Assembly: GCA_019075905.1 (NCBI GenBank)
Contig: JAGXAM010000003.1
Location: forward strand, 124,001-188,000
Length of the DNA: 64,000 nucleotides
Direction: 5' to 3'
DNA from: Hyphomicrobiales bacterium
Lineage (GTDB): Bacteria; Pseudomonadota; Alphaproteobacteria; Rhizobiales; Beijerinckiaceae
Shown here: one piece after another, positions 1-64,000 of the stretch
Numbering within the stretch: position 1 is the first letter of the stretch
How the letters are laid out: each line of letters opens with the position of its first letter
Made by a program: the position numbers and the translations under genes
Notes under the pieces: model-generated
Database searches by the model: none
What the model was told of the DNA's origin: nothing
The model's input: only the letters and a program-made list of their open reading frames with translations

Positions 1-117
1 GGCACCAACGTCGATCTCGGCAAGAAGATTTTGCGTGACAGCGGCCTCAATGTCATTCCCGCCGATGATCTCGACGATGCAGCGCAAAAGGTCGTTGCCG
101 CCGTGCGCAAGGGATAA
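1..117 (+). CDS. sucC: Succinyl-CoA ligase beta subunit, 3' end (partial)
   Basis: The window opens in frame inside a gene whose last 38 residues begin [11 protein letters not shown] and end AAVRKG before TAA at 115-117. This matches the C-terminal end of the ADP-forming succinyl-CoA synthetase beta chain, which binds nucleotide and partners with SucD in the TCA cycle. The identification leans on the order sucC-sucD-sucA-sucB, since the visible piece is short. The start lies outside the window. Confidence 0.8.
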
Positions 118-352
118 GGATCAGGCATGCGGTCCGGATTTCGCGCCCTACATTATCCGCACCGTGACGCGCCAGCCCTTTGTGCGGGGGGCGGCCATGG
201 ATGATCCTGTGCCTGCCTCGCAGCCTGGCGCCGCCGCCAGCCGGCCCGCCTCACGCCATTGTGAACACATCAGCCTTGGCCGGCTTTCGCGCCGGCTGGA
301 CATCCTCAACCCCTTCAGGCACGCCTGAGCGCAACCCGATTGGAAGCTAAAC

Positions 353-1237
353 TTGTCCATTCTCATCAACAGCGCCACCCGCGTTATCACCCAGGGCTTC
401 ACCGGCAAGAACGGCACCTTTCATTCCGAGCAGGCGCTGGCCTATGGCACGCGCGTCGTTGGCGGCACCTCGCCCGGCAAGGGCGGCACCACCCATCTCG
501 GCCTGCCGGTGTATGACACGGTCGCCGAAGCACGCGCCGCCACCGGCGCCGATGCCTCCGTGATCTATGTGCCGCCGCCAGGTGCTGCCGATGCCATTTG
601 CGAGGCGATCAGCGCCGAAATCCCGCTCATCGTCTGCATCACCGAGGGTATTCCGGTCGCCGATATGATCCGCGTCAAGCGCGCGCTCTGCGGCTCGAAA
701 TCGCGGCTGATCGGCCCCAATTGCCCCGGCGTCATGACTGCCGGTGCCTGCAAGATCGGCATCATGCCGGGCAATATTTTCAAGCGCGGTTCGGTCGGCA
801 TCGTTTCGCGCTCGGGAACGCTGACCTACGAGGCCGTCTACCAGACCACCCAGGAGGGCCTTGGCCAGACCACGGCGGTCGGTATCGGCGGCGATCCGGT
901 GAAGGGCACCGAGTTTATCGACATTCTGGAAATGTTTCTGAAGGACGAAGAAACCAGGTCCATCGTCATGATCGGCGAGATCGGCGGCGCCGCCGAGGAA
1001 GACGCCAGCCAGTTCATCGCCGATGAGGCACGGCGCGGTCGCGCCAAGCCCATGGTCGGCTTCATCGCCGGGCGCACTGCGCCAGCCGGCCGCCGCATGG
1101 GCCATGCCGGTGCCATCATTTCCGGTGGCAAGGGCGGTGCCGAAGACAAGATCGCCGCCATGGAAGCGGCCGGCATTCGCGTTTCACCCAGCCCCGCTCG
1201 CCTCGGAAAGACCCTTGTCGAAGTGTTGAAGGGCTAA
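353..1237 (+). CDS. sucD: Succinyl-CoA ligase alpha subunit
   Basis: This 294-residue protein is the CoA-binding alpha chain that interconverts succinyl-CoA and succinate with SucC. The N-terminal Rossmann CoA-binding part shows [15 protein letters not shown] and GGTSPGKGG. The active-site phosphohistidine region reads [18 protein letters not shown] near the C terminus. Length is normal for the family. Translation probably starts at a TTG: the product then begins MSILIN, as expected, and GGAAG lies 7 nt upstream. A 235-nt spacer separates it from sucC, longer than usual in this operon, and only short GC-rich inverted repeats (GCCGGC) are seen there. Confidence 0.95.
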
Positions 1238-1389
1238 AACAGGGTTGTGATTTTCATGGGCCAGACGTTCCTGGATCAAAGCCGCATCGAGGCCAGCCAT
1301 TTCGACCCCCTGGCCCTGGCGCTGGCTGGCCCGGCGCGACCTGGGTGCTGCGGCCCTGGACACATTATTCATCCTGAGAGGACTAAGCC

Positions 1390-4347
1390 ATGAATCAGCA
1401 TGATCGCTCGTTGCTTGCGCTGGACGACACATTCCTCAACGGCAGCAGCGCTGCCTATATCGAGGATCTCTATGCGCGTTATGAAGCCGATCCTGGCGCG
1501 GTTGATCCGCAATGGCGGGCCTATTTCGAATCCCTCGGCGATGCACGGGCGAGCGCTGCGCAGGCCAGTGGCGGGCCGTCATGGCAGCACCATAACTGGC
1601 CGATCGCCGCCCATGGCGAACTCATCTCCGCCCTCGACGGCAACTGGGGCGTCACCGAAACCCTGATCGCCAGCAAGCTGAAAGGCAAGGCCGAGGCTGA
1701 CCCCGGCGTCTCGCGCGCCGACATCCAGCAGGCCGCGCGCGATTCCGTGCGCGCCATCATGATGATCCGCGCCTACCGGATGCGCGGTCATCTGCATGCC
1801 AATCTCGACCCGCTCGGCATTGCCCGCCAACTCGACCACGAGGAGCTGCACCCGGCGACCTATGGCTTCACCGAGGCCGACTATGATCGCAAGATTTTCA
1901 TCGACCACGTGCTCGGCCTTGAATACGCGACCATTTTTGAAATGCTGGCCATTTTGCGACGCACCTATTGCGCCACCATTGGCTATGAATTCATGCATAT
2001 TTCCAACCCCCAGGAAAAGGCATGGATCCAGGAACGTATCGAAGGGCCGGACAAGGAAGTCGCCTTCACCAGGGAGGGCAAGCGCGCCATTCTCACAAAG
2101 CTGGTGGAGGCCGAAGGCTTTGAGAAATTTCTCGATCTGAAATTCACCGGCACCAAGCGCTTCGGCCTTGATGGCGGCGAAAGCATGGTTCCGGCGCTGG
2201 AGCAGATCATCAAGCGCGGCGGCGCGCTCGGCGTCAAGGACATCATCCTTGGCATGGCGCATCGCGGACGCCTTAACGTCCTGAGCCAGGTGATGGCCAA
2301 GCCGCACCGGGCGATTTTCCATGAATTCAAGGGCGGTTCGGCCTCCCCCGACAATATCGAGGGCTCGGGCGACGTCAAATATCATCTCGGCGCCTCATCG
2401 GACCGCGAATTTGACGGCAATGCCGTGCATCTGTCGCTGACCGCCAACCCCTCGCATCTCGAAATCGTCGATCCGGTGGTCCTCGGCAAGGTTCGCGCCA
2501 AGCAGGACCAGCTGGCCGATACCGTCGAGCGCAACAAGGTCATGCCGCTGCTGATCCATGGCGATGCTTCTTTCGCCGGCCAGGGCGTCATTGCCGAATG
2601 CTTTGGCCTTTCCGGGCTCAAGGGCCACCGCACCGGCGGCTCGGTGCATTTCATCGTCAACAACCAGATCGGCTTTACCACCTACCCGCGCTATTCGCGC
2701 TCATCGCCCTACCCCTCCGATGTCGCCAAGATGATCGAGGCGCCGATCTTCCACGTCAATGGCGATGATCCTGAAGCGGTGGTGCATGTCGCCAAGGTCG
2801 CCACCGAATTCCGGCAGAAGTTTCACAAGCCGGTGGTCATCGACATGTTCTGCTACCGGCGCTTCGGCCATAATGAGGGCGACGAGCCGAGTTTCACCCA
2901 GCCGTTGATGTATGCCAACATTCGCGGCCGCAAGACGACGCTGGAGCTTTATTCAGAAAGACTCATGGCCGAGGGCCTGCTGACCCAGGGCGAAATCGAC
3001 AAGCTGCGCGCCGACTGGCGCAACCGCCTCGAAGCCGAATATGAGGCCGCCCAGGCCTACAAGCCCAACAAGGCCGACTGGCTGGATGGCCGCTGGACCG
3101 GGCTCAAGGCCGCGGACGGCGCCCTTGAGGACGACCGGCGCGGCCAGACCGGCGTCGACCTCGCCCGCCTGAAGAATATCGGCGAAAAAATCACCAGCGT
3201 GCCGGCTGATTTCAACATCCACAAGACCGTGCAGCGGCTGATCGACAACCGTCGCAAGATGATCGAATCAGGTGAGGGCATCGACTGGGCGACCGGCGAG
3301 GCGCTCGCCTATGGCAGCCTGCTCGAAGAAGGCCACCGCGTCCGCCTTTCCGGGCAGGACAGCGAGCGCGGCACCTTTTCGCAGCGCCATTCGGTCTTGA
3401 TCGACCAGCAGACCGAGGCGCGCTACGTGCCCTTGCGCCATATTGCCGAAGGCCAGGCGCGTTTCGAGGTCATCAATTCGATGCTCTCGGAAGAAGCGGT
3501 TCTGGGCTTTGAATATGGCTACTCGCTGGCCGAACCCAATGGCCTGACACTGTGGGAGGCGCAGTTCGGCGATTTCGCCAATGGTGCTCAGGTGGTGTTT
3601 GATCAGTTCATCTCTTCAGGCGAGCGCAAGTGGCTGCGCATGTCCGGTCTGGTGTGCCTGTTGCCGCATGGCTATGAGGGCCAGGGGCCGGAGCATTCCT
3701 CGGCGCGACTCGAGCGCTACCTGCAAATGTGCGCCGAAGACAACATGCAGGTTGCCAATCTGACGACGCCGGCCAATTATTTTCACGCCCTGCGGCGCCA
3801 GATCCATCGCGACATCCGCAAGCCGCTGATCCTGATGACGCCGAAATCCTTGCTGCGCCACAAGCGCGCCGTCTCGACGCTGGCGGAAATGGCGACCGGT
3901 TCGTCATTCCACCGCCTGTTGTGGGATGATGCCGAATATCTGAAGGGCGAGACCATCAAGCTCGTCAAGGATGACAAGATCCGCAAGGTCGTGCTGTGCT
4001 CGGGCAAGGTCTATTACGACCTTTACGAGGAGCGCGAAAAGCGCGGCATCGACGATGTTTACCTGCTGCGCGTCGAGCAGCTCTATCCCTTCCCGCTGAA
4101 GGCGCTGGTGCACGAACTGGTGCGCTTCAAGAAGGCGACCATCGTCTGGTGTCAGGAAGAGCCCAAGAACATGGGCGCCTGGAGCTTTGTCGAGCCCTAT
4201 CTCGAATGGGTGCTGGGCCAGGTCGGCGGCAAGGCGAAGCGTGCCATCTATGCCGGACGTCCGGCCTCGGCGGCCACCGCCACCGGCCTGATGTCGCGCC
4301 ATCTCGCGCAGCTCAAGGCGTTCCTCGACGAAGCGTTTTCGGTTTGA
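1390..4347 (+). CDS. sucA: 2-oxoglutarate dehydrogenase E1 component
   Basis: This 985-residue thiamine-diphosphate enzyme decarboxylates 2-oxoglutarate and passes the succinyl group to the lipoyl arm of SucB. The N-terminal segment has the FLNGSSAAYIEDLYARYEAD pattern typical of OdhA. The central domain has GMAHRGRLNVL, and the TPP-binding stretch runs from GDASFAGQGV to NNQIGFTT. The C-terminal half has the transketolase pyrimidine domain (YGYSLAEPNGLTLWEAQFGD). Length fits the family. GAGAGGA lies just upstream of the ATG. It sits between sucD and sucB in the conserved alphaproteobacterial order. Confidence 0.97.
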   Translation: MNQHDRSLLALDDTFLNGSSAAYIEDLYARYEADPGAVDPQWRAYFESLGDARASAAQASGGPSWQHHNWPIAAHGELISALDGNWGVTETLIASKLKGKAEADPGVSRADIQQAARDSVRAIMMIRAYRMRGHLHANLDPLGIARQLDHEELHPATYGFTEADYDRKIFIDHVLGLEYATIFEMLAILRRTYCATIGYEFMHISNPQEKAWIQERIEGPDKEVAFTREGKRAILTKLVEAEGFEKFLDLKFTGTKRFGLDGGESMVPALEQIIKRGGALGVKDIILGMAHRGRLNVLSQVMAKPHRAIFHEFKGGSASPDNIEGSGDVKYHLGASSDREFDGNAVHLSLTANPSHLEIVDPVVLGKVRAKQDQLADTVERNKVMPLLIHGDASFAGQGVIAECFGLSGLKGHRTGGSVHFIVNNQIGFTTYPRYSRSSPYPSDVAKMIEAPIFHVNGDDPEAVVHVAKVATEFRQKFHKPVVIDMFCYRRFGHNEGDEPSFTQPLMYANIRGRKTTLELYSERLMAEGLLTQGEIDKLRADWRNRLEAEYEAAQAYKPNKADWLDGRWTGLKAADGALEDDRRGQTGVDLARLKNIGEKITSVPADFNIHKTVQRLIDNRRKMIESGEGIDWATGEALAYGSLLEEGHRVRLSGQDSERGTFSQRHSVLIDQQTEARYVPLRHIAEGQARFEVINSMLSEEAVLGFEYGYSLAEPNGLTLWEAQFGDFANGAQVVFDQFISSGERKWLRMSGLVCLLPHGYEGQGPEHSSARLERYLQMCAEDNMQVANLTTPANYFHALRRQIHRDIRKPLILMTPKSLLRHKRAVSTLAEMATGSSFHRLLWDDAEYLKGETIKLVKDDKIRKVVLCSGKVYYDLYEEREKRGIDDVYLLRVEQLYPFPLKALVHELVRFKKATIVWCQEEPKNMGAWSFVEPYLEWVLGQVGGKAKRAIYAGRPASAATATGLMSRHLAQLKAFLDEAFSV

Positions 4348-4470
4348 GGGGCTCATCTTCATGGCCAGTTTCGCCTGTCGCCACATCATGCCGCAAACCG
4401 CGCCGGCGCCCGGTTTGGCCAGTTCAACTTCACGCTTAACGAGAGGACGCCCGCAAGGGCGCTAGGATTC

Positions 4471-5670
4471 ATGGCAACTGAAATTCGTGTTCCGACCCTG
4501 GGTGAGAGCGTCACCGAGGCCACCATCGGCAAATGGTTCAAGCAGGCCGGCGATACCATCAAGGCCGACGAACCCCTGCTCGAACTCGAAACCGACAAGG
4601 TGACGCTGGAAGTCAACGCGCCTTCGGCCGGTGTCCTGTCGGAGATTATCGCCAAGGCGGGCGAGACCGTGGGCCCCAACGCCCTGCTCGGCCAGATCAC
4701 CGCCGGTAGCGGCGCCGCCGCCAGCGCCCCGGCCCCGACCCCCGCGCCTGTGGCCCCGGCAGCCAAGGCCGCGCCCGTTGCCATGCCGCCCTCCCCCGCC
4801 GCCGCCAAGATTGCCGCCGACCAGGGCCGCGATCTTGCTGCCATTGCCGGTTCCGGCAAGCGCGGCCAGGTGTTGAAGGGCGACGTGCTCGCCGCACCGG
4901 CGCCGCTCGCCCGGCCGATCACGCCGCCGGCCCCGCCAGCACCGCGCGCCCCCGCCCCGGCCCATGATGTCGCCCGCGAGGAGCGGGTGCGCATGACCAA
5001 GCTGCGCCAGACCATTGCCCGCCGCCTGAAGGATTCGCAGAACACTGCCGCCATGCTGACAACCTTCAACGAGGTTGACATGACCGAGGTGATGGCGCTG
5101 CGCAGCCGCTACAAGGACACGTTTGAAAAGAAGCACGGCACCAAGCTGGGCTTTATGGGCCTGTTCGTGAAGGCCTGTGTGCTCGCCCTCAAGGATGTTC
5201 CCGCCGTCAATGGCGAGATCGATGGCGATGACATGGTGTTCAAGAATTTCTATCACATCGGCATTGCCGTTGGCACCGAGCGCGGCCTCGTCGTCCCGGT
5301 GGTGCGCGATGCCGACCAATTGTCGATTGCCGGCATTGAAAAGGCCATCGCCGATTACGGCCGCCGCGCCCGCGATGGCCAGTTGAACATCGAGGATATG
5401 CAGGGCGGCACCTTCACCATCACCAATGGCGGCATCTACGGTTCGCTGATGTCGACGCCGATCCTCAATGCCCCGCAATCGGGCATCCTCGGCATGCACA
5501 AGATCCAGGACCGCCCGATGGTCATCGGCGGCAAGATCGAGGTGCGCCCGATGATGTATCTGGCGCTCAGCTATGATCACCGCATCGTGGATGGCAAGGG
5601 CGCCGTCACCTTCCTCGTGCGCGTCAAGGAAGCGCTGGAAGATCCGGGCCGCCTGGTGCTCGATCTCTAG
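4471..5670 (+). CDS. sucB: 2-oxoglutarate dehydrogenase E2, dihydrolipoyl succinyltransferase
   Basis: This 399-residue core subunit carries one N-terminal lipoyl domain with the modified lysine in ETDKVTLEV (about residue 43). An Ala/Pro-rich hinge follows, then a peripheral-subunit-binding region ([20 protein letters not shown]), a second Pro-rich linker, and the catalytic acyltransferase domain. The catalytic motif HxxxDG is present as HRIVDG, with His370 and Asp374. The dihydrolipoyl dehydrogenase (E3) gene is not immediately downstream. The 123-nt gap after sucA shows no clear terminator, so co-transcription is likely. Confidence 0.96.
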
Positions 5671-5758
5671 GATCACCCGCGCTCGCGGCTGCCAGCTTGC
5701 GAAAGAAAGCCCCTCCGGGTAGTTTCGGCCCTTGAAGCCGGAACCGGAGGGAGCGTCC

Positions 5759-6247
5759 ATGGACCGCGCAGCCGCGATTTGCCTGTGGTATGAGGGCGAG
5801 GCCGAAGCCGCCGCATCCTTTTATGCCGCCACCTTCCCCGACAGCCATGTCGGCGCCGTCACCCGCGCCCCGGCCGACAACCCCGGCACCAAGGCGGGCG
5901 ATGTCCTCATCGTCGAATTCACCGTGCTGGGCCTGCCCTGCATTGGCCTCAACGGCCCGCCGGTCTTCAAGCATAATGAAGCCTTTTCCTTCCAGATCAA
6001 GACAGCTGACCAGGCGGAAACCGACCGCTACTGGCATGCCATCACCAGCAACGGCGGCGAGGAAGGCATGTGCGGCTGGTGCAAGGACAAATGGGGCATA
6101 AGCTGGCAGATCACCCCGAAAATGCTGCTTGAGGCGGTGGCAGGTGGCGGCGAGTCCGCCAGACGCGCCTTCACCGCGATCCTGAAAATGAAAAAGATTG
6201 ATATAGCCGCCATCGAGGCCGCCATCAGCAACGGCGACGGCTTGTGA
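5759..6247 (+). CDS. VOC-fold protein, PhnB/3-demethylubiquinone methyltransferase-like
   Basis: This 162-residue protein resembles the small glyoxalase/VOC family often labelled 3-demethylubiquinone-9 3-methyltransferase-like. The visible pattern is an N-terminal LWYEGEAEAAASFYAATFPDS, a central GLNGPPVFKHNEAFSFQI, and GWCKDKWGISWQITP near the end. The family name is historical: these proteins have no methyltransferase fold and their substrates are mostly unknown. The start is set by GGAGG 8 nt upstream of the ATG; an upstream in-frame start has no such site. It follows sucB by 88 nt but has no obvious link to the TCA cycle. Confidence 0.8.
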   Translation: MDRAAAICLWYEGEAEAAASFYAATFPDSHVGAVTRAPADNPGTKAGDVLIVEFTVLGLPCIGLNGPPVFKHNEAFSFQIKTADQAETDRYWHAITSNGGEEGMCGWCKDKWGISWQITPKMLLEAVAGGGESARRAFTAILKMKKIDIAAIEAAISNGDGL

Positions 6248-6885
6248 TTCCGGGGCGCCTGTGAGCCGTGGCGACGCCGCGCGCGGCGCTCGTGCAACGG
6301 CCTTGCACACAAGACCCGTGACGCAGTGACGCTTCCTTTGCGCCCAGGGGTAGATTTCCCGGTCTTAATCATGTAGTTAATTTCCGCAAAGCAGAGGCGA
6401 GGATTTTATCTTTTGCACTATCTTATTGAATCTGCTGGTTTTGCGGCTGTTTTTTCGCTGGCCATCACAAACCCCGTCGCCATGGCGGCGGGTTGGCCCC
6501 GGTTGTCAGCCATGTGAGCGTGCCGGTGTTGCATGATCAGTTTACCCGTGCCGGTCACAGGTTCGACCGACGGGCAAAAGCGTTATTTGCGGGGTGTGGC
6601 GTCAGACCGGCGCCGGCATGAGTGGGACGGGGGAGGATTTTTTCTTCAATACCGTTGTCTGGTCAACGCCTTTCGGGCGCAGATTGTGGTGTTGTCACTA
6701 GAGGGCATTTTATTAACCATGGCGCATTACGGTCAGGATGAAGGTTGCAGAACGCACATCGTAATCATGTGAACTTCGCGACGTGGAACCAGGGCACACC
6801 TGGCGCCTCGCAAAGCTTTCCATGTCTTCCGCGCCTCACCGCGCGGATGGACTTTGTTGGTTGTTTGTCGAGTTTGAGTAGAGCC
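6248..6885. other. Long intergenic region, no supported gene
   Basis: About 640 nt separate the VOC gene from the next likely start. It is more AT-rich than its surroundings around 6360-6440 and 6640-6720. A GC-rich inverted repeat (CCCGTCGCC/GGCGGCGGG) lies near 6474-6493. Short open frames here show no recognisable protein features. It could hold a promoter and a long leader for the downstream gene, or a small RNA. Confidence 0.4.
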
Positions 6886-8229
6886 ATGCAGCATGTGATC
6901 CATCGCGATGAACGCCTGCACGCCGTTGCAGGCAGGGGAGCGTCGCTGAAGTTGATGTTCAAGGCGACATCAATGGTCTTCGCGGGCAGCGCCGCCGCCA
7001 TTGCCGGCTGCCTTTTGCTGGTGCGCACCATGAGCGGCATGGTGGCAACCTCCGCCGACAGCAATCTGATGCGCAATGAAGGCGCCATGGCGCTGCTGTC
7101 CGTTCCGGCGCAGCCAGCCGCCGCCCTCGCCTGGCGCTCGCAAGTAGAGCGCATCGCCATGACCCTGCCGCAGGTGGCAGGCGCCCTGGCCAAGGCTCCG
7201 GATGCCGCCACAAGGCGCAAGCGCGCCGCCGCGCCGGTCATGCCGAGCCTGGGCGAGGCCCTGGCCCTGGCTTCACCAAGGAAACCCGTCGCCAAACCGG
7301 CACCCGCCCTTGAACAGGTCGCCAAAGCAGATGAGCCCGCGCGCATCGAGGCTGCACCTGCAGCCCGCGCCATGCCCTTGCCGCCGGTCCCGCCCCGGCC
7401 CGCTGCCCCGCCCATGCCGGCCGCCGTGCCCCTGCCCATGGCCCGGTCATTACCGCAGGCCGCCGAGTCAGCGCCGCAGGCGGCCAAGTCAGAGCCGCAG
7501 GTGCCCAAGGCCCCTGTTCCCCTGCCGCCGGTTGACCTCGCCCTGATCAGGCCGAAACCCGTGCCGCTGCCCATGGCGGCCGCGCCGGCCAAGGTGACAA
7601 GGCTGGCCAAGGTCACCCCGCCGCCTCACAAGATCGCCGCCAAGCCCCATGTGCTGCCGGCCCGCACGAGGCTGGCGCTGGCGCGCAAGCCGAAGCCCGC
7701 AGCCGCCCCTCCGGTCGATCATCGCTCGTTCTTTGAAAAAATGTTCGGGGTCCAGCCCAAATCCGCCGGCACCGCGCTTGCCTATGCGCCCTCAAATTAC
7801 AATTCGGTCAACCTCGGCAATATTTTCACAAACCACAGCACCGCCACCGCCACCGCTGGCACCGCCGTCTATAATATCGCCCGCCACACGGTCACCCTGC
7901 CCAATGGCACAAAACTCGAAGCACATTCCGGCCTCGGGTCGATGTTCGACAACCCGCACTACGTCAACGTGCGGATGCGCGGGCCGACGCCGCCGCATCT
8001 GTATGACCTGACCTATCGTCGCGCCCTGTTCCACGGCGTGCGGGCGCTGCGCCTGACACCCGTCGGCGGCGGCACGGTCTATGGGCGCTCCGGCCTGCTG
8101 GCCCACAGCTTCATGCTCGGCGCGCGCGGCGATTCCAACGGCTGCGTCTCCTTCCGCAATTATCCCGAATTCCTGCAGGCCTTCCGCAATGGCGAGGTCA
8201 AGCGCCTGCTGGTGGTCGCCGGCACCTGA
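6886..8229 (+). CDS. Membrane-anchored Tlde1/DUF2778 domain protein
   Basis: The product (447 residues from this start) has a short cytoplasmic N terminus and one membrane segment (FAGSAAAIAGCLLLV). A long Ala/Pro/Lys-rich linker of about 220 residues follows, then a C-terminal DUF2778/Tlde1 domain. The domain has the L,D-transpeptidase-like His and Cys motifs as LLAHSFMLG and DSNGCVSF. By family analogy it may act on peptidoglycan cross-links in the periplasm; that is inference. The reading frame is open further upstream (TTG at 6745, ATG at 6847). The ATG at 6886 is preferred because AGTAGAG precedes it, but the start is uncertain. No immunity-like gene or secretion gene is adjacent. Confidence 0.75.
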   Translation: MQHVIHRDERLHAVAGRGASLKLMFKATSMVFAGSAAAIAGCLLLVRTMSGMVATSADSNLMRNEGAMALLSVPAQPAAALAWRSQVERIAMTLPQVAGALAKAPDAATRRKRAAAPVMPSLGEALALASPRKPVAKPAPALEQVAKADEPARIEAAPAARAMPLPPVPPRPAAPPMPAAVPLPMARSLPQAAESAPQAAKSEPQVPKAPVPLPPVDLALIRPKPVPLPMAAAPAKVTRLAKVTPPPHKIAAKPHVLPARTRLALARKPKPAAAPPVDHRSFFEKMFGVQPKSAGTALAYAPSNYNSVNLGNIFTNHSTATATAGTAVYNIARHTVTLPNGTKLEAHSGLGSMFDNPHYVNVRMRGPTPPHLYDLTYRRALFHGVRALRLTPVGGGTVYGRSGLLAHSFMLGARGDSNGCVSFRNYPEFLQAFRNGEVKRLLVVAGT

Positions 8230-8339
8230 CCGCGCGCCGCACATCCTGACCGCGCGCGCCCTGCGCGTGCGGCGCACCGGTAGTTGACACCTGTAAGGCA
8301 AGTCTGGCCAATATGCCGGGCCTCCAACAGGATTGACCG

Positions 8340-8747
8340 ATGACCGCCCATCCCCTTCCCTTCGAAATCTCCATGCTCGCCTGGGCCATTGCGCTGGTGA
8401 TCTTTCAGATCGTGCTGCAGGCGGCCTCGCAATTTCCCTTTGTTTCGATTGGCTTCCTGATGGGCCCGCGTGACAGCGCCGCAACCATCGACAATAAATA
8501 TGTCGGCCGCATCAACCGGGCGCTGCACAATATCCTTGCGACATTCCCGCTCTTTGCCGCCGCCTCGCTGGCGGTTGTCGTGGCCGGGCGCACCAGCGCG
8601 ACGACCGCGCATGGCGCCGAGATGTATGTCTGGGCGCGTGTGCTTTACCTGCCGGTCTATATTGCCGGCATTCCGGTTTTGCGCACGCTGGTCTGGACAG
8701 CGTCGATCGTCGCGATCGTCTGGCTGATGGAGCCGCTGTTCGCCTGA
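8340..8747 (+). CDS. MAPEG family membrane protein
   Basis: This 135-residue integral membrane protein has four predicted helices and the MAPEG pattern with NKYVGRINRALHNILATFPLF. The family includes glutathione-dependent membrane enzymes and many bacterial members of unknown activity. A TTGACA hexamer lies at 8284-8289 upstream, so it may have its own promoter. It is not obviously coupled to the Tlde1 gene, which ends 110 nt earlier. Confidence 0.85.
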   Translation: MTAHPLPFEISMLAWAIALVIFQIVLQAASQFPFVSIGFLMGPRDSAATIDNKYVGRINRALHNILATFPLFAAASLAVVVAGRTSATTAHGAEMYVWARVLYLPVYIAGIPVLRTLVWTASIVAIVWLMEPLFA

Positions 8748-8866
8748 AAGCCACGTCGACTCAAGGATTTGTCAGGGCTGGCGAATTTCGGCGGCCGGCC
8801 TTGGCAGCTTGTTAACAGCCTTGCGGCATAATTGGCCACGTGACGTAAAGGCAATGGAACCTGCAC

Positions 8867-10564
8867 ATGTTGGCTTGGATTGTAGCGCTTGGCGCCACCG
8901 GAATGGCGCTGGCCCTGTATCTGGAGCGCCGCGGCTATATCCGCCGTGTCGAGGAGGTCAACAAGGAAAACGAGGTTTTCCGGCGCGATTTCTGGCAGAT
9001 CAGCATCGCCCTCAAGGCGCGTGACAAGGCCGAGGCTGCCAATGACGCCAAGTCGCGATTTCTTGCCGACATCAGCCACGATATTCGCACCCCGCTCAGC
9101 GGCATGGTCGGCATGGCCGATCTCTTGACCGGCACCAGGCTCGACGGCGAGCAGGCGACCTATGCCGCCGCCATCCGCAATGCCGGCGATCAATTGCAGC
9201 AACTGGTTGAGACCCTGCTGGATTTCTCGCGCATCGAGGCCGGAAAATTCGTTATCAACGAGGTCGAGTTCGATCTGGTCGCCCTCGTTGAGGCCGTGGT
9301 CGAGCTCCTGTCGCCGCGCGCCCAGTCGAAATCCATCGAAATTGCCGCGCTGGTGCGCCCGGATGTGCCGCAGCGCATCACCGGTGATCCGATGCGGCTG
9401 CAGCAAATCTTGATGAATCTCGCCGGCAATGCCGTGAAATTCACCGAACATGGCGGTGTCGGCATCGAGGTTCGGCGCGCCGATGACAATCTCGAATTTT
9501 TTGTGCGCGACACCGGCCCCGGCATCAGCCCGGACCGCCGCACGGCGATTTTCGAGCCCTATGAGCAGATCGCCCCCGATGGCCAGACCCTGGCCGAAGG
9601 CACCGGCCTCGGGCTCGCCATCACCCGCCGCATCGTCTCGGAACTCGGCGGCGACCTGCGCCTGAGCGACACGGCCAGCGGCAGCGGTGCCGAATTCACT
9701 TTCACCCAGCCGCTGCGCTTTGCCGAGGCCCGCCCCTATGACCAGCCGCTGCTGCGCCTGCCGGTGGGTGGCAAACGCGTGCTCATCGTAGCCGACTCGC
9801 CCTTCGAGGCGCCCTATCTCGCCCAGAAGCTGGCGACCGTCGGCGTTGCCGTCACCCAGGCCGCAACGGCTCTGGCTGCCCAGGCGGCGCTGGGCGGCGA
9901 CGAGCGCTTCGATGCCGTGCTGATCGACCATGGCCTCAGCCCGGAAACCGCCCAGAAACTGGCTGTCGCTGCCAGGCTGGCAGGGGTTGGCCAGTGCCTG
10001 ATCCTGCTCTCGCCCTTCGAGCGCTCGACCTTCGGCCAGGTCTCGGCCCAGGGCTTCGATGGCTGGCTGACCCGCCCGGTGCGCGCCAAATCCCTGCTGC
10101 GCATGATTGCCCAGGTTCAGCCTGAGCCAGAAGAGCGCCTTGCCGCGCCCTCCCGCAACCTGCCGGAAGGCACCCGCATTCTCATTGCCGAAGACAATGA
10201 TATCAACGCTTTGGTGATGATGCGGCAATGCGAGCGGCTTGGTGCCGAAGTCGCCCGCGTCAGAGATGGCGCCGCCGCTCTGGCGCAAGCCTTCACCAGC
10301 CCGGCGCCCGATTGCATCCTGCTCGACCTGCGCCTGCCTGACATGGACGGCGGCACGGTAGTGCGCGCCATAAGGGCGCGCGAGCAAAAGGAGCACCTCT
10401 CCCCGCGCCTGATCATCGCCGTATCGGCATCAACCAGCGCCGATGCCGAAGCTCATGCGCTGACCTCCGGCTGCGATCATTTTGCCGCTAAACCTCTCGA
10501 CCCGGCAGCTTTGCTCATGCTCATCAACAGCCCGGCACAGACCCCGCGCCGGGCTTCGGCCTGA
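8867..10564 (+). CDS. Hybrid sensor histidine kinase with two receiver-like domains
   Basis: The 565-residue protein starts with one membrane helix (residues 1-19) and a short coiled-coil. The HisKA domain has the phospho-acceptor His71 in [15 protein letters not shown]. The ATPase domain follows with N box ([14 protein letters not shown]), G1 (DTGPGIS) and G2 (GTGLGLAI). Two receiver-type domains complete it. The first is degenerate: its acidic pocket reads LIVADS and the conserved lysine is replaced (LTRPV). The second is complete, with EDND, the phospho-Asp in LLDLRLPD and the lysine in AAKPLD. There is no extracellular sensor domain. No cognate regulator is adjacent; clpB is convergent 6 nt away. 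Confidence 0.92.
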
Positions 10565-10570
10565 GAGCGC

Positions 10571-13207
10571 TCAGGCACCCTTCGGGAAGCGCACGACCTT
10601 CTCGTCCGCTTCCGGCTCCTGCTCCGTCGCCGGATCATCGCCGAACAGGATGCCCTGGTGCGATGCCGACACGTGCAGGGTGGTGCCATCGGCAAGCTCG
10701 CCGGCCAGCAACCGCCCGGCCAGCGGGTCCTGCACATATTTCTGGATCACCCGCTTCAACGGCCTCGCGCCATAGGCGGCGTCATAGCCCTTGTCGGCCA
10801 GCCAGGCCCTCGCCTTGGGATCGAGCACCAGCGTGATCTTGCGATCTTCCAGCAACCTCGCCAGCCGCGCAAACTGGATATCGACAATGGCACCCATATC
10901 CTCGCGGCGCAGCCGGTGGAACAGAATGATCTCGTCGACGCGGTTGAGGAATTCCGGCCGGAAATGCCCGCGCACCGCGCTCATCACCTCGCTCTCGACC
11001 GCGCTCGCCGGCTCGCCCTCTTTCTGGGCCACCAGATATTCCGAGCCAAGGTTCGAGGTCATGATGATCACGACATTGCGGAAATCCACCGTGCGGCCCT
11101 GGCCATCGGTCAGGCGACCATCATCCAGCACCTGCAACAGCACGTTGAACACGTCGGGATGGGCCTTCTCGATCTCGTCGAACAGCACCACCTGATAGGG
11201 CCGCCGCCGCACTGCCTCGGTCAGGGCACCGCCCTCGTCATAGCCGACATAGCCGGGAGGCGCACCGATCAGCCGCGAAACCGCATGCTTTTCCATATAT
11301 TCCGACATGTCGATGCGCACCAGCGCCGCATCATCGTCAAACAGGAACTGCGCCAGCGCCTTGGTGAGCTCGGTCTTGCCGACACCGGTCGGGCCAAGGA
11401 ACATGAACGAGCCGATCGGCCGGTTCGGATCCTGCAGGCCGGCCCGGGCGCGGCGCACCGCCGTCGCCACCGCCTTAACGGCAGCATTCTGCCCAACCAC
11501 CCGGCGCGCCAGCTCGCTTTCCATGGCCAGCAGCTTTTGCTTTTCGCCGGTCAGCATCTTGTCGACCGGCACGCCGGTCCAGCGCGACACCACCTGGGCA
11601 ATATGGTCGGCCGTCACCGCCTCATCGACCAGCGTGCCGGCACCATGGGCCTCGGTTTCGGCCAGCTTTTTCTCCAGATCGGGAATGACGCCATAGGTCA
11701 ATTCACCCGCGCGCTGGTATTCACCCTTGCGCTGCGCCTGGATGAGATCATTGCGCGCCACTTCCAGCCGTTCTTTCAGCTTCTGCGCGTCGCCGAGCTT
11801 GTCCTTTTCGGCACGCCAGCGCGCGGTAATGCTGGCCGATTGCTCCTCAAGATCGCCCAGCTCCGCCGAGAGCTTGCCAAGACGGTCCCTCGAGGCCTGA
11901 TCCTGCTCGCGCTTCAGCGCTTCCTGCTCGATCTTGAGCTGGATGATGCGTCGGTCGATCTCGTCGAGTTCCTCGGGTTTGGAGTCGACCTGCATGCGCA
12001 GGCGCGAGCTCGCCTCATCCATCAGGTCGATCGCTTTGTCAGGCAGGAACCGGTCGGCAATATAGCGGTTGGAGAGAGTCGCCGCCGCGACAATGGCGGC
12101 ATCGCTGATGCGCACACCATGATGCAGCTCGTATTTCTCTTTCAGCCCGCGCAGGATCGAGATCGTATCCTCTACCGTCGGCTCGGCCACGAATACCGGC
12201 TGGAAACGCCGTGCCAGCGCCGCATCCTTTTCGACATGCTTGCGATATTCATCGAGCGTGGTCGCGCCGACGCAATGCAGCTCGCCGCGCGCCAGCGCCG
12301 GTTTCAGTAGGTTCGAGGCATCCATCGCCCCGTCGGCCTTGCCCGCGCCGATCAGCGTGTGCATCTCGTCGATGAACAGGATGATGCCGCCTTCCGCCGC
12401 GGTGACTTCGGACAGCACGCCCTTCAGCCGCTCCTCAAACTCGCCGCGATATTTTGCGCCGGCAATCAGCGCCCCCATGTCGAGTGCCAGTAATTTCTTG
12501 TCGCGCAGCGCCTCCGGCACATCGCCATTGATGATGCGCAGCGCCAGCCCCTCGACGATGGCGGTCTTGCCGACGCCGGGTTCGCCGATCAGCACCGGAT
12601 TGTTCTTGGTGCGGCGCGACAGCACCTGGATCGACCGGCGGATTTCCTCGTCGCGGCCAATCACCGGATCAAGCTTGCCGGCCCGCGCCGCCTCGGTCAG
12701 GTCGCGCGCATATTTCTTCAGCGCATCATAGCCATTTTCAGCAGTGGCATTGTCAGCCGTGCGGCCCTTGCGCAAATCCTCGATCGCCTTGTTGAGCTTC
12801 TGGGCGCTGGTGCCGCACTGGCTCAGGATCTTGCCCGCCTCGCAGCTTTTCTCCATGGCCAGCGCCAGCAGCAGCCGCTCGACCGTGACAAAGCTGTCAC
12901 CGGCCTTTTTGGCGATCTTCTCGGCCTGGTCGAAAATCCGTGCCGTGGTCGGCGCCAGATAAAGCTGCCCGGCGCCCGCCCCTTGCACTTTGGGAAGCTT
13001 GGCCAGCGCCAGCTCGGTCTGGATCAGCGCCTCGCGCGAATCGCCGCCCGATTTGTCGATCAGCCCTGCTGCCAGCCCCTGCTCGTCGTCGAGCAGGACT
13101 TTCAGCACATGTTCAGGTGTGAATTGTTGATGGCCCTCGCGGATCGCCATCGATTGCGCGCTCTGCACGAAGCCGCGCGCCCGTTCCGTAAAAGTCTCGA
13201 AGTTCAT
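10571..13207 (-). CDS. clpB: ATP-dependent disaggregase ClpB
   Basis: This 878-residue AAA+ chaperone resolubilises aggregates together with DnaK. It has the N-terminal Clp repeat domain ([18 protein letters not shown]), a first AAA domain with Walker A GEPGVGKT, and a long coiled-coil middle domain ([18 protein letters not shown]). A second AAA domain has Walker A GPTGVGKT and ends with a conserved ClpB C-terminal region. The reading frame is open for 47 more codons upstream, but the ATG at 13207 has GGAGGG at a good distance and gives the expected N terminus [13 protein letters not shown]. It is monocistronic and convergent with the kinase gene. Confidence 0.97.
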
Positions 13208-13317
13208 CTGTGACCCTCCAAGTGACCCCGACTTCGCCGCAAAGGCCCCGTCAAGGGTTGAAATGATTCGGCCCCCGAAGGCAACCGTGTCACGAATATG
13301 GGGATGAGGCAGACGCC

Positions 13318-13345
13318 ATAAAAGGGGGGCAGTCCCGGCATTCAA
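13318..13345 (-). promoter_or_regulatory. Possible heat-shock promoter of clpB
   Basis: On the minus strand a TTGAAT hexamer (13340-13345) is followed after 12 nt by CCCCTTTTAT (13318-13327). This resembles the heat-shock sigma pattern (TTGAA ... CCCCATnT). It lies about 110 nt upstream of the clpB start. ClpB is commonly RpoH-controlled, but the match is imperfect. Confidence 0.28.
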
Positions 13346-13389
13346 CATCTGGCACGGGCGGCGGCCGCTATGGCCGCTGGCAGCGCGCG

Positions 13390-14853
13390 CTATTTCGCCG
13401 CAGCGAAGAACCGCTCGACATGCAGGGCATCGGCGGGCTTCGTCATCAGACTGACGGCGGCAAAAACCACTATATTGGCAAGCAGCGCCACAAAGCCCGC
13501 ATTCATGTTCCAGATCTGGCCATGGCCGCCTAGCAGGAAATACAGCGACAGCCCCCAGCCGGTCACCAGGCCCGCCACCACCCCGGCCAGCGAGGCACGC
13601 CGCCAGAACAACCCGCCGATCACCACCGCCGGCAGCAATTGCGCAATGAAATCATAGGCGACCAGCAGGATGATGACGATCAGCGCATGCGCAACCACCG
13701 CCAGGACCAGCGCGGCAAAGGTCACCACAAACACCAGCCAGCGCGACATTTTGAAAATGGTTTCGGTCGAGGTCGCCGGCCGCAATTGCGCATAGACGTT
13801 GCGCGACAGCAAGGTGCAGGACATCATGATGATCGGCCCGGCCGGCACGATCGCCGACAGCACCGCCGCCAGCGCGAATATGGCGAGGAACCAGGCCGGG
13901 AACACCTGCTTGGCGGTCAGCATCACCACATCATTGGGGGCCACCTTCTGGCCGGCAAAAATGATCACCGCCGCAAAGCCGATGGTGATGACCGCGACCT
14001 TCACCAATTGATAGAGCGGCATGAACACGGCCTGCAATTTCAGGGTGCGGCTGTCGCGCGCCGAATAGGCGACATTGAACCATTGCGGCCACATCCATTG
14101 CCCGAAGCCGGTCAGCAGCACCGTTGTCGCAAACCAGCCGAGGCCGAGCTTGTGGGTCGGCCCCGGCATGGTGACGCGTTCAGGAATTTTGGTGATGAAC
14201 TGGTGAAACATCGGCCCGAAGCCGCCGAAATATTTGAAGGGCACGATGATGAACAGCGCCGCAATGGCGACGAACATCAGCACGTCCTTGATCATCGAAG
14301 CCCAGGCATTGCCGCGAATGCCGCCAAGTGCCACCGCCACGCTGAGCACCGCAAAGCCAATCGTGTCGGCGCTGAGCACGTTGAGCCTGTGATCGGTCAG
14401 CACCCCCAGCACCGCCCCGAGCCCGACAATGTTGAGGTCGATATAGGCGATGAGGATGACGGCGGTGGCAAAGGCAATGACAATGCCGAGCGCCCGGCTC
14501 TGATAGCGTTCCGCCATAAAGTCCGATTGCGTCACATGGCCATATTTGCGGCCGATCATGCCAATGGCCGGCAGGATGAAAAACCCCAGCGCATAGCCGA
14601 CATCATTGGTGCCGACATTGTAGAAAACCGCCCCGCCCTTGGCATAGGCAAAGCCCGCCAGCCCGAGAAAGGTGAAGGCGGTATAAACCTCGGTGCCGAG
14701 CAGGAACCAGGTGAGCCACGGCCCCATCCGCCGGTCATTGACCATCCAGCCTTCCAGCGTTCGCGACGCCGACTGGCCGGAGCGAATGCCGATCCAGGTC
14801 ACCAGTGGGACACCGAGCGCGACAAAGATCAAGATCCCGTTTTGGGCATTCAT
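13390..14853 (-). CDS. Sodium:solute symporter family permease
   Basis: This 487-residue, many-helix protein belongs to the SSS family of sodium-coupled carriers. It begins NGILIFVALGVPLVTWIGI and includes GTEVYTAFTFLGLAGFAY and the sodium-site region AIVPAGPIIMMSCTLLSRN. It is paired with the small DUF3311 gene upstream, whose TGA ends 4 nt before this ATG. This pairing is common for monocarboxylate or amino-acid carriers such as MctP-type permeases; the substrate here is not determined by the sequence. In-frame starts upstream (14871, 14889) are possible, but the chosen one fits translational coupling. Confidence 0.88.
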   Translation of the reverse strand: MNAQNGILIFVALGVPLVTWIGIRSGQSASRTLEGWMVNDRRMGPWLTWFLLGTEVYTAFTFLGLAGFAYAKGGAVFYNVGTNDVGYALGFFILPAIGMIGRKYGHVTQSDFMAERYQSRALGIVIAFATAVILIAYIDLNIVGLGAVLGVLTDHRLNVLSADTIGFAVLSVAVALGGIRGNAWASMIKDVLMFVAIAALFIIVPFKYFGGFGPMFHQFITKIPERVTMPGPTHKLGLGWFATTVLLTGFGQWMWPQWFNVAYSARDSRTLKLQAVFMPLYQLVKVAVITIGFAAVIIFAGQKVAPNDVVMLTAKQVFPAWFLAIFALAAVLSAIVPAGPIIMMSCTLLSRNVYAQLRPATSTETIFKMSRWLVFVVTFAALVLAVVAHALIVIILLVAYDFIAQLLPAVVIGGLFWRRASLAGVVAGLVTGWGLSLYFLLGGHGQIWNMNAGFVALLANIVVFAAVSLMTKPADALHVERFFAAAK

Positions 14854-14857
14854 CGCT

Positions 14858-15070
14858 TCACGCCCCGCCATGAGTGTCGCGCTGGTCAATGAGATAGACC
14901 ACGCCGAGGATGAAGGGACTCAGCACCGGCACCAGCACGAACCAGAAATAGAGCGGCGGCATGCCGAGAATGGCCGGCGCGGCGCGGTTCATCCCCAGGG
15001 CCGGCCCCAGCGTGTAAAGCGCCACGATCAGCACGAGGCCGACAAGCCAGGCCATTGTCGATGCACGCAA
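14858..15070 (-). CDS. DUF3311 small membrane protein, symporter partner
   Basis: A 65-70 residue protein with two membrane helices (WLVGLVLIVALYTLGPA and FWFVLVPVLSPFILGVVYLI) separated by a short loop. Such DUF3311 proteins sit directly upstream of SSS symporters and are thought to help them, although their role is not established. A TTG start at 15070 has GGGAGG 6 nt upstream. The ATG at 15055 is an alternative that lacks a close Shine-Dalgarno sequence. Confidence 0.8.
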   Translation of the reverse strand: MRASTMAWLVGLVLIVALYTLGPALGMNRAAPAILGMPPLYFWFVLVPVLSPFILGVVYLIDQRDTHGGA

Positions 15071-15101
15071 AGCCGCCTCCCGTTTTTTAGATTTTTTTTT
15101 G

Positions 15102-15129
15102 AGTTTATAGTGGCCTTGATGCCTGTCAA
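15102..15129 (-). promoter_or_regulatory. Candidate promoter of DUF3311-symporter operon
   Basis: On the minus strand a perfect TTGACA (15124-15129) is followed after 16 nt by TAAACT (15102-15107), about 30 nt upstream of the DUF3311 start. A run of nine A residues follows in the presumed leader (T-run on the plus strand near 15091-15100). Confidence 0.35.
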
Positions 15130-15179
15130 GGCGCGATTCGCTGCGCCCGCGACCGGCATCCGGAGGAGGAAGGGCACTC

Positions 15180-15704
15180 ATGCAGTTACGCGAGGCTACG
15201 CCTGACGATATTCCCGCCATCATGGCAATTTATAATGATGCGGTCTTGCATACCACGGCCATCTGGAACGACACCCAGGTCGATGCCGCCAACCGCCTCG
15301 CCTGGATGAGCCAGCGTCAGGCCAGCCATTATCCGGTGCTGGTGGCCGATGCCGGAGCAGAGGGTATCATCGGCTATGCCTCATTCGGGGACTGGCGCGC
15401 CTTTGACGGCTATCGCCACACCGTCGAGCATTCGGTCTATGTGCGCGCCGACCAGCGCGGCAATGGCATCGGCAAGCTGCTGCTCGAAGCCCTCATCGTG
15501 CGGGCGCGCGATCTTGGCAAGCATGTCATGATCGCCGGCATCGAGGCTGGCAACAAGCCCTCGATCCGCCTGCATGAGCGCCTCGGCTTCAACGAGGTGG
15601 CGCGCATGCCGCAGGTCGGCACCAAATTTGGCCAATGGCTCGATCTGGTGTTCCTGCAACTGATGCTGGATCACCGCACGAAACCGGATCTCAGCGTCGG
15701 CTGA
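15180..15704 (+). CDS. GNAT acetyltransferase, phosphinothricin/methionine-sulfoximine type
   Basis: This 174-residue GNAT protein has the family's N-terminal LREATPDDIPAIMAIYNDAV, the acetyl-CoA loop ADQRGNGIGKLLLEAL, and the C-terminal NKPSIRLHERLGFNEVARM. It resembles enzymes that N-acetylate glutamate analogues such as phosphinothricin or methionine sulfoximine. The native substrate is uncertain. GGAGGAGG precedes the ATG. It is divergent from the DUF3311 gene. Confidence 0.85.
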   Translation: MQLREATPDDIPAIMAIYNDAVLHTTAIWNDTQVDAANRLAWMSQRQASHYPVLVADAGAEGIIGYASFGDWRAFDGYRHTVEHSVYVRADQRGNGIGKLLLEALIVRARDLGKHVMIAGIEAGNKPSIRLHERLGFNEVARMPQVGTKFGQWLDLVFLQLMLDHRTKPDLSVG

Positions 15705-15711
15705 GCCCGTC

Positions 15712-16215
15712 TCAAAGATCGCCGTTCGCGCCCGCCTCCATAATGTGCATGAGCACATCGCGGATATGCTTCGCCTTGGGCTGCAGGGCGGCCGGGGCGG
15801 CGGCCACCAGCGGATCAAGATCCATCATCACCAGCGACAGGCTGCCGCTCGCATCTTCCACCATGGCGATGCGGCAGGGCATGAAGGCGGCAAACAGCGG
15901 GTTGGCATCGACCATGTCCTGCGCGATCAGCGGATCGCAAAACAGATAAATCGTCATCAGCCGCTGCTTCTTGCCGGTCATCGCCGCCACCTGCTGTGAC
16001 AGCGCCAGCGTCGTCACCAGCTTGATATTGGCGTTGTCGGCGGTCGATTCCATCGATTGCGCCGCATCCTTGGCCGAAAGCCCGGCCACGAGCTTGCGTG
16101 ACACCACCCCGAGGCCCTTGTCGGTCACGACGCCCGGCGTTGCCGCCTCGGCGCCCATCGCCCCCAGCATGCCAAAGCCCAGCCCCGCCAGCAGCCCGTC
16201 CCGCCGATTGATCAT
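15712..16215 (-). CDS. Exported DUF302 domain protein
   Basis: A 167-residue protein with an N-terminal signal-like segment (LLAGLGFGMLGAMGAEAA), which may be cleaved. A DUF302-like domain follows, recognisable from MTIYLFCDPLIAQDMVDANP and LPCRIxMVED-type sequence with a terminal hydrophobic pattern. The function of DUF302 is unknown. GGAGGAG lies 8 nt upstream of the chosen ATG, which is why the longer frame start was not used. Its 5' flank is a strongly AT-rich stretch (16262-16284). Confidence 0.75.
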   Translation of the reverse strand: MINRRDGLLAGLGFGMLGAMGAEAATPGVVTDKGLGVVSRKLVAGLSAKDAAQSMESTADNANIKLVTTLALSQQVAAMTGKKQRLMTIYLFCDPLIAQDMVDANPLFAAFMPCRIAMVEDASGSLSLVMMDLDPLVAAAPAALQPKAKHIRDVLMHIMEAGANGDL

Positions 16216-16337
16216 ATCCGCACTCCTCCGCAGCAGCGCTGTCACCGCGCCCGCTTTTCATATTAGATATTATACATATAAACGCAACGCCCCGCCGTGG
16301 CCGCACGCTGCTCTTGGCCGAAAGGCGTATCTCCCGC

Positions 16338-16388
16338 GCTTGCCAAAGCCTGTTTGAAACAGGTATGAACCATGTCAACAAGGCAAGC
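16338..16388 (+). promoter_or_regulatory. Candidate liv promoter with nested palindromes
   Basis: TTGCCA (16340-16345) and TATGAA (16364-16369), 18 nt apart, form a plausible sigma-70 promoter for the downstream ABC operon. The spacer contains the inverted repeat CCTGTTTGAAACAGG (16349-16363). An outer pair GCTTGCC (16338-16344) / GGCAAGC (16382-16388) encloses it. This layout is typical of a repressor operator; the regulator is unknown. Confidence 0.4.
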
Positions 16389-16435
16389 TGCACCAAAAGC
16401 GGCGCCGACAATAAAATTGGGAACACTCATGGGGG

Positions 16436-17200
16436 ATGCGCGGCGTGGCGGATGATTTTGTGCTGCAGGCGGAAGGGCTGAGCAAGACTTTTGCCGGCTT
16501 CGTGGCGGTCAATCAGGTTCATCTCAACGTCAGGCGCGGCACGATTCACGCGCTGATCGGCCCCAATGGTGCCGGCAAGACCACATGTTTCAATCTCCTC
16601 ACCAAGTTTCTGCAGCCCTCCGGCGGGAAGATCACTTATGAGGGCCGCGACATCACCCGTTTGCAGCCTGCCGATGTCGCCCGCCTCGGCATGGTGCGCT
16701 CGTTCCAGATTTCAGCGGTCTTTCCGCATCTGACGGCGCTGGAGAATGTCCGTGTGGCCTTGCAGAAGGCGCGCGGCAATTCATTCGATTTCTGGCGCCC
16801 CCGCCGCGTGCTCGATCATCTCAACGACCGCGCCCTCGCCTTGCTCGATGAGGTCGGTCTCACGCACTATGCGAATGCGACGGCGGTGGAAATGCCTTAC
16901 GGGCGCAAGCGCGCGCTGGAAATCGCCACCACGCTGGCGCTCGATCCACAATTGCTGCTACTAGATGAACCGCTGGCAGGCATGGGCCAGGAGGACATCG
17001 ACCATACTGCCGAACTGATCCGCCGTGTCGTCAAGGGCCGCACCATCCTGATGGTCGAGCATAACCTGCGCGTCGTCGCATCCTTGTCGGATACCATCAC
17101 GGTGCTGACGCGCGGCAAGGTGCTGGCCGAAGGGCCCTATGCCGAGATTGCCCAAAACGCCGATGTGAAAACCGCCTATATCGGAGCCGGGCATGGCTGA
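16436..17200 (+). CDS. livG: Branched-chain-type ABC transporter ATPase (LivG-like)
   Basis: A 254-residue ATPase with Walker A GPNGAGKTT and Walker B LLLDEPLAGM. As usual in LivG proteins the signature region is MPYGRKRALEIA rather than LSGGQ. It energises import through LivH/LivM. It is the first gene of the five-gene operon. The ATG at 16436 is used; a GTG 9 nt further in has GGGGGA at better spacing and may be the real start. Confidence 0.92.
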   Translation: MRGVADDFVLQAEGLSKTFAGFVAVNQVHLNVRRGTIHALIGPNGAGKTTCFNLLTKFLQPSGGKITYEGRDITRLQPADVARLGMVRSFQISAVFPHLTALENVRVALQKARGNSFDFWRPRRVLDHLNDRALALLDEVGLTHYANATAVEMPYGRKRALEIATTLALDPQLLLLDEPLAGMGQEDIDHTAELIRRVVKGRTILMVEHNLRVVASLSDTITVLTRGKVLAEGPYAEIAQNADVKTAYIGAGHG

Positions 17201-17900
17201 GGCGGCATTGCTGCGGGTCGAGAACCTGCAAAGCTGGTATGGCGAATCGCACATCCTGCACGGAGTCAATTTTGAAGTCGGCAAGGGCGAGGTCGTCACC
17301 CTGCTCGGCCGCAACGGCGCCGGCAAGACCACGACGCTGAAATCCATTCAGGGCATGGTCGCGCGGCGCACCGGTTCCGTGGTCTTCGAGGGCCAGGAAC
17401 TGATCCGCCAGACTTCCAACGCCATTGCGCGGGCCGGCATTGCCCTGTGCCCGGAGGAGCGCGGCATTTTCGCCAGCCTCAACGTGCGCGAGAATCTGAT
17501 GCTGCCGCCGCCAGTGCGGCCCGGCGGCCTCGGCCTCGCCGAGATTTTCGAGCTCTTTCCCAATCTGCAGGAGCGCCTCTCCAGCCAGGGAACCAAGCTT
17601 TCGGGCGGTGAGCAGCAGATGCTGGCCATTGCCCGGATTCTGCGAACCGGCGCGCCCCTGCTTATGCTCGACGAACCAACGGAGGGATTGGCGCCAGTGA
17701 TTATCGAACAGATTGGCATGACCATCGCCAAGCTCAAGGCAAAAGGTTTTACCATTCTTCTGGTTGAACAGAATTTCCTGTTCGCCTCGAAAATCGCCGA
17801 TCGCTATTACGTGATGGAGGACGGCCGCATCATTGATGCCTTCACCGCGCAGTCACTTAAGGCTAATATGGAAAAACTCCATGACTATCTTGGCGTTTGA
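17193..17900 (+). CDS. livF: Branched-chain-type ABC transporter ATPase (LivF-like)
   Basis: A 235-residue ATPase with Walker A GRNGAGKTT, signature LSGGEQQMLAIARIL and Walker B LLMLDEPTEGLAP. It overlaps livG by 8 nt, so translation is probably coupled. Together the two ATPases form the heterodimer expected for a Liv-type importer. Confidence 0.93.
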   Translation: MAEAALLRVENLQSWYGESHILHGVNFEVGKGEVVTLLGRNGAGKTTTLKSIQGMVARRTGSVVFEGQELIRQTSNAIARAGIALCPEERGIFASLNVRENLMLPPPVRPGGLGLAEIFELFPNLQERLSSQGTKLSGGEQQMLAIARILRTGAPLLMLDEPTEGLAPVIIEQIGMTIAKLKAKGFTILLVEQNFLFASKIADRYYVMEDGRIIDAFTAQSLKANMEKLHDYLGV

Positions 17901-17931
17901 AACAAAGACTTCAAAACCGGAGGACCACAAC

Positions 17932-19152
17932 ATGTCTGTCAACAAAAAGCATCTCTTCGCCGGCCTGATGCTGGTGACCACAGCGCTTATTGCCCCCGCC
18001 CATGCCGCCGCATCGAAATCGCTGACGCTGGCCGTGATCACTGACATGTCCGGCCTTTACAAGGACGCCGGCGGCCCCGGTTCGGTGGTGGCGGTCAAAA
18101 TGGCCATCAAGGATTCCGGAATCGAGAAGCAGGGCTGGAGCGTCAAGGTCATCGGCCTCGACCATCAGAACAAGCCCGACGTCGGCGCCAATGTCGCCCG
18201 CCAGGCCATTGATCAGGACCATGCCGATGCCATCATCGACGTGCCGAATTCGGCTGTCGCGCTGGCGATCGAACCCATCGTGCAGGAAAAGAACAAGGTG
18301 TTCCTGATCGACGGCGCCGCTGCCGACATCCTCACCGGCGCCAAATGCTCGCCCAACCAGGTGCATTTTGCCACCGATACCTGGGCGCTCGCCCATGGCA
18401 CCGGCGGCGCCATCACCAAATCGGGCGGCAAGACCTGGTTCTTCATCACCGCTGATTACGCCTTCGGCAAATCGCTGGAAAAGAACACTGGCGCTGTCGT
18501 AATTGCCAATGGCGGCAAGGTGCTGGGCCATGTGCGCGCCCCGCTGAGCACGCCGGATTTCTCGTCCTTCCTGCTTCAGGCCCAGGCCTCGAAAGCCCAG
18601 GTTATCGGCTTGGCCAATGCCGGCGGCGACACCATCAACTCGATCAAGCAAGGCGCGGAATTTGGCATCCAGAAGGGCGGCCAGACCATGGCACCGCTGC
18701 TGCTGTTCATCACCGACGTCAATTCGCTCGGCCTCAAGACCGCGCAGGGTCTCGAATTCACCTCGTCCTTCTATTGGGACCTGAACGACAAGACCCGCGC
18801 CTTCTCCAAGCGTTACCAGGCGCTTGAGCCGCTCAAGCACATGCCGACCTGGGATCAGGCAGCGGTCTATTCCTCGACCCTGCAATATCTCAAGGCCGTG
18901 GAAAAGCTGGGCGATGCCACTGATGGCAGGAAGGTCGTGGCGGAAATGAAAAGCTTCCCCACCGACGATGCCGTGTTCGGCAAGGGCGAGATCCGCGCCG
19001 ACGGCCGCGCCATCTTCCCGACCTACCTCTTCAAGGTCAAGTCGCCGGCTGAATCGAAGGGGCCGTGGGATTATTACAAGCTGATCGCCAAAATCCCGGC
19101 CGATCAGGCCTTCCGTCCCCTGAAAGATGGCCATTGCCCACTTGTGAAGTAA
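17932..19152 (+). CDS. ABC transporter periplasmic binding protein, LivK/Leu-Ile-Val family
   Basis: A 406-residue secreted receptor with a signal peptide (KKHLFAGLMLVTTALIAPAHAAA) and a type I periplasmic-binding fold beginning LTLAVITDMSGLYKDAGG. Its place inside a liv operon makes it the receptor for that transporter. The ligand cannot be read from the sequence; amino acids, amides or aromatic acids are all carried by members. The ATG at 17932 is chosen because GGAGG precedes it and it gives a proper signal peptide. Confidence 0.9.
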   Translation: MSVNKKHLFAGLMLVTTALIAPAHAAASKSLTLAVITDMSGLYKDAGGPGSVVAVKMAIKDSGIEKQGWSVKVIGLDHQNKPDVGANVARQAIDQDHADAIIDVPNSAVALAIEPIVQEKNKVFLIDGAAADILTGAKCSPNQVHFATDTWALAHGTGGAITKSGGKTWFFITADYAFGKSLEKNTGAVVIANGGKVLGHVRAPLSTPDFSSFLLQAQASKAQVIGLANAGGDTINSIKQGAEFGIQKGGQTMAPLLLFITDVNSLGLKTAQGLEFTSSFYWDLNDKTRAFSKRYQALEPLKHMPTWDQAAVYSSTLQYLKAVEKLGDATDGRKVVAEMKSFPTDDAVFGKGEIRADGRAIFPTYLFKVKSPAESKGPWDYYKLIAKIPADQAFRPLKDGHCPLVK

Positions 19153-19165
19153 GCTTTCGCTCGTG

Positions 19166-19192
19166 AGCCCTGCGGGATCAACCCGCAGGGCT
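19166..19192 (+). repeat. Intercistronic hairpin between binding protein and livH
   Basis: A perfect 11-bp stem (AGCCCTGCGGG / CCCGCAGGGCT) with a 5-nt loop lies 13 nt after the binding-protein stop codon. No U-run follows, so it is not a classical terminator. It more likely protects the upstream mRNA or lowers downstream expression, which would fit the need for excess binding protein. Confidence 0.6.
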
Positions 19193-19217
19193 TGCCTCGT
19201 CGCGCCGGGGTCGCACC

Positions 19218-20168
19218 ATGTTTCAGTTCATGCATTATCCGCCACAACTCTGGTTCGGGCAATTGTCGCTGGGCCTGATAAACGGCTCGTTTTACGCGCT
19301 GCTCAGCCTCGGGCTGGCGGTGATTTTCGGCATGCTGAACATCGTCAATTTCGCCCATGGTGCGGTTTACATGCTGGGGGCCTTTTGCGCCTGGTTCCTG
19401 CTCAATGGCTTTGATATTCCCTACCCGGTTCTGGTCCATGGCCATCTCGCGCTCGCCAGCGCGCATCTGCCCTCGCACCTCAACATGTGGTGGGCCTTGT
19501 TCTTGTCACCGCTGTTTGTCGGCATATTCGGCATGATCCTGCAGCGCACCATGCTGCGGCGCCTCGACGGGCTGGAACCGATCTACGGCCTGCTGCTGAC
19601 CTTCGGCCTTGCTGCCATTATCCAAGGCCTGCTGCAAAACGCCTATGGCTCGTCCGGCGAGCCCTATGACATCCCCGGCGTGCTGTCAGGCGGGCACAAT
19701 CTCGGCTTCATGTTTCTACCCAATTACCGGATCTTCGTGGTCGTCGCCTCCAGCATCGTCTGCTTTGGCACCTGGTTTGCCATAGAGCGCACCCGCTTTG
19801 GCGCAACCTTGCGCGCCGCCACCGAAAACCCGAAGCTGGTACAGGCCTTCGGCATCAATGTGCCGCTTATGATCACCCTCACCTACGGGCTCGGCGTCGC
19901 CATTGCGGCCTTTGCCGGCGTACTCGCCGCTCCGATCTACCAGGTCAACCCCACAATGGGCGCTGATCTCATCGTCGTGGTCTTTGCGGTGGTGGTGATC
20001 GGCGGCATGGGGTCGATCCTCGGCTCGATCATCTCCGGCTACATGCTCGGCCTGATCGAGGGCGTCACCAAGGTGATTTACCCGCAGGCATCGGGGGTGA
20101 TTGTCTTCGTCATCATGGCGGTCGTGCTGCTGATGCGCCCCTCCGGCCTGTTTGGAAGGGCATCATAA
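19218..20168 (+). CDS. livH: Branched-chain-type ABC permease (LivH-like)
   Basis: A 316-residue permease with multiple helices and the LivH hallmark LINGSFYALLSLGLAVIFGM followed by NFAHGAVYMLGAF. It forms the membrane channel with LivM. Its stop overlaps the LivM start by one base (TAATG). Confidence 0.93.
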   Translation: MFQFMHYPPQLWFGQLSLGLINGSFYALLSLGLAVIFGMLNIVNFAHGAVYMLGAFCAWFLLNGFDIPYPVLVHGHLALASAHLPSHLNMWWALFLSPLFVGIFGMILQRTMLRRLDGLEPIYGLLLTFGLAAIIQGLLQNAYGSSGEPYDIPGVLSGGHNLGFMFLPNYRIFVVVASSIVCFGTWFAIERTRFGATLRAATENPKLVQAFGINVPLMITLTYGLGVAIAAFAGVLAAPIYQVNPTMGADLIVVVFAVVVIGGMGSILGSIISGYMLGLIEGVTKVIYPQASGVIVFVIMAVVLLMRPSGLFGRAS

Positions 20169-21142
20169 TGGCCGCCGTGCTCGACACTGCGAGGCCCGCC
20201 ACCGGCAAAGGCACAAGCAGGCGCCCCGAAATCATCGGCATCGCGCTGTTGCTGGCGGCGCTGATGGTCGCGCCCTTCTTCGTCTATCCATTCTTCCTGA
20301 TGGACGCCCTGTGTTTTGCGCTCATGGCCTGCGCCTTCAACCTGCTGGTTGGCTATGCCGGGCTCCTGTCCTTTGGCCATGCCATGTTCATGGGCACAGG
20401 CTCCTATATCTGCGCCTGGCTCGCTGTCACCTATGGCCAGCCGGTCTGGCTCGGGATCATCGCCGGGGTCGCCGCCGCCACCCTGCTCGGGGCGCTCACC
20501 GGCGTGCTCGCCATCCGCAGGCAAGGGATTTACTTCTCCATGGTGACGCTGGCGCTGTCGCAGCTGATTTATTTTGTGGCGGTGGAAGCCTCCTTCACCC
20601 ACGGCGAGGATGGCTTGCAGCCGGTCGCCCAGGGCAAGATTTTCGGCGGCCTGCTCGATCTCTCGCAGCCCCTGCAACTCTATTTCTGCGTCCTGGTCAT
20701 TTTTGCCGCCGGCTTCCTGCTGATTTACCGCATCATCAATTCGCCCTTTGGTGAAGTGCTGAAAGCCATTCGCGAGAATGAGCCCCGGGCCATCTCGCTG
20801 GGCTATAAGGCTGATCATTACAAATTCATGGCCTTCACATTGTCGGCGGCGCTCACCGGCCTCGCCGGTGCCACCAAGGCTGTGGTGGTGCAGCACGCCT
20901 CGCTGTCCGATGTTTACTGGACCACCTCCGGCAGCATCATTCTCATGACGCTGGTCGGCGGCATGGGTACCATCCTTGGCCCGGTGCTCGGCGCCTTCAT
21001 CATCGAGGGCATGCAGAATTATCTGGCGACCGCCGGGCAATGGGTCAGCGTCATCCAGGGTCTGGTGTTCGTGGTCTGCGTGCTGGCCTTCCGCAAAGGC
21101 ATCATCGGCGAAGTCGCCGCAAGGCTCGGCATCCGTCTCTAG
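20168..21142 (+). CDS. livM: Branched-chain-type ABC permease (LivM-like)
   Basis: A 324-residue permease with the LivM pattern FALMACAFNLLVGYAGLLSF, GHAMFMGTGSY and the cytoplasmic coupling region IRENEPRAISLGY. It is the last gene of the operon and is convergent with putA 20 nt later. The short gap has GC-rich dyads (GGGCC/GGCCC) but no T-run. Confidence 0.93.
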   Translation: MAAVLDTARPATGKGTSRRPEIIGIALLLAALMVAPFFVYPFFLMDALCFALMACAFNLLVGYAGLLSFGHAMFMGTGSYICAWLAVTYGQPVWLGIIAGVAAATLLGALTGVLAIRRQGIYFSMVTLALSQLIYFVAVEASFTHGEDGLQPVAQGKIFGGLLDLSQPLQLYFCVLVIFAAGFLLIYRIINSPFGEVLKAIRENEPRAISLGYKADHYKFMAFTLSAALTGLAGATKAVVVQHASLSDVYWTTSGSIILMTLVGGMGTILGPVLGAFIIEGMQNYLATAGQWVSVIQGLVFVVCVLAFRKGIIGEVAARLGIRL

Positions 21143-21162
21143 GCCGGCCGGGCCGCGAGGCC

Positions 21163-24100
21163 CTAGGTCAAGGCCAGGAAGGCAGCATTGCCCCCGGCCG
21201 CTGCAGTATTGGTGCAAATCGATTGCTCAAGGCACAGCCGCTCGGCATCATCCTCGCCCAGCAGCGGGATGATCGGCCCCGGACGCTGCGCCAGGCTGCG
21301 CGCCAGCGCCTGCCGGGCCGCCTGCGAGCCTGCATAAAGCACGCCGGCAAGATCAGGCGCCGCCAGCGGATCGGCCATGATCTCGACAGGCGCCGCAAGC
21401 CCGGCGTCAGGACCATCGAAGACCGCGCCAGGCTGCACCAGCACCTCGTTGCCGGTCATGAACGCGAGGCCGACCAGCCGCAACAGGGTCGGCTCATCTT
21501 CGGCGGTCACAAAAATCTTGCCACGCGGCACCAGCCGGTAAAGGTTGCGCTCTCCGGCCGGGCCGGCCAGCACCCCCTCGCGCCCGAGCGGCGATGAGGC
21601 CGCGCCTTCCGGCAAGGCTTCGGCAAGCCCGCGCGCCGCGACCCATTGACGATAGGCGGCAAGGCCCGGCCCGGCATGGCCAGGCGCAAGGCCATCGAGC
21701 GCGGCGCTGGCCTGCCCGCCCATCAGCCGCGCCAGGTAGAGCGGGCCGCCAGCCTTCGGCCCGGTGCCGGAAAGCCGCGATCCTCCAAAGGGTTGCACGC
21801 CGACATTCGCGCCGATCATGTTGCGGTTGATATAAAGGTTGCCGGCTTTGACCTGCCCGCTGATCTCGGCGATGGTCTCATCGAGCCTGGTATGCAGGCC
21901 GAACGTCAGGCCAAAATTCTTGGCATTGAGTTCCTCGATCAGGCCCGGCAAAGCCTCGCGACGGAAGCGCAGGACATGCAGCACCGGCCCAAACACCTCG
22001 GCCGTCAGATCTTCGCTCCTATTGATCTCGATCAGCGTCGGGGCGATGAAATGCCCCTGCGGCGGCAGCACCACCGGAGCCTGCGTCACGCGAAAGCCCC
22101 GGGCACGCATCGCCTCGATATGCGCGAGAATGCCCGCCTTGGCCTCGGCATCGATCACCGGGCCGATATCGGTGGCCAGCCGCGCCGGATCGCCCGGACG
22201 CAGTTCAGCCATCGCGCCCTTGAGCATGTTGAGCGTCGCTGCGGCGGCATCATTTTGCACGCAGAGCAGGCGCAAGGCCGAGCAGCGCTGCCCTGCCGAA
22301 TCAAACGCCGAAACCAGCACATCCTGGACCACCTGCTCGGTCAGCGCCGAGGAATCAACGATCATGGCATTGATACCGCCGGTCTCGGCAATCAGTGGCA
22401 CCGGCCGGCCGCTGGCATCGAGCCGATCCCCCAAGGCTGCGGCAATCGCCCGCGCCACCGGCGTCGAACCGGTGAAAATCACCCCCTGCACCGCCGGATC
22501 GGCCACCAGGGCCGCGCCGGTGCGCCCGTCGCCCGGCACGCATGCCAGCACATCCTGCGGCACCCCGGCCTCATGCAGCAGCGCCACGGCGGCCGCAGCA
22601 ACCAGAGGCGTCTGCTCGGCCGGTTTGGCGACCACACCCTGCCCCACCACCAGCGCCGCGGCGATCTGGCCCACAAAAATCGCCAGCGGAAAATTCCACG
22701 GACTTATGCAGGCGATCACCCCTTGCGGTGCCGGTCGCGCCACCAGCCAACGCTCGGCCTCGGCACTGTAATAGCGCAGGAAATCGACCGCCTCGCGCAC
22801 TTCGGCAAGGGCATTGGCAAGGGTGCGCCCAGCCTCGGCGACGATCATCTGCGCGAAATCATCGCGGCGCGCCTCCAGTTGCCGGGCAGCACGGTTGAGA
22901 ATGTCCGCGCGCGCCAGCGTGCCGAGCCCCGCCCATGCCGGCGCGGCCCGCGCCGCCGCCGCGACCCGCCGCGCCACCTCATCGCCATCGGCATCCTGCA
23001 CATGGCCCAGCACCCGCCCGTCAAAGGCCGGATTGGCGATGATGCGGCCCGTTGGCGATGACGCGGCGTCACCCGGCGCAGCAGCAGCCCTGGCCAGAAC
23101 CGCATGGATTTCGGCAATCCGGTTTTCATCGGCAAGATCGCTGCCGCGGGCATTCTGCCGCGCCGCGCCAAACAGCGCCAGCGGCGGGATGATGCGTGGA
23201 TCAGGCGCGCCGACGGGGCTGATGGCCAGCGCCAGGGCCACCGGATCAGCGGCCAGCTGCTCTTCGGTTATCGTCAGATCCTGCAAGCGGTTGACGAAGG
23301 ACGAATTGGCACCGTTCTCCAGCAGGCGCCGCACCAGGTAGGCCAGCAGCGTCTCATGCGAGCCGACCGGCGCATAGATGCGGCAGGGACGATTGAGCTT
23401 GCCGGCGCCGACCACCTGCTCATACAAGGCCTCGCCCATGCCATGCAGGCATTGAAATTCGTAGCGCCCCTCATGCCAGTCCGGCCCGGCGGCCACCAGC
23501 ACGCTGGCCAGAGACTGGGCATTGTGGGTGGCAAATTGCGGATATATCTGCGCCGGCGCTGCCAGCAATTTGCGGGCGCAGGCAAACCACGCCACATCGG
23601 TATGCACCTTGCGGGTAAAAACCGGAAAATCTGATTGCCCGTCGACCTGGGCCTTCTTGATTTCGCTGTCCCAATAGGCGCCCTTCACCAGCCGTACCAT
23701 GAGCCGGCGCTTTGAGCGTGCTGCAAGATCGATCAGCCAGTCGATCACCAGATGGCAGCGCCGCCCATAGGCCTGCACGACAAAGCCGAGGCCATTCCAT
23801 CCGGCAAGGTCAGGATCAAGGCTGAGGGCTTCGAGGAGATCGAGCGAAAGCTCAAGTCTTTCAGATTCTTCGGCATCGATGTTGAATCCGATATCGAAGG
23901 CCTTCGCCTGCAACGCGAGCTTTCTGATAGCTGGCAGCAACTCAAGCATCACCCGCTGCTTCTGCGCCCGGCAATAGCGCGGATGCAGCGCCGAAAGCTT
24001 GATAGAAATCCCCGGCCCGGCATAGGGCCCGGCCTTGCCGGCCGCAGCACCGATGGCGGCAATCGCCCCCTGATAATCCCTGAAATAACGCGCGGCATCG

Positions 24101-24753
24101 TCGGCCGTCATCGCCGCCTCGCCGAGCATGTCATAAGAAAAGCTGAAACCCGAGGTCTGCTGGGCGCGACTTCGGGCGAGCGCCTCCTCGATGGTGCGGC
24201 CCTTGACGAATTGCTCGCCCATCATCCTCATGGCCATATCGACACCGACCCTGATCAGCGGTTCGCCGCCGCGCCCGATCAGCCGTGCCAGCGCCGTGGC
24301 CAGGCCCTTCTCGCTGGTAGTGGCCACCAGCTTGCCGGTCAAAACCAGCCCCCATGTCGCCGCATTGACGAACAGCGACGGGCTTTGCCCGACATGGGCG
24401 CGCCAGTCACCGGCGCTCAGTTTGTCACGGATCAGCGCGTCGCGCGTCGCGGCATCGGGTATGCGCAGCAGTGCCTCGGCCAGACACATCAACGCGACGC
24501 CCTCGTCCGAGGACAAGGCATATTCGTGGATCAGCCCCTCGATACCGCCGCCGCGCTTCTGGCTGCGCAGGCGGCGCACCAGTTCGAGCGTCAGCCGCCG
24601 CACTTCTGCCGCTTGCTCATCAGAAAGACGGGCCCCGGCAATCAGCTGCGGCATGCATTCCGGCTCGGGGCGGCGGGTCGCGGCGGTGATGGCCGCGCGC
24701 AGCGGTGTCTGCGGCATCAGGCTCGCGTCAAGGGTATCAAGGGCATCACTCAT
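21163..24753 (-). CDS. putA: Bifunctional proline dehydrogenase / P5C dehydrogenase
   Basis: This 1196-residue flavoenzyme oxidises proline to glutamate in two channelled steps. The N-terminal half is the FAD-dependent barrel (IDAEESERLELSLDLLEALS, VRLVKGAYWDSEIKKAQ). The middle is the NAD-dependent aldehyde dehydrogenase with catalytic Cys in DSAGQRCSALRLL and Glu in LIAETGGINAMI. There is no N-terminal ribbon-helix-helix DNA-binding domain, and about 200 residues follow the dehydrogenase, as in type B PutA proteins. It is therefore not expected to repress itself. The ATG at 24753 is preferred over a frame opening 42 codons earlier. No Lrp-type putR is adjacent. Confidence 0.95.
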   Translation of the reverse strand: MSDALDTLDASLMPQTPLRAAITAATRRPEPECMPQLIAGARLSDEQAAEVRRLTLELVRRLRSQKRGGGIEGLIHEYALSSDEGVALMCLAEALLRIPDAATRDALIRDKLSAGDWRAHVGQSPSLFVNAATWGLVLTGKLVATTSEKGLATALARLIGRGGEPLIRVGVDMAMRMMGEQFVKGRTIEEALARSRAQQTSGFSFSYDMLGEAAMTADDAARYFRDYQGAIAAIGAAAGKAGPYAGPGISIKLSALHPRYCRAQKQRVMLELLPAIRKLALQAKAFDIGFNIDAEESERLELSLDLLEALSLDPDLAGWNGLGFVVQAYGRRCHLVIDWLIDLAARSKRRLMVRLVKGAYWDSEIKKAQVDGQSDFPVFTRKVHTDVAWFACARKLLAAPAQIYPQFATHNAQSLASVLVAAGPDWHEGRYEFQCLHGMGEALYEQVVGAGKLNRPCRIYAPVGSHETLLAYLVRRLLENGANSSFVNRLQDLTITEEQLAADPVALALAISPVGAPDPRIIPPLALFGAARQNARGSDLADENRIAEIHAVLARAAAAPGDAASSPTGRIIANPAFDGRVLGHVQDADGDEVARRVAAAARAAPAWAGLGTLARADILNRAARQLEARRDDFAQMIVAEAGRTLANALAEVREAVDFLRYYSAEAERWLVARPAPQGVIACISPWNFPLAIFVGQIAAALVVGQGVVAKPAEQTPLVAAAAVALLHEAGVPQDVLACVPGDGRTGAALVADPAVQGVIFTGSTPVARAIAAALGDRLDASGRPVPLIAETGGINAMIVDSSALTEQVVQDVLVSAFDSAGQRCSALRLLCVQNDAAAATLNMLKGAMAELRPGDPARLATDIGPVIDAEAKAGILAHIEAMRARGFRVTQAPVVLPPQGHFIAPTLIEINRSEDLTAEVFGPVLHVLRFRREALPGLIEELNAKNFGLTFGLHTRLDETIAEISGQVKAGNLYINRNMIGANVGVQPFGGSRLSGTGPKAGGPLYLARLMGGQASAALDGLAPGHAGPGLAAYRQWVAARGLAEALPEGAASSPLGREGVLAGPAGERNLYRLVPRGKIFVTAEDEPTLLRLVGLAFMTGNEVLVQPGAVFDGPDAGLAAPVEIMADPLAAPDLAGVLYAGSQAARQALARSLAQRPGPIIPLLGEDDAERLCLEQSICTNTAAAGGNAAFLALT

Positions 24754-25164
24754 GCGACCGGCCTTTGCATCAGCGGTTTGGTTTTGGAAACGGCGACAGC
24801 GGCGCCATCGCCGCTTCGAATCGGGCCCGTCACCCATATTCCACGAACGCGCGCCATGGCACCAGACTTGGGCCGCCACCGCGCAAGTATCAAGGCAGGC
24901 GCCAGCGGCTGCATCACGCCAATCTCACCTTGCTGACAGGCTCCAGCCGGCTGCGGCATAATGCCCGCCGCCGTCACCGCCCGGCAAGCGCCCGCAGGGC
25001 GGTCCCATGGCGTTGGCCGCTCCGGAAAGCGAGAACTGCGGCGCAGGCGCGCTAGCCTCCCGCGTGGAGGCCATGGCGTCGGGGCAACCCTCGCCTTGAC
25101 ATTGCCCTCACAGCACCGCACATCTCGCCATCTTGCTTCAACCCGCCCCAGAGACCTTGACGCC
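24754..25164. other. putA-dapD divergent intergenic region
   Basis: About 410 nt between two divergent genes. It is GC-rich, and I see no RNA gene, terminator or convincing operator. It must contain promoters for both putA and dapD. Confidence 0.4.
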
Positions 25165-26022
25165 ATGCCGCATTCCGCCCTGCAAACCCTGATTGAACAG
25201 GCCTTTGAAGACCGCGCCACGATCAGCGCCACCACCACGGGCGATGTGCGCGATGGCGTCAACAAGGCTCTCGAACTGCTCGACAGCGGCACGTTGCGCG
25301 TTGCCCACAAAATCCCCGGCGAGACCGGCCCGCAGAGCTGGCAGGTCAATCAATGGCTGAAAAAGGCCGTGCTGCTGTCGTTCCGCCTCAATGACATGGC
25401 GCTGATCAGCGGTGCGCCGGGCGGCGCGAGCTGGTGGGACAAGGTGCCCTCGAAATTTGATGGCTGGGGCGCGAAGGAACATGCCGCTGCGAATTTCCGC
25501 TCGGTGCCGAACTGCATCGTCCGCCGCTCGGCCTATATTGCCCCCAATGTCGTGCTCATGCCGTCCTTCGTCAATCTTGGCGCTTATGTCGACACCGGCA
25601 CCATGGTCGATACCTGGGTGACGGTCGGCTCCTGTGCCCAGATCGGCAAGAATGTGCATCTGTCCGGCGGGGTCGGCATTGGCGGCGTGCTCGAACCGCT
25701 GCAGGCCAACCCGACCATCATCGAGGACAATTGCTTCATTGGCGCCCGATCGGAAGTGGTGGAAGGCGTGGTAATCGGCGAAGGCTCGGTTCTGGCCATG
25801 GGCGTGTTCATCTCCGCCTCGACCAAAATCATCGACCGGGCGACCGGCAAAGTGCGTGTCGGCTATGTGCCGCCCTTCTCGGTGGTGGTGTCCGGCAACC
25901 TGCCCGGCAAGCCCTTTGCCGACGGCTCGCCCGGCCCCTCGCTCTATTGCGCGGTGATCGTCAAAACCGTTGACGCCCAGACCCGCAGCAAGACCGGCAT
26001 CAACGAACTTCTGCGCGATTGA
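25165..26022 (+). CDS. dapD: Tetrahydrodipicolinate N-succinyltransferase
   Basis: A 285-residue left-handed beta-helix acyltransferase that succinylates tetrahydrodipicolinate in lysine and diaminopimelate synthesis. The N-terminal part is helical ([31 protein letters not shown]). The hexapeptide-repeat part includes [19 protein letters not shown] and [12 protein letters not shown]. The frame is open 68 codons upstream, but the ATG at 25165 gives the expected N terminus. dapE lies two genes downstream. Confidence 0.96.
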
Positions 26023-26027
26023 GCACG

Positions 26028-26516
26028 ATGTTTCAGGGCAAGAGTTTCCAGTTTCTCTACCGCGAGGACAAGGGCGAGATTTCGCAATCGCTCTGGTGGG
26101 CCGGCACCTGGCCGCTGGCCGCCGTGCTGCTGGTGCTGAGCCTCATCTGGCTGATGATCGCGCCCGACCCGCTGCACGCCTCGCATAGCCATTTCCTGAG
26201 CAAGACCATGCAGTCGATCCTGCAGCTGCTCACTTATTTTTATCTGCTGGTCTACGGCATCATCACCATGCTGATCGCCATCAGCCACACGTTTTTGAGC
26301 ATGAAGCGCCTGCGCGCCCTGCACCAGCCAACCGGGCTTGGCGGCCTTGTGCCCTTCACGGTTCTGGTGGTCGCCGCCGTGAACTGGCTGCAACCGCGCA
26401 TGAGCGATGAAATGCCGGTCTGGAGCTTGTGGCTGGCTGATGGTGTCCTGGTCGCCGTCGTCCTGTTCATGATTTATGATCTCGGCATCAAATCCGACAA
26501 GACGGCGCCACACTGA
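26028..26516 (+). CDS. Integral membrane protein between dapD and dapE, unknown function
   Basis: A 162-residue protein with about four membrane helices ([67 protein letters not shown]). The stretch [16 protein letters not shown] vaguely recalls the DUF805 signature, but I do not assign it. It starts 5 nt after dapD and its stop overlaps the dapE start (TGATG), so it is translated as part of the dap operon. Confidence 0.7.
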
Positions 26517-27664
26517 TGCATGATCCGGCGCCTATCCTCAGCGAATTGATCGCCTGCCCGTCCGTGACGCCGCAGGATGCCGGGGCCCTGGCGGTGGTGG
26601 AACGCCACCTGCAAGCCATGGGCTTTGCCACCCATCGCGTCACCTTCAGCGCCCCCGGCACCCCCGACATTGCCAATCTTTATGCGCGGCTCGGCACTGC
26701 GGCGCCGAACCTGCTGTTTGCCGGCCATACCGATGTCGTGCCGCCGGGTGCGCTCGAAGCCTGGACGCATCCACCCTTCGGCGGCGCGGCGGCCGACGGC
26801 TATATCTGGGGGCGCGGCGCCGTCGATATGAAAGGCGGCATTGCTGCGGCGCTGGCCGCCGTGGCGCATCACCTCGACCAGCACGGCGCCCCGAAGGGAT
26901 CGATCAGCTTTCTGATCACCGGCGATGAAGAAGGCCCGGCCATCAACGGCACCACCAAACTGCTCGACTGGGCGCTGGCGCGCGGTGAGGTATTCGACCA
27001 GTGCATCCTCGGCGAGCCCACCAATCCCCGCGTCATGGGCGAGATGATCAAGATCGGCCGGCGCGGCTCGCTGACCGGCGAACTGGTGGCCGAGGGCCGT
27101 CAGGGCCACGTCGCCTATCCGCATCTCGCCAGTAATCCCATCCCGCAACTGCTGCGCGCCATGCAGGCGCTGCTGGCAACACCACTCGATCAGGGCACGG
27201 AGGCCTTTGATGCCTCCAACCTCGAATTCACCACCGTCGATGTCGGCAATCCTGCCCATAATGTCATTCCGGCGCGGGCGCAGGCGCGCTTCAACATCCG
27301 CTTCAATGATTTGTGGACGCACGCCAGTCTCGCCGACGAACTGCGCCGCCGCGTCGCCGCCGCCGAAAGCACCTGCAAGCTCACCTTCCTTGACAGCAAT
27401 GCCTCGGCGTTCCTGACCAGGCCCGGCCCGTTCACGACCCTGTTCGCCAACGCCGTCACGGCCGAAACCGGACTCGAACCAAGGCTCTCGACCACCGGCG
27501 GCACATCCGATGCCCGCTTCATCATCAAGGCGTGCCCGGTGCTGGAATTTGGCCTCGTCGGCGACACCATGCACGCCATTGACGAGCGCGTGCCCGAGCG
27601 CGATCTTGCCACCCTGACGCGCATTTACGCGCGGGTTATCGCCGCATATTTCGCCCAAGGCTGA
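26516..27664 (+). CDS. dapE: Succinyl-diaminopimelate desuccinylase
   Basis: A 382-residue M20-family zinc hydrolase that releases succinate from N-succinyl-LL-diaminopimelate. Metal and catalytic motifs are [30 protein letters not shown] and [11 protein letters not shown]. The dimerisation domain lies in the middle ([20 protein letters not shown]). Length is standard. The ATG overlaps the preceding stop. Confidence 0.95.
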
Positions 27665-27681
27665 GGCCGCTTTGCCGCGCC

Positions 27682-28521
27682 TCAGCCGGCGCGCACTTCA
27701 TCGACCCGCCAGCGCGGGTTGTCACCCTGCCGCAGCGTCTGGGCAAGCCATGGCAACAGGCGGCGGGCCTCTTCGGCCAGCACATAGGGCGCGTTGATGA
27801 TGATCATGCCGCAAGCGGACAGGGCGCCGGGCGCCGGGCTGTCGATATCGAGTTCCAGGCGCAGCACCTTGTCGAGCCCCGCCGCTGCCAGATGCGCGGC
27901 CAGCCGCTCGGGTTCCTGATCCTTCACCGGATACCAGATGGCATAGGTGCCTTGCGCCCAGCGCTTTAGCGCCGCATCGAGCGCGTGGCGCAGATCGGCA
28001 AATTCGCTGGTCGCCTCGAACGGCGGATCGATCAGCACCAGCCCGCGCCGTTCGGGCGGCGGCACCAGCGCCTTCAGCGTCGCATAGCCATCGGCCTCAA
28101 AAATCTTCAGCCGCCGGTCGACCCCGCAGGCAATGTTCAGGGAATCTGCCGTGGCATGATGCTTTTCCGCAAGGCAGAGCCGGTCCTGCGCCCGCAACAT
28201 CTGCTGGGCTATCAGCGGCGATCCGGGATAGCTTGCCGGCATGCCGCGCCCCGCATCAACGCCGCAGAGCCGCGCCCAGTCGGCCACGAGATCGGCGACC
28301 AGCGGCGGAAACGGCGGCTTCAGGCGCCCGACCCCGGCCATGGCCTCGCCGGTCGCGCGCGCCGCCGCGCCACCAAGATCATAATGGCCCGCCCCGGCAT
28401 GGGTATCAATATAGACCGCGCCGGTATCCTTGCGCATCAGATAGGCGAGAATCCGCGTCAGGATGATGTGCTTGAACACATCGGCAAAATTGCCGGCGTG
28501 ATATTCATGCCGGTAATTCAT
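27682..28521 (-). CDS. rlmJ: 23S rRNA (adenine-2030-N6) methyltransferase
   Basis: A 279-residue SAM-dependent methyltransferase that modifies A2030 of 23S rRNA. It begins MNYRHEYHAGNFADVFKH, the very conserved RlmJ start, and has the catalytic DPPF motif in VLIDPPFEATSEF. The frame is open 19 codons upstream but the conserved N terminus fixes the start. It is convergent with dapE and follows the RNase T2 gene by 22 nt on the same strand. Confidence 0.94.
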   Translation of the reverse strand: MNYRHEYHAGNFADVFKHIILTRILAYLMRKDTGAVYIDTHAGAGHYDLGGAAARATGEAMAGVGRLKPPFPPLVADLVADWARLCGVDAGRGMPASYPGSPLIAQQMLRAQDRLCLAEKHHATADSLNIACGVDRRLKIFEADGYATLKALVPPPERRGLVLIDPPFEATSEFADLRHALDAALKRWAQGTYAIWYPVKDQEPERLAAHLAAAGLDKVLRLELDIDSPAPGALSACGMIIINAPYVLAEEARRLLPWLAQTLRQGDNPRWRVDEVRAG

Positions 28522-28543
28522 GGCCCCGCCCTTCTTGGCAACA

Positions 28544-29287
28544 TCAACGCTCTGCCGGGATATTGATGCTGGCGGCATGGCACGAGTGCTGCATCACCTG
28601 ACGGCAGGCGCGGTAGCTGCGCAAATCCTTGGTCAGGCACAGGCGCACTTCCTGCAACACCCCCTTGCGGCAGGCGACAGCCATCATGCCGGGCCGAATC
28701 CCCGGGTTGGCCTTGGTGAAGGCCCGCATGATTGCGACCGGCGCCATGGTCTGGCTGGCGGCAGGTGCCTTGAAGGCATCGGGAATGGTGACGGCATGAA
28801 AGGCTTGCGCCGCCGCCGCAAAATATGCCGTGGGGCTGAGGCCGGTGCAGGTGCCGTGCTTGCGCCATTCATAGCGCGCCAGCCCCCTGGCAGGATAGAC
28901 ACCGACCGTCTCGTCGAGCGCTGCTTTCGAGACCGACTGCGATCCGCCGCAACGCGAAGGATAGCCGCGCTCGTTTTGCGGCCACAGGCCATGCAGCACA
29001 AAGCCCAGATGCGCCCCGACCGCGCATTGCTTGCGGCCCTTGCCGGAGGGGTTGGACTCACAAAATCCCGGCGACCACGACAGCGACAGCACGTAAAAAT
29101 CAAATTTGCCGGGAGCTATGGCCGCATTGCGGACCGGCGCCGGCGCTGCTGCAGGCGCGGCAGGCTGTGCCGTTGCCGCTGCACCGTGATGCAGGAATTT
29201 CAGCAATTGCGCATTCCCGGGCTGCGCCATCGCCGCCCCGAGAACCGCCGCCAGCGCCAGCACCCCCGTGATTTTACTGCCTGTCAT
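28544..29287 (-). CDS. Secreted ribonuclease T2 family protein
   Basis: A 247-residue exported RNase T2-type protein. A signal peptide (ITGVLALAAVLGAAMAQPGNA) is followed by an Ala/Pro linker and the catalytic domain. The two active-site signatures are present: FVLHGLWPQ with the first catalytic His, and EWRKHGTC with the second His and the Lys. Cysteines typical of the fold are retained. It probably degrades RNA in the periplasm or outside. GGGGGA precedes the ATG. Confidence 0.9.
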   Translation of the reverse strand: MTGSKITGVLALAAVLGAAMAQPGNAQLLKFLHHGAAATAQPAAPAAAPAPVRNAAIAPGKFDFYVLSLSWSPGFCESNPSGKGRKQCAVGAHLGFVLHGLWPQNERGYPSRCGGSQSVSKAALDETVGVYPARGLARYEWRKHGTCTGLSPTAYFAAAAQAFHAVTIPDAFKAPAASQTMAPVAIMRAFTKANPGIRPGMMAVACRKGVLQEVRLCLTKDLRSYRACRQVMQHSCHAASINIPAER

Positions 29288-29314
29288 GTTCCGTTCCCCC
29301 ACCCGACAACGCCC

Positions 29315-29779
29315 TCAATGACGGGCGGCATGGCACCATGGCGCATAGGCATAATTGCGGTCATAGCCTGTCACACACCAATTGACCCCGTAAGTATAAC
29401 CCAGCCAGCCGAGGCCCTCGCCGATAGAATAGACCACCAGATGGTGGTGGTGCGGTCGGTCATTGTCGATCTGCGCCCAGGCCGTGCAATAGCGCCGCGG
29501 AATATAATCCGCGCCATTGGTGCGATAGCCCGATTGCCGCATGTGGCTGAAAGCAATGATGTGCCGGTCGGAATTCCAGTATTCGCTTTCCTTTTGCTGG
29601 AAGCGGCTGGAAATGGTGGCGAGCACATCGCTGTCGGCGCAGGAGGGCAGATTGCCGGTATAGGGCCGGTCGCGCTGTTCGGCCGGCAAGATCGGCCGCG
29701 CTGCGACCGCTGATGTCAGCGCGGCAAGGCTGCCAAGACCGAGCAGGGCTGCAACCAGAACTTTCATACGCATCACCAT
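29315..29779 (-). CDS. Secreted small protein of unknown function
   Basis: A 154-residue protein with a signal peptide (KVLVAALLGLGSLAALTSAVAA) and a mature part of about 125 residues with four cysteines and many aromatic residues (WNSDRHIIAFSHM, RRYCTAWAQIDNDR, GVNWCVTGYDRNYAYAPWC). I do not recognise the family. GAGGA lies 8 nt upstream of the chosen ATG. It is 27 nt upstream of the RNase T2 gene on the same strand, so both may be exported together. Confidence 0.65.
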   Translation of the reverse strand: MVMRMKVLVAALLGLGSLAALTSAVAARPILPAEQRDRPYTGNLPSCADSDVLATISSRFQQKESEYWNSDRHIIAFSHMRQSGYRTNGADYIPRRYCTAWAQIDNDRPHHHHLVVYSIGEGLGWLGYTYGVNWCVTGYDRNYAYAPWCHAARH

Positions 29780-29932
29780 GGGAGCGATCCTCAAGTCAAG
29801 GGTTCAGGCGCAACCATGCCCTGCCAACAGGCATGATTCAAGCCGATTATGCCCTGCGGCACTGTGATGATTGAACCGGCGCCGGATATTCGCTAGTCTG
29901 CCCGAATATTGATGATGATTTGGACGATGCCC

Positions 29933-30415
29933 ATGGCAGCAGGCTTGACACTTGTAGATGCAGAAGCTGGCATGAAAGCCGCAGTGGCGACAAAACCGCT
30001 GCAGGGATGCCCGGTGCATGAATTGCGCTCGAAACTGCGCCGCGCCGGCTTGCGCCCGACGCGCCAGCGTGTCGCGCTCGGCTGGTTGCTGTTCGGGCGT
30101 GGCGACAGGCACGTCACCGCCGAAAAGCTTTATGAGGAGGCCGGCAAGGCGCGCGCCAATATCTCGCTGGCGACCGTCTATAATACCCTGCACCAGTTCA
30201 CCGAGGCCGGCCTGCTCCGCGAGATCGCCGTTGATGGCGGCAAGGCGCGATTCGATACCAATGTCGCCAACCACCATCATTTCCTGATCGAGGAAACCGG
30301 CGTCCTGATGGATATTCCGGCCGCCAATGTCGATTTGTCCCAACTGACCGCCGCCCCCGAAGGCCTCGAGATCGCCCGTGTCGAAGTTCTGGTACGCTTG
30401 CGCCGCAAATCGTGA
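29933..30415 (+). CDS. irr: Iron response regulator Irr (Fur family)
   Basis: A DNA-binding regulator of iron and haem metabolism. The core GLRPTRQRVALGWLLFGRGD, SLATVYNTLHQFTEAGLLRE and the histidine cluster NHHHFL are the Irr version of the Fur fold. A Cys-Pro haem-regulatory-type motif lies near the N terminus (GCPVHEL). In rhizobia Irr represses haem synthesis under low iron and is degraded when haem binds. The start is ambiguous between 29909, 29933 and 29972; 29933 is chosen because GGA lies 8 nt upstream. rimM follows directly. Confidence 0.88.
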   Translation: MAAGLTLVDAEAGMKAAVATKPLQGCPVHELRSKLRRAGLRPTRQRVALGWLLFGRGDRHVTAEKLYEEAGKARANISLATVYNTLHQFTEAGLLREIAVDGGKARFDTNVANHHHFLIEETGVLMDIPAANVDLSQLTAAPEGLEIARVEVLVRLRRKS

Positions 30416-30417
30416 CC

Positions 30418-30915
30418 ATGAAGCGCATTACCCTTGCGACTATCGGCGCCCCGGTCGGGGTGCGCGGCCAGGTGCGGGTCAATTCCCACACCGCTAAACC
30501 CGGCGACTTTGCCAGCTTTGCCCCGCTCTATCTTGATGACAGCAGCCAGGTTATGCACGTCAAGAAGCTGCGGCAAGAGCGCGACAACGCTTATATTGTT
30601 GAATTTGAAGGCATAACCACTCGCGAACAGGCGGCCAGCCTGCGCCATGGCAACCTGACGATTGCCCGCGGGCAATTGCCGGCGCCCGAAAATGAAGACG
30701 AGTTTTATCTGGCGGACATGATCGGCCTGCGGGTGCTTGATGCCGAAGGTCGCGAGATTGGCGCCGTCGTCGGAGTCATGAATTACGGCGCCGGTGATAT
30801 TATCGAGGTCAAGCCGCATGATGGCGGCGAGACCGCGCTGTATCCCTTCAGCAAGGCCTGTGTGCCGGAGATCGACCTCGCGAGAGGCTGCCTGACCCTG
30901 ATCGTGCCCGCGTAA
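30418..30915 (+). CDS. rimM: Ribosome maturation factor RimM
   Basis: A 165-residue 16S rRNA-processing factor for 30S assembly. The N-terminal barrel starts ITLATIGAPVGVRGQVRV and the C-terminal PRC-barrel part includes DEFYLADMIGLRVLDAEG. The gene starts 3 nt after irr; a GTG at 30412 overlapping the irr stop is an alternative. rimM normally sits in rpsP-rimM-trmD-rplS, and none of those genes is nearby. Confidence 0.93.
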   Translation: MKRITLATIGAPVGVRGQVRVNSHTAKPGDFASFAPLYLDDSSQVMHVKKLRQERDNAYIVEFEGITTREQAASLRHGNLTIARGQLPAPENEDEFYLADMIGLRVLDAEGREIGAVVGVMNYGAGDIIEVKPHDGGETALYPFSKACVPEIDLARGCLTLIVPA

Positions 30916-31062
30916 CACAGGGGCCAGGGCGGAAATGCCGGTTCATGGCTGCCGCGTGACCCTGATCGACCGGCAAGGCGCGCCATCGCAATGGCTGAAT
31001 ATTGGCGGCATCTCGCTGGTGGTTTACGGTCGCATGACCAAGGCGGCATGACTGGAGCGGGC

Positions 31063-32007
<945 letters not shown>

Positions 32008-32010
32008 AGC

Positions 32011-33138
32011 CTAACCGGCCTTGATTTCGGCCGTCTCGCGCGTCCAGGCGCGGGCCTGCGCGCTGATGCTGACGCCGAGGCCTGGCCGCACTGGCACCAG
32101 CATGCGCCCGTCCCTCACCTCAAGCCTTTCATTGAACAGGGGCTCCAGCCATTCGAAATGTTCGACCCACGGCTCGCGCTGCATCGCCGCGGCAAGGTGG
32201 ATGTGCAGCTCCATCGAAAAATGCGGCGCGATCTGCAGGCCGGCAAATTCGGCCAGCGTCGCTGTCTTGAGGAACGGGGTGATGCCGCCGATGCGCGGAC
32301 CGTCGGGCATGAGGAAATCGCAGCCATTCTGGCGGATGAACTCCCAGTGTTCCTGCACGCTGGTCAGCATTTCGCCGGTGGCAATGGGCGTGTCGAGCGC
32401 AGCCGCCAGCGCCGCATGCCCGGCAGCATCATAGCAATCGAGCGGCTCCTCGATCCAGATCAGGTTGAAGCGCTCGAAGAGCCGGCCCATGCGCATCGCG
32501 CTCGGGCGATCCCATTGCTGGTTGGCATCGACCATCAGCGGAAAATCATCGCCGAGATGGGCGCGCACCTTGGCGACCCGCTCCAGATCGCGCCGCCAGT
32601 CGGGCTGGCCGACCTTCAGCTTGATGCCGCCGATGCCCCTGGCGCGCGAGGCATCGGCATTGGTGAGCAGCTCGTCCAGCGGCGTATGCAGGAATCCGCC
32701 CGACGTGTTGTAGCAACGCACGCTGTCGCGATGCGCGCCCAGCAGCCTGGCCAGCGGCAGGCCGGCGCGTTTCGCCTTGAGGTCCCAGAGCGCGACATCA
32801 AAGGCGCCAATCGCCTGCACGCCAAGCCCGCTGCGCCCGACCGAGGCCCCCGCCCAGGCGAGCTTGTCCCAGGCCTTGGCAATGTCGCTCACCGCCTCGC
32901 CGATCAAAGTCGGCGCGATCTCGCGGGCATGGGCGAATTGCCCCGGCCCGCCAGCGCGCTTGGCATAGCTGAACCCAAGCCCGCTTCGCCCCTCGCTGGT
33001 CTCGATCTCGCAAAACAGGATGGCGATTTCGGTCATCGGCTTCTGTCGGCCGGTCAGCACCTTGGCATCGCTGATCGGTGTCTTCAGCGGCAGGAAAACG
33101 GATGAGAGCCTTAACGCGGCAACGGTCTCGGCGGCCAT
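32011..33138 (-). CDS. L-talarate/galactarate dehydratase (enolase superfamily)
   Basis: A 375-residue enolase-superfamily dehydratase very similar in pattern to enterobacterial L-talarate/galactarate dehydratase. It has the KxK catalytic pair in GGIKLKVGQ, metal ligands in MVDANQQW, WIEEPLDCYD and ATGEML, and the catalytic His in APHFSMELH. NTSGGFLHTPLDELL is another match to that subgroup. The reaction gives 5-keto-4-deoxy-glucarate. It is the last gene of the minus-strand hexarate cluster. Confidence 0.88.
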   Translation of the reverse strand: MAAETVAALRLSSVFLPLKTPISDAKVLTGRQKPMTEIAILFCEIETSEGRSGLGFSYAKRAGGPGQFAHAREIAPTLIGEAVSDIAKAWDKLAWAGASVGRSGLGVQAIGAFDVALWDLKAKRAGLPLARLLGAHRDSVRCYNTSGGFLHTPLDELLTNADASRARGIGGIKLKVGQPDWRRDLERVAKVRAHLGDDFPLMVDANQQWDRPSAMRMGRLFERFNLIWIEEPLDCYDAAGHAALAAALDTPIATGEMLTSVQEHWEFIRQNGCDFLMPDGPRIGGITPFLKTATLAEFAGLQIAPHFSMELHIHLAAAMQREPWVEHFEWLEPLFNERLEVRDGRMLVPVRPGLGVSISAQARAWTRETAEIKAG

Positions 33139-33146
33139 GGCGATCC

Positions 33147-34688
33147 TCAGGTCACGGGTGCGGGATTGAACAAGGTCAGGTCATTATGGATGCCCCAGCG
33201 GTCGGCCCACGGCTGCACCCGCCCGCTCGCCACGTCGAGAATGAGACGGAACAGCTCCCATCCGGCCTCCTCGATGGTCTGCTCGCCGGTCGCGATGCGC
33301 CCGGCGTCGAAATCGATCAAATCCTTCCAGCGTCGCGCCAGTTCGCTGCGGGTGCTGACCTTGATCACCGGCGCGGCCGCAAGGCCATAGGGTGTGCCGC
33401 GGCCGGTGGTGAACACCTGCATGGTGATGCCCGAGGCCAGTTGCAGCGTGCCGCAGATGAAATCGCTCGCAGGTGTCGCCGCAAACAGCAGCCCCTTCTG
33501 GCGCGCCTTTTCGCCCGGCGCCAGCACGCCGGAAATGGCGCCGGAGCCGGATTTGACGATGGAACCCAGCGATTTTTCAACAATATTGGCCAGCCCGCCC
33601 TTCTTGTTGCCGGGCGTGGTATTGGCGCTGCGGTCGGCGCCGCCGCGCTTCAGGTAGGCGTCATACCATTCCATCTCGCGCACCAGCTCGTGGCCGACCT
33701 CCGGCGTCGCGGCGCGGCGGGTCAGCAGGTTGATGGCGTCGCGCACTTCCGTGACTTCGGAAAACATCACCGTCGCGCCGGCCCGCACCAGCAGATCGGT
33801 GGCAAAACCGACGGCGGGATTGGCGGTGACGCCTGAAAAGGCATCGCTGCCGCCACATTGCAGGCCGATCACCAGATCAGCCGCCGGACAGGTCTCGCGG
33901 CGGCGCTGGTCGAGCACGGCAAGGCGTGCCTCGGCCATGGACATGATGCGTTCGACGATCGCGCCGAAACCTTCGAGGTCATCGTCCTGCATGCGCATGA
34001 CCGCCTTGTCGACGCCCTCCGGCACCAGCCGGTCAGCCGACAGCTTCTCGCAGCCAAGCCCGACCACCATCACCTGGCCGCCGAAATTCGGATTGGTCGC
34101 CAGATTCTGCAAAGTGCGGATCGGCACCACGGCATCGGGCGCGGTGATGGCAACGCCGCAGCCATAGGCATGGGTGATCGCCACCACATCATCGACATGG
34201 GGATATTTCGGCAGCAGCTCGGCCTTGATGCGCTTGACCGCAAATTCCATCGTGCCCTTGACGCATTGCACCGAGGTCGAGATGGCGAGGATATTTTTGG
34301 TGCCAACCGAGCCGTCCCGATTGCGATAGCCCTCAAAGCTGTAGCCCTCCAGCGCGGGCGCCGGCGCCGGCGTCGCGGTGGCGATCTCGACGGCCGCGAG
34401 ATCGGGCGCGCCCGGCATGTCGATCAGCGATTCCTCGACCCAGTCGCCCGGCAGGATGGCAGCCCGCGCATAGCCGATGATCTCGCCATAGCGGCGGATC
34501 GGCTCGCCTTCACCAATCGCGACCAGCGCCGTCTTGTGGCCTTGCGGCACGTAGGCGCGCAGGCTCAGCCCGTTGGCGAAGGTCGAGCCTGCCGGCAGCC
34601 CGAAATCATTGACGACAATCGCGACATTATCGCGCTCGTGCAGCTTGATATAGCGCGGCGGATCCTTGGCGGGGTCGAGTTGCGACAT
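33147..34688 (-). CDS. garD: Galactarate dehydratase (UxaA/GarD family)
   Basis: A 513-residue iron-dependent dehydratase. The N-terminal SAF-like domain starts [19 protein letters not shown] and contains [10 protein letters not shown] and RYGEIIGYA. The main domain has [34 protein letters not shown] and [11 protein letters not shown]. It converts galactarate to 5-keto-4-deoxy-glucarate, the same product as the adjacent enolase-type enzyme, so the locus has two non-homologous routes to one intermediate. It is 12 nt downstream of the garL remnant. Confidence 0.92.
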
Positions 34689-34700
34689 GTTCGAAATCCT

Positions 34701-35297
34701 TCAGCTAAGCCGGGCGACCAGTTGTTCAGCACCACGTGCCATCAGGCCCTGATCGGAGCCATTAGCGACGAAACTGCCGCCGAGCTCTATGCAGCGCCGG
34801 GCCAGCGTTTCGTCAGGGGTCAGAATGCCGGCGGGCTTGCCGCAGGCATGGATGCGCGCAATCGTCGCTTCGATGGTGCGCAGCACATCGGGATGTTTGG
34901 CATCACCGACGTGACCCAGCGCCGCCGCCAGATCACCCGGGCCGATGAACACACCCTCGACGCCGGCAATCGCCTCCAGATTGTCGAGCCCCCTGCGCGT
35001 CTCGACCTGCAGCAGCACGCAAAGCTCGTCCTCGCAGTGCGTCGCATTATCCTTGGCGCGGCCGAAGCGGTTGGCGCGCGGCGCGCTCGAATAGCCGCGC
35101 GCGGCATCGCTCGCCTGCAGCTGCGCATAGACCATCGGCAATTCATTGGCCGCGTGTTCGGTATCGAGCACGATCCAGTCACAGCCGGCCCCCGCGATGA
35201 TCTTGACCGTGACATGGCTGAAGAGGATCGACCACAGGCCGAGTTGCAGCTTGCGGGCGGCAATGGCGTGCTTGAAGCTGTTGACAGGCAGGTGCAT
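34701..35297 (-). pseudogene. garL: 2-dehydro-3-deoxyglucarate aldolase with in-frame internal deletion
   Basis: The frame encodes 198 residues of an HpcH/HpaI-type aldolase, about 58 fewer than the usual ~256. The N-terminal part (LQLGLWSILFSH, WIVLDTEHAANELPMV with the catalytic His48) and the C-terminal part (LLQVETRRGLDNLEAI with the metal Glu, FIGPGDLAAALG with the metal Asp) are intact. They join abruptly near residues 62-66 (LQASDAARGYSS, about 35100-35111). The missing block should contain two barrel strands and the substrate-binding Arg. A further three residues seem lost before VEGVFIGP. The frame is open, but an active aldolase is unlikely. Confidence 0.8.
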
Positions 35298-35310
35298 GGG
35301 GCTTTCTGGC

Positions 35311-36585
35311 TCAGGGCGCGTCGATCAGGATGGCGCGGAAATCATTGACATTGGTGAGGGTCGGGCCGGTGATGACGCTGTCGCCGAGCGCGCCGAAGAA
35401 ACCATGGCCGTCATTATTGTCGAGCGCGGCTGCCGGATCGATGCCCATGGCCCGGGCGCGCGCCAACGTCGTTGGCGTCAGCAGCGCACCGGCGACATCG
35501 ACCTGGCCGTCGACGCCATCGGTATCCCCGGCAAGCGCATGGACGCGCGCCGCGCCGCTGAGCGCCAGGCCTAGCGACAGCAGGAATTCGACATTGCGCC
35601 CGCCGCAGCCCTGGCCGCGCACGCTCACCGTCGTCTCGCCGCCCGACAGCAGGATGCAGGGCGCGGCGAAAGGCTGGCCATGGCGCAGCACCTGATGCGT
35701 CAGCCCGGCCATCACCTTGCCGACCTCGCGCGCCTCGCCTTCAATCGCGTCGCCGAGAATATGCGTCGCAAAACCCGCGGCCCGCGCCAGTTCTGCCGCC
35801 GCCTCCAGCGCCATTTGCGGCGCGGCAATGATGTGGGTCTCGGCGCGCGCCAGCCGCGGATCGCCGGGCTTGACGCTCTCGCCGCGCCCGCCCTCCAGCG
35901 CCTCACGTGCTTCACGCGGCGTCTCGATCCGGTAGCGGGCCAGCACCGCCAGCGCATCGGCGCAGGTTGTGGCATCGGCCACCGTTGGCCCCGAGGCTAT
36001 ATCGGCCGGATCATCGCCGGGCGTATCCGAGATCAGCAGCGTGACGACCCTGGCGGGGTAACATGCCGCCGCCAGCCGTCCGCCCTTGATCGCCGAGAGG
36101 TGGCGGCGCACGATATTCATCTCGGAAATGCTCGCGCCCGAGCGCAGCAGGGCGCGGTTGATCTCCTGTTTCATCGCCAGCGTCAGGCCGGGCAAGGGCG
36201 CCGGCAACAGCGCCGAGCCACCACCCGATATCAGCGCAATCACCAGATCATCCGCGCTCAGGCCTTCGGCCATCGCCAGCATGCGGCGCGCGCCCTCGGC
36301 CCCCGCCGCGTCCGGCACCGGATGCGCCGCCTCGACAATCTCGATGTGCCTGCACGCCCTCGCATAGCCGGTGCGGGTGACGACGAGCCCGCCCAGCGGG
36401 CCCTCCCAGGCCGTCTCCAGCGCCTCCGCCATCGCCGCCGAGGCCTTGCCGGCGCCAAGCACGATGACGCGCCCGCGCGGCGCCGCAGGCAGAAAGCGGG
36501 CGAGCACCCGCGCCGGCTGCGCCGAGGCTATCGCGGCCTCGAACATCGCCCGCAGCAGCGTCGACGGGTCGCCAGAGCCGGACAT
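35311..36585 (-). CDS. gckA: Glycerate 2-kinase (GckA/TtuD type, MOFRL)
   Basis: A 424-residue kinase that phosphorylates D-glycerate to 2-phosphoglycerate, the last step of hexarate and glyoxylate-derived carbon entry to glycolysis. The N-terminal domain has RVIVLGAGKASAAMAEALE and ISGGGSALLPAP. The C-terminal MOFRL domain has LLSGGETTVSVRGQGCGGRN and AGDTDGVDG. Its ATG overlaps the garR stop (TGATG), so translation is coupled. Confidence 0.93.
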   Translation of the reverse strand: MSGSGDPSTLLRAMFEAAIASAQPARVLARFLPAAPRGRVIVLGAGKASAAMAEALETAWEGPLGGLVVTRTGYARACRHIEIVEAAHPVPDAAGAEGARRMLAMAEGLSADDLVIALISGGGSALLPAPLPGLTLAMKQEINRALLRSGASISEMNIVRRHLSAIKGGRLAAACYPARVVTLLISDTPGDDPADIASGPTVADATTCADALAVLARYRIETPREAREALEGGRGESVKPGDPRLARAETHIIAAPQMALEAAAELARAAGFATHILGDAIEGEAREVGKVMAGLTHQVLRHGQPFAAPCILLSGGETTVSVRGQGCGGRNVEFLLSLGLALSGAARVHALAGDTDGVDGQVDVAGALLTPTTLARARAMGIDPAAALDNNDGHGFFGALGDSVITGPTLTNVNDFRAILIDAP

Positions 36586-37478
36586 CACGCTCCCGCCCCG
36601 ATTTCATGATTGGCGAGCGTTTCTAGCGCCCGCACCATCGCCGCGCGATCCAACGCCTTGCCGCCATGCGCGGCGCAGGCGTTGAACAATTCCTGCGTCG
36701 TCGCCGTATGGGGCAGTGAACCCCCGAGCGTGCGCGCGGTCGTGAGCGCCAGGTTCAAGTCCTTCTGGTGCAGTTCGATGCGAAAGCCCGGTTCAAACCT
36801 GCGTTGGACCATGCGCTCGCCATGCACTTCGAGAATGCGCGAGGCGGCAAAGCCGCCCATCAGCGCCTGCCGCTCCTTGGCCGGGTCTGCCCCGGCCCTC
36901 GAGGCGAGCAGCAGCGCCTCGCTGACGGCTTCGATGGTCTGCGCGACGACGATCTGGTTGGCGACTTTCGTCGTCTGGCCGTCGCCATTGCCGCCCACCA
37001 GCGTGATGTCCTTGCCCATCAGCTCGAACAGCGGCCTGACCTTCAGAAATGCCGCCTCAGGCCCGCCGGCCATGATGCTGAGCGAGCCAGCCCTGGCGCC
37101 AACCTCGCCGCCCGAAACCGGCGCATCCAGATAATCGCAGCCGAGCGCATTGATGCGGGCGGCGAAATCCTTGGTCGCCACCGGTGAAATCGAACTCATG
37201 TCGACAACGATCTTGCCTCCGGTCAGGCCTTCGGCGAGGCCGCCATCGCCAAACAGCACCGCCTCGACGTCGGGCGTATCAGGCACAATGATGATCGTGA
37301 CCTCGGCTGCCGCAGCCACCTCCCGCGCCGTGTCGCAAACGACAGCGCCGCCCGCCAGCAGTTCCTGCGGATATCGGCTGCAGCTATGCAGATAGAGCTT
37401 GTGGCCGGCAGCCTGCAAATGGCCCGCCATGGGCGCACCCATGACGCCAAGGCCGATGAAACCGATTGTCCTGCTCAC
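36585..37478 (-). CDS. garR: Tartronate semialdehyde reductase
   Basis: A 297-residue beta-hydroxyacid dehydrogenase that reduces tartronate semialdehyde to D-glycerate. The NAD(P)-binding motif is IGFIGLGVMGAPMAGHL, the substrate motif DAPVSGGEVGARAGSL, and the catalytic lysine region GQTTKVANQIVV. The GTG at 37478 is chosen: AAAGGA lies upstream and the product begins in the usual place. The upstream open frame is non-homologous and overlaps the gudD remnant. Confidence 0.93.
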   Translation of the reverse strand: MSRTIGFIGLGVMGAPMAGHLQAAGHKLYLHSCSRYPQELLAGGAVVCDTAREVAAAAEVTIIIVPDTPDVEAVLFGDGGLAEGLTGGKIVVDMSSISPVATKDFAARINALGCDYLDAPVSGGEVGARAGSLSIMAGGPEAAFLKVRPLFELMGKDITLVGGNGDGQTTKVANQIVVAQTIEAVSEALLLASRAGADPAKERQALMGGFAASRILEVHGERMVQRRFEPGFRIELHQKDLNLALTTARTLGGSLPHTATTQELFNACAAHGGKALDRAAMVRALETLANHEIGAGA

Positions 37479-37479
37479 G

Positions 37480-38219
37480 TCATATCCTTTCCTCGCGCAC
37501 CAGCGCTGGCCGCTTGTTGTCAACGACCCAACCGGGCACGAGATATTGCATGGCCATAGCATCATTACGTGCGCCGAGCCCGTAGGATTTGTAAAGCGCA
37601 TGCGCGGCCACGAGCCGGGTCCGGTCGATTTCGATGCCAAGACCGGGACGCTCCGGCACGGCGATCCTTCCGCCACAGATCACCAGCGGCTCCCGGGTCA
37701 GCGCCTGCCCGTCCTGCCTGATCCAGTGCGTGTCGATCGCCGTCACGCGGCCCGGCGCTGCCGCACCGACATGGGTGAACATCGCCAGCGAAATATCGAA
37801 ATGGTTGTTGGAATGCGCCCCCTGGTGAGGCCGTGATCGCGGCAAGTCTGCGCGACGCGGGTCGAGCCCTGCATCGTCCAGAAATGCGGATCAGCCAGCG
37901 GAATATCGACCGCATGCAGCTGAATGGCATGCGACAATTGCCGCCAGTCGGTGGCGATCATGTTGGTGGCGGTGGCAATGCCGACGACCAGCGCGCGCGC
38001 CTCTTCCAGCGTGCGGCGGATGCTCTCGCCGCCCGGCACCTCGCCAAGACCGACATGGCCGGCATTGTCGCTGAGAATGACGATATTGCGAGTGAAAGAC
38101 GGCGCATGCGCACCGCTGAGATTGAGCAGCATGGAATCGCGTCCGGCGACCGGGATGACCTCCATCGCCGTGACCACGGGCGCGCCCCTGTCAGGGCCGG
38201 AAATGAGCTCATGGGCCAT
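37480..38219 (-). pseudogene. gudD: Glucarate dehydratase remnant: large deletion plus frameshift
   Basis: The 5' part encodes an intact GudD N terminus ([50 protein letters not shown]). It then jumps at about residue 80 (37975-37982) to the late segment [17 protein letters not shown], losing about 200 of the ~446 codons, including the KxK and metal-ligand region. A second lesion at about 37818-37824 shifts the frame in a G-run: HGLTRGR should continue as [13 protein letters not shown], which resumes in the next frame and runs to the normal end ([18 protein letters not shown]). GGAGG precedes the ATG. The gene cannot make active enzyme. Confidence 0.92.
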
Positions 38220-38283
38220 GGCGTCCTCCTCGCGCGGACCGGCGCCGCATTTTTGCTGTTGCTTGAAGCCTGCGCCCGCACCA

Positions 38284-38335
38284 AGTCTAGCAGAGCCATC
38301 TTCCTGGCTCCAAGCCAAAGCGGGTATTGATCAAT
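38284..38335 (-). promoter_or_regulatory. Candidate promoter and operators upstream of gudD remnant
   Basis: On the minus strand TTGGAG (38308-38313) and an extended TGC-TAGACT (-10 at 38284-38289) are 18 nt apart. The spacer contains the inverted repeat GAGCCA/TGGCTC (38293-38310). A palindrome ATTGATCAAT lies just upstream (38326-38335), with a related ATCAAT at 38347-38352. This would drive the gudD-garR-gckA-garL-garD-talrD genes. Confidence 0.33.
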
Positions 38336-38391
38336 GCGCGTCAGGTATCAATCGGCGCCGGCACGAGGGCGCAACACATGATAGCGCCGGT

Positions 38392-39180
38392 TTACCAGCT
38401 TGATCCTGAGGCATAGGGCACCGTCAGCCGTCGTACCAGCATGACGATCTGACTGAAGATCAGGCCGATGGCGCCGATCACGACCATGCCGGCAATTACC
38501 TGCGCCGTATCCAGTCCGCTTTGCGCATTGGTGATCAGATAACCGAGGCCAGCCATCGATCCAATATATTCGGCGGCGATCACGCTCACCCATGCATAGG
38601 CCAGAGCCACCTGCAGGCCGGTGAGGATGCGCGGCAGCGCGGCCGGAAATACCACGCCCAGCATCCGGCGCCAGCCGGTGACACCCAGCATGGCCGCAGC
38701 CTTGAGGATATAGGGATCGACGTCGCGGAGGGCGGCGGCGGTGTTGATGACGACCACGAAATAGCAGGCATAGGCGACCACGAAAATCTTGCCGGTGAGC
38801 GAGACGCCGAACCAGACGACCACCAGCGGCACCAGTGAAAACGGCAGGATGAACCGGAAGGTTTCGATGACCGGTTCGAGAAAGGCATCGACCCAGCGCC
38901 ACTGCGCCATGGCGCCGCCGCATACGAGCCCGGCCATGGTTCCGATCCCAAATCCCCAGAAGAGCTCGACGAGGCTGGTCGCAATATCCTGCCTGAGCGA
39001 ACCATCGGCGGCCATCATCATCAGTGCATGCCACACGGCGGGTGGCGTCGGCAGGATAACCGCGCGCACCTGGAACAACGCCGTGATGGTCCACCAAACC
39101 GCGAGCAGGATGATGAACCCGAGGATGGCACTGGCGCTGCCGCCGACAGAGGGCAGCAGCGACCTCAATCGATATTTCAT
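38392..39180 (-). CDS. ABC permease, SsuC/TauC-like (importer 1)
   Basis: A 262-residue inner-membrane permease with about six helices and the coupling-loop pattern AAAMLGVTGWRRMLGVVFPAALPRILTG. The family carries sulfonates, taurine, nitrate or thiamine precursors. It starts 1 nt after the stop of the other permease. The frame is open upstream, but the ATG at 39180 fits the family start. Confidence 0.88.
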   Translation of the reverse strand: MKYRLRSLLPSVGGSASAILGFIILLAVWWTITALFQVRAVILPTPPAVWHALMMMAADGSLRQDIATSLVELFWGFGIGTMAGLVCGGAMAQWRWVDAFLEPVIETFRFILPFSLVPLVVVWFGVSLTGKIFVVAYACYFVVVINTAAALRDVDPYILKAAAMLGVTGWRRMLGVVFPAALPRILTGLQVALAYAWVSVIAAEYIGSMAGLGYLITNAQSGLDTAQVIAGMVVIGAIGLIFSQIVMLVRRLTVPYASGSSW

Positions 39181-39181
39181 G

Positions 39182-39955
39182 TCATGTCCGCCGGTTGCTG
39201 ACGATCCAGGGAAACAGCCGCCGCTGGCCCTGCATGAAGGCGAAATTCGCCAGATAGCCGAGCGCCGCCAGCACCACCATGCCGACCATGATCTGCGCAA
39301 CATCAAAGGCCTGCCCGCCATAGCTTTCGAGAGCGCCGATCCCCACTTCCCCCGCCACCAGTTCGGCAATGACGACACCGCCCCACGAGGCGCCGAGACT
39401 GTAGCGCAGGCCAAGGAGAATGTCGGGCATGGCCGACATCAGCACGACTTCAAGCCGCTGCCACCAGTGCAGGTGCAGCGACTGGCTGGCCTTGACGACT
39501 TCGCGCTCTATCGCGCTGACGCCGTGCACGGTGTTGACGACTACCGTAAAGAGGCTGATCAGCACGATGATGCTGGCCTTGCTCCAATAGCCGATTCCGA
39601 ACCACAGGATCGCCAAAGGCACCCAGGCCAGCGGCGAGATGAAGCGCAGGAAGTCGATCACCGGCCGCAGCAGCAGCCGCGCCAGAGCAAAGCGGCCGAT
39701 GATCAAGCCAAGGGCAATGCCGAGCAGCGAGCCGATCAACCAGCCGCCGGCCGCCTCTTCGAGGCTTGCCAACGTGTCGCGGCCAAGTTCGCTGTGCGCC
39801 AGCTCGAAGCCGCGCATCGCCGCCCGCCATGGCGAAGGAAACAGGTCGAGCTTTGGCGTCTGCAGCAGCCATGACAGCACCACCCAGCCGCCGAGCATGA
39901 AACCGACGGAAGCAAGGCGGACGCCAAAAAGGCTGGCCCTGGCGGGGCCTGTCAC
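39182..39955 (-). CDS. ABC permease, SsuC/TauC-like (importer 1)
   Basis: A 257-residue permease with several helices (VGFMLGGWVVLSWLL, WLIGSLLGIALGLIIGRFAL, SIIVLISLFTVVVNTVHGV) and the coupling region ASQSLHLHWWQRLEVVLMSAMPDILLG. It overlaps the binding-protein gene by 4 nt. With the neighbouring permease it probably forms a heterodimeric channel. Confidence 0.88.
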   Translation of the reverse strand: MTGPARASLFGVRLASVGFMLGGWVVLSWLLQTPKLDLFPSPWRAAMRGFELAHSELGRDTLASLEEAAGGWLIGSLLGIALGLIIGRFALARLLLRPVIDFLRFISPLAWVPLAILWFGIGYWSKASIIVLISLFTVVVNTVHGVSAIEREVVKASQSLHLHWWQRLEVVLMSAMPDILLGLRYSLGASWGGVVIAELVAGEVGIGALESYGGQAFDVAQIMVGMVVLAALGYLANFAFMQGQRRLFPWIVSNRRT

Positions 39956-40953
39956 TTGCCGACAGCCCTGGCGGCAAATTCGGGGTGCACCAGATCCTTG
40001 ATGAAGCCGGCAACATCCGCAGTCTTGATCACGCCGAATTTTTTCAGAATCGTCGCCTGGGCGATCATCGCCTTTTCATCCGGCACCACGCTCGCCGGTA
40101 GCTGCACCAGCTTGTGCGTGTAGCAATATTCGACGTTGGCAAGGCTCGTCCTGGTGCCTTCGGCGAGCGCCTTGTAGGCATCCTGAGGGTGGTCGCGCAA
40201 GAGGTTTTCGGCGCGTTGCACATAGCCCATCAGCGCCACGACCACGTCCGGATGCGCCTTGGCAAAGGCTGGCCGCACGATAATGCCGCCGCCGGGCCAT
40301 GCCTGGCCATAGACCTGCGACGCGGTTGTTATCAGGCGACCGGTCCCGTTGGTCAGCATTTCCGCGCTGTATGGTGCGTAAGTGATCACCGCATCAAACG
40401 CGCCGCGCGCAAGCGCCGCCGGCTCGGTCGGCCCGGTGGTGTTGTAGCCCTGAATATCCTTCAGCGTCAGGCTGGCCTTCTGCATCGCCATCTGCAAGAC
40501 CGCCGTTGGCGCCGTATTGGGCGCGACGCCGCCAACCTTGCGGCCTTTGAGATCGGCGACGGATTTGACCGGGCTGTCCTTGGCGGCAATGAGCGCCACA
40601 TAATTCATCGCGCCATTGCCGACATACCACATGACGCCGGGACTATGGGAAGCTACCTGCTCGATGCCGGAAGTATCGGCTTCACCAAAATCGAGCGAGC
40701 CCGCCGCCATGGCTGCAGCCTCGGGCGGAATGCCTGCCAGAAACTCGTGCCACTGGACCTTGTAGCCATCGTGCTCCAGCCAATGCTCGGCGCGGATCAG
40801 CGCCAGCGGCCGCAGCGCCGGAAACAGGCCGATGCTCAGGTCGCGCGTGCCGGGTGCCCCGGGGGTTGGCGTGGATGGTGACGCCGCCAGCGCCGGAAGC
40901 GCCACGCCCAGCGAAAGCGTGGCAAGGGCTGCGAAAGCATAATGCTGTTTCAT
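39952..40953 (-). CDS. NMT1/SsuA-like periplasmic binding protein (importer 1)
   Basis: A 333-residue exported receptor with a signal peptide (HYAFAALATLSLGVALPALAA) and the NMT1/SsuA fold (FPALRPLALIRAEHWLEHDG, AGSLDFGEADTSGIEQVA, DLKGRKVGGVAPNTAPTAV). Members bind sulfonates, nitrate, aromatic acids or pyrimidine precursors. Its position in the hexarate cluster suggests an organic-acid ligand, but that is inference. Confidence 0.85.
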   Translation of the reverse strand: MKQHYAFAALATLSLGVALPALAASPSTPTPGAPGTRDLSIGLFPALRPLALIRAEHWLEHDGYKVQWHEFLAGIPPEAAAMAAGSLDFGEADTSGIEQVASHSPGVMWYVGNGAMNYVALIAAKDSPVKSVADLKGRKVGGVAPNTAPTAVLQMAMQKASLTLKDIQGYNTTGPTEPAALARGAFDAVITYAPYSAEMLTNGTGRLITTASQVYGQAWPGGGIIVRPAFAKAHPDVVVALMGYVQRAENLLRDHPQDAYKALAEGTRTSLANVEYCYTHKLVQLPASVVPDEKAMIAQATILKKFGVIKTADVAGFIKDLVHPEFAARAVGK

Positions 40954-40996
40954 GTGAGACGTCTCCTCTTTTTGTTATGGGTGACAGCCCGGCGCG

Positions 40997-42190
40997 TCAG
41001 ATGATTTCTGCCTCGCGCAGGGCATTGATTTCGGCGATGCTCATGCCGAGCAGGCCGCCCAGCACCGCCTCGTTTCCGGCGCCAAGTTCCTGGCCGAGCC
41101 AGCGCACCTGGCCTGGTGTCTCGCTCATGCGCGGCAGCGGCGCCGCCATCAGCACTGGCCCGAAATCCTTGTCCTTGGTGCTCATCACCGTGCCGCGCTC
41201 ACGGAAATGCGGATCCGCCGCGATATCGGCAATGCTCATGATCGGCGAGGCTGGAATGTCAGCGGCGACGAGCTTCGCCATGAGGTCGGCCAGCGTCAGG
41301 CCGCGCGCCCATTGGGCGATGATGGCATAGAGCTTGTCCTGGTTCTTGACGCGCGTGGCAAAGCCCGCGAAGTCGGGTTCCGCGCAAATATCCGGCCGCC
41401 CCATCAATGCGCCGAGCCGACGCAGCAACGATTCCGTGCCGGCGTGAATGGCGATGCGCTTGTCATCGGCAGTATCATAATCGGCGGCGGGTACGACCAT
41501 GGGATTGGTATTGCCGGTGCGCTCCCTGACCGCGCCCCTGGCTGAATAGGCGAGCATCGCATCTTCCGACGCCCGGAACCCCGGCTCGTAAAGGGCAAGA
41601 TCAATGACCTGTCCGGCGCCGCCGCGCAGATCGCGGTTATAAAGCGCCGTCACCACGCCAAAGGCACCGACATAGGCAGCCATATAATCAATCACCGCAT
41701 AGCCGGAGCGCACTGGCGGCCGGCCCGGCTCGCCGCTGACATAGGTCAGCCCGGAAAAGGCGCTGGCGATGCGGTCGAAAGCACCGCGATCGGCATAAGG
41801 CCCGGTCAGGCCATAGCCCGTGACATAAAGCGCGATCAGCCGCGGATAGCGCGCACGGATCGTGTCGGGATCAAAGCCCCAACGACGCAGCGTCGGCGGC
41901 CGGAAGTTGGTCACCAGCACATCGAACTGCGGCAGCAGGGCATTGACGATCTCGCGCGCCTCGGGCTTGCGCAGGTCAAGCGTGATCGAAGTCTTGTTGC
42001 GGCCATCCTGGATCCAGTGCAGCGATCGGCCGCCCGGTTCGGGCGCGCCACGGCGCATGAAGTCGCCATGGACGCGATCCTCTATTTTGACGACCTCGGC
42101 GCCAAAATCACCGAGCGTGGTCGCGGTCACCGGCGCCGCGATGATCGAAGACATGTCGAGGACGCGTACACCCGCGAGCGGTAGGCTCAT
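40997..42190 (-). CDS. Class III CoA-transferase (CaiB/BaiF family)
   Basis: A 397-residue CoA-transferase. The N terminus reads PLAGVRVLDMSSIIAAPVTATTLGDFGAEVVKIE, the CoA-binding part has DLRKPEAREIVNALL and FDVLVTNFRPPTLRRWGFD, and the catalytic Asp is in GQVIDLALYE. The family moves CoA between carboxylic acids (formyl-CoA, carnitine, benzylsuccinate and others). It sits inside the ABC operon, overlapping the ATPase gene by 4 nt, so its substrate may be the imported acid. Confidence 0.88.
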   Translation of the reverse strand: MSLPLAGVRVLDMSSIIAAPVTATTLGDFGAEVVKIEDRVHGDFMRRGAPEPGGRSLHWIQDGRNKTSITLDLRKPEAREIVNALLPQFDVLVTNFRPPTLRRWGFDPDTIRARYPRLIALYVTGYGLTGPYADRGAFDRIASAFSGLTYVSGEPGRPPVRSGYAVIDYMAAYVGAFGVVTALYNRDLRGGAGQVIDLALYEPGFRASEDAMLAYSARGAVRERTGNTNPMVVPAADYDTADDKRIAIHAGTESLLRRLGALMGRPDICAEPDFAGFATRVKNQDKLYAIIAQWARGLTLADLMAKLVAADIPASPIMSIADIAADPHFRERGTVMSTKDKDFGPVLMAAPLPRMSETPGQVRWLGQELGAGNEAVLGGLLGMSIAEINALREAEII

Positions 42191-42993
42191 GACAAAACTC
42201 CCTTTGATGAATCCGGGGACGGCGCATGCGCCAGTAGGTCGAACACTTCGGCCGTGAGCTGCGCGAAAGCGTCGCTCGAACGGTCACGCTGGGCGGCATC
42301 AGGCTGAATGTGGCGGCGGACGCTTCCGGGACGCCCGCTCATGACGAAAACGCTGTCGCCGAGATAGACCGCCTCGCCGACATCATGGGTGACGAACAGC
42401 ACCGTCATGCGCGCATCGGCGGTGATGCGGCGCAGTTCCTGCTGCAGCACGGCGCGTGTCTGCGCGTCGACTGCGGCGAAAGGCTCGTCCATCAGCAACA
42501 CGTCAGGCTGCAGCGCCAGCGCCCGGGCAATGCCGACCCGCTGTGCCATGCCGCCCGATAATTCATGCGGATAGGCCCCGGAAAATCCCCCCAGTCCGAC
42601 GAGGTCGATATAATGACTGGCCCGCGCCAGCGCTTCGGCGCGCCCCAGCTTGCGCGCCCGCAGACCGAAGGTGATATTGCCGAGCACGGTCTTCCAGGCA
42701 AACAGCGCCGGGCGCTGGAAGACCACGGCAAGACGGGCAGGCGTGCCCGAGGGGCCAGGATCAATTTCGATACGGCCCGATTGCAGCGGCACGAGGCCCG
42801 CCACCAGATCGAGCAGCGTGCTCTTGCCGCAGCCCGAAGGCCCGACAAGACAGCCAAACCCGCCGCCGGGGATGGTGAGCGAGCAAGCGGCCAGCGCCTG
42901 CACCATGCCGTGGCGCGTCGGATACTTCAGCTCAATGTCGCGAACCCTGATCTCGGGTCCCGGCTCCTGCGCCCTGGTTGACGACATGTCCAT
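42187..42993 (-). CDS. ABC ATPase, SsuB/TauB-like (importer 1)
   Basis: A 268-residue ATPase with Walker A GPSGCGKST, signature LSGGMAQRVGIARAL, Walker B VLLMDEPFAAVD and the switch His in VTHD. It belongs to the nitrate/sulfonate/taurine subgroup. The ATG at 42993 has GGAGG upstream. It is the first gene of importer 1 and lies 34 nt after the GntR gene. Confidence 0.9.
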   Translation of the reverse strand: MDMSSTRAQEPGPEIRVRDIELKYPTRHGMVQALAACSLTIPGGGFGCLVGPSGCGKSTLLDLVAGLVPLQSGRIEIDPGPSGTPARLAVVFQRPALFAWKTVLGNITFGLRARKLGRAEALARASHYIDLVGLGGFSGAYPHELSGGMAQRVGIARALALQPDVLLMDEPFAAVDAQTRAVLQQELRRITADARMTVLFVTHDVGEAVYLGDSVFVMSGRPGSVRRHIQPDAAQRDRSSDAFAQLTAEVFDLLAHAPSPDSSKGVLS

Positions 42994-43027
42994 AAGCCTG
43001 ACTTCCTCCCGGATCTGCACGAAGCTG

Positions 43028-43723
43028 TTATTGCGGCTCGTCCCCGGGCCTGGCTGCTATGGCAGCGAGTGCCGCAGCGTGGTTTGATTCATGCAGGCGC
43101 CATGCAAGGTCCGAGGCGCGTTCAGCCTCGCCGGCCATGATGGCTGCAAGCATATCCTTGGCAAAGCCGACCAGAAGCTTGCGATGGGCTATCGTGCTGT
43201 GCGCCATCATCGCGTAATAGCGATAGGACTGGCTGGTCAGCTTGCGGAAGGCCTTCTGCAGGCGGCCATTGCCGCAATGGGCCAGCAGAAACGCGCTGGC
43301 AGCCTGCGTGGATTCGACAAATTGCGCCGGCGTCACCGACGGATCGTCCGCAAGAACCTCGATCCGCCGCACAAATGGCAGATAGGCTTGAAGCTCGCCG
43401 GGCAAGGCGCGACGCACAAACAGCCGCACCACCGCCGCATAGAGCGCCGAGCGCAATTCAAACATTTCGCTGATTTCGGCCGGCGAGAGGTGGACAACCA
43501 CCGTGCCGCGTCGCGGCCGCTGCACCACCAGCTCATCGCGCGTCAGCATGCGCAGGGCTTCGCGCACCGGCGCGCGCGACACGCCGTAACGTGCAGCTAT
43601 TTCTGCCTCGCCCATGCGCTGGCCGGGCTTGTACTCGCCAAGCTCGATCGCCCTTGCAAGTTCGCGAGCGAGGAAATGCGCCAGCGGCTCGGGAACGCGT
43701 GATTTGCGTTCAGTATCGTCCAT
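43028..43723 (-). CDS. GntR-family regulator with FCD domain
   Basis: A 231-residue regulator. The N-terminal winged helix has LARELARAIELGEYKPGQRM and AARYGVSRAPVREALRML. The C-terminal FCD-type ligand domain has ALYAAVVRLFVRRAL and a late helix with HESNHAAALAAI. FCD regulators often sense organic acids such as gluconate, lactate or hexuronates. It sits between the two importers, and a palindrome just upstream suggests autoregulation. GGAG is 9 nt before the ATG at 43723. Confidence 0.9.
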   Translation of the reverse strand: MDDTERKSRVPEPLAHFLARELARAIELGEYKPGQRMGEAEIAARYGVSRAPVREALRMLTRDELVVQRPRRGTVVVHLSPAEISEMFELRSALYAAVVRLFVRRALPGELQAYLPFVRRIEVLADDPSVTPAQFVESTQAASAFLLAHCGNGRLQKAFRKLTSQSYRYYAMMAHSTIAHRKLLVGFAKDMLAAIMAGEAERASDLAWRLHESNHAAALAAIAARPGDEPQ

Positions 43724-43752
43724 CGATCGTGGCTCCGGGATTGAGATATCAA

Positions 43753-43762
43753 TTGTTGACAA
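43753..43762. promoter_or_regulatory. TTGT-NN-ACAA palindrome upstream of gntR
   Basis: The sequence TTGTTGACAA lies 30 nt upstream of the GntR start. Its form, TTGT and ACAA arms with a 2-nt centre, resembles FCD-type GntR operators, and the same form recurs at 47544-47553. Confidence 0.45.
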
Positions 43763-43820
43763 CAGCTTGGGTCCCTCAAGTTGGTTCGTGGCCCGGTTTC
43801 GGCCGGTTGAAATGCCGGAC

Positions 43821-44651
43821 TCATCCGGGCACATTGGTGCTTCCCTTGCTCCATCGCAGCAAATGACGCTCGGCCAGATCCATGAGCGCGGTCAGAGTCA
43901 TGACCACGAAGGCGATGACCAGCATCAGCGCCATGACGCTGGCGACATCGAAGCGCCCGCTGAAAGCTTCGACAAGGACGCCGAGACCGCTTTGCGCCGC
44001 GATCATTTCGCCGATGACGGCCCCGGCGCTGCAATAAATCAGCGTCAGCCTGAGGCCAGCGAAAATGCCCGGCAGCGCCCAGGGCAGGCGTATGTCGCGA
44101 AACAGGCGCAGCTCCGAAGCGCCAAACAGCCGCGACATCAGCAGCAGGTCACGGTCGACGTTTTTCAGGCCGCCCAGCGTGCTGAGCAGCATGATGAAAT
44201 AGCCTATCGAGGTGGCGAGCACGACCTTTGAGGCGATGCCAATCCCGAACCACAGGATGAACAGCGGCCCGAGCGCAATGCGCGGCATGCTGTTGAAGGC
44301 GGTCAGGAACGGCGAAAGGATCCGGTTCAGCCAGTCGCTGCGGTCGAGAATGAGGGCAGATGCGATGCCGAGCGTCACCGACAACAGGAACGACAGCACA
44401 ATTTCGATCAGTGTGGTAATCAGGTTGGCATAAAGATCGCCCGTTCCGGCAAGCGCAAGCAAGGCCCTGGCGACGCCCTCCGGCGAGGAGACGAAGGCGG
44501 GGTCGGCATAGCCAAAGGCGACAGCCAGCTGCCAAAGCGCCAGAAAGGCGACCAGAAACAGCGCCCGTGCCAGAAGAATGGCCAGCGAGTGGCCGGAAGC
44601 AGTGCGGCTTGCCGCATCAAGGCCGGTTTCGGAGGTGATGGCATCGCTCAT
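43821..44651 (-). CDS. ABC permease, SsuC/TauC-like (importer 2)
   Basis: A 276-residue permease with about six helices (ALFLVAFLALWQLAVAF, ITTLIEIVLSFLLSVTLGIAS) and the coupling loop MSRLFGASELRLFRDIRLPWALPGIF. Its start overlaps the ATPase stop by 4 nt. Only one permease gene belongs to this importer, so it probably works as a homodimer. Confidence 0.88.
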   Translation of the reverse strand: MSDAITSETGLDAASRTASGHSLAILLARALFLVAFLALWQLAVAFGYADPAFVSSPEGVARALLALAGTGDLYANLITTLIEIVLSFLLSVTLGIASALILDRSDWLNRILSPFLTAFNSMPRIALGPLFILWFGIGIASKVVLATSIGYFIMLLSTLGGLKNVDRDLLLMSRLFGASELRLFRDIRLPWALPGIFAGLRLTLIYCSAGAVIGEMIAAQSGLGVLVEAFSGRFDVASVMALMLVIAFVVMTLTALMDLAERHLLRWSKGSTNVPG

Positions 44652-45460
44652 TTCATGCTCTCGCGCAACGAGGTCCAGGTGCGGCGATAAAGGTCGTGGT
44701 AGCGCGGGTCGGCCTGCAGCGCCTCCGCCGAGCGCGGCCTTGCAAGATCGATCTCGATTTCGTCCGTGATGCCGGTGCCAAGGCGCGACAACACCACCAC
44801 GCGGTCCGCCAGGGTAATCGCCTCGCCAATGTCATGGGTGACGAAAACCACGGTAGCGCCACTGCTTTCCCACAGGTCAAGCAGCTGGTTGTGCAAGATC
44901 AGCTTGGTTTGCGAATCGAGGGCGCTAAAAGGCTCGTCCATCAGATAGACGCTGCGTGCCACTGCGAAAGCCCGCGCCAGAGAGGTTCGCTGACGCATGC
45001 CCTGCGAGAGCCGTGAGGGGTAAAAATCCCGGTAGTCCTGCAGCCCGACCCGGTCGAGATAAGCGAGCGCACGCTGCCGGCGTTCCTCACGGGCCAAGCC
45101 CGAGACTTCCAGCCCATATTCGACATTGCCAAGCACGCTGCGCCAGGGCAGCAGCGCGTCGCGTGCCAGAATGTAGCAAATATCCCGCCGCCCTGCCCTC
45201 GGCGGCGTCTTGCACACGTTCACGCTGCCAGCGGCAATGGGCACCAGCCCGGCCATGACATTGAGCAGCGTGGTCTTTCCGCAACCGCTGGCGCCGATCA
45301 GCGCCACGAATTCACAAGCGCGGATCGTCAGGTTGACGCCGGAAAGCGCCCTGAGGCGCGGACCGAAATTGACGGCGACATCCCGCACGGCAATTTCCAC
45401 CGGCGCGGAACCTTTCGCCTTGTCCGCCACAAGAGGGGCCGAAACCATCAGCATGCTCAT
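44648..45460 (-). CDS. ABC ATPase, SsuB/TauB-like (importer 2)
   Basis: A 270-residue ATPase with Walker A GASGCGKTT, Walker B VYLMDEPFSALD and VTHDIGEA. The signature region reads LSQGMRQRTSLARAF, so the second glycine of LSGG is replaced by Gln. It overlaps the binding-protein gene by 4 nt (start at 45460) and the permease gene by 4 nt. Confidence 0.9.
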   Translation of the reverse strand: MSMLMVSAPLVADKAKGSAPVEIAVRDVAVNFGPRLRALSGVNLTIRACEFVALIGASGCGKTTLLNVMAGLVPIAAGSVNVCKTPPRAGRRDICYILARDALLPWRSVLGNVEYGLEVSGLAREERRQRALAYLDRVGLQDYRDFYPSRLSQGMRQRTSLARAFAVARSVYLMDEPFSALDSQTKLILHNQLLDLWESSGATVVFVTHDIGEAITLADRVVVLSRLGTGITDEIEIDLARPRSAEALQADPRYHDLYRRTWTSLRESMK

Positions 45461-46512
45461 GGGCTGCAGGAATAGGTTTCGGGCGCAACGGCATCGATCA
45501 CGCCGGCACGGGTCTCGGGCCTCGTGACCTGCCCCTGCTCGATCACCAGTCTCGACCAGGTGTCGATCGTGCGCGCATCGATTGCCGGGCCGAAGGTCGG
45601 CACCAGCCGCTTGACCATGGCCTTGTATTCCGTGGCGGAAAGCTCGGGCACCTTGGCGTATTTGCGCATGATCGCGACCAGCGCGTCGAGATGGGACGGA
45701 TTGCTGTACCAGCAATAGGCCTGTTCCATGGATTTCACGAAGCCGGCGACCACCTTCGGCCTGTCCTTGATCGTCGAAGTTGACGCCCACCAGCCATTAT
45801 AGCCAAGCCCCTGAAAGAATTTGGGTCCCTGATTGGCGGCAAGATTGAGCACGACCTTGCCCTCGCCCTTGTCCTCGACAATGGTCGGCAGCGGCTCGAT
45901 GCTGAGATAAGTGTCGATGGTGCCATGTTCCAGCGCCGGGCGGCCGGTGGCTGGCAGGCCGACGGCCACAAATGTGGCGTCATTTGCCTTGTATCCGGCC
46001 TCCGTCAGCAGCTTCTGCTCAAGATACTGAACCGAGACGCCCAGTGCCACCACACCCCATTTCTTGCCGACGATGTCTTTCAAAACCTCCGGATAGCCTT
46101 GACTGAGATGCGGCAGCGCCAGACCCTTGCGAGCGATCAAGGCAAAGGGAACGCGCACGGTCGATCCGGCGACGCCACGGATCGGCAGGCCCTTTTCAAC
46201 GGCAACGATGAGATTGTCCCAGGAATTATTGACAAAGGTCACACTCCCGCTGGCGACCGCGGCGGTCATGGCAGGGCCGGTGTTGACGGGCACGAGATTG
46301 ACGTTCAAACCGTTTTTTTCAAAAAACTTTTTGTCCTTGGCAACGAAAGCGGGCAGCGAAATCAGCGCCCCCGGATAATAGGCGACGCTTGCATCAATGC
46401 CCTGCGCTGCCCGGGCCGATTGCGGCGCCAGAACCGCAAAAATGGCTGAAACTGCGGCGGTTGCGGCGACGCCGGGAATGCGCGCCTTGTTTAAGCTTGT
46501 GTGCATCATCAT
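45457..46512 (-). CDS. NMT1/SsuA-like periplasmic binding protein (importer 2)
   Basis: A 351-residue exported receptor. A signal peptide (IPGVAATAAVSAIFAVLAPQSARAA) is followed by VAYYPGALISLPAFVAKDKKFF and SGSVTFVNNSWDNLIVAVEKG. The ligand is unknown. GGGAGGA precedes the ATG at 46512. It lies 96 nt downstream of the distal lactonase gene. Confidence 0.86.
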   Translation of the reverse strand: MMMHTSLNKARIPGVAATAAVSAIFAVLAPQSARAAQGIDASVAYYPGALISLPAFVAKDKKFFEKNGLNVNLVPVNTGPAMTAAVASGSVTFVNNSWDNLIVAVEKGLPIRGVAGSTVRVPFALIARKGLALPHLSQGYPEVLKDIVGKKWGVVALGVSVQYLEQKLLTEAGYKANDATFVAVGLPATGRPALEHGTIDTYLSIEPLPTIVEDKGEGKVVLNLAANQGPKFFQGLGYNGWWASTSTIKDRPKVVAGFVKSMEQAYCWYSNPSHLDALVAIMRKYAKVPELSATEYKAMVKRLVPTFGPAIDARTIDTWSRLVIEQGQVTRPETRAGVIDAVAPETYSCSP

Positions 46513-46608
46513 CTCAGGTCCTCCCGTTTGATGGCGCTTTTGCCGCGCCTTTGCCCGCAAATCTCGTGGCGGCAGCGTTAGCACCGCAGCCTGATGGCCT
46601 TCGGCCTC

Positions 46609-47490
46609 TCACATCTGGAATTTCGCATCGGCCAGCCCGCGCACGCCAAGCCCTTCAATCGCGAACAGATGTCCGGCTTGCGGCTGGGCGGCATCGGAAA
46701 ATCGCGAGGCCGAAGTGACATAGAGAATATCGAGATCAGCGCCCCCGAAGTTGCACATGGTCGGGTTTGCCACCGGCAGCGCAATGCTGTTCATCAGCTT
46801 GCCATCCGGATCGAATTGCGCGACCGCGCCGCCCCGGAAAAGCGCCGTCCAGTAACAGCCGTCGGCATCGACCGTCGCCCCGTCCGGCAGGCCGGGCGCA
46901 GGCGTTTGCGCAAACAGGCGTCGATCGGCGATCTCGCCTTGTTCGAGGTCGAAATCATATTTCCAGATCTCGGCCCGGAACGAATCTGCCAAATACATGC
47001 TCCGCTTGTCGGGGCTCCAGGCTATGCCGTTGCCGGCAATGATGCCATCTTCCATCAGGCGCGGATTTTGGTTGCGCGCGAAGCGCCATAGCGCGCCTGA
47101 CGGGGTGCGGTGATCGGTGTTGATCGAGACGCACCAGAAGCGTCCGGCGCCATCGCATTTGCCATCATTCAGCCTGTTGCTGGCTGGCCGGTCCGCCTCC
47201 ACCGGCGCCAGCAACCGCGCATCGCCCGTCGCCATATCCAGCCTATAGAAGCCGCCCCTGACCCCGCCGATCAGCGCCTCTGTGTCGCTAGAAGCAATGG
47301 AACCTATCGGGCGCCCGCCGAGCGCTGCGGCAAAATCCGTGCGCTGGATAGCGCCGGTGGCCGGATCATAGGCAAAGACGAGGCCGGCCCAGGCATCGAT
47401 CCAGAGAAGCCTGCCCCGCCCGGCATCCCAGTGCAGCGACTCGCCAAGATCATTCGCAAATGATGTCAGGCAGACAATTTGAGGACGCAT
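46609..47490 (-). CDS. SMP-30/gluconolactonase-type lactonase, distal copy
   Basis: A 293-residue beta-propeller hydrolase. Family metal residues are visible: Glu in LGESLHWDAGRGRLLW, Asn in NRLNDGKCDGAGRFW, Asn in GNGIAWSPDKRSMYLADS and Asp in LPDGATVDADGCYW. It is the first gene of the co-directional cluster that runs down to 32011. It and the lactonase at 31063 are different sequences that bracket the hexarate genes. GGGAGGAG precedes the ATG. Confidence 0.86.
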   Translation of the reverse strand: MRPQIVCLTSFANDLGESLHWDAGRGRLLWIDAWAGLVFAYDPATGAIQRTDFAAALGGRPIGSIASSDTEALIGGVRGGFYRLDMATGDARLLAPVEADRPASNRLNDGKCDGAGRFWCVSINTDHRTPSGALWRFARNQNPRLMEDGIIAGNGIAWSPDKRSMYLADSFRAEIWKYDFDLEQGEIADRRLFAQTPAPGLPDGATVDADGCYWTALFRGGAVAQFDPDGKLMNSIALPVANPTMCNFGGADLDILYVTSASRFSDAAQPQAGHLFAIEGLGVRGLADAKFQM

Positions 47491-47855
47491 GGCTCCTCCC
47501 CCGGCTCTTGTCATTTGTCGCGACACTAACATAAAAAAGTCGATTGTCGACAAAAATATTGGCGACCATCCTGTCAACACACGATCCAGCTTTGCAGGCT
47601 GGAAAGGGGTCGCCTCGCTGCAAAATGCCAAAGCAAGGTCGCATTTCCCGCGCCTCAAGTCGGCAAGGCTCAGACGCGAGCCATGCCTGGGGCCGCAGAC
47701 CACGCCTCATTCCTACAGCCAGGCACTTCAGCCAAACGGCTGATCATGACCACAGCGGAGAGGCATGTTGATGGAACGGGGCGCGTTCTGGCCCGGCCAC
47801 AACCTCATCATCCGTGCCTTCACGCGGCGATGATACGAGGTTCAGGCTGGAAACT
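47491..47855. other. Upstream region of the distal lactonase
   Basis: About 365 nt between the lactonase gene and the tRNA. It contains the palindrome at 47544-47553 and a minus-strand TTGACA at 47572-47577, with an AT-rich stretch at 47530-47560. I see no good -10 match and no gene. Confidence 0.4.
47544..47553. promoter_or_regulatory. TTGTCGACAA palindrome upstream of the distal lactonase
   Basis: A perfect 10-bp palindrome lies 54 nt upstream of the lactonase start. It matches the TTGT-NN-ACAA form found upstream of the GntR gene, making it a candidate operator for that regulator. Confidence 0.5.
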
Positions 47856-47931
<76 letters not shown>

Positions 47932-48141
47932 ACAAGCCAGCGTTTAACGCCGGGATGCGCGCTTATAGCTGCAAAGGTTCGTATGCACAAGCACTTGCCG
48001 GCAGCAATTTTTACGGCCCTGCCAGCGGTACCAGAACCGCGGGAATGCGGCCCGGAGCCCGAAAATTTTCCCCGCGTTAATCTGCCGCGCGCCGCCTTGA
48101 CCCCCTACCCTCGCGCCTTGGCCCGTGCCATAAGGGCCGTC

Positions 48142-49311
48142 ATGGCGAGCGCTGTTCCTGATCGATTCGACCCCGGCTTTGGCATTTACGTGCATTGGCC
48201 GTTTTGTCTTTCGAAATGCCCCTATTGCGATTTCAACAGTCACGTGCGCGCCAAGCCCGTGGACGAAGCCCGCTATGTATCGGCTTTCGAGACCGAGCTG
48301 GCGCATCGCGCCCGGCTCACACCGGGGCGGGTCGTCTCCTCGGTGTTTTTTGGCGGCGGCACACCGTCATTGATGCAACCCTCGACGGTTGCTGCCATCC
48401 TTGACGCCATCGGCAAGCACTGGAGCGTCAGCCCCGGCGCCGAAATCACCCTCGAAGCCAACCCCACCAGCGTCGAGGCGGAGCGCTTTCGCGGCTATCG
48501 TGCTGCCGGCGTCAACCGGGTCTCGCTTGGCGTCCAGGCGCTCAATGATGCCGATTTAAAGGCTCTCGGCCGCCTGCACACTGTTGCCGAGGCCATGGCA
48601 GCGGTCAACACCGCCACCTCGATCTTCGAGCGCGCCTCGTTCGACCTGATTTACGCCCGGCCGAATCAGACGCCGCAGGCCTGGCGCGCCGAGTTGAAAG
48701 AGGCGCTGGCGCGCGCCCCCGAGCATCTCTCGCTCTATCAGCTGACGATCGAGCCCGAGACCATGTTCGAGCGGCTCTACAATGCCGGCAAGCTGAAAAT
48801 GCCCGACCCCGACACCGGTCGCGATCTCTGGGATGTCACGCAGGAACTCACCGGCGCTGCTGCCATGCCGGCCTATGAGGTCTCCAACCACGCCCGCAAG
48901 GGCGCGGAAAGCCGCCACAATCTCACCTACTGGCGCTATGGCGAATATGCCGGCGTCGGCCCCGGCGCCCATGGCCGCATCATCACGCCCAAGGGCCGCA
49001 AGGCGCAGGCGAGCGAACGCCACCCGGAAATGTGGCTGACCGTGGTCGAGAGCGACGGCAATGGTCTCGTCGAGGATGATCTGCTCAATGCCAGCGAGCA
49101 GGCCGATGAGTTCCTGCTGATGGGCCTTCGCCTCACCGAGGGCATCGAGCCCAAGCGCTTTGAGGCGATTGCCGGGCGGCCCCTGAGCGGCTCGCGCATA
49201 TCATCGCTCGTCGCCGATGGGATGATCGAAATGACGCCGCAGGGGCGCATCCGCGTCACCAATGAAGGCTTTCCGGTGCTTGATTCGGTGGTCGCCGATC
49301 TCGCCGGCTGA
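48142..49311 (+). CDS. hemW: HemW, radical-SAM haem chaperone-like protein
   Basis: A 389-residue radical-SAM protein. The cluster motif CxxxCxxC is CLSKCPYC, followed by SVFFGGGTPSLM. HNLTYWRYGEYAGVGPGAHG is the HNxxYW signature of HemW, which separates it from the coproporphyrinogen dehydrogenase HemN. HemW binds haem and may deliver it to respiratory enzymes. The frame is open far upstream across the tRNA, but the ATG at 48142 has AAGGG and starts just before the conserved YVHWPF. Confidence 0.92.
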   Translation: MASAVPDRFDPGFGIYVHWPFCLSKCPYCDFNSHVRAKPVDEARYVSAFETELAHRARLTPGRVVSSVFFGGGTPSLMQPSTVAAILDAIGKHWSVSPGAEITLEANPTSVEAERFRGYRAAGVNRVSLGVQALNDADLKALGRLHTVAEAMAAVNTATSIFERASFDLIYARPNQTPQAWRAELKEALARAPEHLSLYQLTIEPETMFERLYNAGKLKMPDPDTGRDLWDVTQELTGAAAMPAYEVSNHARKGAESRHNLTYWRYGEYAGVGPGAHGRIITPKGRKAQASERHPEMWLTVVESDGNGLVEDDLLNASEQADEFLLMGLRLTEGIEPKRFEAIAGRPLSGSRISSLVADGMIEMTPQGRIRVTNEGFPVLDSVVADLAG

Positions 49312-49350
49312 AACTGTAAAGTGTGAGGCACGCGAAGGAAGGCAGCTACC

Positions 49351-50763
49351 ATGTCAGCAGGCAATTCTCCGGCGCCAGCGGCAGCCCGCCCCTATCGCCC
49401 GCCCGCGCCGCTGCCGCGCACAAAGCCCTTGTCGAAACTGGGGTTCATGGTCGCGCTGCGCGAGAACCCGATCTCGACCTGGGGCATCTGGAATTTTGAA
49501 AACCCGATCACCACCGGCAGAACCGCGCTCGGGCCGATGACCGGGGTTTCCAGCCCCGAGGGCATCCGCCATGTCATGGTCGACAATGTCGGCAATTATG
49601 TCAAAGACCGCCTGCAATTGCGCGTACTGAAACCGGGGCTCGGCACCGGCCTGCTGACGGCCGAAGGCGAATCCTGGAAGGCGGCCCGCCGCACCCTCGC
49701 GCCCTTGTTCGCACCACGCACTGTCGAAACCTTCGTCGGCACCATGCAGGCGAAAGCCGGGGCCATGGTGGCGCGCCTGCAGGCCCAGCCCCTGGGCGCC
49801 CGGGTCAATATCAGCGATGAAATGACCCGCGTGACCTTTGAAATCCTCACGGACACGCTTTTTTCTGACGCTGTTGACGGCACATCGCAGGAATTTGGCG
49901 AGGCTTTCACCCGCTATTTTGAAAATCAGGGCAAGATCAGCCCTCTCGACATGCTCAATGCCCCGGACTGGATTCCGCGCTTCAACCGCTACCGCGCCCA
50001 GCCCGCGATAAACTTCTTTGAAGAGAAGGTGAGGCAGATCATTGCCAGACGCCGCGCCCTGCTCGCCACCCCGGGCGCTGCGGTGCCGCGCGATATTCTC
50101 ACCCTTTTGCTCGAAGCTGCCGATCCTGAAACCGGCGTCGGCCTCAGCGAGGCGGAGGTGGGTGCCAATATCGTCACTTTCCTTGGCGCCGGCCATGAAA
50201 CCACCGCCAATGCCCTGAGCTGGACGCTGTTCCTGCTGGCCAAGCACCCCGCCGCCCAGAGCGCCGTGGCGCGCGAGGCCCGCGAGGCCGAAAATCTCGC
50301 GCTTGTCGACTGGCTCGACAATCTGCCGATGACGCGGGCGGTGATCGAGGAGGCGATGCGGCTTTATCCGCCCGCCCCGACCTTGAGCCGCATGGCCCTG
50401 GCCGAGGATGAAATTCAGGGTGTCAGGGTCGCCGCCGGCTCGACGGTGATCATCTCGCCCTATGTGGTGCACCGCCACCGCAGCTTGTGGAGCGAGCCGG
50501 ATTATTTCCGCCCCGAACGGTTTTTGCCTCCGGCCCGCGACCAGATCGACCGCTACGCCTTCATTCCCTTCGGCGCCGGGCCGCGAGTCTGCATCGGCCA
50601 GCGCTTTGCCATGCACGAGGCGGTAATCGTGCTGGCAACGCTGATGCGCCATTTCGGCTTCGCCATGCCCAAGGGCGAGAGCGTCATGCCGCTGCAGCGC
50701 ATTACCCTGCGCCCCTCCCCCCGGCTGGAAATGCTGTTGCAGCGCGCCGACGCGGCGGGCTGA
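49351..50763 (+). CDS. Cytochrome P450
   Basis: A 470-residue haem monooxygenase. The I-helix oxygen-activation motif is GAGHETTA, the ExxR motif is EEAMRLYPPAPTLSR, the meander is FRPERF, and the haem-binding Cys is in FIPFGAGPRVCIGQRFA. It looks soluble, with a Pro-rich N terminus and no membrane anchor. No ferredoxin or reductase gene is adjacent, so its redox partner and substrate are unknown. It is convergent with metF 6 nt away. Confidence 0.93.
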   Translation: MSAGNSPAPAAARPYRPPAPLPRTKPLSKLGFMVALRENPISTWGIWNFENPITTGRTALGPMTGVSSPEGIRHVMVDNVGNYVKDRLQLRVLKPGLGTGLLTAEGESWKAARRTLAPLFAPRTVETFVGTMQAKAGAMVARLQAQPLGARVNISDEMTRVTFEILTDTLFSDAVDGTSQEFGEAFTRYFENQGKISPLDMLNAPDWIPRFNRYRAQPAINFFEEKVRQIIARRRALLATPGAAVPRDILTLLLEAADPETGVGLSEAEVGANIVTFLGAGHETTANALSWTLFLLAKHPAAQSAVAREAREAENLALVDWLDNLPMTRAVIEEAMRLYPPAPTLSRMALAEDEIQGVRVAAGSTVIISPYVVHRHRSLWSEPDYFRPERFLPPARDQIDRYAFIPFGAGPRVCIGQRFAMHEAVIVLATLMRHFGFAMPKGESVMPLQRITLRPSPRLEMLLQRADAAG

Positions 50764-50769
50764 ACGCCG

Positions 50770-51672
50770 TCAGGCGGCTGGCACCTCGGCCCGCACGCCC
50801 AGCAAATGGCAGATCGCAAACACCAGATCGGCGCGGTTCATGGTGTAGAAATGGAAATCACGCACGCCGTGATCGACGAGATCGAGCACCTGCTCGGCGG
50901 CAACGGCGGCGGCGATCAGCTTGCGCGTCGCCGGGTCATTGTCCAGCCCCTCGAAGCGGCGCGCCAGCCAGGTCGGCACGCTCGCCCCGGTCTTGGCGGC
51001 AAAGCCCGCCGTCTGGCGAAAATTCTGCACCGGCACAATGCCCGGCAGGATCGGGATGGTGATGCCGCGCCCCCGCACCTTGTCGAGAAACCGCAGATAA
51101 TGGGCATTGTCGAAGAAAAACTGGGTGATGGCCCGCGTCGCCCCGGCATCGACCTTGGCCGCCAGCACATCGATGTCAGCCTCGAGCGAAGCTGATTCAG
51201 GGTGCTTTTCGGGATAGGCCGAGACCATGATCTCGAAATCGCCAAGCGCCCTAATGCCCTCGATCAGCGCCGTCGAATGGGCATATCCGCCCGGATGCGC
51301 GACATAGGGTGTGCCAAGGCCACCCTGCGGATCGCCGCGCAGGGCCACAATATGCCGCACGCCGGCGGCATGATAGCCGCGCACCACCGCATCGACCTCA
51401 TCCTTGCTCGCCCCGACACAGGTGAGATGCGCTGCCGGGGTCACCTTGCCCTCGCGCACCATGCGCGCCACCGTATTGTGGGTGCGCTCGCGGGTTGAGC
51501 CGCCAGCGCCATAGGTGACTGAAACAAAAGACGGATTGAGCGGCGCCAGCCTCTCGACACAATCCCACAGCTGCGTCTCCATATCTGGCGTTTTCGGCGG
51601 AAAAAACTCGAACGAGACCCTGATATCGTCGCTGTGCGAGCGGCTCGGGCGCGGGTGGGGTTGATGCAACAT
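50770..51672 (-). CDS. metF: 5,10-methylenetetrahydrofolate reductase
   Basis: A 300-residue FAD enzyme that makes 5-methyl-tetrahydrofolate for methionine synthesis. It has SFEFFPPKTPDME, SVTYGAGGSTRERT, HIVALRGDPQGG and ITQFFFDNAHYLRF. Its ATG overlaps the ArsR-fusion stop codon by one base (TGATG), so the two are translationally coupled. Confidence 0.95.
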   Translation of the reverse strand: MLHQPHPRPSRSHSDDIRVSFEFFPPKTPDMETQLWDCVERLAPLNPSFVSVTYGAGGSTRERTHNTVARMVREGKVTPAAHLTCVGASKDEVDAVVRGYHAAGVRHIVALRGDPQGGLGTPYVAHPGGYAHSTALIEGIRALGDFEIMVSAYPEKHPESASLEADIDVLAAKVDAGATRAITQFFFDNAHYLRFLDKVRGRGITIPILPGIVPVQNFRQTAGFAAKTGASVPTWLARRFEGLDNDPATRKLIAAAVAAEQVLDLVDHGVRDFHFYTMNRADLVFAICHLLGVRAEVPAA

Positions 51673-52679
51673 CAGAGGCCTTCCTTGGCACTTGCAACGG
51701 TTTCGGGAGAGCGGCCACGCCGGTCGTGCGCCACGAAAATCAATACGGTCAGCTTGCGGTCATCCCCTGGCGTCGCGGTCAAGGCCTTGACGTGGCGCAC
51801 CTCCAGCCCGGCATCGCGCAAGGCGGCGCTGATCTCGTCGCGCTCGAAGCCAAGGCGCCGGTGCGCATGATCCGCCCGCAGACTCTCGACTTCGTGCGGC
51901 GCAAAATCCACCACCAGCATGCGGCCCCCGGGCGCCAGCGCCCGTGCCGCTTCACGCAGGGCTTGCGCCGGTTCATCGAGATAATGCAGCACCTGATGGA
52001 TGATCACCACATCCTGCGAACCGGCTTCCACCGGCAGGGCATAGACGTCGCCTTGGCGCAATTGCACATGTTTGAAGGGCGCCCCCGCCAGCCGCGCCCG
52101 CGCCAAAGCCAGCATGGCGGGCGATTGATCGACCCCCAGCGCCACCATTGCCTGCGGCGCGAACAGTTCCAGCATGCGCCCGGTGCCGGTTCCGATATCG
52201 AGCAGCGTCCCGAAGGGCTGGCGCCCCATCGCCGCCTGCACGGCCGCCTCGACCTGCGCCTCTTCGACGTGCAGGGCACGGATTTCATCAAAGGTCGCGG
52301 CATGGCGGGCAAAATAGGCGCTGGCAAGCTCGCTGCGCTGGCGGCGGGCATCGGCAAGGCGGCGCCGGTCGGCGACGATCACCGGATCGAGCGTGTCGAG
52401 ATGGGCCTGCAGGGTCTTGGCCAGCGTCGCCGCCGGACCATCATCGCGCAGGCGGAAAAACGCCCAGGCGCCCTCGCGATGACGCTGCGCCAGCCCGGCC
52501 TCCATCAACAGTCGCAGGTGCCGCGAAACCCGGGGCTGCGACTGGCCAAGAATGACCATCAATTCACTGACCGTGAGTTCCGCCTCGGCAAGCAGCGCCA
52601 GCAACCGCAGCCGCGTCGCCTCGCCTGCGGCTTCAAGCACGCCAACCATGTCAGAAAGAGGCAGTCGTAGGCGGCTCAA
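51672..52679 (-). CDS. ArsR-type regulator fused to SAM-dependent methyltransferase
   Basis: A 335-residue two-part protein. Residues about 10-90 form an ArsR winged helix (LLALLAEAELTVSELMVILG, SQPRVSRHLRLLMEAG). Residues about 140-300 form a class I methyltransferase fold with the SAM motif LLDIGTGTGRMLELFAP and DVVIIHQVLHYLDEP. Coupling to metF suggests that it senses SAM or S-adenosylhomocysteine and controls methionine-cycle genes, as shown for SahR-like ArsR regulators. Whether the second domain still methylates is unknown. Confidence 0.9.
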   Translation of the reverse strand: MSRLRLPLSDMVGVLEAAGEATRLRLLALLAEAELTVSELMVILGQSQPRVSRHLRLLMEAGLAQRHREGAWAFFRLRDDGPAATLAKTLQAHLDTLDPVIVADRRRLADARRQRSELASAYFARHAATFDEIRALHVEEAQVEAAVQAAMGRQPFGTLLDIGTGTGRMLELFAPQAMVALGVDQSPAMLALARARLAGAPFKHVQLRQGDVYALPVEAGSQDVVIIHQVLHYLDEPAQALREAARALAPGGRMLVVDFAPHEVESLRADHAHRRLGFERDEISAALRDAGLEVRHVKALTATPGDDRKLTVLIFVAHDRRGRSPETVASAKEGL

Positions 52680-52699
52680 GGCTCATATCCCGATAATGA

Positions 52700-52717
52700 T
52701 ATAAAGATATCTTTATA
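52700..52717. promoter_or_regulatory. 18-bp palindrome upstream of arsR-metF
   Basis: TATAAAGATATCTTTATA is a perfect palindrome centred about 30 nt upstream of the ArsR-fusion start. It stands out as AT-rich in a GC-rich genome. Its position over the likely promoter fits an autoregulatory operator for the ArsR domain. Confidence 0.65.
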
Positions 52718-52813
52718 CGAATTTGCGCGCTTGGCAAGCCTCACGATGGGCCGCGCCGCCATTTACCATGTTCCTGCGGAGAGGCGACAAATCCTCAAGA
52801 ATCAGTTAAGGGA

Positions 52814-52848
52814 ATGATCGACACCGCTCATTGTGTGTCGGTGATCAT
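52814..52848 (+). promoter_or_regulatory. Leader stem upstream of the PsiF-like gene
   Basis: ATGAT-cga-CACCG pairs with CGGTG-ATCAT, giving a two-part 10-bp stem with a 3-nt bulge and a 12-nt loop. It ends about 20 nt before the start codon. It could be an mRNA leader structure; no known riboswitch class is recognised. Confidence 0.3.
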
Positions 52849-52869
52849 TGCAGGTAAGGGGATTATTCG

Positions 52870-53136
52870 ATGAAATTCAAAGCTCCGCTGTTCATTGCCA
52901 CCGCCGTTCTCGCACTTGGTGTGGCCGTTGCCCCGGCCATGGCCAAGAAGAAGTCGGCCATGTCGGCCGCCGCTCCGGCTGCAGCAGCAGCGCCTGCCGC
53001 CGCTGCGCCCGCGAAAAACGCCATTGGCAAGCCGAAGTCAGCTCTCGGCATGAAGTGCTCGAAAGAGGCCGACGCCAAGAACCTGCATGGCGCCGCCCGC
53101 AAGAAGTTCCGCGAAGCCTGCAAGAAGGCCGGCTAA
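52870..53136 (+). CDS. Small exported PsiF-repeat-like protein
   Basis: An 88-residue protein with a signal peptide (PLFIATAVLALGVAVAPAMA), an Ala-rich linker and a basic C-terminal PsiF-like repeat (CSKEADAKNLHGAARKKF ... C). PsiF of enterobacteria is phosphate-starvation inducible, but its function is unknown. AAGGGG precedes the ATG, and a strong terminator follows the stop. Confidence 0.8.
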   Translation: MKFKAPLFIATAVLALGVAVAPAMAKKKSAMSAAAPAAAAAPAAAAPAKNAIGKPKSALGMKCSKEADAKNLHGAARKKFREACKKAG

Positions 53137-53164
53137 GCGCTACAGCAACATGTTAGCTTGGGAA

Positions 53165-53196
53165 GGGCGCGAACCTTAAAGGTTCGCGCCTTTTTC
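53165..53196 (+). terminator. Rho-independent terminator of the PsiF-like gene
   Basis: A perfect 10-bp GC-rich stem (GGCGCGAACC / GGTTCGCGCC) with a 5-nt loop is followed by TTTTTC. It lies 29 nt after the stop codon. The other strand lacks a T-run, so it acts only on plus-strand transcription. Confidence 0.92.
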
Positions 53197-53204
53197 ATGG
53201 TCGC

Positions 53205-53558
53205 TTATCGAGCGGCAATCACCGCGATTTCCACCTTGTAGTGCGGTGCGGCCAGAGCCGCCTGCACCGTCGCCCGCGCCGGCGTGTGCCCGGCAGCCAC
53301 CCAGCTGTCCCAGGCAGCATTCATCGCCGCAAACGTGCTGATATCGGCGAGATAAATCGTCGCCGACAGGATTTTGGTCTTGTCGCTGCCGGCCTTGGCC
53401 AGCAGGTCATCGATGATCGCCAGAATTTCCGTGGTCTGCGCCGTAACGTCGCCCTGCGCTGCCGTTTTATCGGCGACCTGGCCCGCCAGATATACCGTGT
53501 TGCCGTGCACGACGGCAGCGCTCATACGCGGGCCGGGATTGATGCGTTGAATGGACAT
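53205..53558 (-). CDS. RidA family deaminase
   Basis: A 117-residue YjgF/YER057c/UK114 protein. RidA enzymes hydrolyse reactive imine or enamine intermediates made by pyridoxal-phosphate enzymes. The catalytic Arg is in TPARATVQAAL and the acidic residue in YKVEIAVIA; the N terminus has VHGNTVYLAGQVADKTA. It is probably a homotrimer. The substrate is broad or unknown. It is 18 nt downstream of the DUF1993 gene. Confidence 0.88.
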   Translation of the reverse strand: MSIQRINPGPRMSAAVVHGNTVYLAGQVADKTAAQGDVTAQTTEILAIIDDLLAKAGSDKTKILSATIYLADISTFAAMNAAWDSWVAAGHTPARATVQAALAAPHYKVEIAVIAAR

Positions 53559-53576
53559 GAATGAAGGCTCCTGTGC

Positions 53577-54092
53577 TCAGGCGGTGGGACGAACGCCAAT
53601 GAAATCGCGCTTGCCGAGTTCGACGCCGATGTGCCGCAAAAGGCCATAGGCTACCGCATGATGAAAATAAAAATTCGGCAGGCTGAAGTGGTTGAGGAAA
53701 ATCTCGCCCTTCATCGTCACCGGCTGGCCGCCCAGCGTCAGCACGATATCGCGGTCAGCACCAGCCTCAATTGCCGCGCCATCTAGCGTGCGAATATAGG
53801 CGATGGTGTCGGCAATGCGCGTCTTGAGCTGGGCAAAGGTGGTCTCGTGATCCTCGAACTTGCGCGGCTCGACCCCGGCAAGGCGCGCCAGCCCGTTCTT
53901 GGCGGAATCGCAGCAAATCTGCACCTGGCGGGTCAGGGGATACATGTCCGGATAGAGCCGCATCGACAGCACATGGCCCTCATCGAGCTTGCGGGAGGCG
54001 GCAAAGGCCTCGCCCTTTTCGAGATTGGCGAGCAGCGCGGTAAGGCCACGCAGAAACACTGGCGTAGCCCCGGCAGCAAAACTTGTAGGCAT
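53577..54092 (-). CDS. DUF1993 family protein
   Basis: A 171-residue protein matching DUF1993, with FLRGLTALLANLEKGEAFA near the start, LYPDMYPLTRQVQICCDSAK in the middle and NHFSLPNFYFHHAVAYGLLRH near the end. The fold is thought to be a helical bundle similar to DinB proteins. No activity is known. The ATG at 54092 is preceded by AAGG; the frame is open further upstream without homology. Confidence 0.82.
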   Translation of the reverse strand: MPTSFAAGATPVFLRGLTALLANLEKGEAFAASRKLDEGHVLSMRLYPDMYPLTRQVQICCDSAKNGLARLAGVEPRKFEDHETTFAQLKTRIADTIAYIRTLDGAAIEAGADRDIVLTLGGQPVTMKGEIFLNHFSLPNFYFHHAVAYGLLRHIGVELGKRDFIGVRPTA

Positions 54093-54343
54093 GAATGAAC
54101 CTTGAGGTTGGAGGAGAGCTGAGCACGCTATATGGAAGCGCCGCGCGGCGAGATCAAGCCGCAATCACGCCATAATTCATGGCCCGGCGCCGGCGCCTTC
54201 CGCCATGGCGCGCAACATCGCGGTTGACTTTTGCCGGTTTTGCAGCGACGAGACGCAAACGTTGCCAACGGGCGTGGCGCATCTTGTGCGCATTGCAGCA
54301 GCAATTCCGGGGGCACGATCCTGACAATTGGCGGTTTTGACCT

Positions 54344-54745
54344 ATGAGCAGCTTTCACTTTGAGATTGTCGCACCGGAAAAACTGATGTTTTCGGGTTCT
54401 GTCCAGTCGGTCACTTTCGCCAGCAGTGAAGGCGAAATGACGGTATTTGCCAATCATGCGCCGCTTATGGCCATGCTGAAGCCGGGCATCATCACCGTCA
54501 ATGAAGAGGGCGGCGCCGTGCAGAAGCTGTTCGTCAAGGGTGGCTTTGCCGATGTCGCGCCGACCGGCCTGACCGTGCTCGCCGAAACCGCCCTGCCTCT
54601 GGCCGACCTGAACGCGGCTGCCATCGACACCCATATTGCCGATGCCCAGACCGATCTCGACGTCGCCAAGACGCTGGAAAGCAAGCGCCTCGCCAGCGAA
54701 AAGCTCGACCAGATGCGCGAGCTGAAGGCAGCCTTGGCGCTCTGA
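54344..54745 (+). CDS. atpC: ATP synthase epsilon subunit, detached from the atp operon
   Basis: A 133-residue F1 epsilon chain with the beta-sandwich pattern FEIVAPEKLMFSGSVQSVTF, ASSEGEMTVFANHAPLMAML and GGFADVAPTGLTVLAE, plus a C-terminal helical hairpin. It inhibits ATP hydrolysis and links F1 to the rotor. It normally ends the atpHAGDC operon, but here the upstream neighbours are minus-strand DUF1993 and RidA genes. No good Shine-Dalgarno sequence is seen. TTGACT at about 54222 could be part of its own promoter. Confidence 0.93.
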   Translation: MSSFHFEIVAPEKLMFSGSVQSVTFASSEGEMTVFANHAPLMAMLKPGIITVNEEGGAVQKLFVKGGFADVAPTGLTVLAETALPLADLNAAAIDTHIADAQTDLDVAKTLESKRLASEKLDQMRELKAALAL

Positions 54746-54796
54746 GCGCTCCCGCGACATCATCCCCCGCGCGCGGGCACCCTTAGGCGTCCTTCC

Positions 54797-55549
54797 ATGA
54801 GCGATCTGCCGGCGCATTTTTTTCTCGCCGCAACCATCGCGGCGCTTTGCGTCGGCCTATCCAAGGGCGGCTTCCCGATCATCGGCATGCTGGCCGTGCC
54901 CATCCTGGCCCTGGTCGTGCCACCGGTGATGGCCGCCGGGCTGTTGTTGCCCTTTTACAATGTCACCGATATTTTCGGGGTCATCGCCTATCACCGCTCG
55001 TTTGACCGCCGCAATCTGGCGATTCTGGTGCCCGCGGGTCTGGCCGGCGTGGCCATAGGCTGGGCCACCGCCCGCTATGTGCCCGAGCGCTATGTGACGT
55101 TGCTGATCGGCGTGATCGGCATAGCCTTTTGCCTGAATTACCTGCTGCGCCGTCTCGAAACCGCCGAACCGCGCCCCGCCGACCTGCCGCGCGGCATCGG
55201 CTGGGGCATCATCACCGGCTTCACCAGCTTTGTCTCGCATTCCGGTGCGCCGCCCTACCAGATGTATGTCGTGCCGCAAAAGCTCGATAAAATGGTCTTT
55301 GCCGGCACATCCACCCTACTCTTTGCCGTCATCAATGCGGCCAAGCTCCTGCCCTACTGGGAGCTCGGCCAGCTGTCCTTCGACAATATAAAATTGATGA
55401 TCTGGATTTTCCTGATGGCCATTGCCGCAACCTTTGCCAGCTTCTGGCTCACTAGGGTCATGCCGCAAAAATTGTTCTACCGGATCGTCATGGTGGCGCT
55501 GTTCCTGATTTCGCTGAAACTGGTCCACGACGGGCTTTTTGGCGCCTGA
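54797..55549 (+). CDS. TauE/SafE family membrane transporter
   Basis: A 250-residue protein with about eight helices. The family pattern is seen as AALCVGLSKGGFPIIGMLAVPIL near the start and GITSFVSHSGAPPYQMYVVP-like sequence (TGFTSFVSHSGAPP) in the middle. Members export sulfite, sulfoacetate or other small anions. The substrate is not inferable. It follows atpC by 51 nt. Confidence 0.88.
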   Translation: MSDLPAHFFLAATIAALCVGLSKGGFPIIGMLAVPILALVVPPVMAAGLLLPFYNVTDIFGVIAYHRSFDRRNLAILVPAGLAGVAIGWATARYVPERYVTLLIGVIGIAFCLNYLLRRLETAEPRPADLPRGIGWGIITGFTSFVSHSGAPPYQMYVVPQKLDKMVFAGTSTLLFAVINAAKLLPYWELGQLSFDNIKLMIWIFLMAIAATFASFWLTRVMPQKLFYRIVMVALFLISLKLVHDGLFGA

Positions 55550-55556
55550 TCCGCCG

Positions 55557-56333
55557 TCAATAGCCAAATTGCTCCATCAAAATCCGCTCGTCGAGTGAAT
55601 GCCCGGGGTCATGCAGCAGCGTCAGGCTGGTGGCGTGATCCATCTCCACTTCCACCTGCACGACATCGCGAAACTCGAAGTGGTCCGCCACCGCCGCCAC
55701 CGGGCGCTTGCCGGCTTCCAGCACATCAAGGGTGACCCGGGCCCGGTGCGCCAGCAGCGCGCCGCGCCAGCGCCGCGGCCGGAATGCCGAAATCGGCGTC
55801 AGCGCCAGCAGCGGCGCATCCAGCGGCAGGATCGGGCCATTGGCCGAGAGATTATAGGCCGTGGATCCGGCCGGCGTCGCCACCAGCACGCCATCGGCCA
55901 CCAGTTCAGCGAGGCGCACCGTGCCATCGATCGAGATCCGCAATTTCGCCGCCTGATAGGATTGGCGCAGCAAGGAAACTTCATTGATCGCCCGCGCCGT
56001 CTCGATGCGCCCGTCCGGCAGCAGGGCCCGTGTCATCAGCGGATGAATGATCGAGGCCCGCGCCGCATGCAGCCGGGTGATCAGGTCGCCCTCGGCATAT
56101 TCGTTCATCAGGAAGCCGACCGAGCCGCGATTCATGCCGAAAATCGGCATGCGTCGGCCCATGAAGCGATGCAGCGTCTGCAGCATCAGGCCATCACCGC
56201 CGAGCGCCACCACGACATCGGCATTTTCGGGATGGTGGTTTTGATAATGCGCAACCAGGCTGGCCAGGGCCAGCTGCGCCTCGGGCGCCGAGGACGCCAG
56301 AAACGCGATTCTGGGATGCGCGGGAAGATTCAT
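55557..56333 (-). CDS. nadK: NAD kinase
   Basis: A 258-residue kinase making NADP from NAD. It has the GGDG motif in [14 protein letters not shown], the [12 protein letters not shown] region and the NAD-binding [17 protein letters not shown]. It is somewhat shorter than enterobacterial NadK, as is usual in alphaproteobacteria. It is convergent with the TauE gene 7 nt away. A GTG two codons upstream is possible. Confidence 0.94.
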
Positions 56334-56473
56334 GGCCACCGCCTGCTATGGGCGGAAGCCGCCAGTTGATAAACCGCCCGCGCTGTCAGCCTGGCATCTG
56401 GCAGCGGCAGGCACGACGGGCGCCGTAGCAGGACATGTCTCACAAATTCCCCCCAGCGCCCCGACGCTGCCCC

Positions 56474-56905
56474 TCATGCGTGCGCGATATAATCCCGCAT
56501 GGCTTCGTGTTCGCTTTCAATTTCGGCAATGCGATATTTCACCAGATCACCAATCGACACAACCCCTTCGAGCCGGCCGTGGTGCATCACCGGCAGATGC
56601 CGGAACCGCCCCGCGGTCATCTGTTCCATCACACCCTGAATGGACGAGGCCCGCGTGGTCGTCGCCACTTTCGCGGTCATGAATTTCGACACCGCCTCAT
56701 GCAGCGCCTCGGCACCGCGCTGGGCAATGGCCCGCACGACATCGCGCTCCGACAAAATGCCAAGAATGGTTGATTCGGCATCGACCACGATGACCGCGCC
56801 GATTCCCTTGTCAGCCAGAAGGCAGCTGACTTCATGCAAGGTGCGATGCGGCTGTGTGGTCACGACATCATGACCCTTGACCGCCAGAATGCGTTCGACT
56901 GTCAT
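56474..56905 (-). CDS. CBS-pair domain protein
   Basis: A 143-residue protein made of two CBS motifs: VTTQPHRTLHEVSCLLADKG to GILSERDVVRAIAQRG, and ATTTRASSIQGVMEQMTAGR to GVVSIGDLVKYRI. Such stand-alone pairs bind adenine nucleotides or SAM and often regulate other proteins. No effector domain is attached. Confidence 0.9.
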   Translation of the reverse strand: MTVERILAVKGHDVVTTQPHRTLHEVSCLLADKGIGAVIVVDAESTILGILSERDVVRAIAQRGAEALHEAVSKFMTAKVATTTRASSIQGVMEQMTAGRFRHLPVMHHGRLEGVVSIGDLVKYRIAEIESEHEAMRDYIAHA

Positions 56906-56947
56906 TGTTTCCTCCTGCCTTCACGCTGCCTTGTTTGCGTCAGCGCC

Positions 56948-57784
56948 TCAAGACTCAGGATGCGCCTGTTCGGGGGCTCTGGCAAGACTTGGCTGCAACT
57001 CGGTTTGCGGCCGGTCGAACAGGTTGAACAGCAGCAATCCGGCCAGCAAGCCGCCGATATGCGCCTGCCAGGCTATGGGGCCGGAGGATATCGCCAGCGC
57101 CCCCGATCCGACCCCGGTGACAAGATTGACCACAAACCACACCACCAGAAAGGACAGGGCCGAGCTGCTGCGCATCACCTCGCCCAGGCTCAAGGCCGGC
57201 ACATAACCACTTTGCGGGCTGAGACCGCCGGGCTGAAACACGAAGCGCACCGCCGCGCCCATCGCGCCTGCCACCGCCGCCGAAGCCCCGATCACCGGGG
57301 CAATGCTGGTGGCATTGAAGGCATAATGCATCGAGGCGCCGGCTATGGCTGTCACCGCCAGCAGCAGCAAAAACCGCGCCGCGCCGAAGCGCCGCGCCAC
57401 CGGTGCGCCAAACACCAGCAGCCACAGGCAGTTGGAGCCGACATGCAGCCATGAGCCGTGCAAGAACGCATAGGTCAGAAACGTCCAGGGCTGCAATCTG
57501 CCGCTGCCGATCAGAAATTGCGCGAGAGCGGCCTCGTCGCCGCCCTGACGCCCCTGCGTCTGCAGCCCGGCAATGACGCTGCGCATGGTCTCGGGCGCAA
57601 AGAAATAGGTCAGCCGCCCCGGCTCAAAGGCAAACCGCTTGATGAGATCGGCTTCGCCCTGGTTCGACAGCAGCAGGCCTGCGGCATAAATCAGCAGCAT
57701 CAGGGCGATGACGATGATGATGACCCCGGGCACGTTGAACATGGGTTCACGCTGACGAGGTGCGCGTGGCTCAGACGGCGTCAT
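56948..57784 (-). CDS. Rhomboid family intramembrane serine protease
   Basis: A 278-residue membrane protein with about six helices. The catalytic Ser is in GASAAVAGAMGAAV and the catalytic His in WQAHIGGLLAGLLLF. The HGSWLHVGSNCLWLLVFG segment matches the rhomboid second-helix HxxxxHxxxN pattern. It cleaves membrane proteins; targets are unknown. The ATG at 57784 is preferred over a TTG 5 codons upstream. Confidence 0.9.
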   Translation of the reverse strand: MTPSEPRAPRQREPMFNVPGVIIIVIALMLLIYAAGLLLSNQGEADLIKRFAFEPGRLTYFFAPETMRSVIAGLQTQGRQGGDEAALAQFLIGSGRLQPWTFLTYAFLHGSWLHVGSNCLWLLVFGAPVARRFGAARFLLLLAVTAIAGASMHYAFNATSIAPVIGASAAVAGAMGAAVRFVFQPGGLSPQSGYVPALSLGEVMRSSSALSFLVVWFVVNLVTGVGSGALAISSGPIAWQAHIGGLLAGLLLFNLFDRPQTELQPSLARAPEQAHPES

Positions 57785-58314
57785 CGGTGACTCGGACAAG
57801 GAAGGCCACGCTCTGCAGTTGCATCGAAGTTCCTTGCCAGCAAAACCGCCTCAGCACCAGCGAAAACTGGCGGGCCCGGCCGGCCGTTACGGAGCCTGCT
57901 GAAACGCGTGCGCAGCATGTTGAAAAGAGACGGGGAGCGGCAATGACGCACGCTCCCCTGTAACACTTCCTGATTTGGCCCCGTGGAGCCAGCACCAGCG
58001 GGGAGCAACCGCCATGGTGCCTCTCAACGCGTGGCCCTCTTCAAGGCATCACATGGCGAGAGCGGCACCAGCGATACCTTTCCTGAAACCGGAAAATCCT
58101 GATCAGCTTCCGCATCCGGCGTTCATGAATTCTTTATGCATTTGAAGCCGCCAACATGCAATGCACATTACACATTAACCTTAATTTCCGGCAACGAATT
58201 GGCCGGTGCCCGCTGGCACAGCTTGTGCCCCGCAAGTGCCTGCATGCGCGCCATGGCTGATCGACAGCGGCGCGGGATCAAAAAGCCGGTTCAAACCGGC
58301 ATGGGGCAAAGAAA
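57785..58314. other. Intergenic region with two hairpins
   Basis: About 530 nt with no supported gene. One inverted repeat GGGGAGC/GCTCCCC lies near 57932-57958. Another, GCCGGTT/AACCGGC with a 2-nt loop, lies at 58283-58298 just before the next start. An AT-rich stretch (58120-58190) probably holds the promoter of the PAS gene. A small RNA is possible but not shown. Confidence 0.35.
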
Positions 58315-58962
58315 ATGAGACAGGCAGCCAGCAAGTTTCTGTTCAATTATTGGAATGACCTGCGCAAGGGGCGCGCCACCCCGGTGGGCGAACACATCGA
58401 CCCGGTTGCCCTCAACGCGCACATAGGCTCGATCTTCATGCTGCAGCGCGACGAACATGGTCAATTTGCCCTGGCCCTGGCCGGGCGCCATTGCGAGGCC
58501 CTGGCGGGCATGACGCTGCGCGGTGTCGCTTTCGGCAGGCTCTGGGACGCGCCGCAGGCCCGCGACATCGAAAGAATCTGCACCGGCGTCGCCCAAAGCC
58601 TCCTGCCCGTCGTCATCGGCGCCACCGCCAGTCCGCCGGCCTATGCCCCGGCCTGCCTCGAAATCATGCTGCTGCCCTTGCGCCCGACCGGCGCCAGCGA
58701 CGGCATGATTTTCGGCTCCATGGCGCTGGATCCTGATGCCGGCTGGTTCGGCCTGCGCCAGAGCGAACCCTTCAAACTCGTGTCACACAGGTTTCTTGCG
58801 CTCAATCCCATCAATAAAGAGCATAGCACCCATGCAAATTTGAAGGTCCATCAGGAACCTGATGGATTCTTGCAATATTCTTCCCGGAAGCCGCGCTCGC
58901 GCGCGCATCTTGCTATTTATGAGGGTGGACAGGCCTTAAATCAGCACAAGACCGGCGTGTGA
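58315..58962 (+). CDS. PAS_5 domain protein
   Basis: A 215-residue protein with one PAS_5-type domain (LFNYWNDLRKGRATPVGEHIDP, IFMLQRDEHGQFALALAGRHC, GVAFGRLWD). The C-terminal tail of about 50 residues is basic and probably disordered. The family is typical of alphaproteobacteria and often found near PilZ proteins; its signal is unknown. It has no catalytic output domain. Confidence 0.82.
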   Translation: MRQAASKFLFNYWNDLRKGRATPVGEHIDPVALNAHIGSIFMLQRDEHGQFALALAGRHCEALAGMTLRGVAFGRLWDAPQARDIERICTGVAQSLLPVVIGATASPPAYAPACLEIMLLPLRPTGASDGMIFGSMALDPDAGWFGLRQSEPFKLVSHRFLALNPINKEHSTHANLKVHQEPDGFLQYSSRKPRSRAHLAIYEGGQALNQHKTGV

Positions 58963-59051
58963 TTTGTGCGATGCTAAGCGTGCTTTAACTTTCTATTCCT
59001 AATCTGCTCTTTGCTAGGAGTAGTCCTTTATCGCAAAAAGCACATGAGCCC

Positions 59052-59657
59052 ATGATCCCCATTCGGAAGATTCTCGAACGACCCCAGGAACGGCGCCGCC
59101 ACCAGCGGGTCAAAATAGCGCTGCTCGGGCGCTATATGCTCGAAGACTACCGCGAGTTTCCCTGTCAGACGCTTGATATGTCGCCCGGCGGCCTTGCCCT
59201 GTTTGTGCCCGTCAAGGGCCGGCTCGGTGAAAAGGTGGTCGCCTACATCGACCAGCTGGGCCGTCTGCAAGGCACGATCACCCGCCAGTTCGACAATGGC
59301 TTTGCGCTGCAGCTCAGCATGTCGCAGGTCAAGCGCGAGAAACTGGCCGATCAACTCACCTGGCTCGCCAACCGTCATGCTCTCGGCATGCCGGAAGACC
59401 GGCGCCATGAGCGCCTGGTGCCCAACAACCCGCACACGACGCTGAAACTGCCCGACGGACGCGAATATATGGTGCGGCTGATAGATTTCTCGATTTCCGG
59501 TTGCGCCGTGCTGTGCGATGTCAAGCCGCCCATGAATACGCTGGTGAATATCGGCAACACGCCGGGCCGGGTGGTGCGGTTGTTCGATGCCGGCATTGCC
59601 ATCGAATTCACCCAGATGTTCGAGCCCGAGCGTTTCGACGCCAATTTCACGCTGTAG
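59052..59657 (+). CDS. Tandem PilZ domain protein
   Basis: A 201-residue protein with two PilZ domains. The first has RRRHQRVKIALLGRY and DMSPGGLAL, matching the RxxxR and DxSxxG c-di-GMP-binding motifs. The second has DRRHERLVPN and DFSISGCAV; its RxxxR is partial. It likely binds c-di-GMP and affects motility, polysaccharide or division. It follows the PAS gene on the same strand. Confidence 0.88.
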   Translation: MIPIRKILERPQERRRHQRVKIALLGRYMLEDYREFPCQTLDMSPGGLALFVPVKGRLGEKVVAYIDQLGRLQGTITRQFDNGFALQLSMSQVKREKLADQLTWLANRHALGMPEDRRHERLVPNNPHTTLKLPDGREYMVRLIDFSISGCAVLCDVKPPMNTLVNIGNTPGRVVRLFDAGIAIEFTQMFEPERFDANFTL

Positions 59658-59697
59658 GTTCGGGGCTGCGGGCGCGCAGGCGCCTGCCATGCCGCCG

Positions 59698-60690
59698 TCA
59701 TCCCTCTGGCTGCAGCGCCGCGCCAATTTCAAGCTTTATGTCATCGAGCGCGTGCTCGGCCGCAGCCTTGCCGAGAGCGATCAATTCATCGGCGCGGTGA
59801 AAATCAAACAGGCCGATCTTGCCGACCCGGCATTTGATCATGGCATCCGGCGGATCACCGGCGAGCCTTGAACGCGCGATCCGGTCCTGCGTGATGTTGA
59901 AGGCATCGAGCATGGTATTGGCGATGGACGGCGCCGAGACGCGGCGGGCCGCCAGAAAGCCGCGGCGCGGCGGCTCGGCCGGCAGCGGCGGCACCATCGG
60001 ATTGCCGGCCATGGCCGCCTCGCCCGGCAGTGACGATGAGGCTGCCAGTGAGGCCACCCGCACGCCACCCCGGCCGAAATTATCAGCAACCATGGTCACG
60101 GCAATGACAAGGTCAGCGCCAAGCGCCCGGCACAGCGTCACCGGAACCGGGTTGGCCAAGGCGCCGTCAAACAGCCAGTCGCCGCCAATATTGACCGGCT
60201 CGAAAATGCCGGGAAGCGCATAGGAGGCGCGCACCGCATCGCACAGCGGGCCAGAGGTCAGCCAGACCTCCTGACCGGTCTTGCACTGGGTGGCGACCGC
60301 GCCGAATTTCAATGACAATTCAGGGATGCTCAAGGCGCCAAGCTGCGAATCCAGCAGGTTTTTCAGCCGCCCGCCCGACAGCAACCCTGCCCCGCTGAAG
60401 GTGAAATCCATCAGGCTGAACACCCGGCGCGGCGTCAGCGAGCGCGCGAAATCTTCGAGATCGGCCAGTTTTCCGGCGGCATAGCAGCCCCCGACCACGG
60501 CGCCGATCGACGAGCCGGCGATGATATCAGGGCGCAGCCCATGCGCCTCCAGCACCTGCAAGATGCCGATCTGCGTCCAGCCATGCGCCGCCCCCGAACC
60601 AAGGGCAAGGCCGATGCGCGGTGCTGCTGACGCCTGGGGCGTGGGCGCGACGGCAATGGTCCTGGCACGGTTTATGAACGGAATGGGCAT
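59698..60690 (-). CDS. Patatin-like phospholipase
   Basis: A 330-residue serine lipase-like protein. The oxyanion loop is GLALGSGAAHGW, the nucleophile is in IIAGSSIGAVVGG, and the catalytic Asp is in LFDGALANPVPV. No signal peptide is evident. It resembles the RssA/NTE-like bacterial group. The ATG at 60690 is chosen; the frame is open 12 codons upstream. Confidence 0.88.
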   Translation of the reverse strand: MPIPFINRARTIAVAPTPQASAAPRIGLALGSGAAHGWTQIGILQVLEAHGLRPDIIAGSSIGAVVGGCYAAGKLADLEDFARSLTPRRVFSLMDFTFSGAGLLSGGRLKNLLDSQLGALSIPELSLKFGAVATQCKTGQEVWLTSGPLCDAVRASYALPGIFEPVNIGGDWLFDGALANPVPVTLCRALGADLVIAVTMVADNFGRGGVRVASLAASSSLPGEAAMAGNPMVPPLPAEPPRRGFLAARRVSAPSIANTMLDAFNITQDRIARSRLAGDPPDAMIKCRVGKIGLFDFHRADELIALGKAAAEHALDDIKLEIGAALQPEG

Positions 60691-60765
60691 GGGCAACCTG
60701 AAATATCTGTCGGTGATAAGCGGCAAGCACCCAGAAGCAAGTCAAAGCCCTTTGATTTCCGGGCA

Positions 60766-61164
60766 TCACGCCTCGTCAAACTGCATGGTGCCGTCGGGCA
60801 GCACCCGGCGGTAAAAGCACGAATGGCGCCCGGTATGGCAGGCATGGCCATCGCCGCCGACCTTGACCCGCAGCAAGATCGCGTCCTGGTCGCAATCGGT
60901 CTTCATCGAGACAATATGTTGCACCTGTCCCGATGTGTCGCCCTTGCGCCAGATTTGGCAGCGCGAGCGCGACCAGTAATGGGCGATGCCGGTTTCAAGG
61001 CTCAGGCGCACCGCTTCCGCGTTCATATAGGCGACCATCAGCACCTCATGGGTGCCTTCGGCCGTGGTGATGCAGACGATAAGCCCGGCCTCATCATAGC
61101 GCGGCGCGAACACGAGCCCCTCTTCGAGGGCCCGCTTGTCGATGGCAGCTGGCACGGCTTTCAC
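60766..61164 (-). CDS. hisI: Phosphoribosyl-AMP cyclohydrolase
   Basis: A 132-residue zinc enzyme for the third step of histidine synthesis. It has [33 protein letters not shown], and the metal motif [15 protein letters not shown]. It is the stand-alone cyclohydrolase without the HisE domain. Its GTG start overlaps the folE stop (GTGA), so translation is coupled to folE rather than to other his genes. Confidence 0.94.
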
Positions 61165-61787
61165 CCCTTGTGACGCACCAGCGCCAGAAACCGTGCCTGC
61201 TCTTCGGGATTGTCCTTGAACGTGCCGAAAAACTGCATGGTCACGGTCGAAGAACCGACCTTTTGCACGCCGCGCATCGCCATGCACATGTGCTCGGCCT
61301 CGATCATCACGGCAAGGCCACGCGGATGCAGCGCATCCTCGATGGCTTCGGCGATCTGCGCGTTCATCGCCTCCTGCGTCTGCAGCCGCCGTGCGAAAAT
61401 ATCAACGACGCGCGCCAGTTTGGAGAGGCCGACGACGCCTTTCTTCGGCAGGTAGGCAATGTGGGCGCGCCCCGTGAACGGCACCATATGGTGCTCGCAA
61501 TGCGAGGTGAAGGTAATGTCGCGCACCAGAACCATGTCCTGATAGCCTTCGACATCCTGAAACACCCGGCGCAGCGCCGAGGCGGCATCCTTGGTGTAAC
61601 CGCCGTAAATTTCTTCATAGGCCTTGACGACGCGCCGTGGCGTATCGCGCAGCCCCTCGCGCTCCGGGTCGTCGCCGGCCCAGCGCACCAAAACCTTGAC
61701 CGCCGCCTCCGCTTCTTCGCGGGTCGGGCGCTGCGCCGGTGCCTTTATCGTGGGAACATTGGGTGAGGACTTGACCACGGCATCCAT
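61161..61787 (-). CDS. folE: GTP cyclohydrolase I (type IA)
   Basis: A 208-residue enzyme making dihydroneopterin triphosphate for folate. Zinc ligands lie in [11 protein letters not shown] and [15 protein letters not shown]. Other matches are [15 protein letters not shown] and [22 protein letters not shown] lies 6 nt before the ATG. Both FolE and HisI open purine-type rings, though of different substrates. Confidence 0.95.
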
Positions 61788-61984
61788 GCGGTGCCTCCAT
61801 AAGTACTTGAGTTTGCGATGCCCTGACACTCGCGACACGATGAGCAAAGACTTCGTAATGCCTCATCATGCCGTTTCCTGTCTGAAAAAGCAAAGATGGC
61901 TCGCCCCTCGCAATCAGCTCCGGGCGGGACTATATTTGAACACATAGGTCAAAACTTGCGATGCTCAAGCCCGGACGCGCGCAC

Positions 61985-62419
61985 ATGCTGAATGAAGTTT
62001 ATAACCGACGCATCATCGAACTGGCCGGAAACATCCCGAGGCTGGGGCGCCTGCCCGCCCCTGATGCCACAGCGACAGCCCATTCCCGGCTTTGCGGCTC
62101 GAAAGTCACGGTCGACATCTGCCTGCGCGATGGCGTCGTCACCGACTTCGCGCATGACGTCAAAGCCTGCGCCCTCGGCCAGGCATCGTCGTCGATTATG
62201 GCAAGCCATATCATCGGCGCGACGCCCGACGAATTGCGCCAGGTGCGCGACGAGGTGCGCGCCATGCTGAAGGACAATGCCGCGCCGCCCGGCGGGCGTT
62301 GGGCCGACATCGCCGTGCTCGAACCGGTGCGCGATTACAAGGCCCGCCATGCCTCGACCCTCCTGACTTTCGAGGCCGTGGTTGACGCCCTCGACCAGCT
62401 GGCAGCGCGCGCCGCATGA
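61985..62419 (+). CDS. NifU/IscU-like Fe-S scaffold protein, atypical
   Basis: A 144-residue protein of the IscU/NifU_N family: NRRIIELAGNIPRLGRL, the first Cys in RLCGSKVTVD and the second in ACALGQASSSIMASH. The position of the usual third cluster Cys reads KARHASTLLTF, so only two of the three canonical Cys are present. Whether it assembles Fe-S clusters is unclear. An upstream ATG at 61961 is possible. It overlaps yidD by 4 nt. Confidence 0.85.
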   Translation: MLNEVYNRRIIELAGNIPRLGRLPAPDATATAHSRLCGSKVTVDICLRDGVVTDFAHDVKACALGQASSSIMASHIIGATPDELRQVRDEVRAMLKDNAAPPGGRWADIAVLEPVRDYKARHASTLLTFEAVVDALDQLAARAA

Positions 62420-62754
62420 ATGTCGGCGCCCATCTGCGCAATCTGCCGCGACGCGGCGGCCAGGGCCTGATTCGCGCCTACCAGCTGACGCTCTCCAGTC
62501 TCGCGGGCGGACAATGCCGGCATTTGCCGACCTGTTCGCAATTCACCAGCGACGCCATCGCCCGCCATGGTCTCTGGGCTGGCGGCTGGATGGGTCTCGC
62601 CCGGATCTATCGCTGCCGGCCGGGTGGCACTGCCGGCTTTGATCCCGTGCCCCTGCGCCTGCCCGAGGGCGTGACATGGGCGCAGCCCTGGGCTTATGGC
62701 CGCTGGCGAGGCCCGCTCCCCGAATCGACGCTTACGACGCTGCCGCCAGAATGA
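62416..62754 (+). CDS. yidD: Membrane protein insertion efficiency factor YidD
   Basis: A 112-residue YidD protein with LIRAYQLTLSSLAGGQCRHLP, TCSQFTSDAIARHG and RIYRCRPGGTAGFDPVP, including the conserved cysteines. It assists YidC in membrane insertion. The usual neighbours rnpA and yidC are absent, and it is instead coupled to the NifU-like gene (ATGA overlap). Confidence 0.93.
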   Translation: MNVGAHLRNLPRRGGQGLIRAYQLTLSSLAGGQCRHLPTCSQFTSDAIARHGLWAGGWMGLARIYRCRPGGTAGFDPVPLRLPEGVTWAQPWAYGRWRGPLPESTLTTLPPE

Positions 62755-63517
62755 CCGAGCGCGCGATCAGCCGCAGGCGAATGTCGGTGGCAAGGCCGCG
62801 CACTGCCCCCAGATAGGTGCCAACCGCGCTGCACAGGGCCGCATCATCGGGCTTTTTGGCCGGCATCTTGCCATCGACGAGCAGGCCGATCATCGCCGCA
62901 TCGAGCCCGGCCTTTTGCAGCGCCGTGGTCAGGGCCGTGAAATCAGCGGCGGTCGGTTGTGCCGGAACCTGCGCTTTCCCGCGCCCGGCGCTGATCGCCG
63001 CAAGATCGGCATTGGCCAGCGCCAGCATCAGCGCATTGTGGCTGCTGGTGAAGCTGGTCAGCGCCGCACTCGGGCGCCCTTCATAAAAATCGACGCAGGC
63101 TGCCGGGCTGGTTCCGGCCAGCGCCGCCAGAATCGCCCGCTGTGCATCGATGATGGAATCGAGATTGTCGAGTGGGGCGCGCCCGGCAAGCACGCCATAA
63201 TCCTCCCGCAGGCGGCGCATGGCGAAGGCCAGCGCATCGGGCGCACCCACCGGAGCGACGGCATCGTGCACCGAGGAAATCTGCCGGATAATGCCGTCAT
63301 ATTCCTGCGGCAGGGCATCTTTGAGGGCCGTGAAATAGGCGCTGGTCTCAGGGTCGGCGAGATAGGATACCGGCACGACGCTGTCGACGCTGGCAGCGGC
63401 CCCCGCGCCCATGGCCAGGGCCGGAACCGGGCGCAGGGCCGGGTAATGCTGCTGCAGCACCAGCCCGGCAATCACCAACCCCGCCAGTCCCAGCAAAATT
63501 AGCCGCAGCCGTTCCAC
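62732..63517 (-). CDS. Membrane-anchored protein of unknown function
   Basis: A 261-residue protein with one N-terminal hydrophobic segment (LILLGLAGLVIAGLVL) and a largely helical, Ala-rich remainder expected outside the cytoplasm. I recognise no domain. Two cysteines (PAACVDFYEG, DAALCSAVG) may pair. It runs tail-to-tail with yidD and overlaps it by 23 nt, which is unusual for unrelated genes. Confidence 0.65.
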   Translation of the reverse strand: MERLRLILLGLAGLVIAGLVLQQHYPALRPVPALAMGAGAAASVDSVVPVSYLADPETSAYFTALKDALPQEYDGIIRQISSVHDAVAPVGAPDALAFAMRRLREDYGVLAGRAPLDNLDSIIDAQRAILAALAGTSPAACVDFYEGRPSAALTSFTSSHNALMLALANADLAAISAGRGKAQVPAQPTAADFTALTTALQKAGLDAAMIGLLVDGKMPAKKPDDAALCSAVGTYLGAVRGLATDIRLRLIARSVILAAAS

Positions 63518-63598
63518 GAAATGCCACTCCTGTTCGCTTCGGGATTACAGGAAATTGTCACAAGCGCAAAGGGGCGGTCCGTAAATGTCGCACCCATG

Positions 63599-63627
63599 AA
63601 AAAAGGCCCGCATCACTGCGGGCCTTT
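63599..63627 (-). terminator. Rho-independent terminator of the outer-membrane gene
   Basis: On the minus strand a perfect 10-bp stem (AAAGGCCCGC / GCGGGCCTTT, 6-nt loop) is followed by a T-run. It sits 46 nt after the stop of the outer-membrane protein gene. Confidence 0.9.
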
Positions 63628-63672
63628 GGTGTTTCTTCAAGCCATTGCCCTCAGGCAACGAGGGCTCTGCGC

Positions 63673-64000
63673 TCAGAACTTGTAGATGAGCGCGGCGCGA
63701 ACCATGTCGTCACTGGTCTTCTGGCGAACCGTCGACGGCGCAGAGGTCGCAAAGCTGCGGTTGCCGAACTGGTCGTGGATATATTCGAGACGCACGACCC
63801 AGTTGTCATTCACGGCATAATCGACACCAACGCCGAGGTTATAGCCGTTCAGAGACTTCGGACCCGAACCCGAGGCACCGCCGGAGAACAGGATGTTGTC
63901 ATCAGCATAGGTGTAACCACCGGCGACATAGAGCAAGGCGCGGTCAAACGCATAGCCGAGTCGCAGACGCGCATGATCGGTCCACTCCTGACCGGCGCGC
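63673..64000 (-). CDS. Outer-membrane beta-barrel protein, 3' end (partial)
   Basis: The frame continues to the window edge and encodes the last 108 residues of a barrel. It has alternating aromatic strands (ARLRLGYAFDRALLYVAGGY, YNLGVGVDYAVNDNWVVRLE) and ends in the C-terminal signature VRAALIYKF with a terminal Phe. It resembles the alphaproteobacterial porin-family/Omp25-like small barrels. The start is outside the window. Confidence 0.85.
   Translation of the reverse strand, partial: RAGQEWTDHARLRLGYAFDRALLYVAGGYTYADDNILFSGGASGSGPKSLNGYNLGVGVDYAVNDNWVVRLEYIHDQFGNRSFATSAPSTVRQKTSDDMVRAALIYKF

Follow-up and report, generated by a model that had tools for sequence, protein, structure and literature searches.

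A garL aldolase gene with two in-frame deletions is very probably a pseudogene, or becoming one, within a sugar-acid gene island

The garL gene of a Hyphomicrobiales bacterium has lost two internal segments while its reading frame stayed open. Judged from its sequence, it has very probably become a pseudogene or is turning into one, and its product is almost certainly non-functional. The gene lies in the window, the whole 64,000-nucleotide stretch of DNA analysed here, which spans positions 124001–188000 of contig C8 in a genome of 2.88 Mb and 33 contigs (Table 1). A preliminary description of this DNA had recognised a 198-residue open frame that has lost two barrel strands together with the substrate-binding Arg, yet still encodes His48 and the metal-binding Glu and Asp. 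The frame was confirmed, the losses were borne out by alignment and structural modelling, and the retained residues by a 19-row alignment, in which all three are invariant. The finding is real but ordinary.

Table 1. Features of garL, its neighbouring genes and the surrounding block, in window coordinates.
Feature	Position	Strand	Details
Block absent between the same flanks (rimM, tRNA-Ala) in congeners G001 and G003	30909..47838		16.9 kb
SMP-30/gluconolactonase family protein	30991..32007	plus	Pfam
L-talarate/galactarate dehydratase, complete	32011..33138	minus	667 bits vs cut-off 500
garD, galactarate dehydratase, complete	33147..34688	minus	883 bits vs cut-off 731
garL with internal deletions	34701..35297	minus	198 aa, ATG start, HpcH/HpaI family
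Second, 3-residue deletion, approximate place	34962..34967	minus	E. coli GarL 166–168; alignment
Large-deletion junction	35094..35117	minus	codons 61–68 QASDAARG; alignment and DNA
garK-like glycerate 2-kinase	35311..36588	minus	both Pfam domains complete
garR, tartronate semialdehyde reductase	36585..37472	minus	full-length TIGR01505, 382 bits vs cut-off 341
gudD pseudogene, C-terminal part, other frame	37480..37845	minus	residues 349–458; frame shift near 37820
gudD pseudogene, first frame	37743..38318	minus	matches G001 gudD residues 5–87 and 295–351; junction near 37980
ABC transporter, two permeases and substrate-binding protein	38392..40953	minus	
tRNA-Ala (GGC), block edge	47856..47931	minus	

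The losses were defined by alignment of 73 sequences, comprising the window, E. coli GarL and 71 loci, among them a distant paralogue (L002) and a frameshifted copy (L055). The open-frame collection held 85 frames from 83 sources, the window counted in; nine duplicate loci were removed before alignment and two (L067 and L048) were left out for length. The window product lacks 55 columns in which over 90% of the 72 other sequences have a residue. Altogether, about a fifth of the enzyme has gone. A large deletion corresponds to residues 69–120 of E. coli GarL (52 residues, 156 nt) and a small one to residues 166–168 (9 nt, near 34964). The roughly 165 nt described earlier as missing at one junction are thus correct as a total, but they are divided between two places. 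The larger deletion takes strands and helices 3 and 4, together with Arg75, Lys85 and Asp89. Nine of the 35 columns conserved to at least 95% are absent (R75, K85, D89, G91, P98, A106, Y115, P117 and G119), and two further near-invariant ones are substituted (Y138N and D171E, the latter adjoining the small gap, so that the call depends on gap placement). The residual sequence keeps 24 of 26 near-invariant columns.

We take Asp89 to be an active-site residue of GarL, and Glu99 and Asp122 to be metal ligands; the short product retains Glu99 and Asp122 together with His48. In HpaI, the catalytic His is His45, the counterpart of GarL His48, and Arg70 is described as important for specificity and C–C cleavage (PMC8560999). 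Going by the alignment offset, GarL Arg75 is the counterpart of HpaI Arg70, and its column is deleted here. Of what a working enzyme would carry, the catalytic His and the metal-binding Glu and Asp are present and the substrate-binding Arg is absent. Compared with intact homologues, garL has lost residues needed for function, the need for the Arg resting on the HpaI study (PMC8560999). In the sequence of events that we propose, short deletions would have removed two strands and two helices of a (beta/alpha)8 barrel, with Arg75 and Asp89, and a further deletion three residues ahead of strand 6. The resulting protein would be expected neither to close an active site nor to cleave 5-keto-4-deoxyglucarate.

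The garL frame has no stop in its 198 codons, and it stayed open because both deletions are multiples of three. The chance that two independent deletions both keep the frame is about 1 in 9. The DNA here is G+C-rich, and the antisense strand over garL is open for 496 codons; open frames are therefore cheap in this region and the retained garL frame is weak evidence of function. Counting against a pseudogene are the in-frame nature of both deletions, the conservation of the rest of the protein and the apparent completeness of the other pathway genes. The junction motif 'SDAA' resembles the helix-4 residues ADAV and RDAV of L127 and L032, and CAGGCG is present both at the window junction and on the right side of L032. 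This is only suggestive of an origin of the large deletion in two steps.

The short product passes the Pfam HpcH_HpaI profile (PF03328) at 85.5 bits against a cut-off of 25. It matches in two stretches, the best of which spans profile positions 90–219 of 221. Its scores against the NCBIfam profiles for GarL (TIGR03239; 175 bits, cut-off 407) and HpaI (195 bits, its highest NCBIfam score; cut-off 369) fall far below threshold. The intact relatives L032 and L033 also fall short of these cut-offs, but by less (317 and 289 bits for TIGR03239). The earlier expectation that an automatic annotator would call a normal aldolase thus holds for Pfam and fails for the NCBI GarL and HpaI profiles. Even so, a 198-codon frame that is open and clears a Pfam threshold may be taken for a functioning aldolase, in which case a pathway predictor would attribute galactarate breakdown to the organism. 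Among proteins of solved structure, the closest in sequence is E. coli GarL, the 2-dehydro-3-deoxy-galactarate (5-keto-4-deoxyglucarate) aldolase (E 2.9e-47, matched in two pieces). The E. coli protein (PDB 1dxe/1dxf) shares with the window product the three retained residues, their flanking motifs and the neighbours garD, garR and garK, and differs in possessing the 52 + 3 residues gone here, with Arg75, Lys85, Asp89 and strands 3 and 4. The HpaI class II pyruvate aldolase (PDB 4b5s, 7et8) is of the same family and fold, but has the Arg that is deleted here and belongs to another pathway context.

A second gene of the same row is damaged. On the minus strand, gudD, garR, garK, garL, garD and a talarate/galactarate dehydratase gene follow one another, with gudD three genes upstream of garL. 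Compared with the intact 458-residue gudD of the sister genome (G001), gudD here is frameshifted and lacks residues 88–294 (~207 residues, about 621 nt). As a member of the enolase superfamily, the enzyme presumably loses its general base and its metal ligands with this part, and as sequenced gudD is non-functional. The other pathway genes are full length, garD, garR and the dehydratase gene as judged by NCBIfam and garK by Pfam; the listed garR ORF starts further upstream than the profile match. Since gudD in the same island is plainly dead, the glucarate/galactarate route is probably being lost. An unused catabolic island is probably decaying through short deletions, with relaxed selection as the putative cause, and the case would be a small example of such gene-by-gene decay. 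In Salmonella Paratyphi A, the glucarate/galactarate pathway is likewise lost through gene damage, but the genes reported as degraded there are gudT, ygcY, gudD and garD, instead of gudD and garL as here (PMC11077982).

The aldolase step was also searched for elsewhere in the genome. No orthologue of KdgD was found in the organism's own genome, where the best match is DapA; this DapA-family protein, on contig C5, scores 336 bits against the DapA cut-off of 206 and 130 bits against the KdgD cut-off of 374. Searches of the same genome returned neither a second gudD nor a second close GarL. A 260-residue HpcH/HpaI paralogue on contig C29 was rejected as an intact second GarL, with 32% identity to the intact Methylobacterium GarL (L033) and a score of 128 bits where the GarL profile requires 407; G001 and G003 yield similar matches, which suggests that the gene is older and shared across the genus. 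The sister genome carries gudD, kdgD, garD and an aldehyde dehydrogenase gene together on another contig (L086 5741–11733), and has no garL match better than 6e-10. The sister's aldehyde dehydrogenase was sought in the window's genome, where the best match was a succinate-semialdehyde dehydrogenase with 28% identity. Since neither KdgD nor another close GarL turned up, the organism appears to have lost the aldolase step, barring substitution by a more distantly related aldolase.

Such a substitution is unlikely, though hardly negligible. In this case garL would be dead and the pathway would still run, with 5-keto-4-deoxyglucarate being cleaved by a DapA-like aldolase such as GudL or by the full-length HpcH/HpaI paralogue; the genome contains that paralogue and a DapA-family protein. 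The completeness of garD, garR and garK would fit, as would the precedent of GudL, a DapA-like 5-KDG aldolase that is reported to have restored E. coli garL knockouts (PMC11775122). Neither candidate gene is linked to the gar cluster, however, and the paralogue is both far below the GarL cut-off and apparently older. A replacement aldolase concerns the pathway, and the pseudogene reading of garL stays intact under it.

It is very improbable that garL is full length in the living organism and that the segment was lost through faulty assembly or consensus calling. The G+C-rich DNA and the damage to two genes of one row could both point that way. The junction, however, lies within a 232 kb contig, far from its ends, and sequencing slips usually affect 1–2 bases, far fewer than the 156, 9 and about 621 nt missing here. 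In addition, 30 further window proteins (28 of 56 frames chosen by codon usage and two others) showed no comparable internal loss in Pfam scans, which are a coarse test. For two of the 30, Pfam gave no match, and two matches were partial, that of an NAD kinase (55557–56339) and the NMT1 match at 39952–40953.

A short form conserved in related species was sought by family and order searches, and no relative searched had it among the matches listed. With an intact 254-residue query, 118 of 397 genomes in the order-wide search matched at E ≤ 1e-40, and 93 of 397 matched garL at E ≤ 1e-30 in the family search, the organism's own genome being counted in both. The window match begins at query residue 119. 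Among the order-wide matches listed it alone starts past residue 17, apart from that of G522, which carries a stop (from residue 48). Within the alignment, the frameshifted L055 alone among the 72 other sequences lacks more than five such widely filled columns; L047 and L050 each lack five, and the remaining sequences fewer than three. A second garL-like copy in G029 (L143 1581–2060), with a 179-residue open frame, was considered as the same short form and rejected: it keeps residues 2–75, 139–169 and 231–249 of the intact copy found elsewhere in that genome, and spreads over more than one frame. From its sequence it is best described as a broken remnant with larger losses. Other incomplete copies include L048, shortened by a contig end; L067 of G253, with one TGA; L055 and its longer duplicate L120 (G173), which are frame-shifted; a match at a contig start in G317, with a 140-residue frame; and copies with a single stop in G522 and G654. 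The broken copies in G029, G253 and G173 are either further losses or draft-genome errors.

By relative-rate counts, the window garL has the larger number of private changes in 22 of 23 comparisons, in keeping with decay. The counts exceeded 3.84 (uncorrected for multiple testing) in eight, including all five comparisons against L032, and were below it in 15, including four of the five against the Azospirillum copy L127. The terminal branch of garL (0.308) is outside the 12 longest, which, like the counts below 3.84, speaks against a pseudogene. Because the residual protein is well conserved and the relative-rate counts are mixed, the lesion is probably recent.

The predicted structure of the short protein (AlphaFold, 19 aligned sequences) has six strands of at least three residues, a mean pLDDT of 79.0 and a pTM of 0.73, with pLDDT below 50 at the junction (residues 66–68 and 70–85). 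The intact Arenibaculum relative L032, modelled from 18 sequences, has eight strands (pLDDT 92.2, pTM 0.89). In these predicted models, the short product lacks a complete eight-stranded barrel. Its model superposes on class II aldolases (1dxe, VIA Z 22.1, 197 residues, 2.1 Å), and the Foldseek TM is 0.70 with target length as reference. A deletion mutant should superpose well when full-length relatives enter the modelling, and the fit is silent on activity.

Inactivity is favoured of the two outcomes initially entertained, an inactive protein or a minimal variant, and nothing positive was found for an active minimal enzyme. A functional (beta/alpha)6 aldolase, with the six strands closing into a narrower barrel or with oligomer partners contributing what has been lost, is highly improbable. 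The retention of His48, Glu99 and Asp122, the removal of two beta-alpha units with the frame kept and the rest conserved, and the superposition of the model would suit it. Against it stand the loss of Arg75 and Asp89, the second deletion, the low model confidence at the junction, the dead gudD of the same row, and the lack of a conserved short form among the matches listed. Still further from expectation would be a natural class II pyruvate aldolase working on six strands without the substrate-binding Arg, perhaps with altered specificity. Should the short protein prove active, it would be relevant to the minimum number of beta-alpha units in an aldolase barrel.

The damaged genes, on the preferred reading a probable pseudogene garL beside a dead gudD, lie in a block that is absent between the same flanks in two congeners. 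The spacing from rimM to tRNA-Ala (GGC) is 16.9 kb here, ~0.2 kb in G001 and ~0.9 kb in G003. G002 is uninformative on the block because its rimM-like match (36% identity) and radical SAM gene are far apart on one contig. The block contains two ABC transporters, two SMP-30 family proteins, a CoA-transferase, a GntR-like regulator and sugar-acid genes. Given its absence in two congeners, gain of the block here would be somewhat more likely than loss in the congeners. The window contains no further copy of the 3'-terminal 12 to 24 bases of tRNA-Ala, no exact repeats of at least 10 bases were found between the two block edges, and no integrase was recognised among the scanned block genes. On the flanks, the rimM product and the radical SAM protein share 85% and 95% identity with their G001 counterparts, and garD just 77%; garD is therefore probably not a straightforward orthologue of the G001 gene. 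The absence of the block in G001 and G003, the gudD damage and the second garL deletion go beyond the content of the preliminary description. At the block edge, the ORF of the radical SAM (HemN-like) gene (47683–48140) runs over the tRNA-Ala gene; its true start is probably downstream, as the strong congener match begins at residue 126–153.
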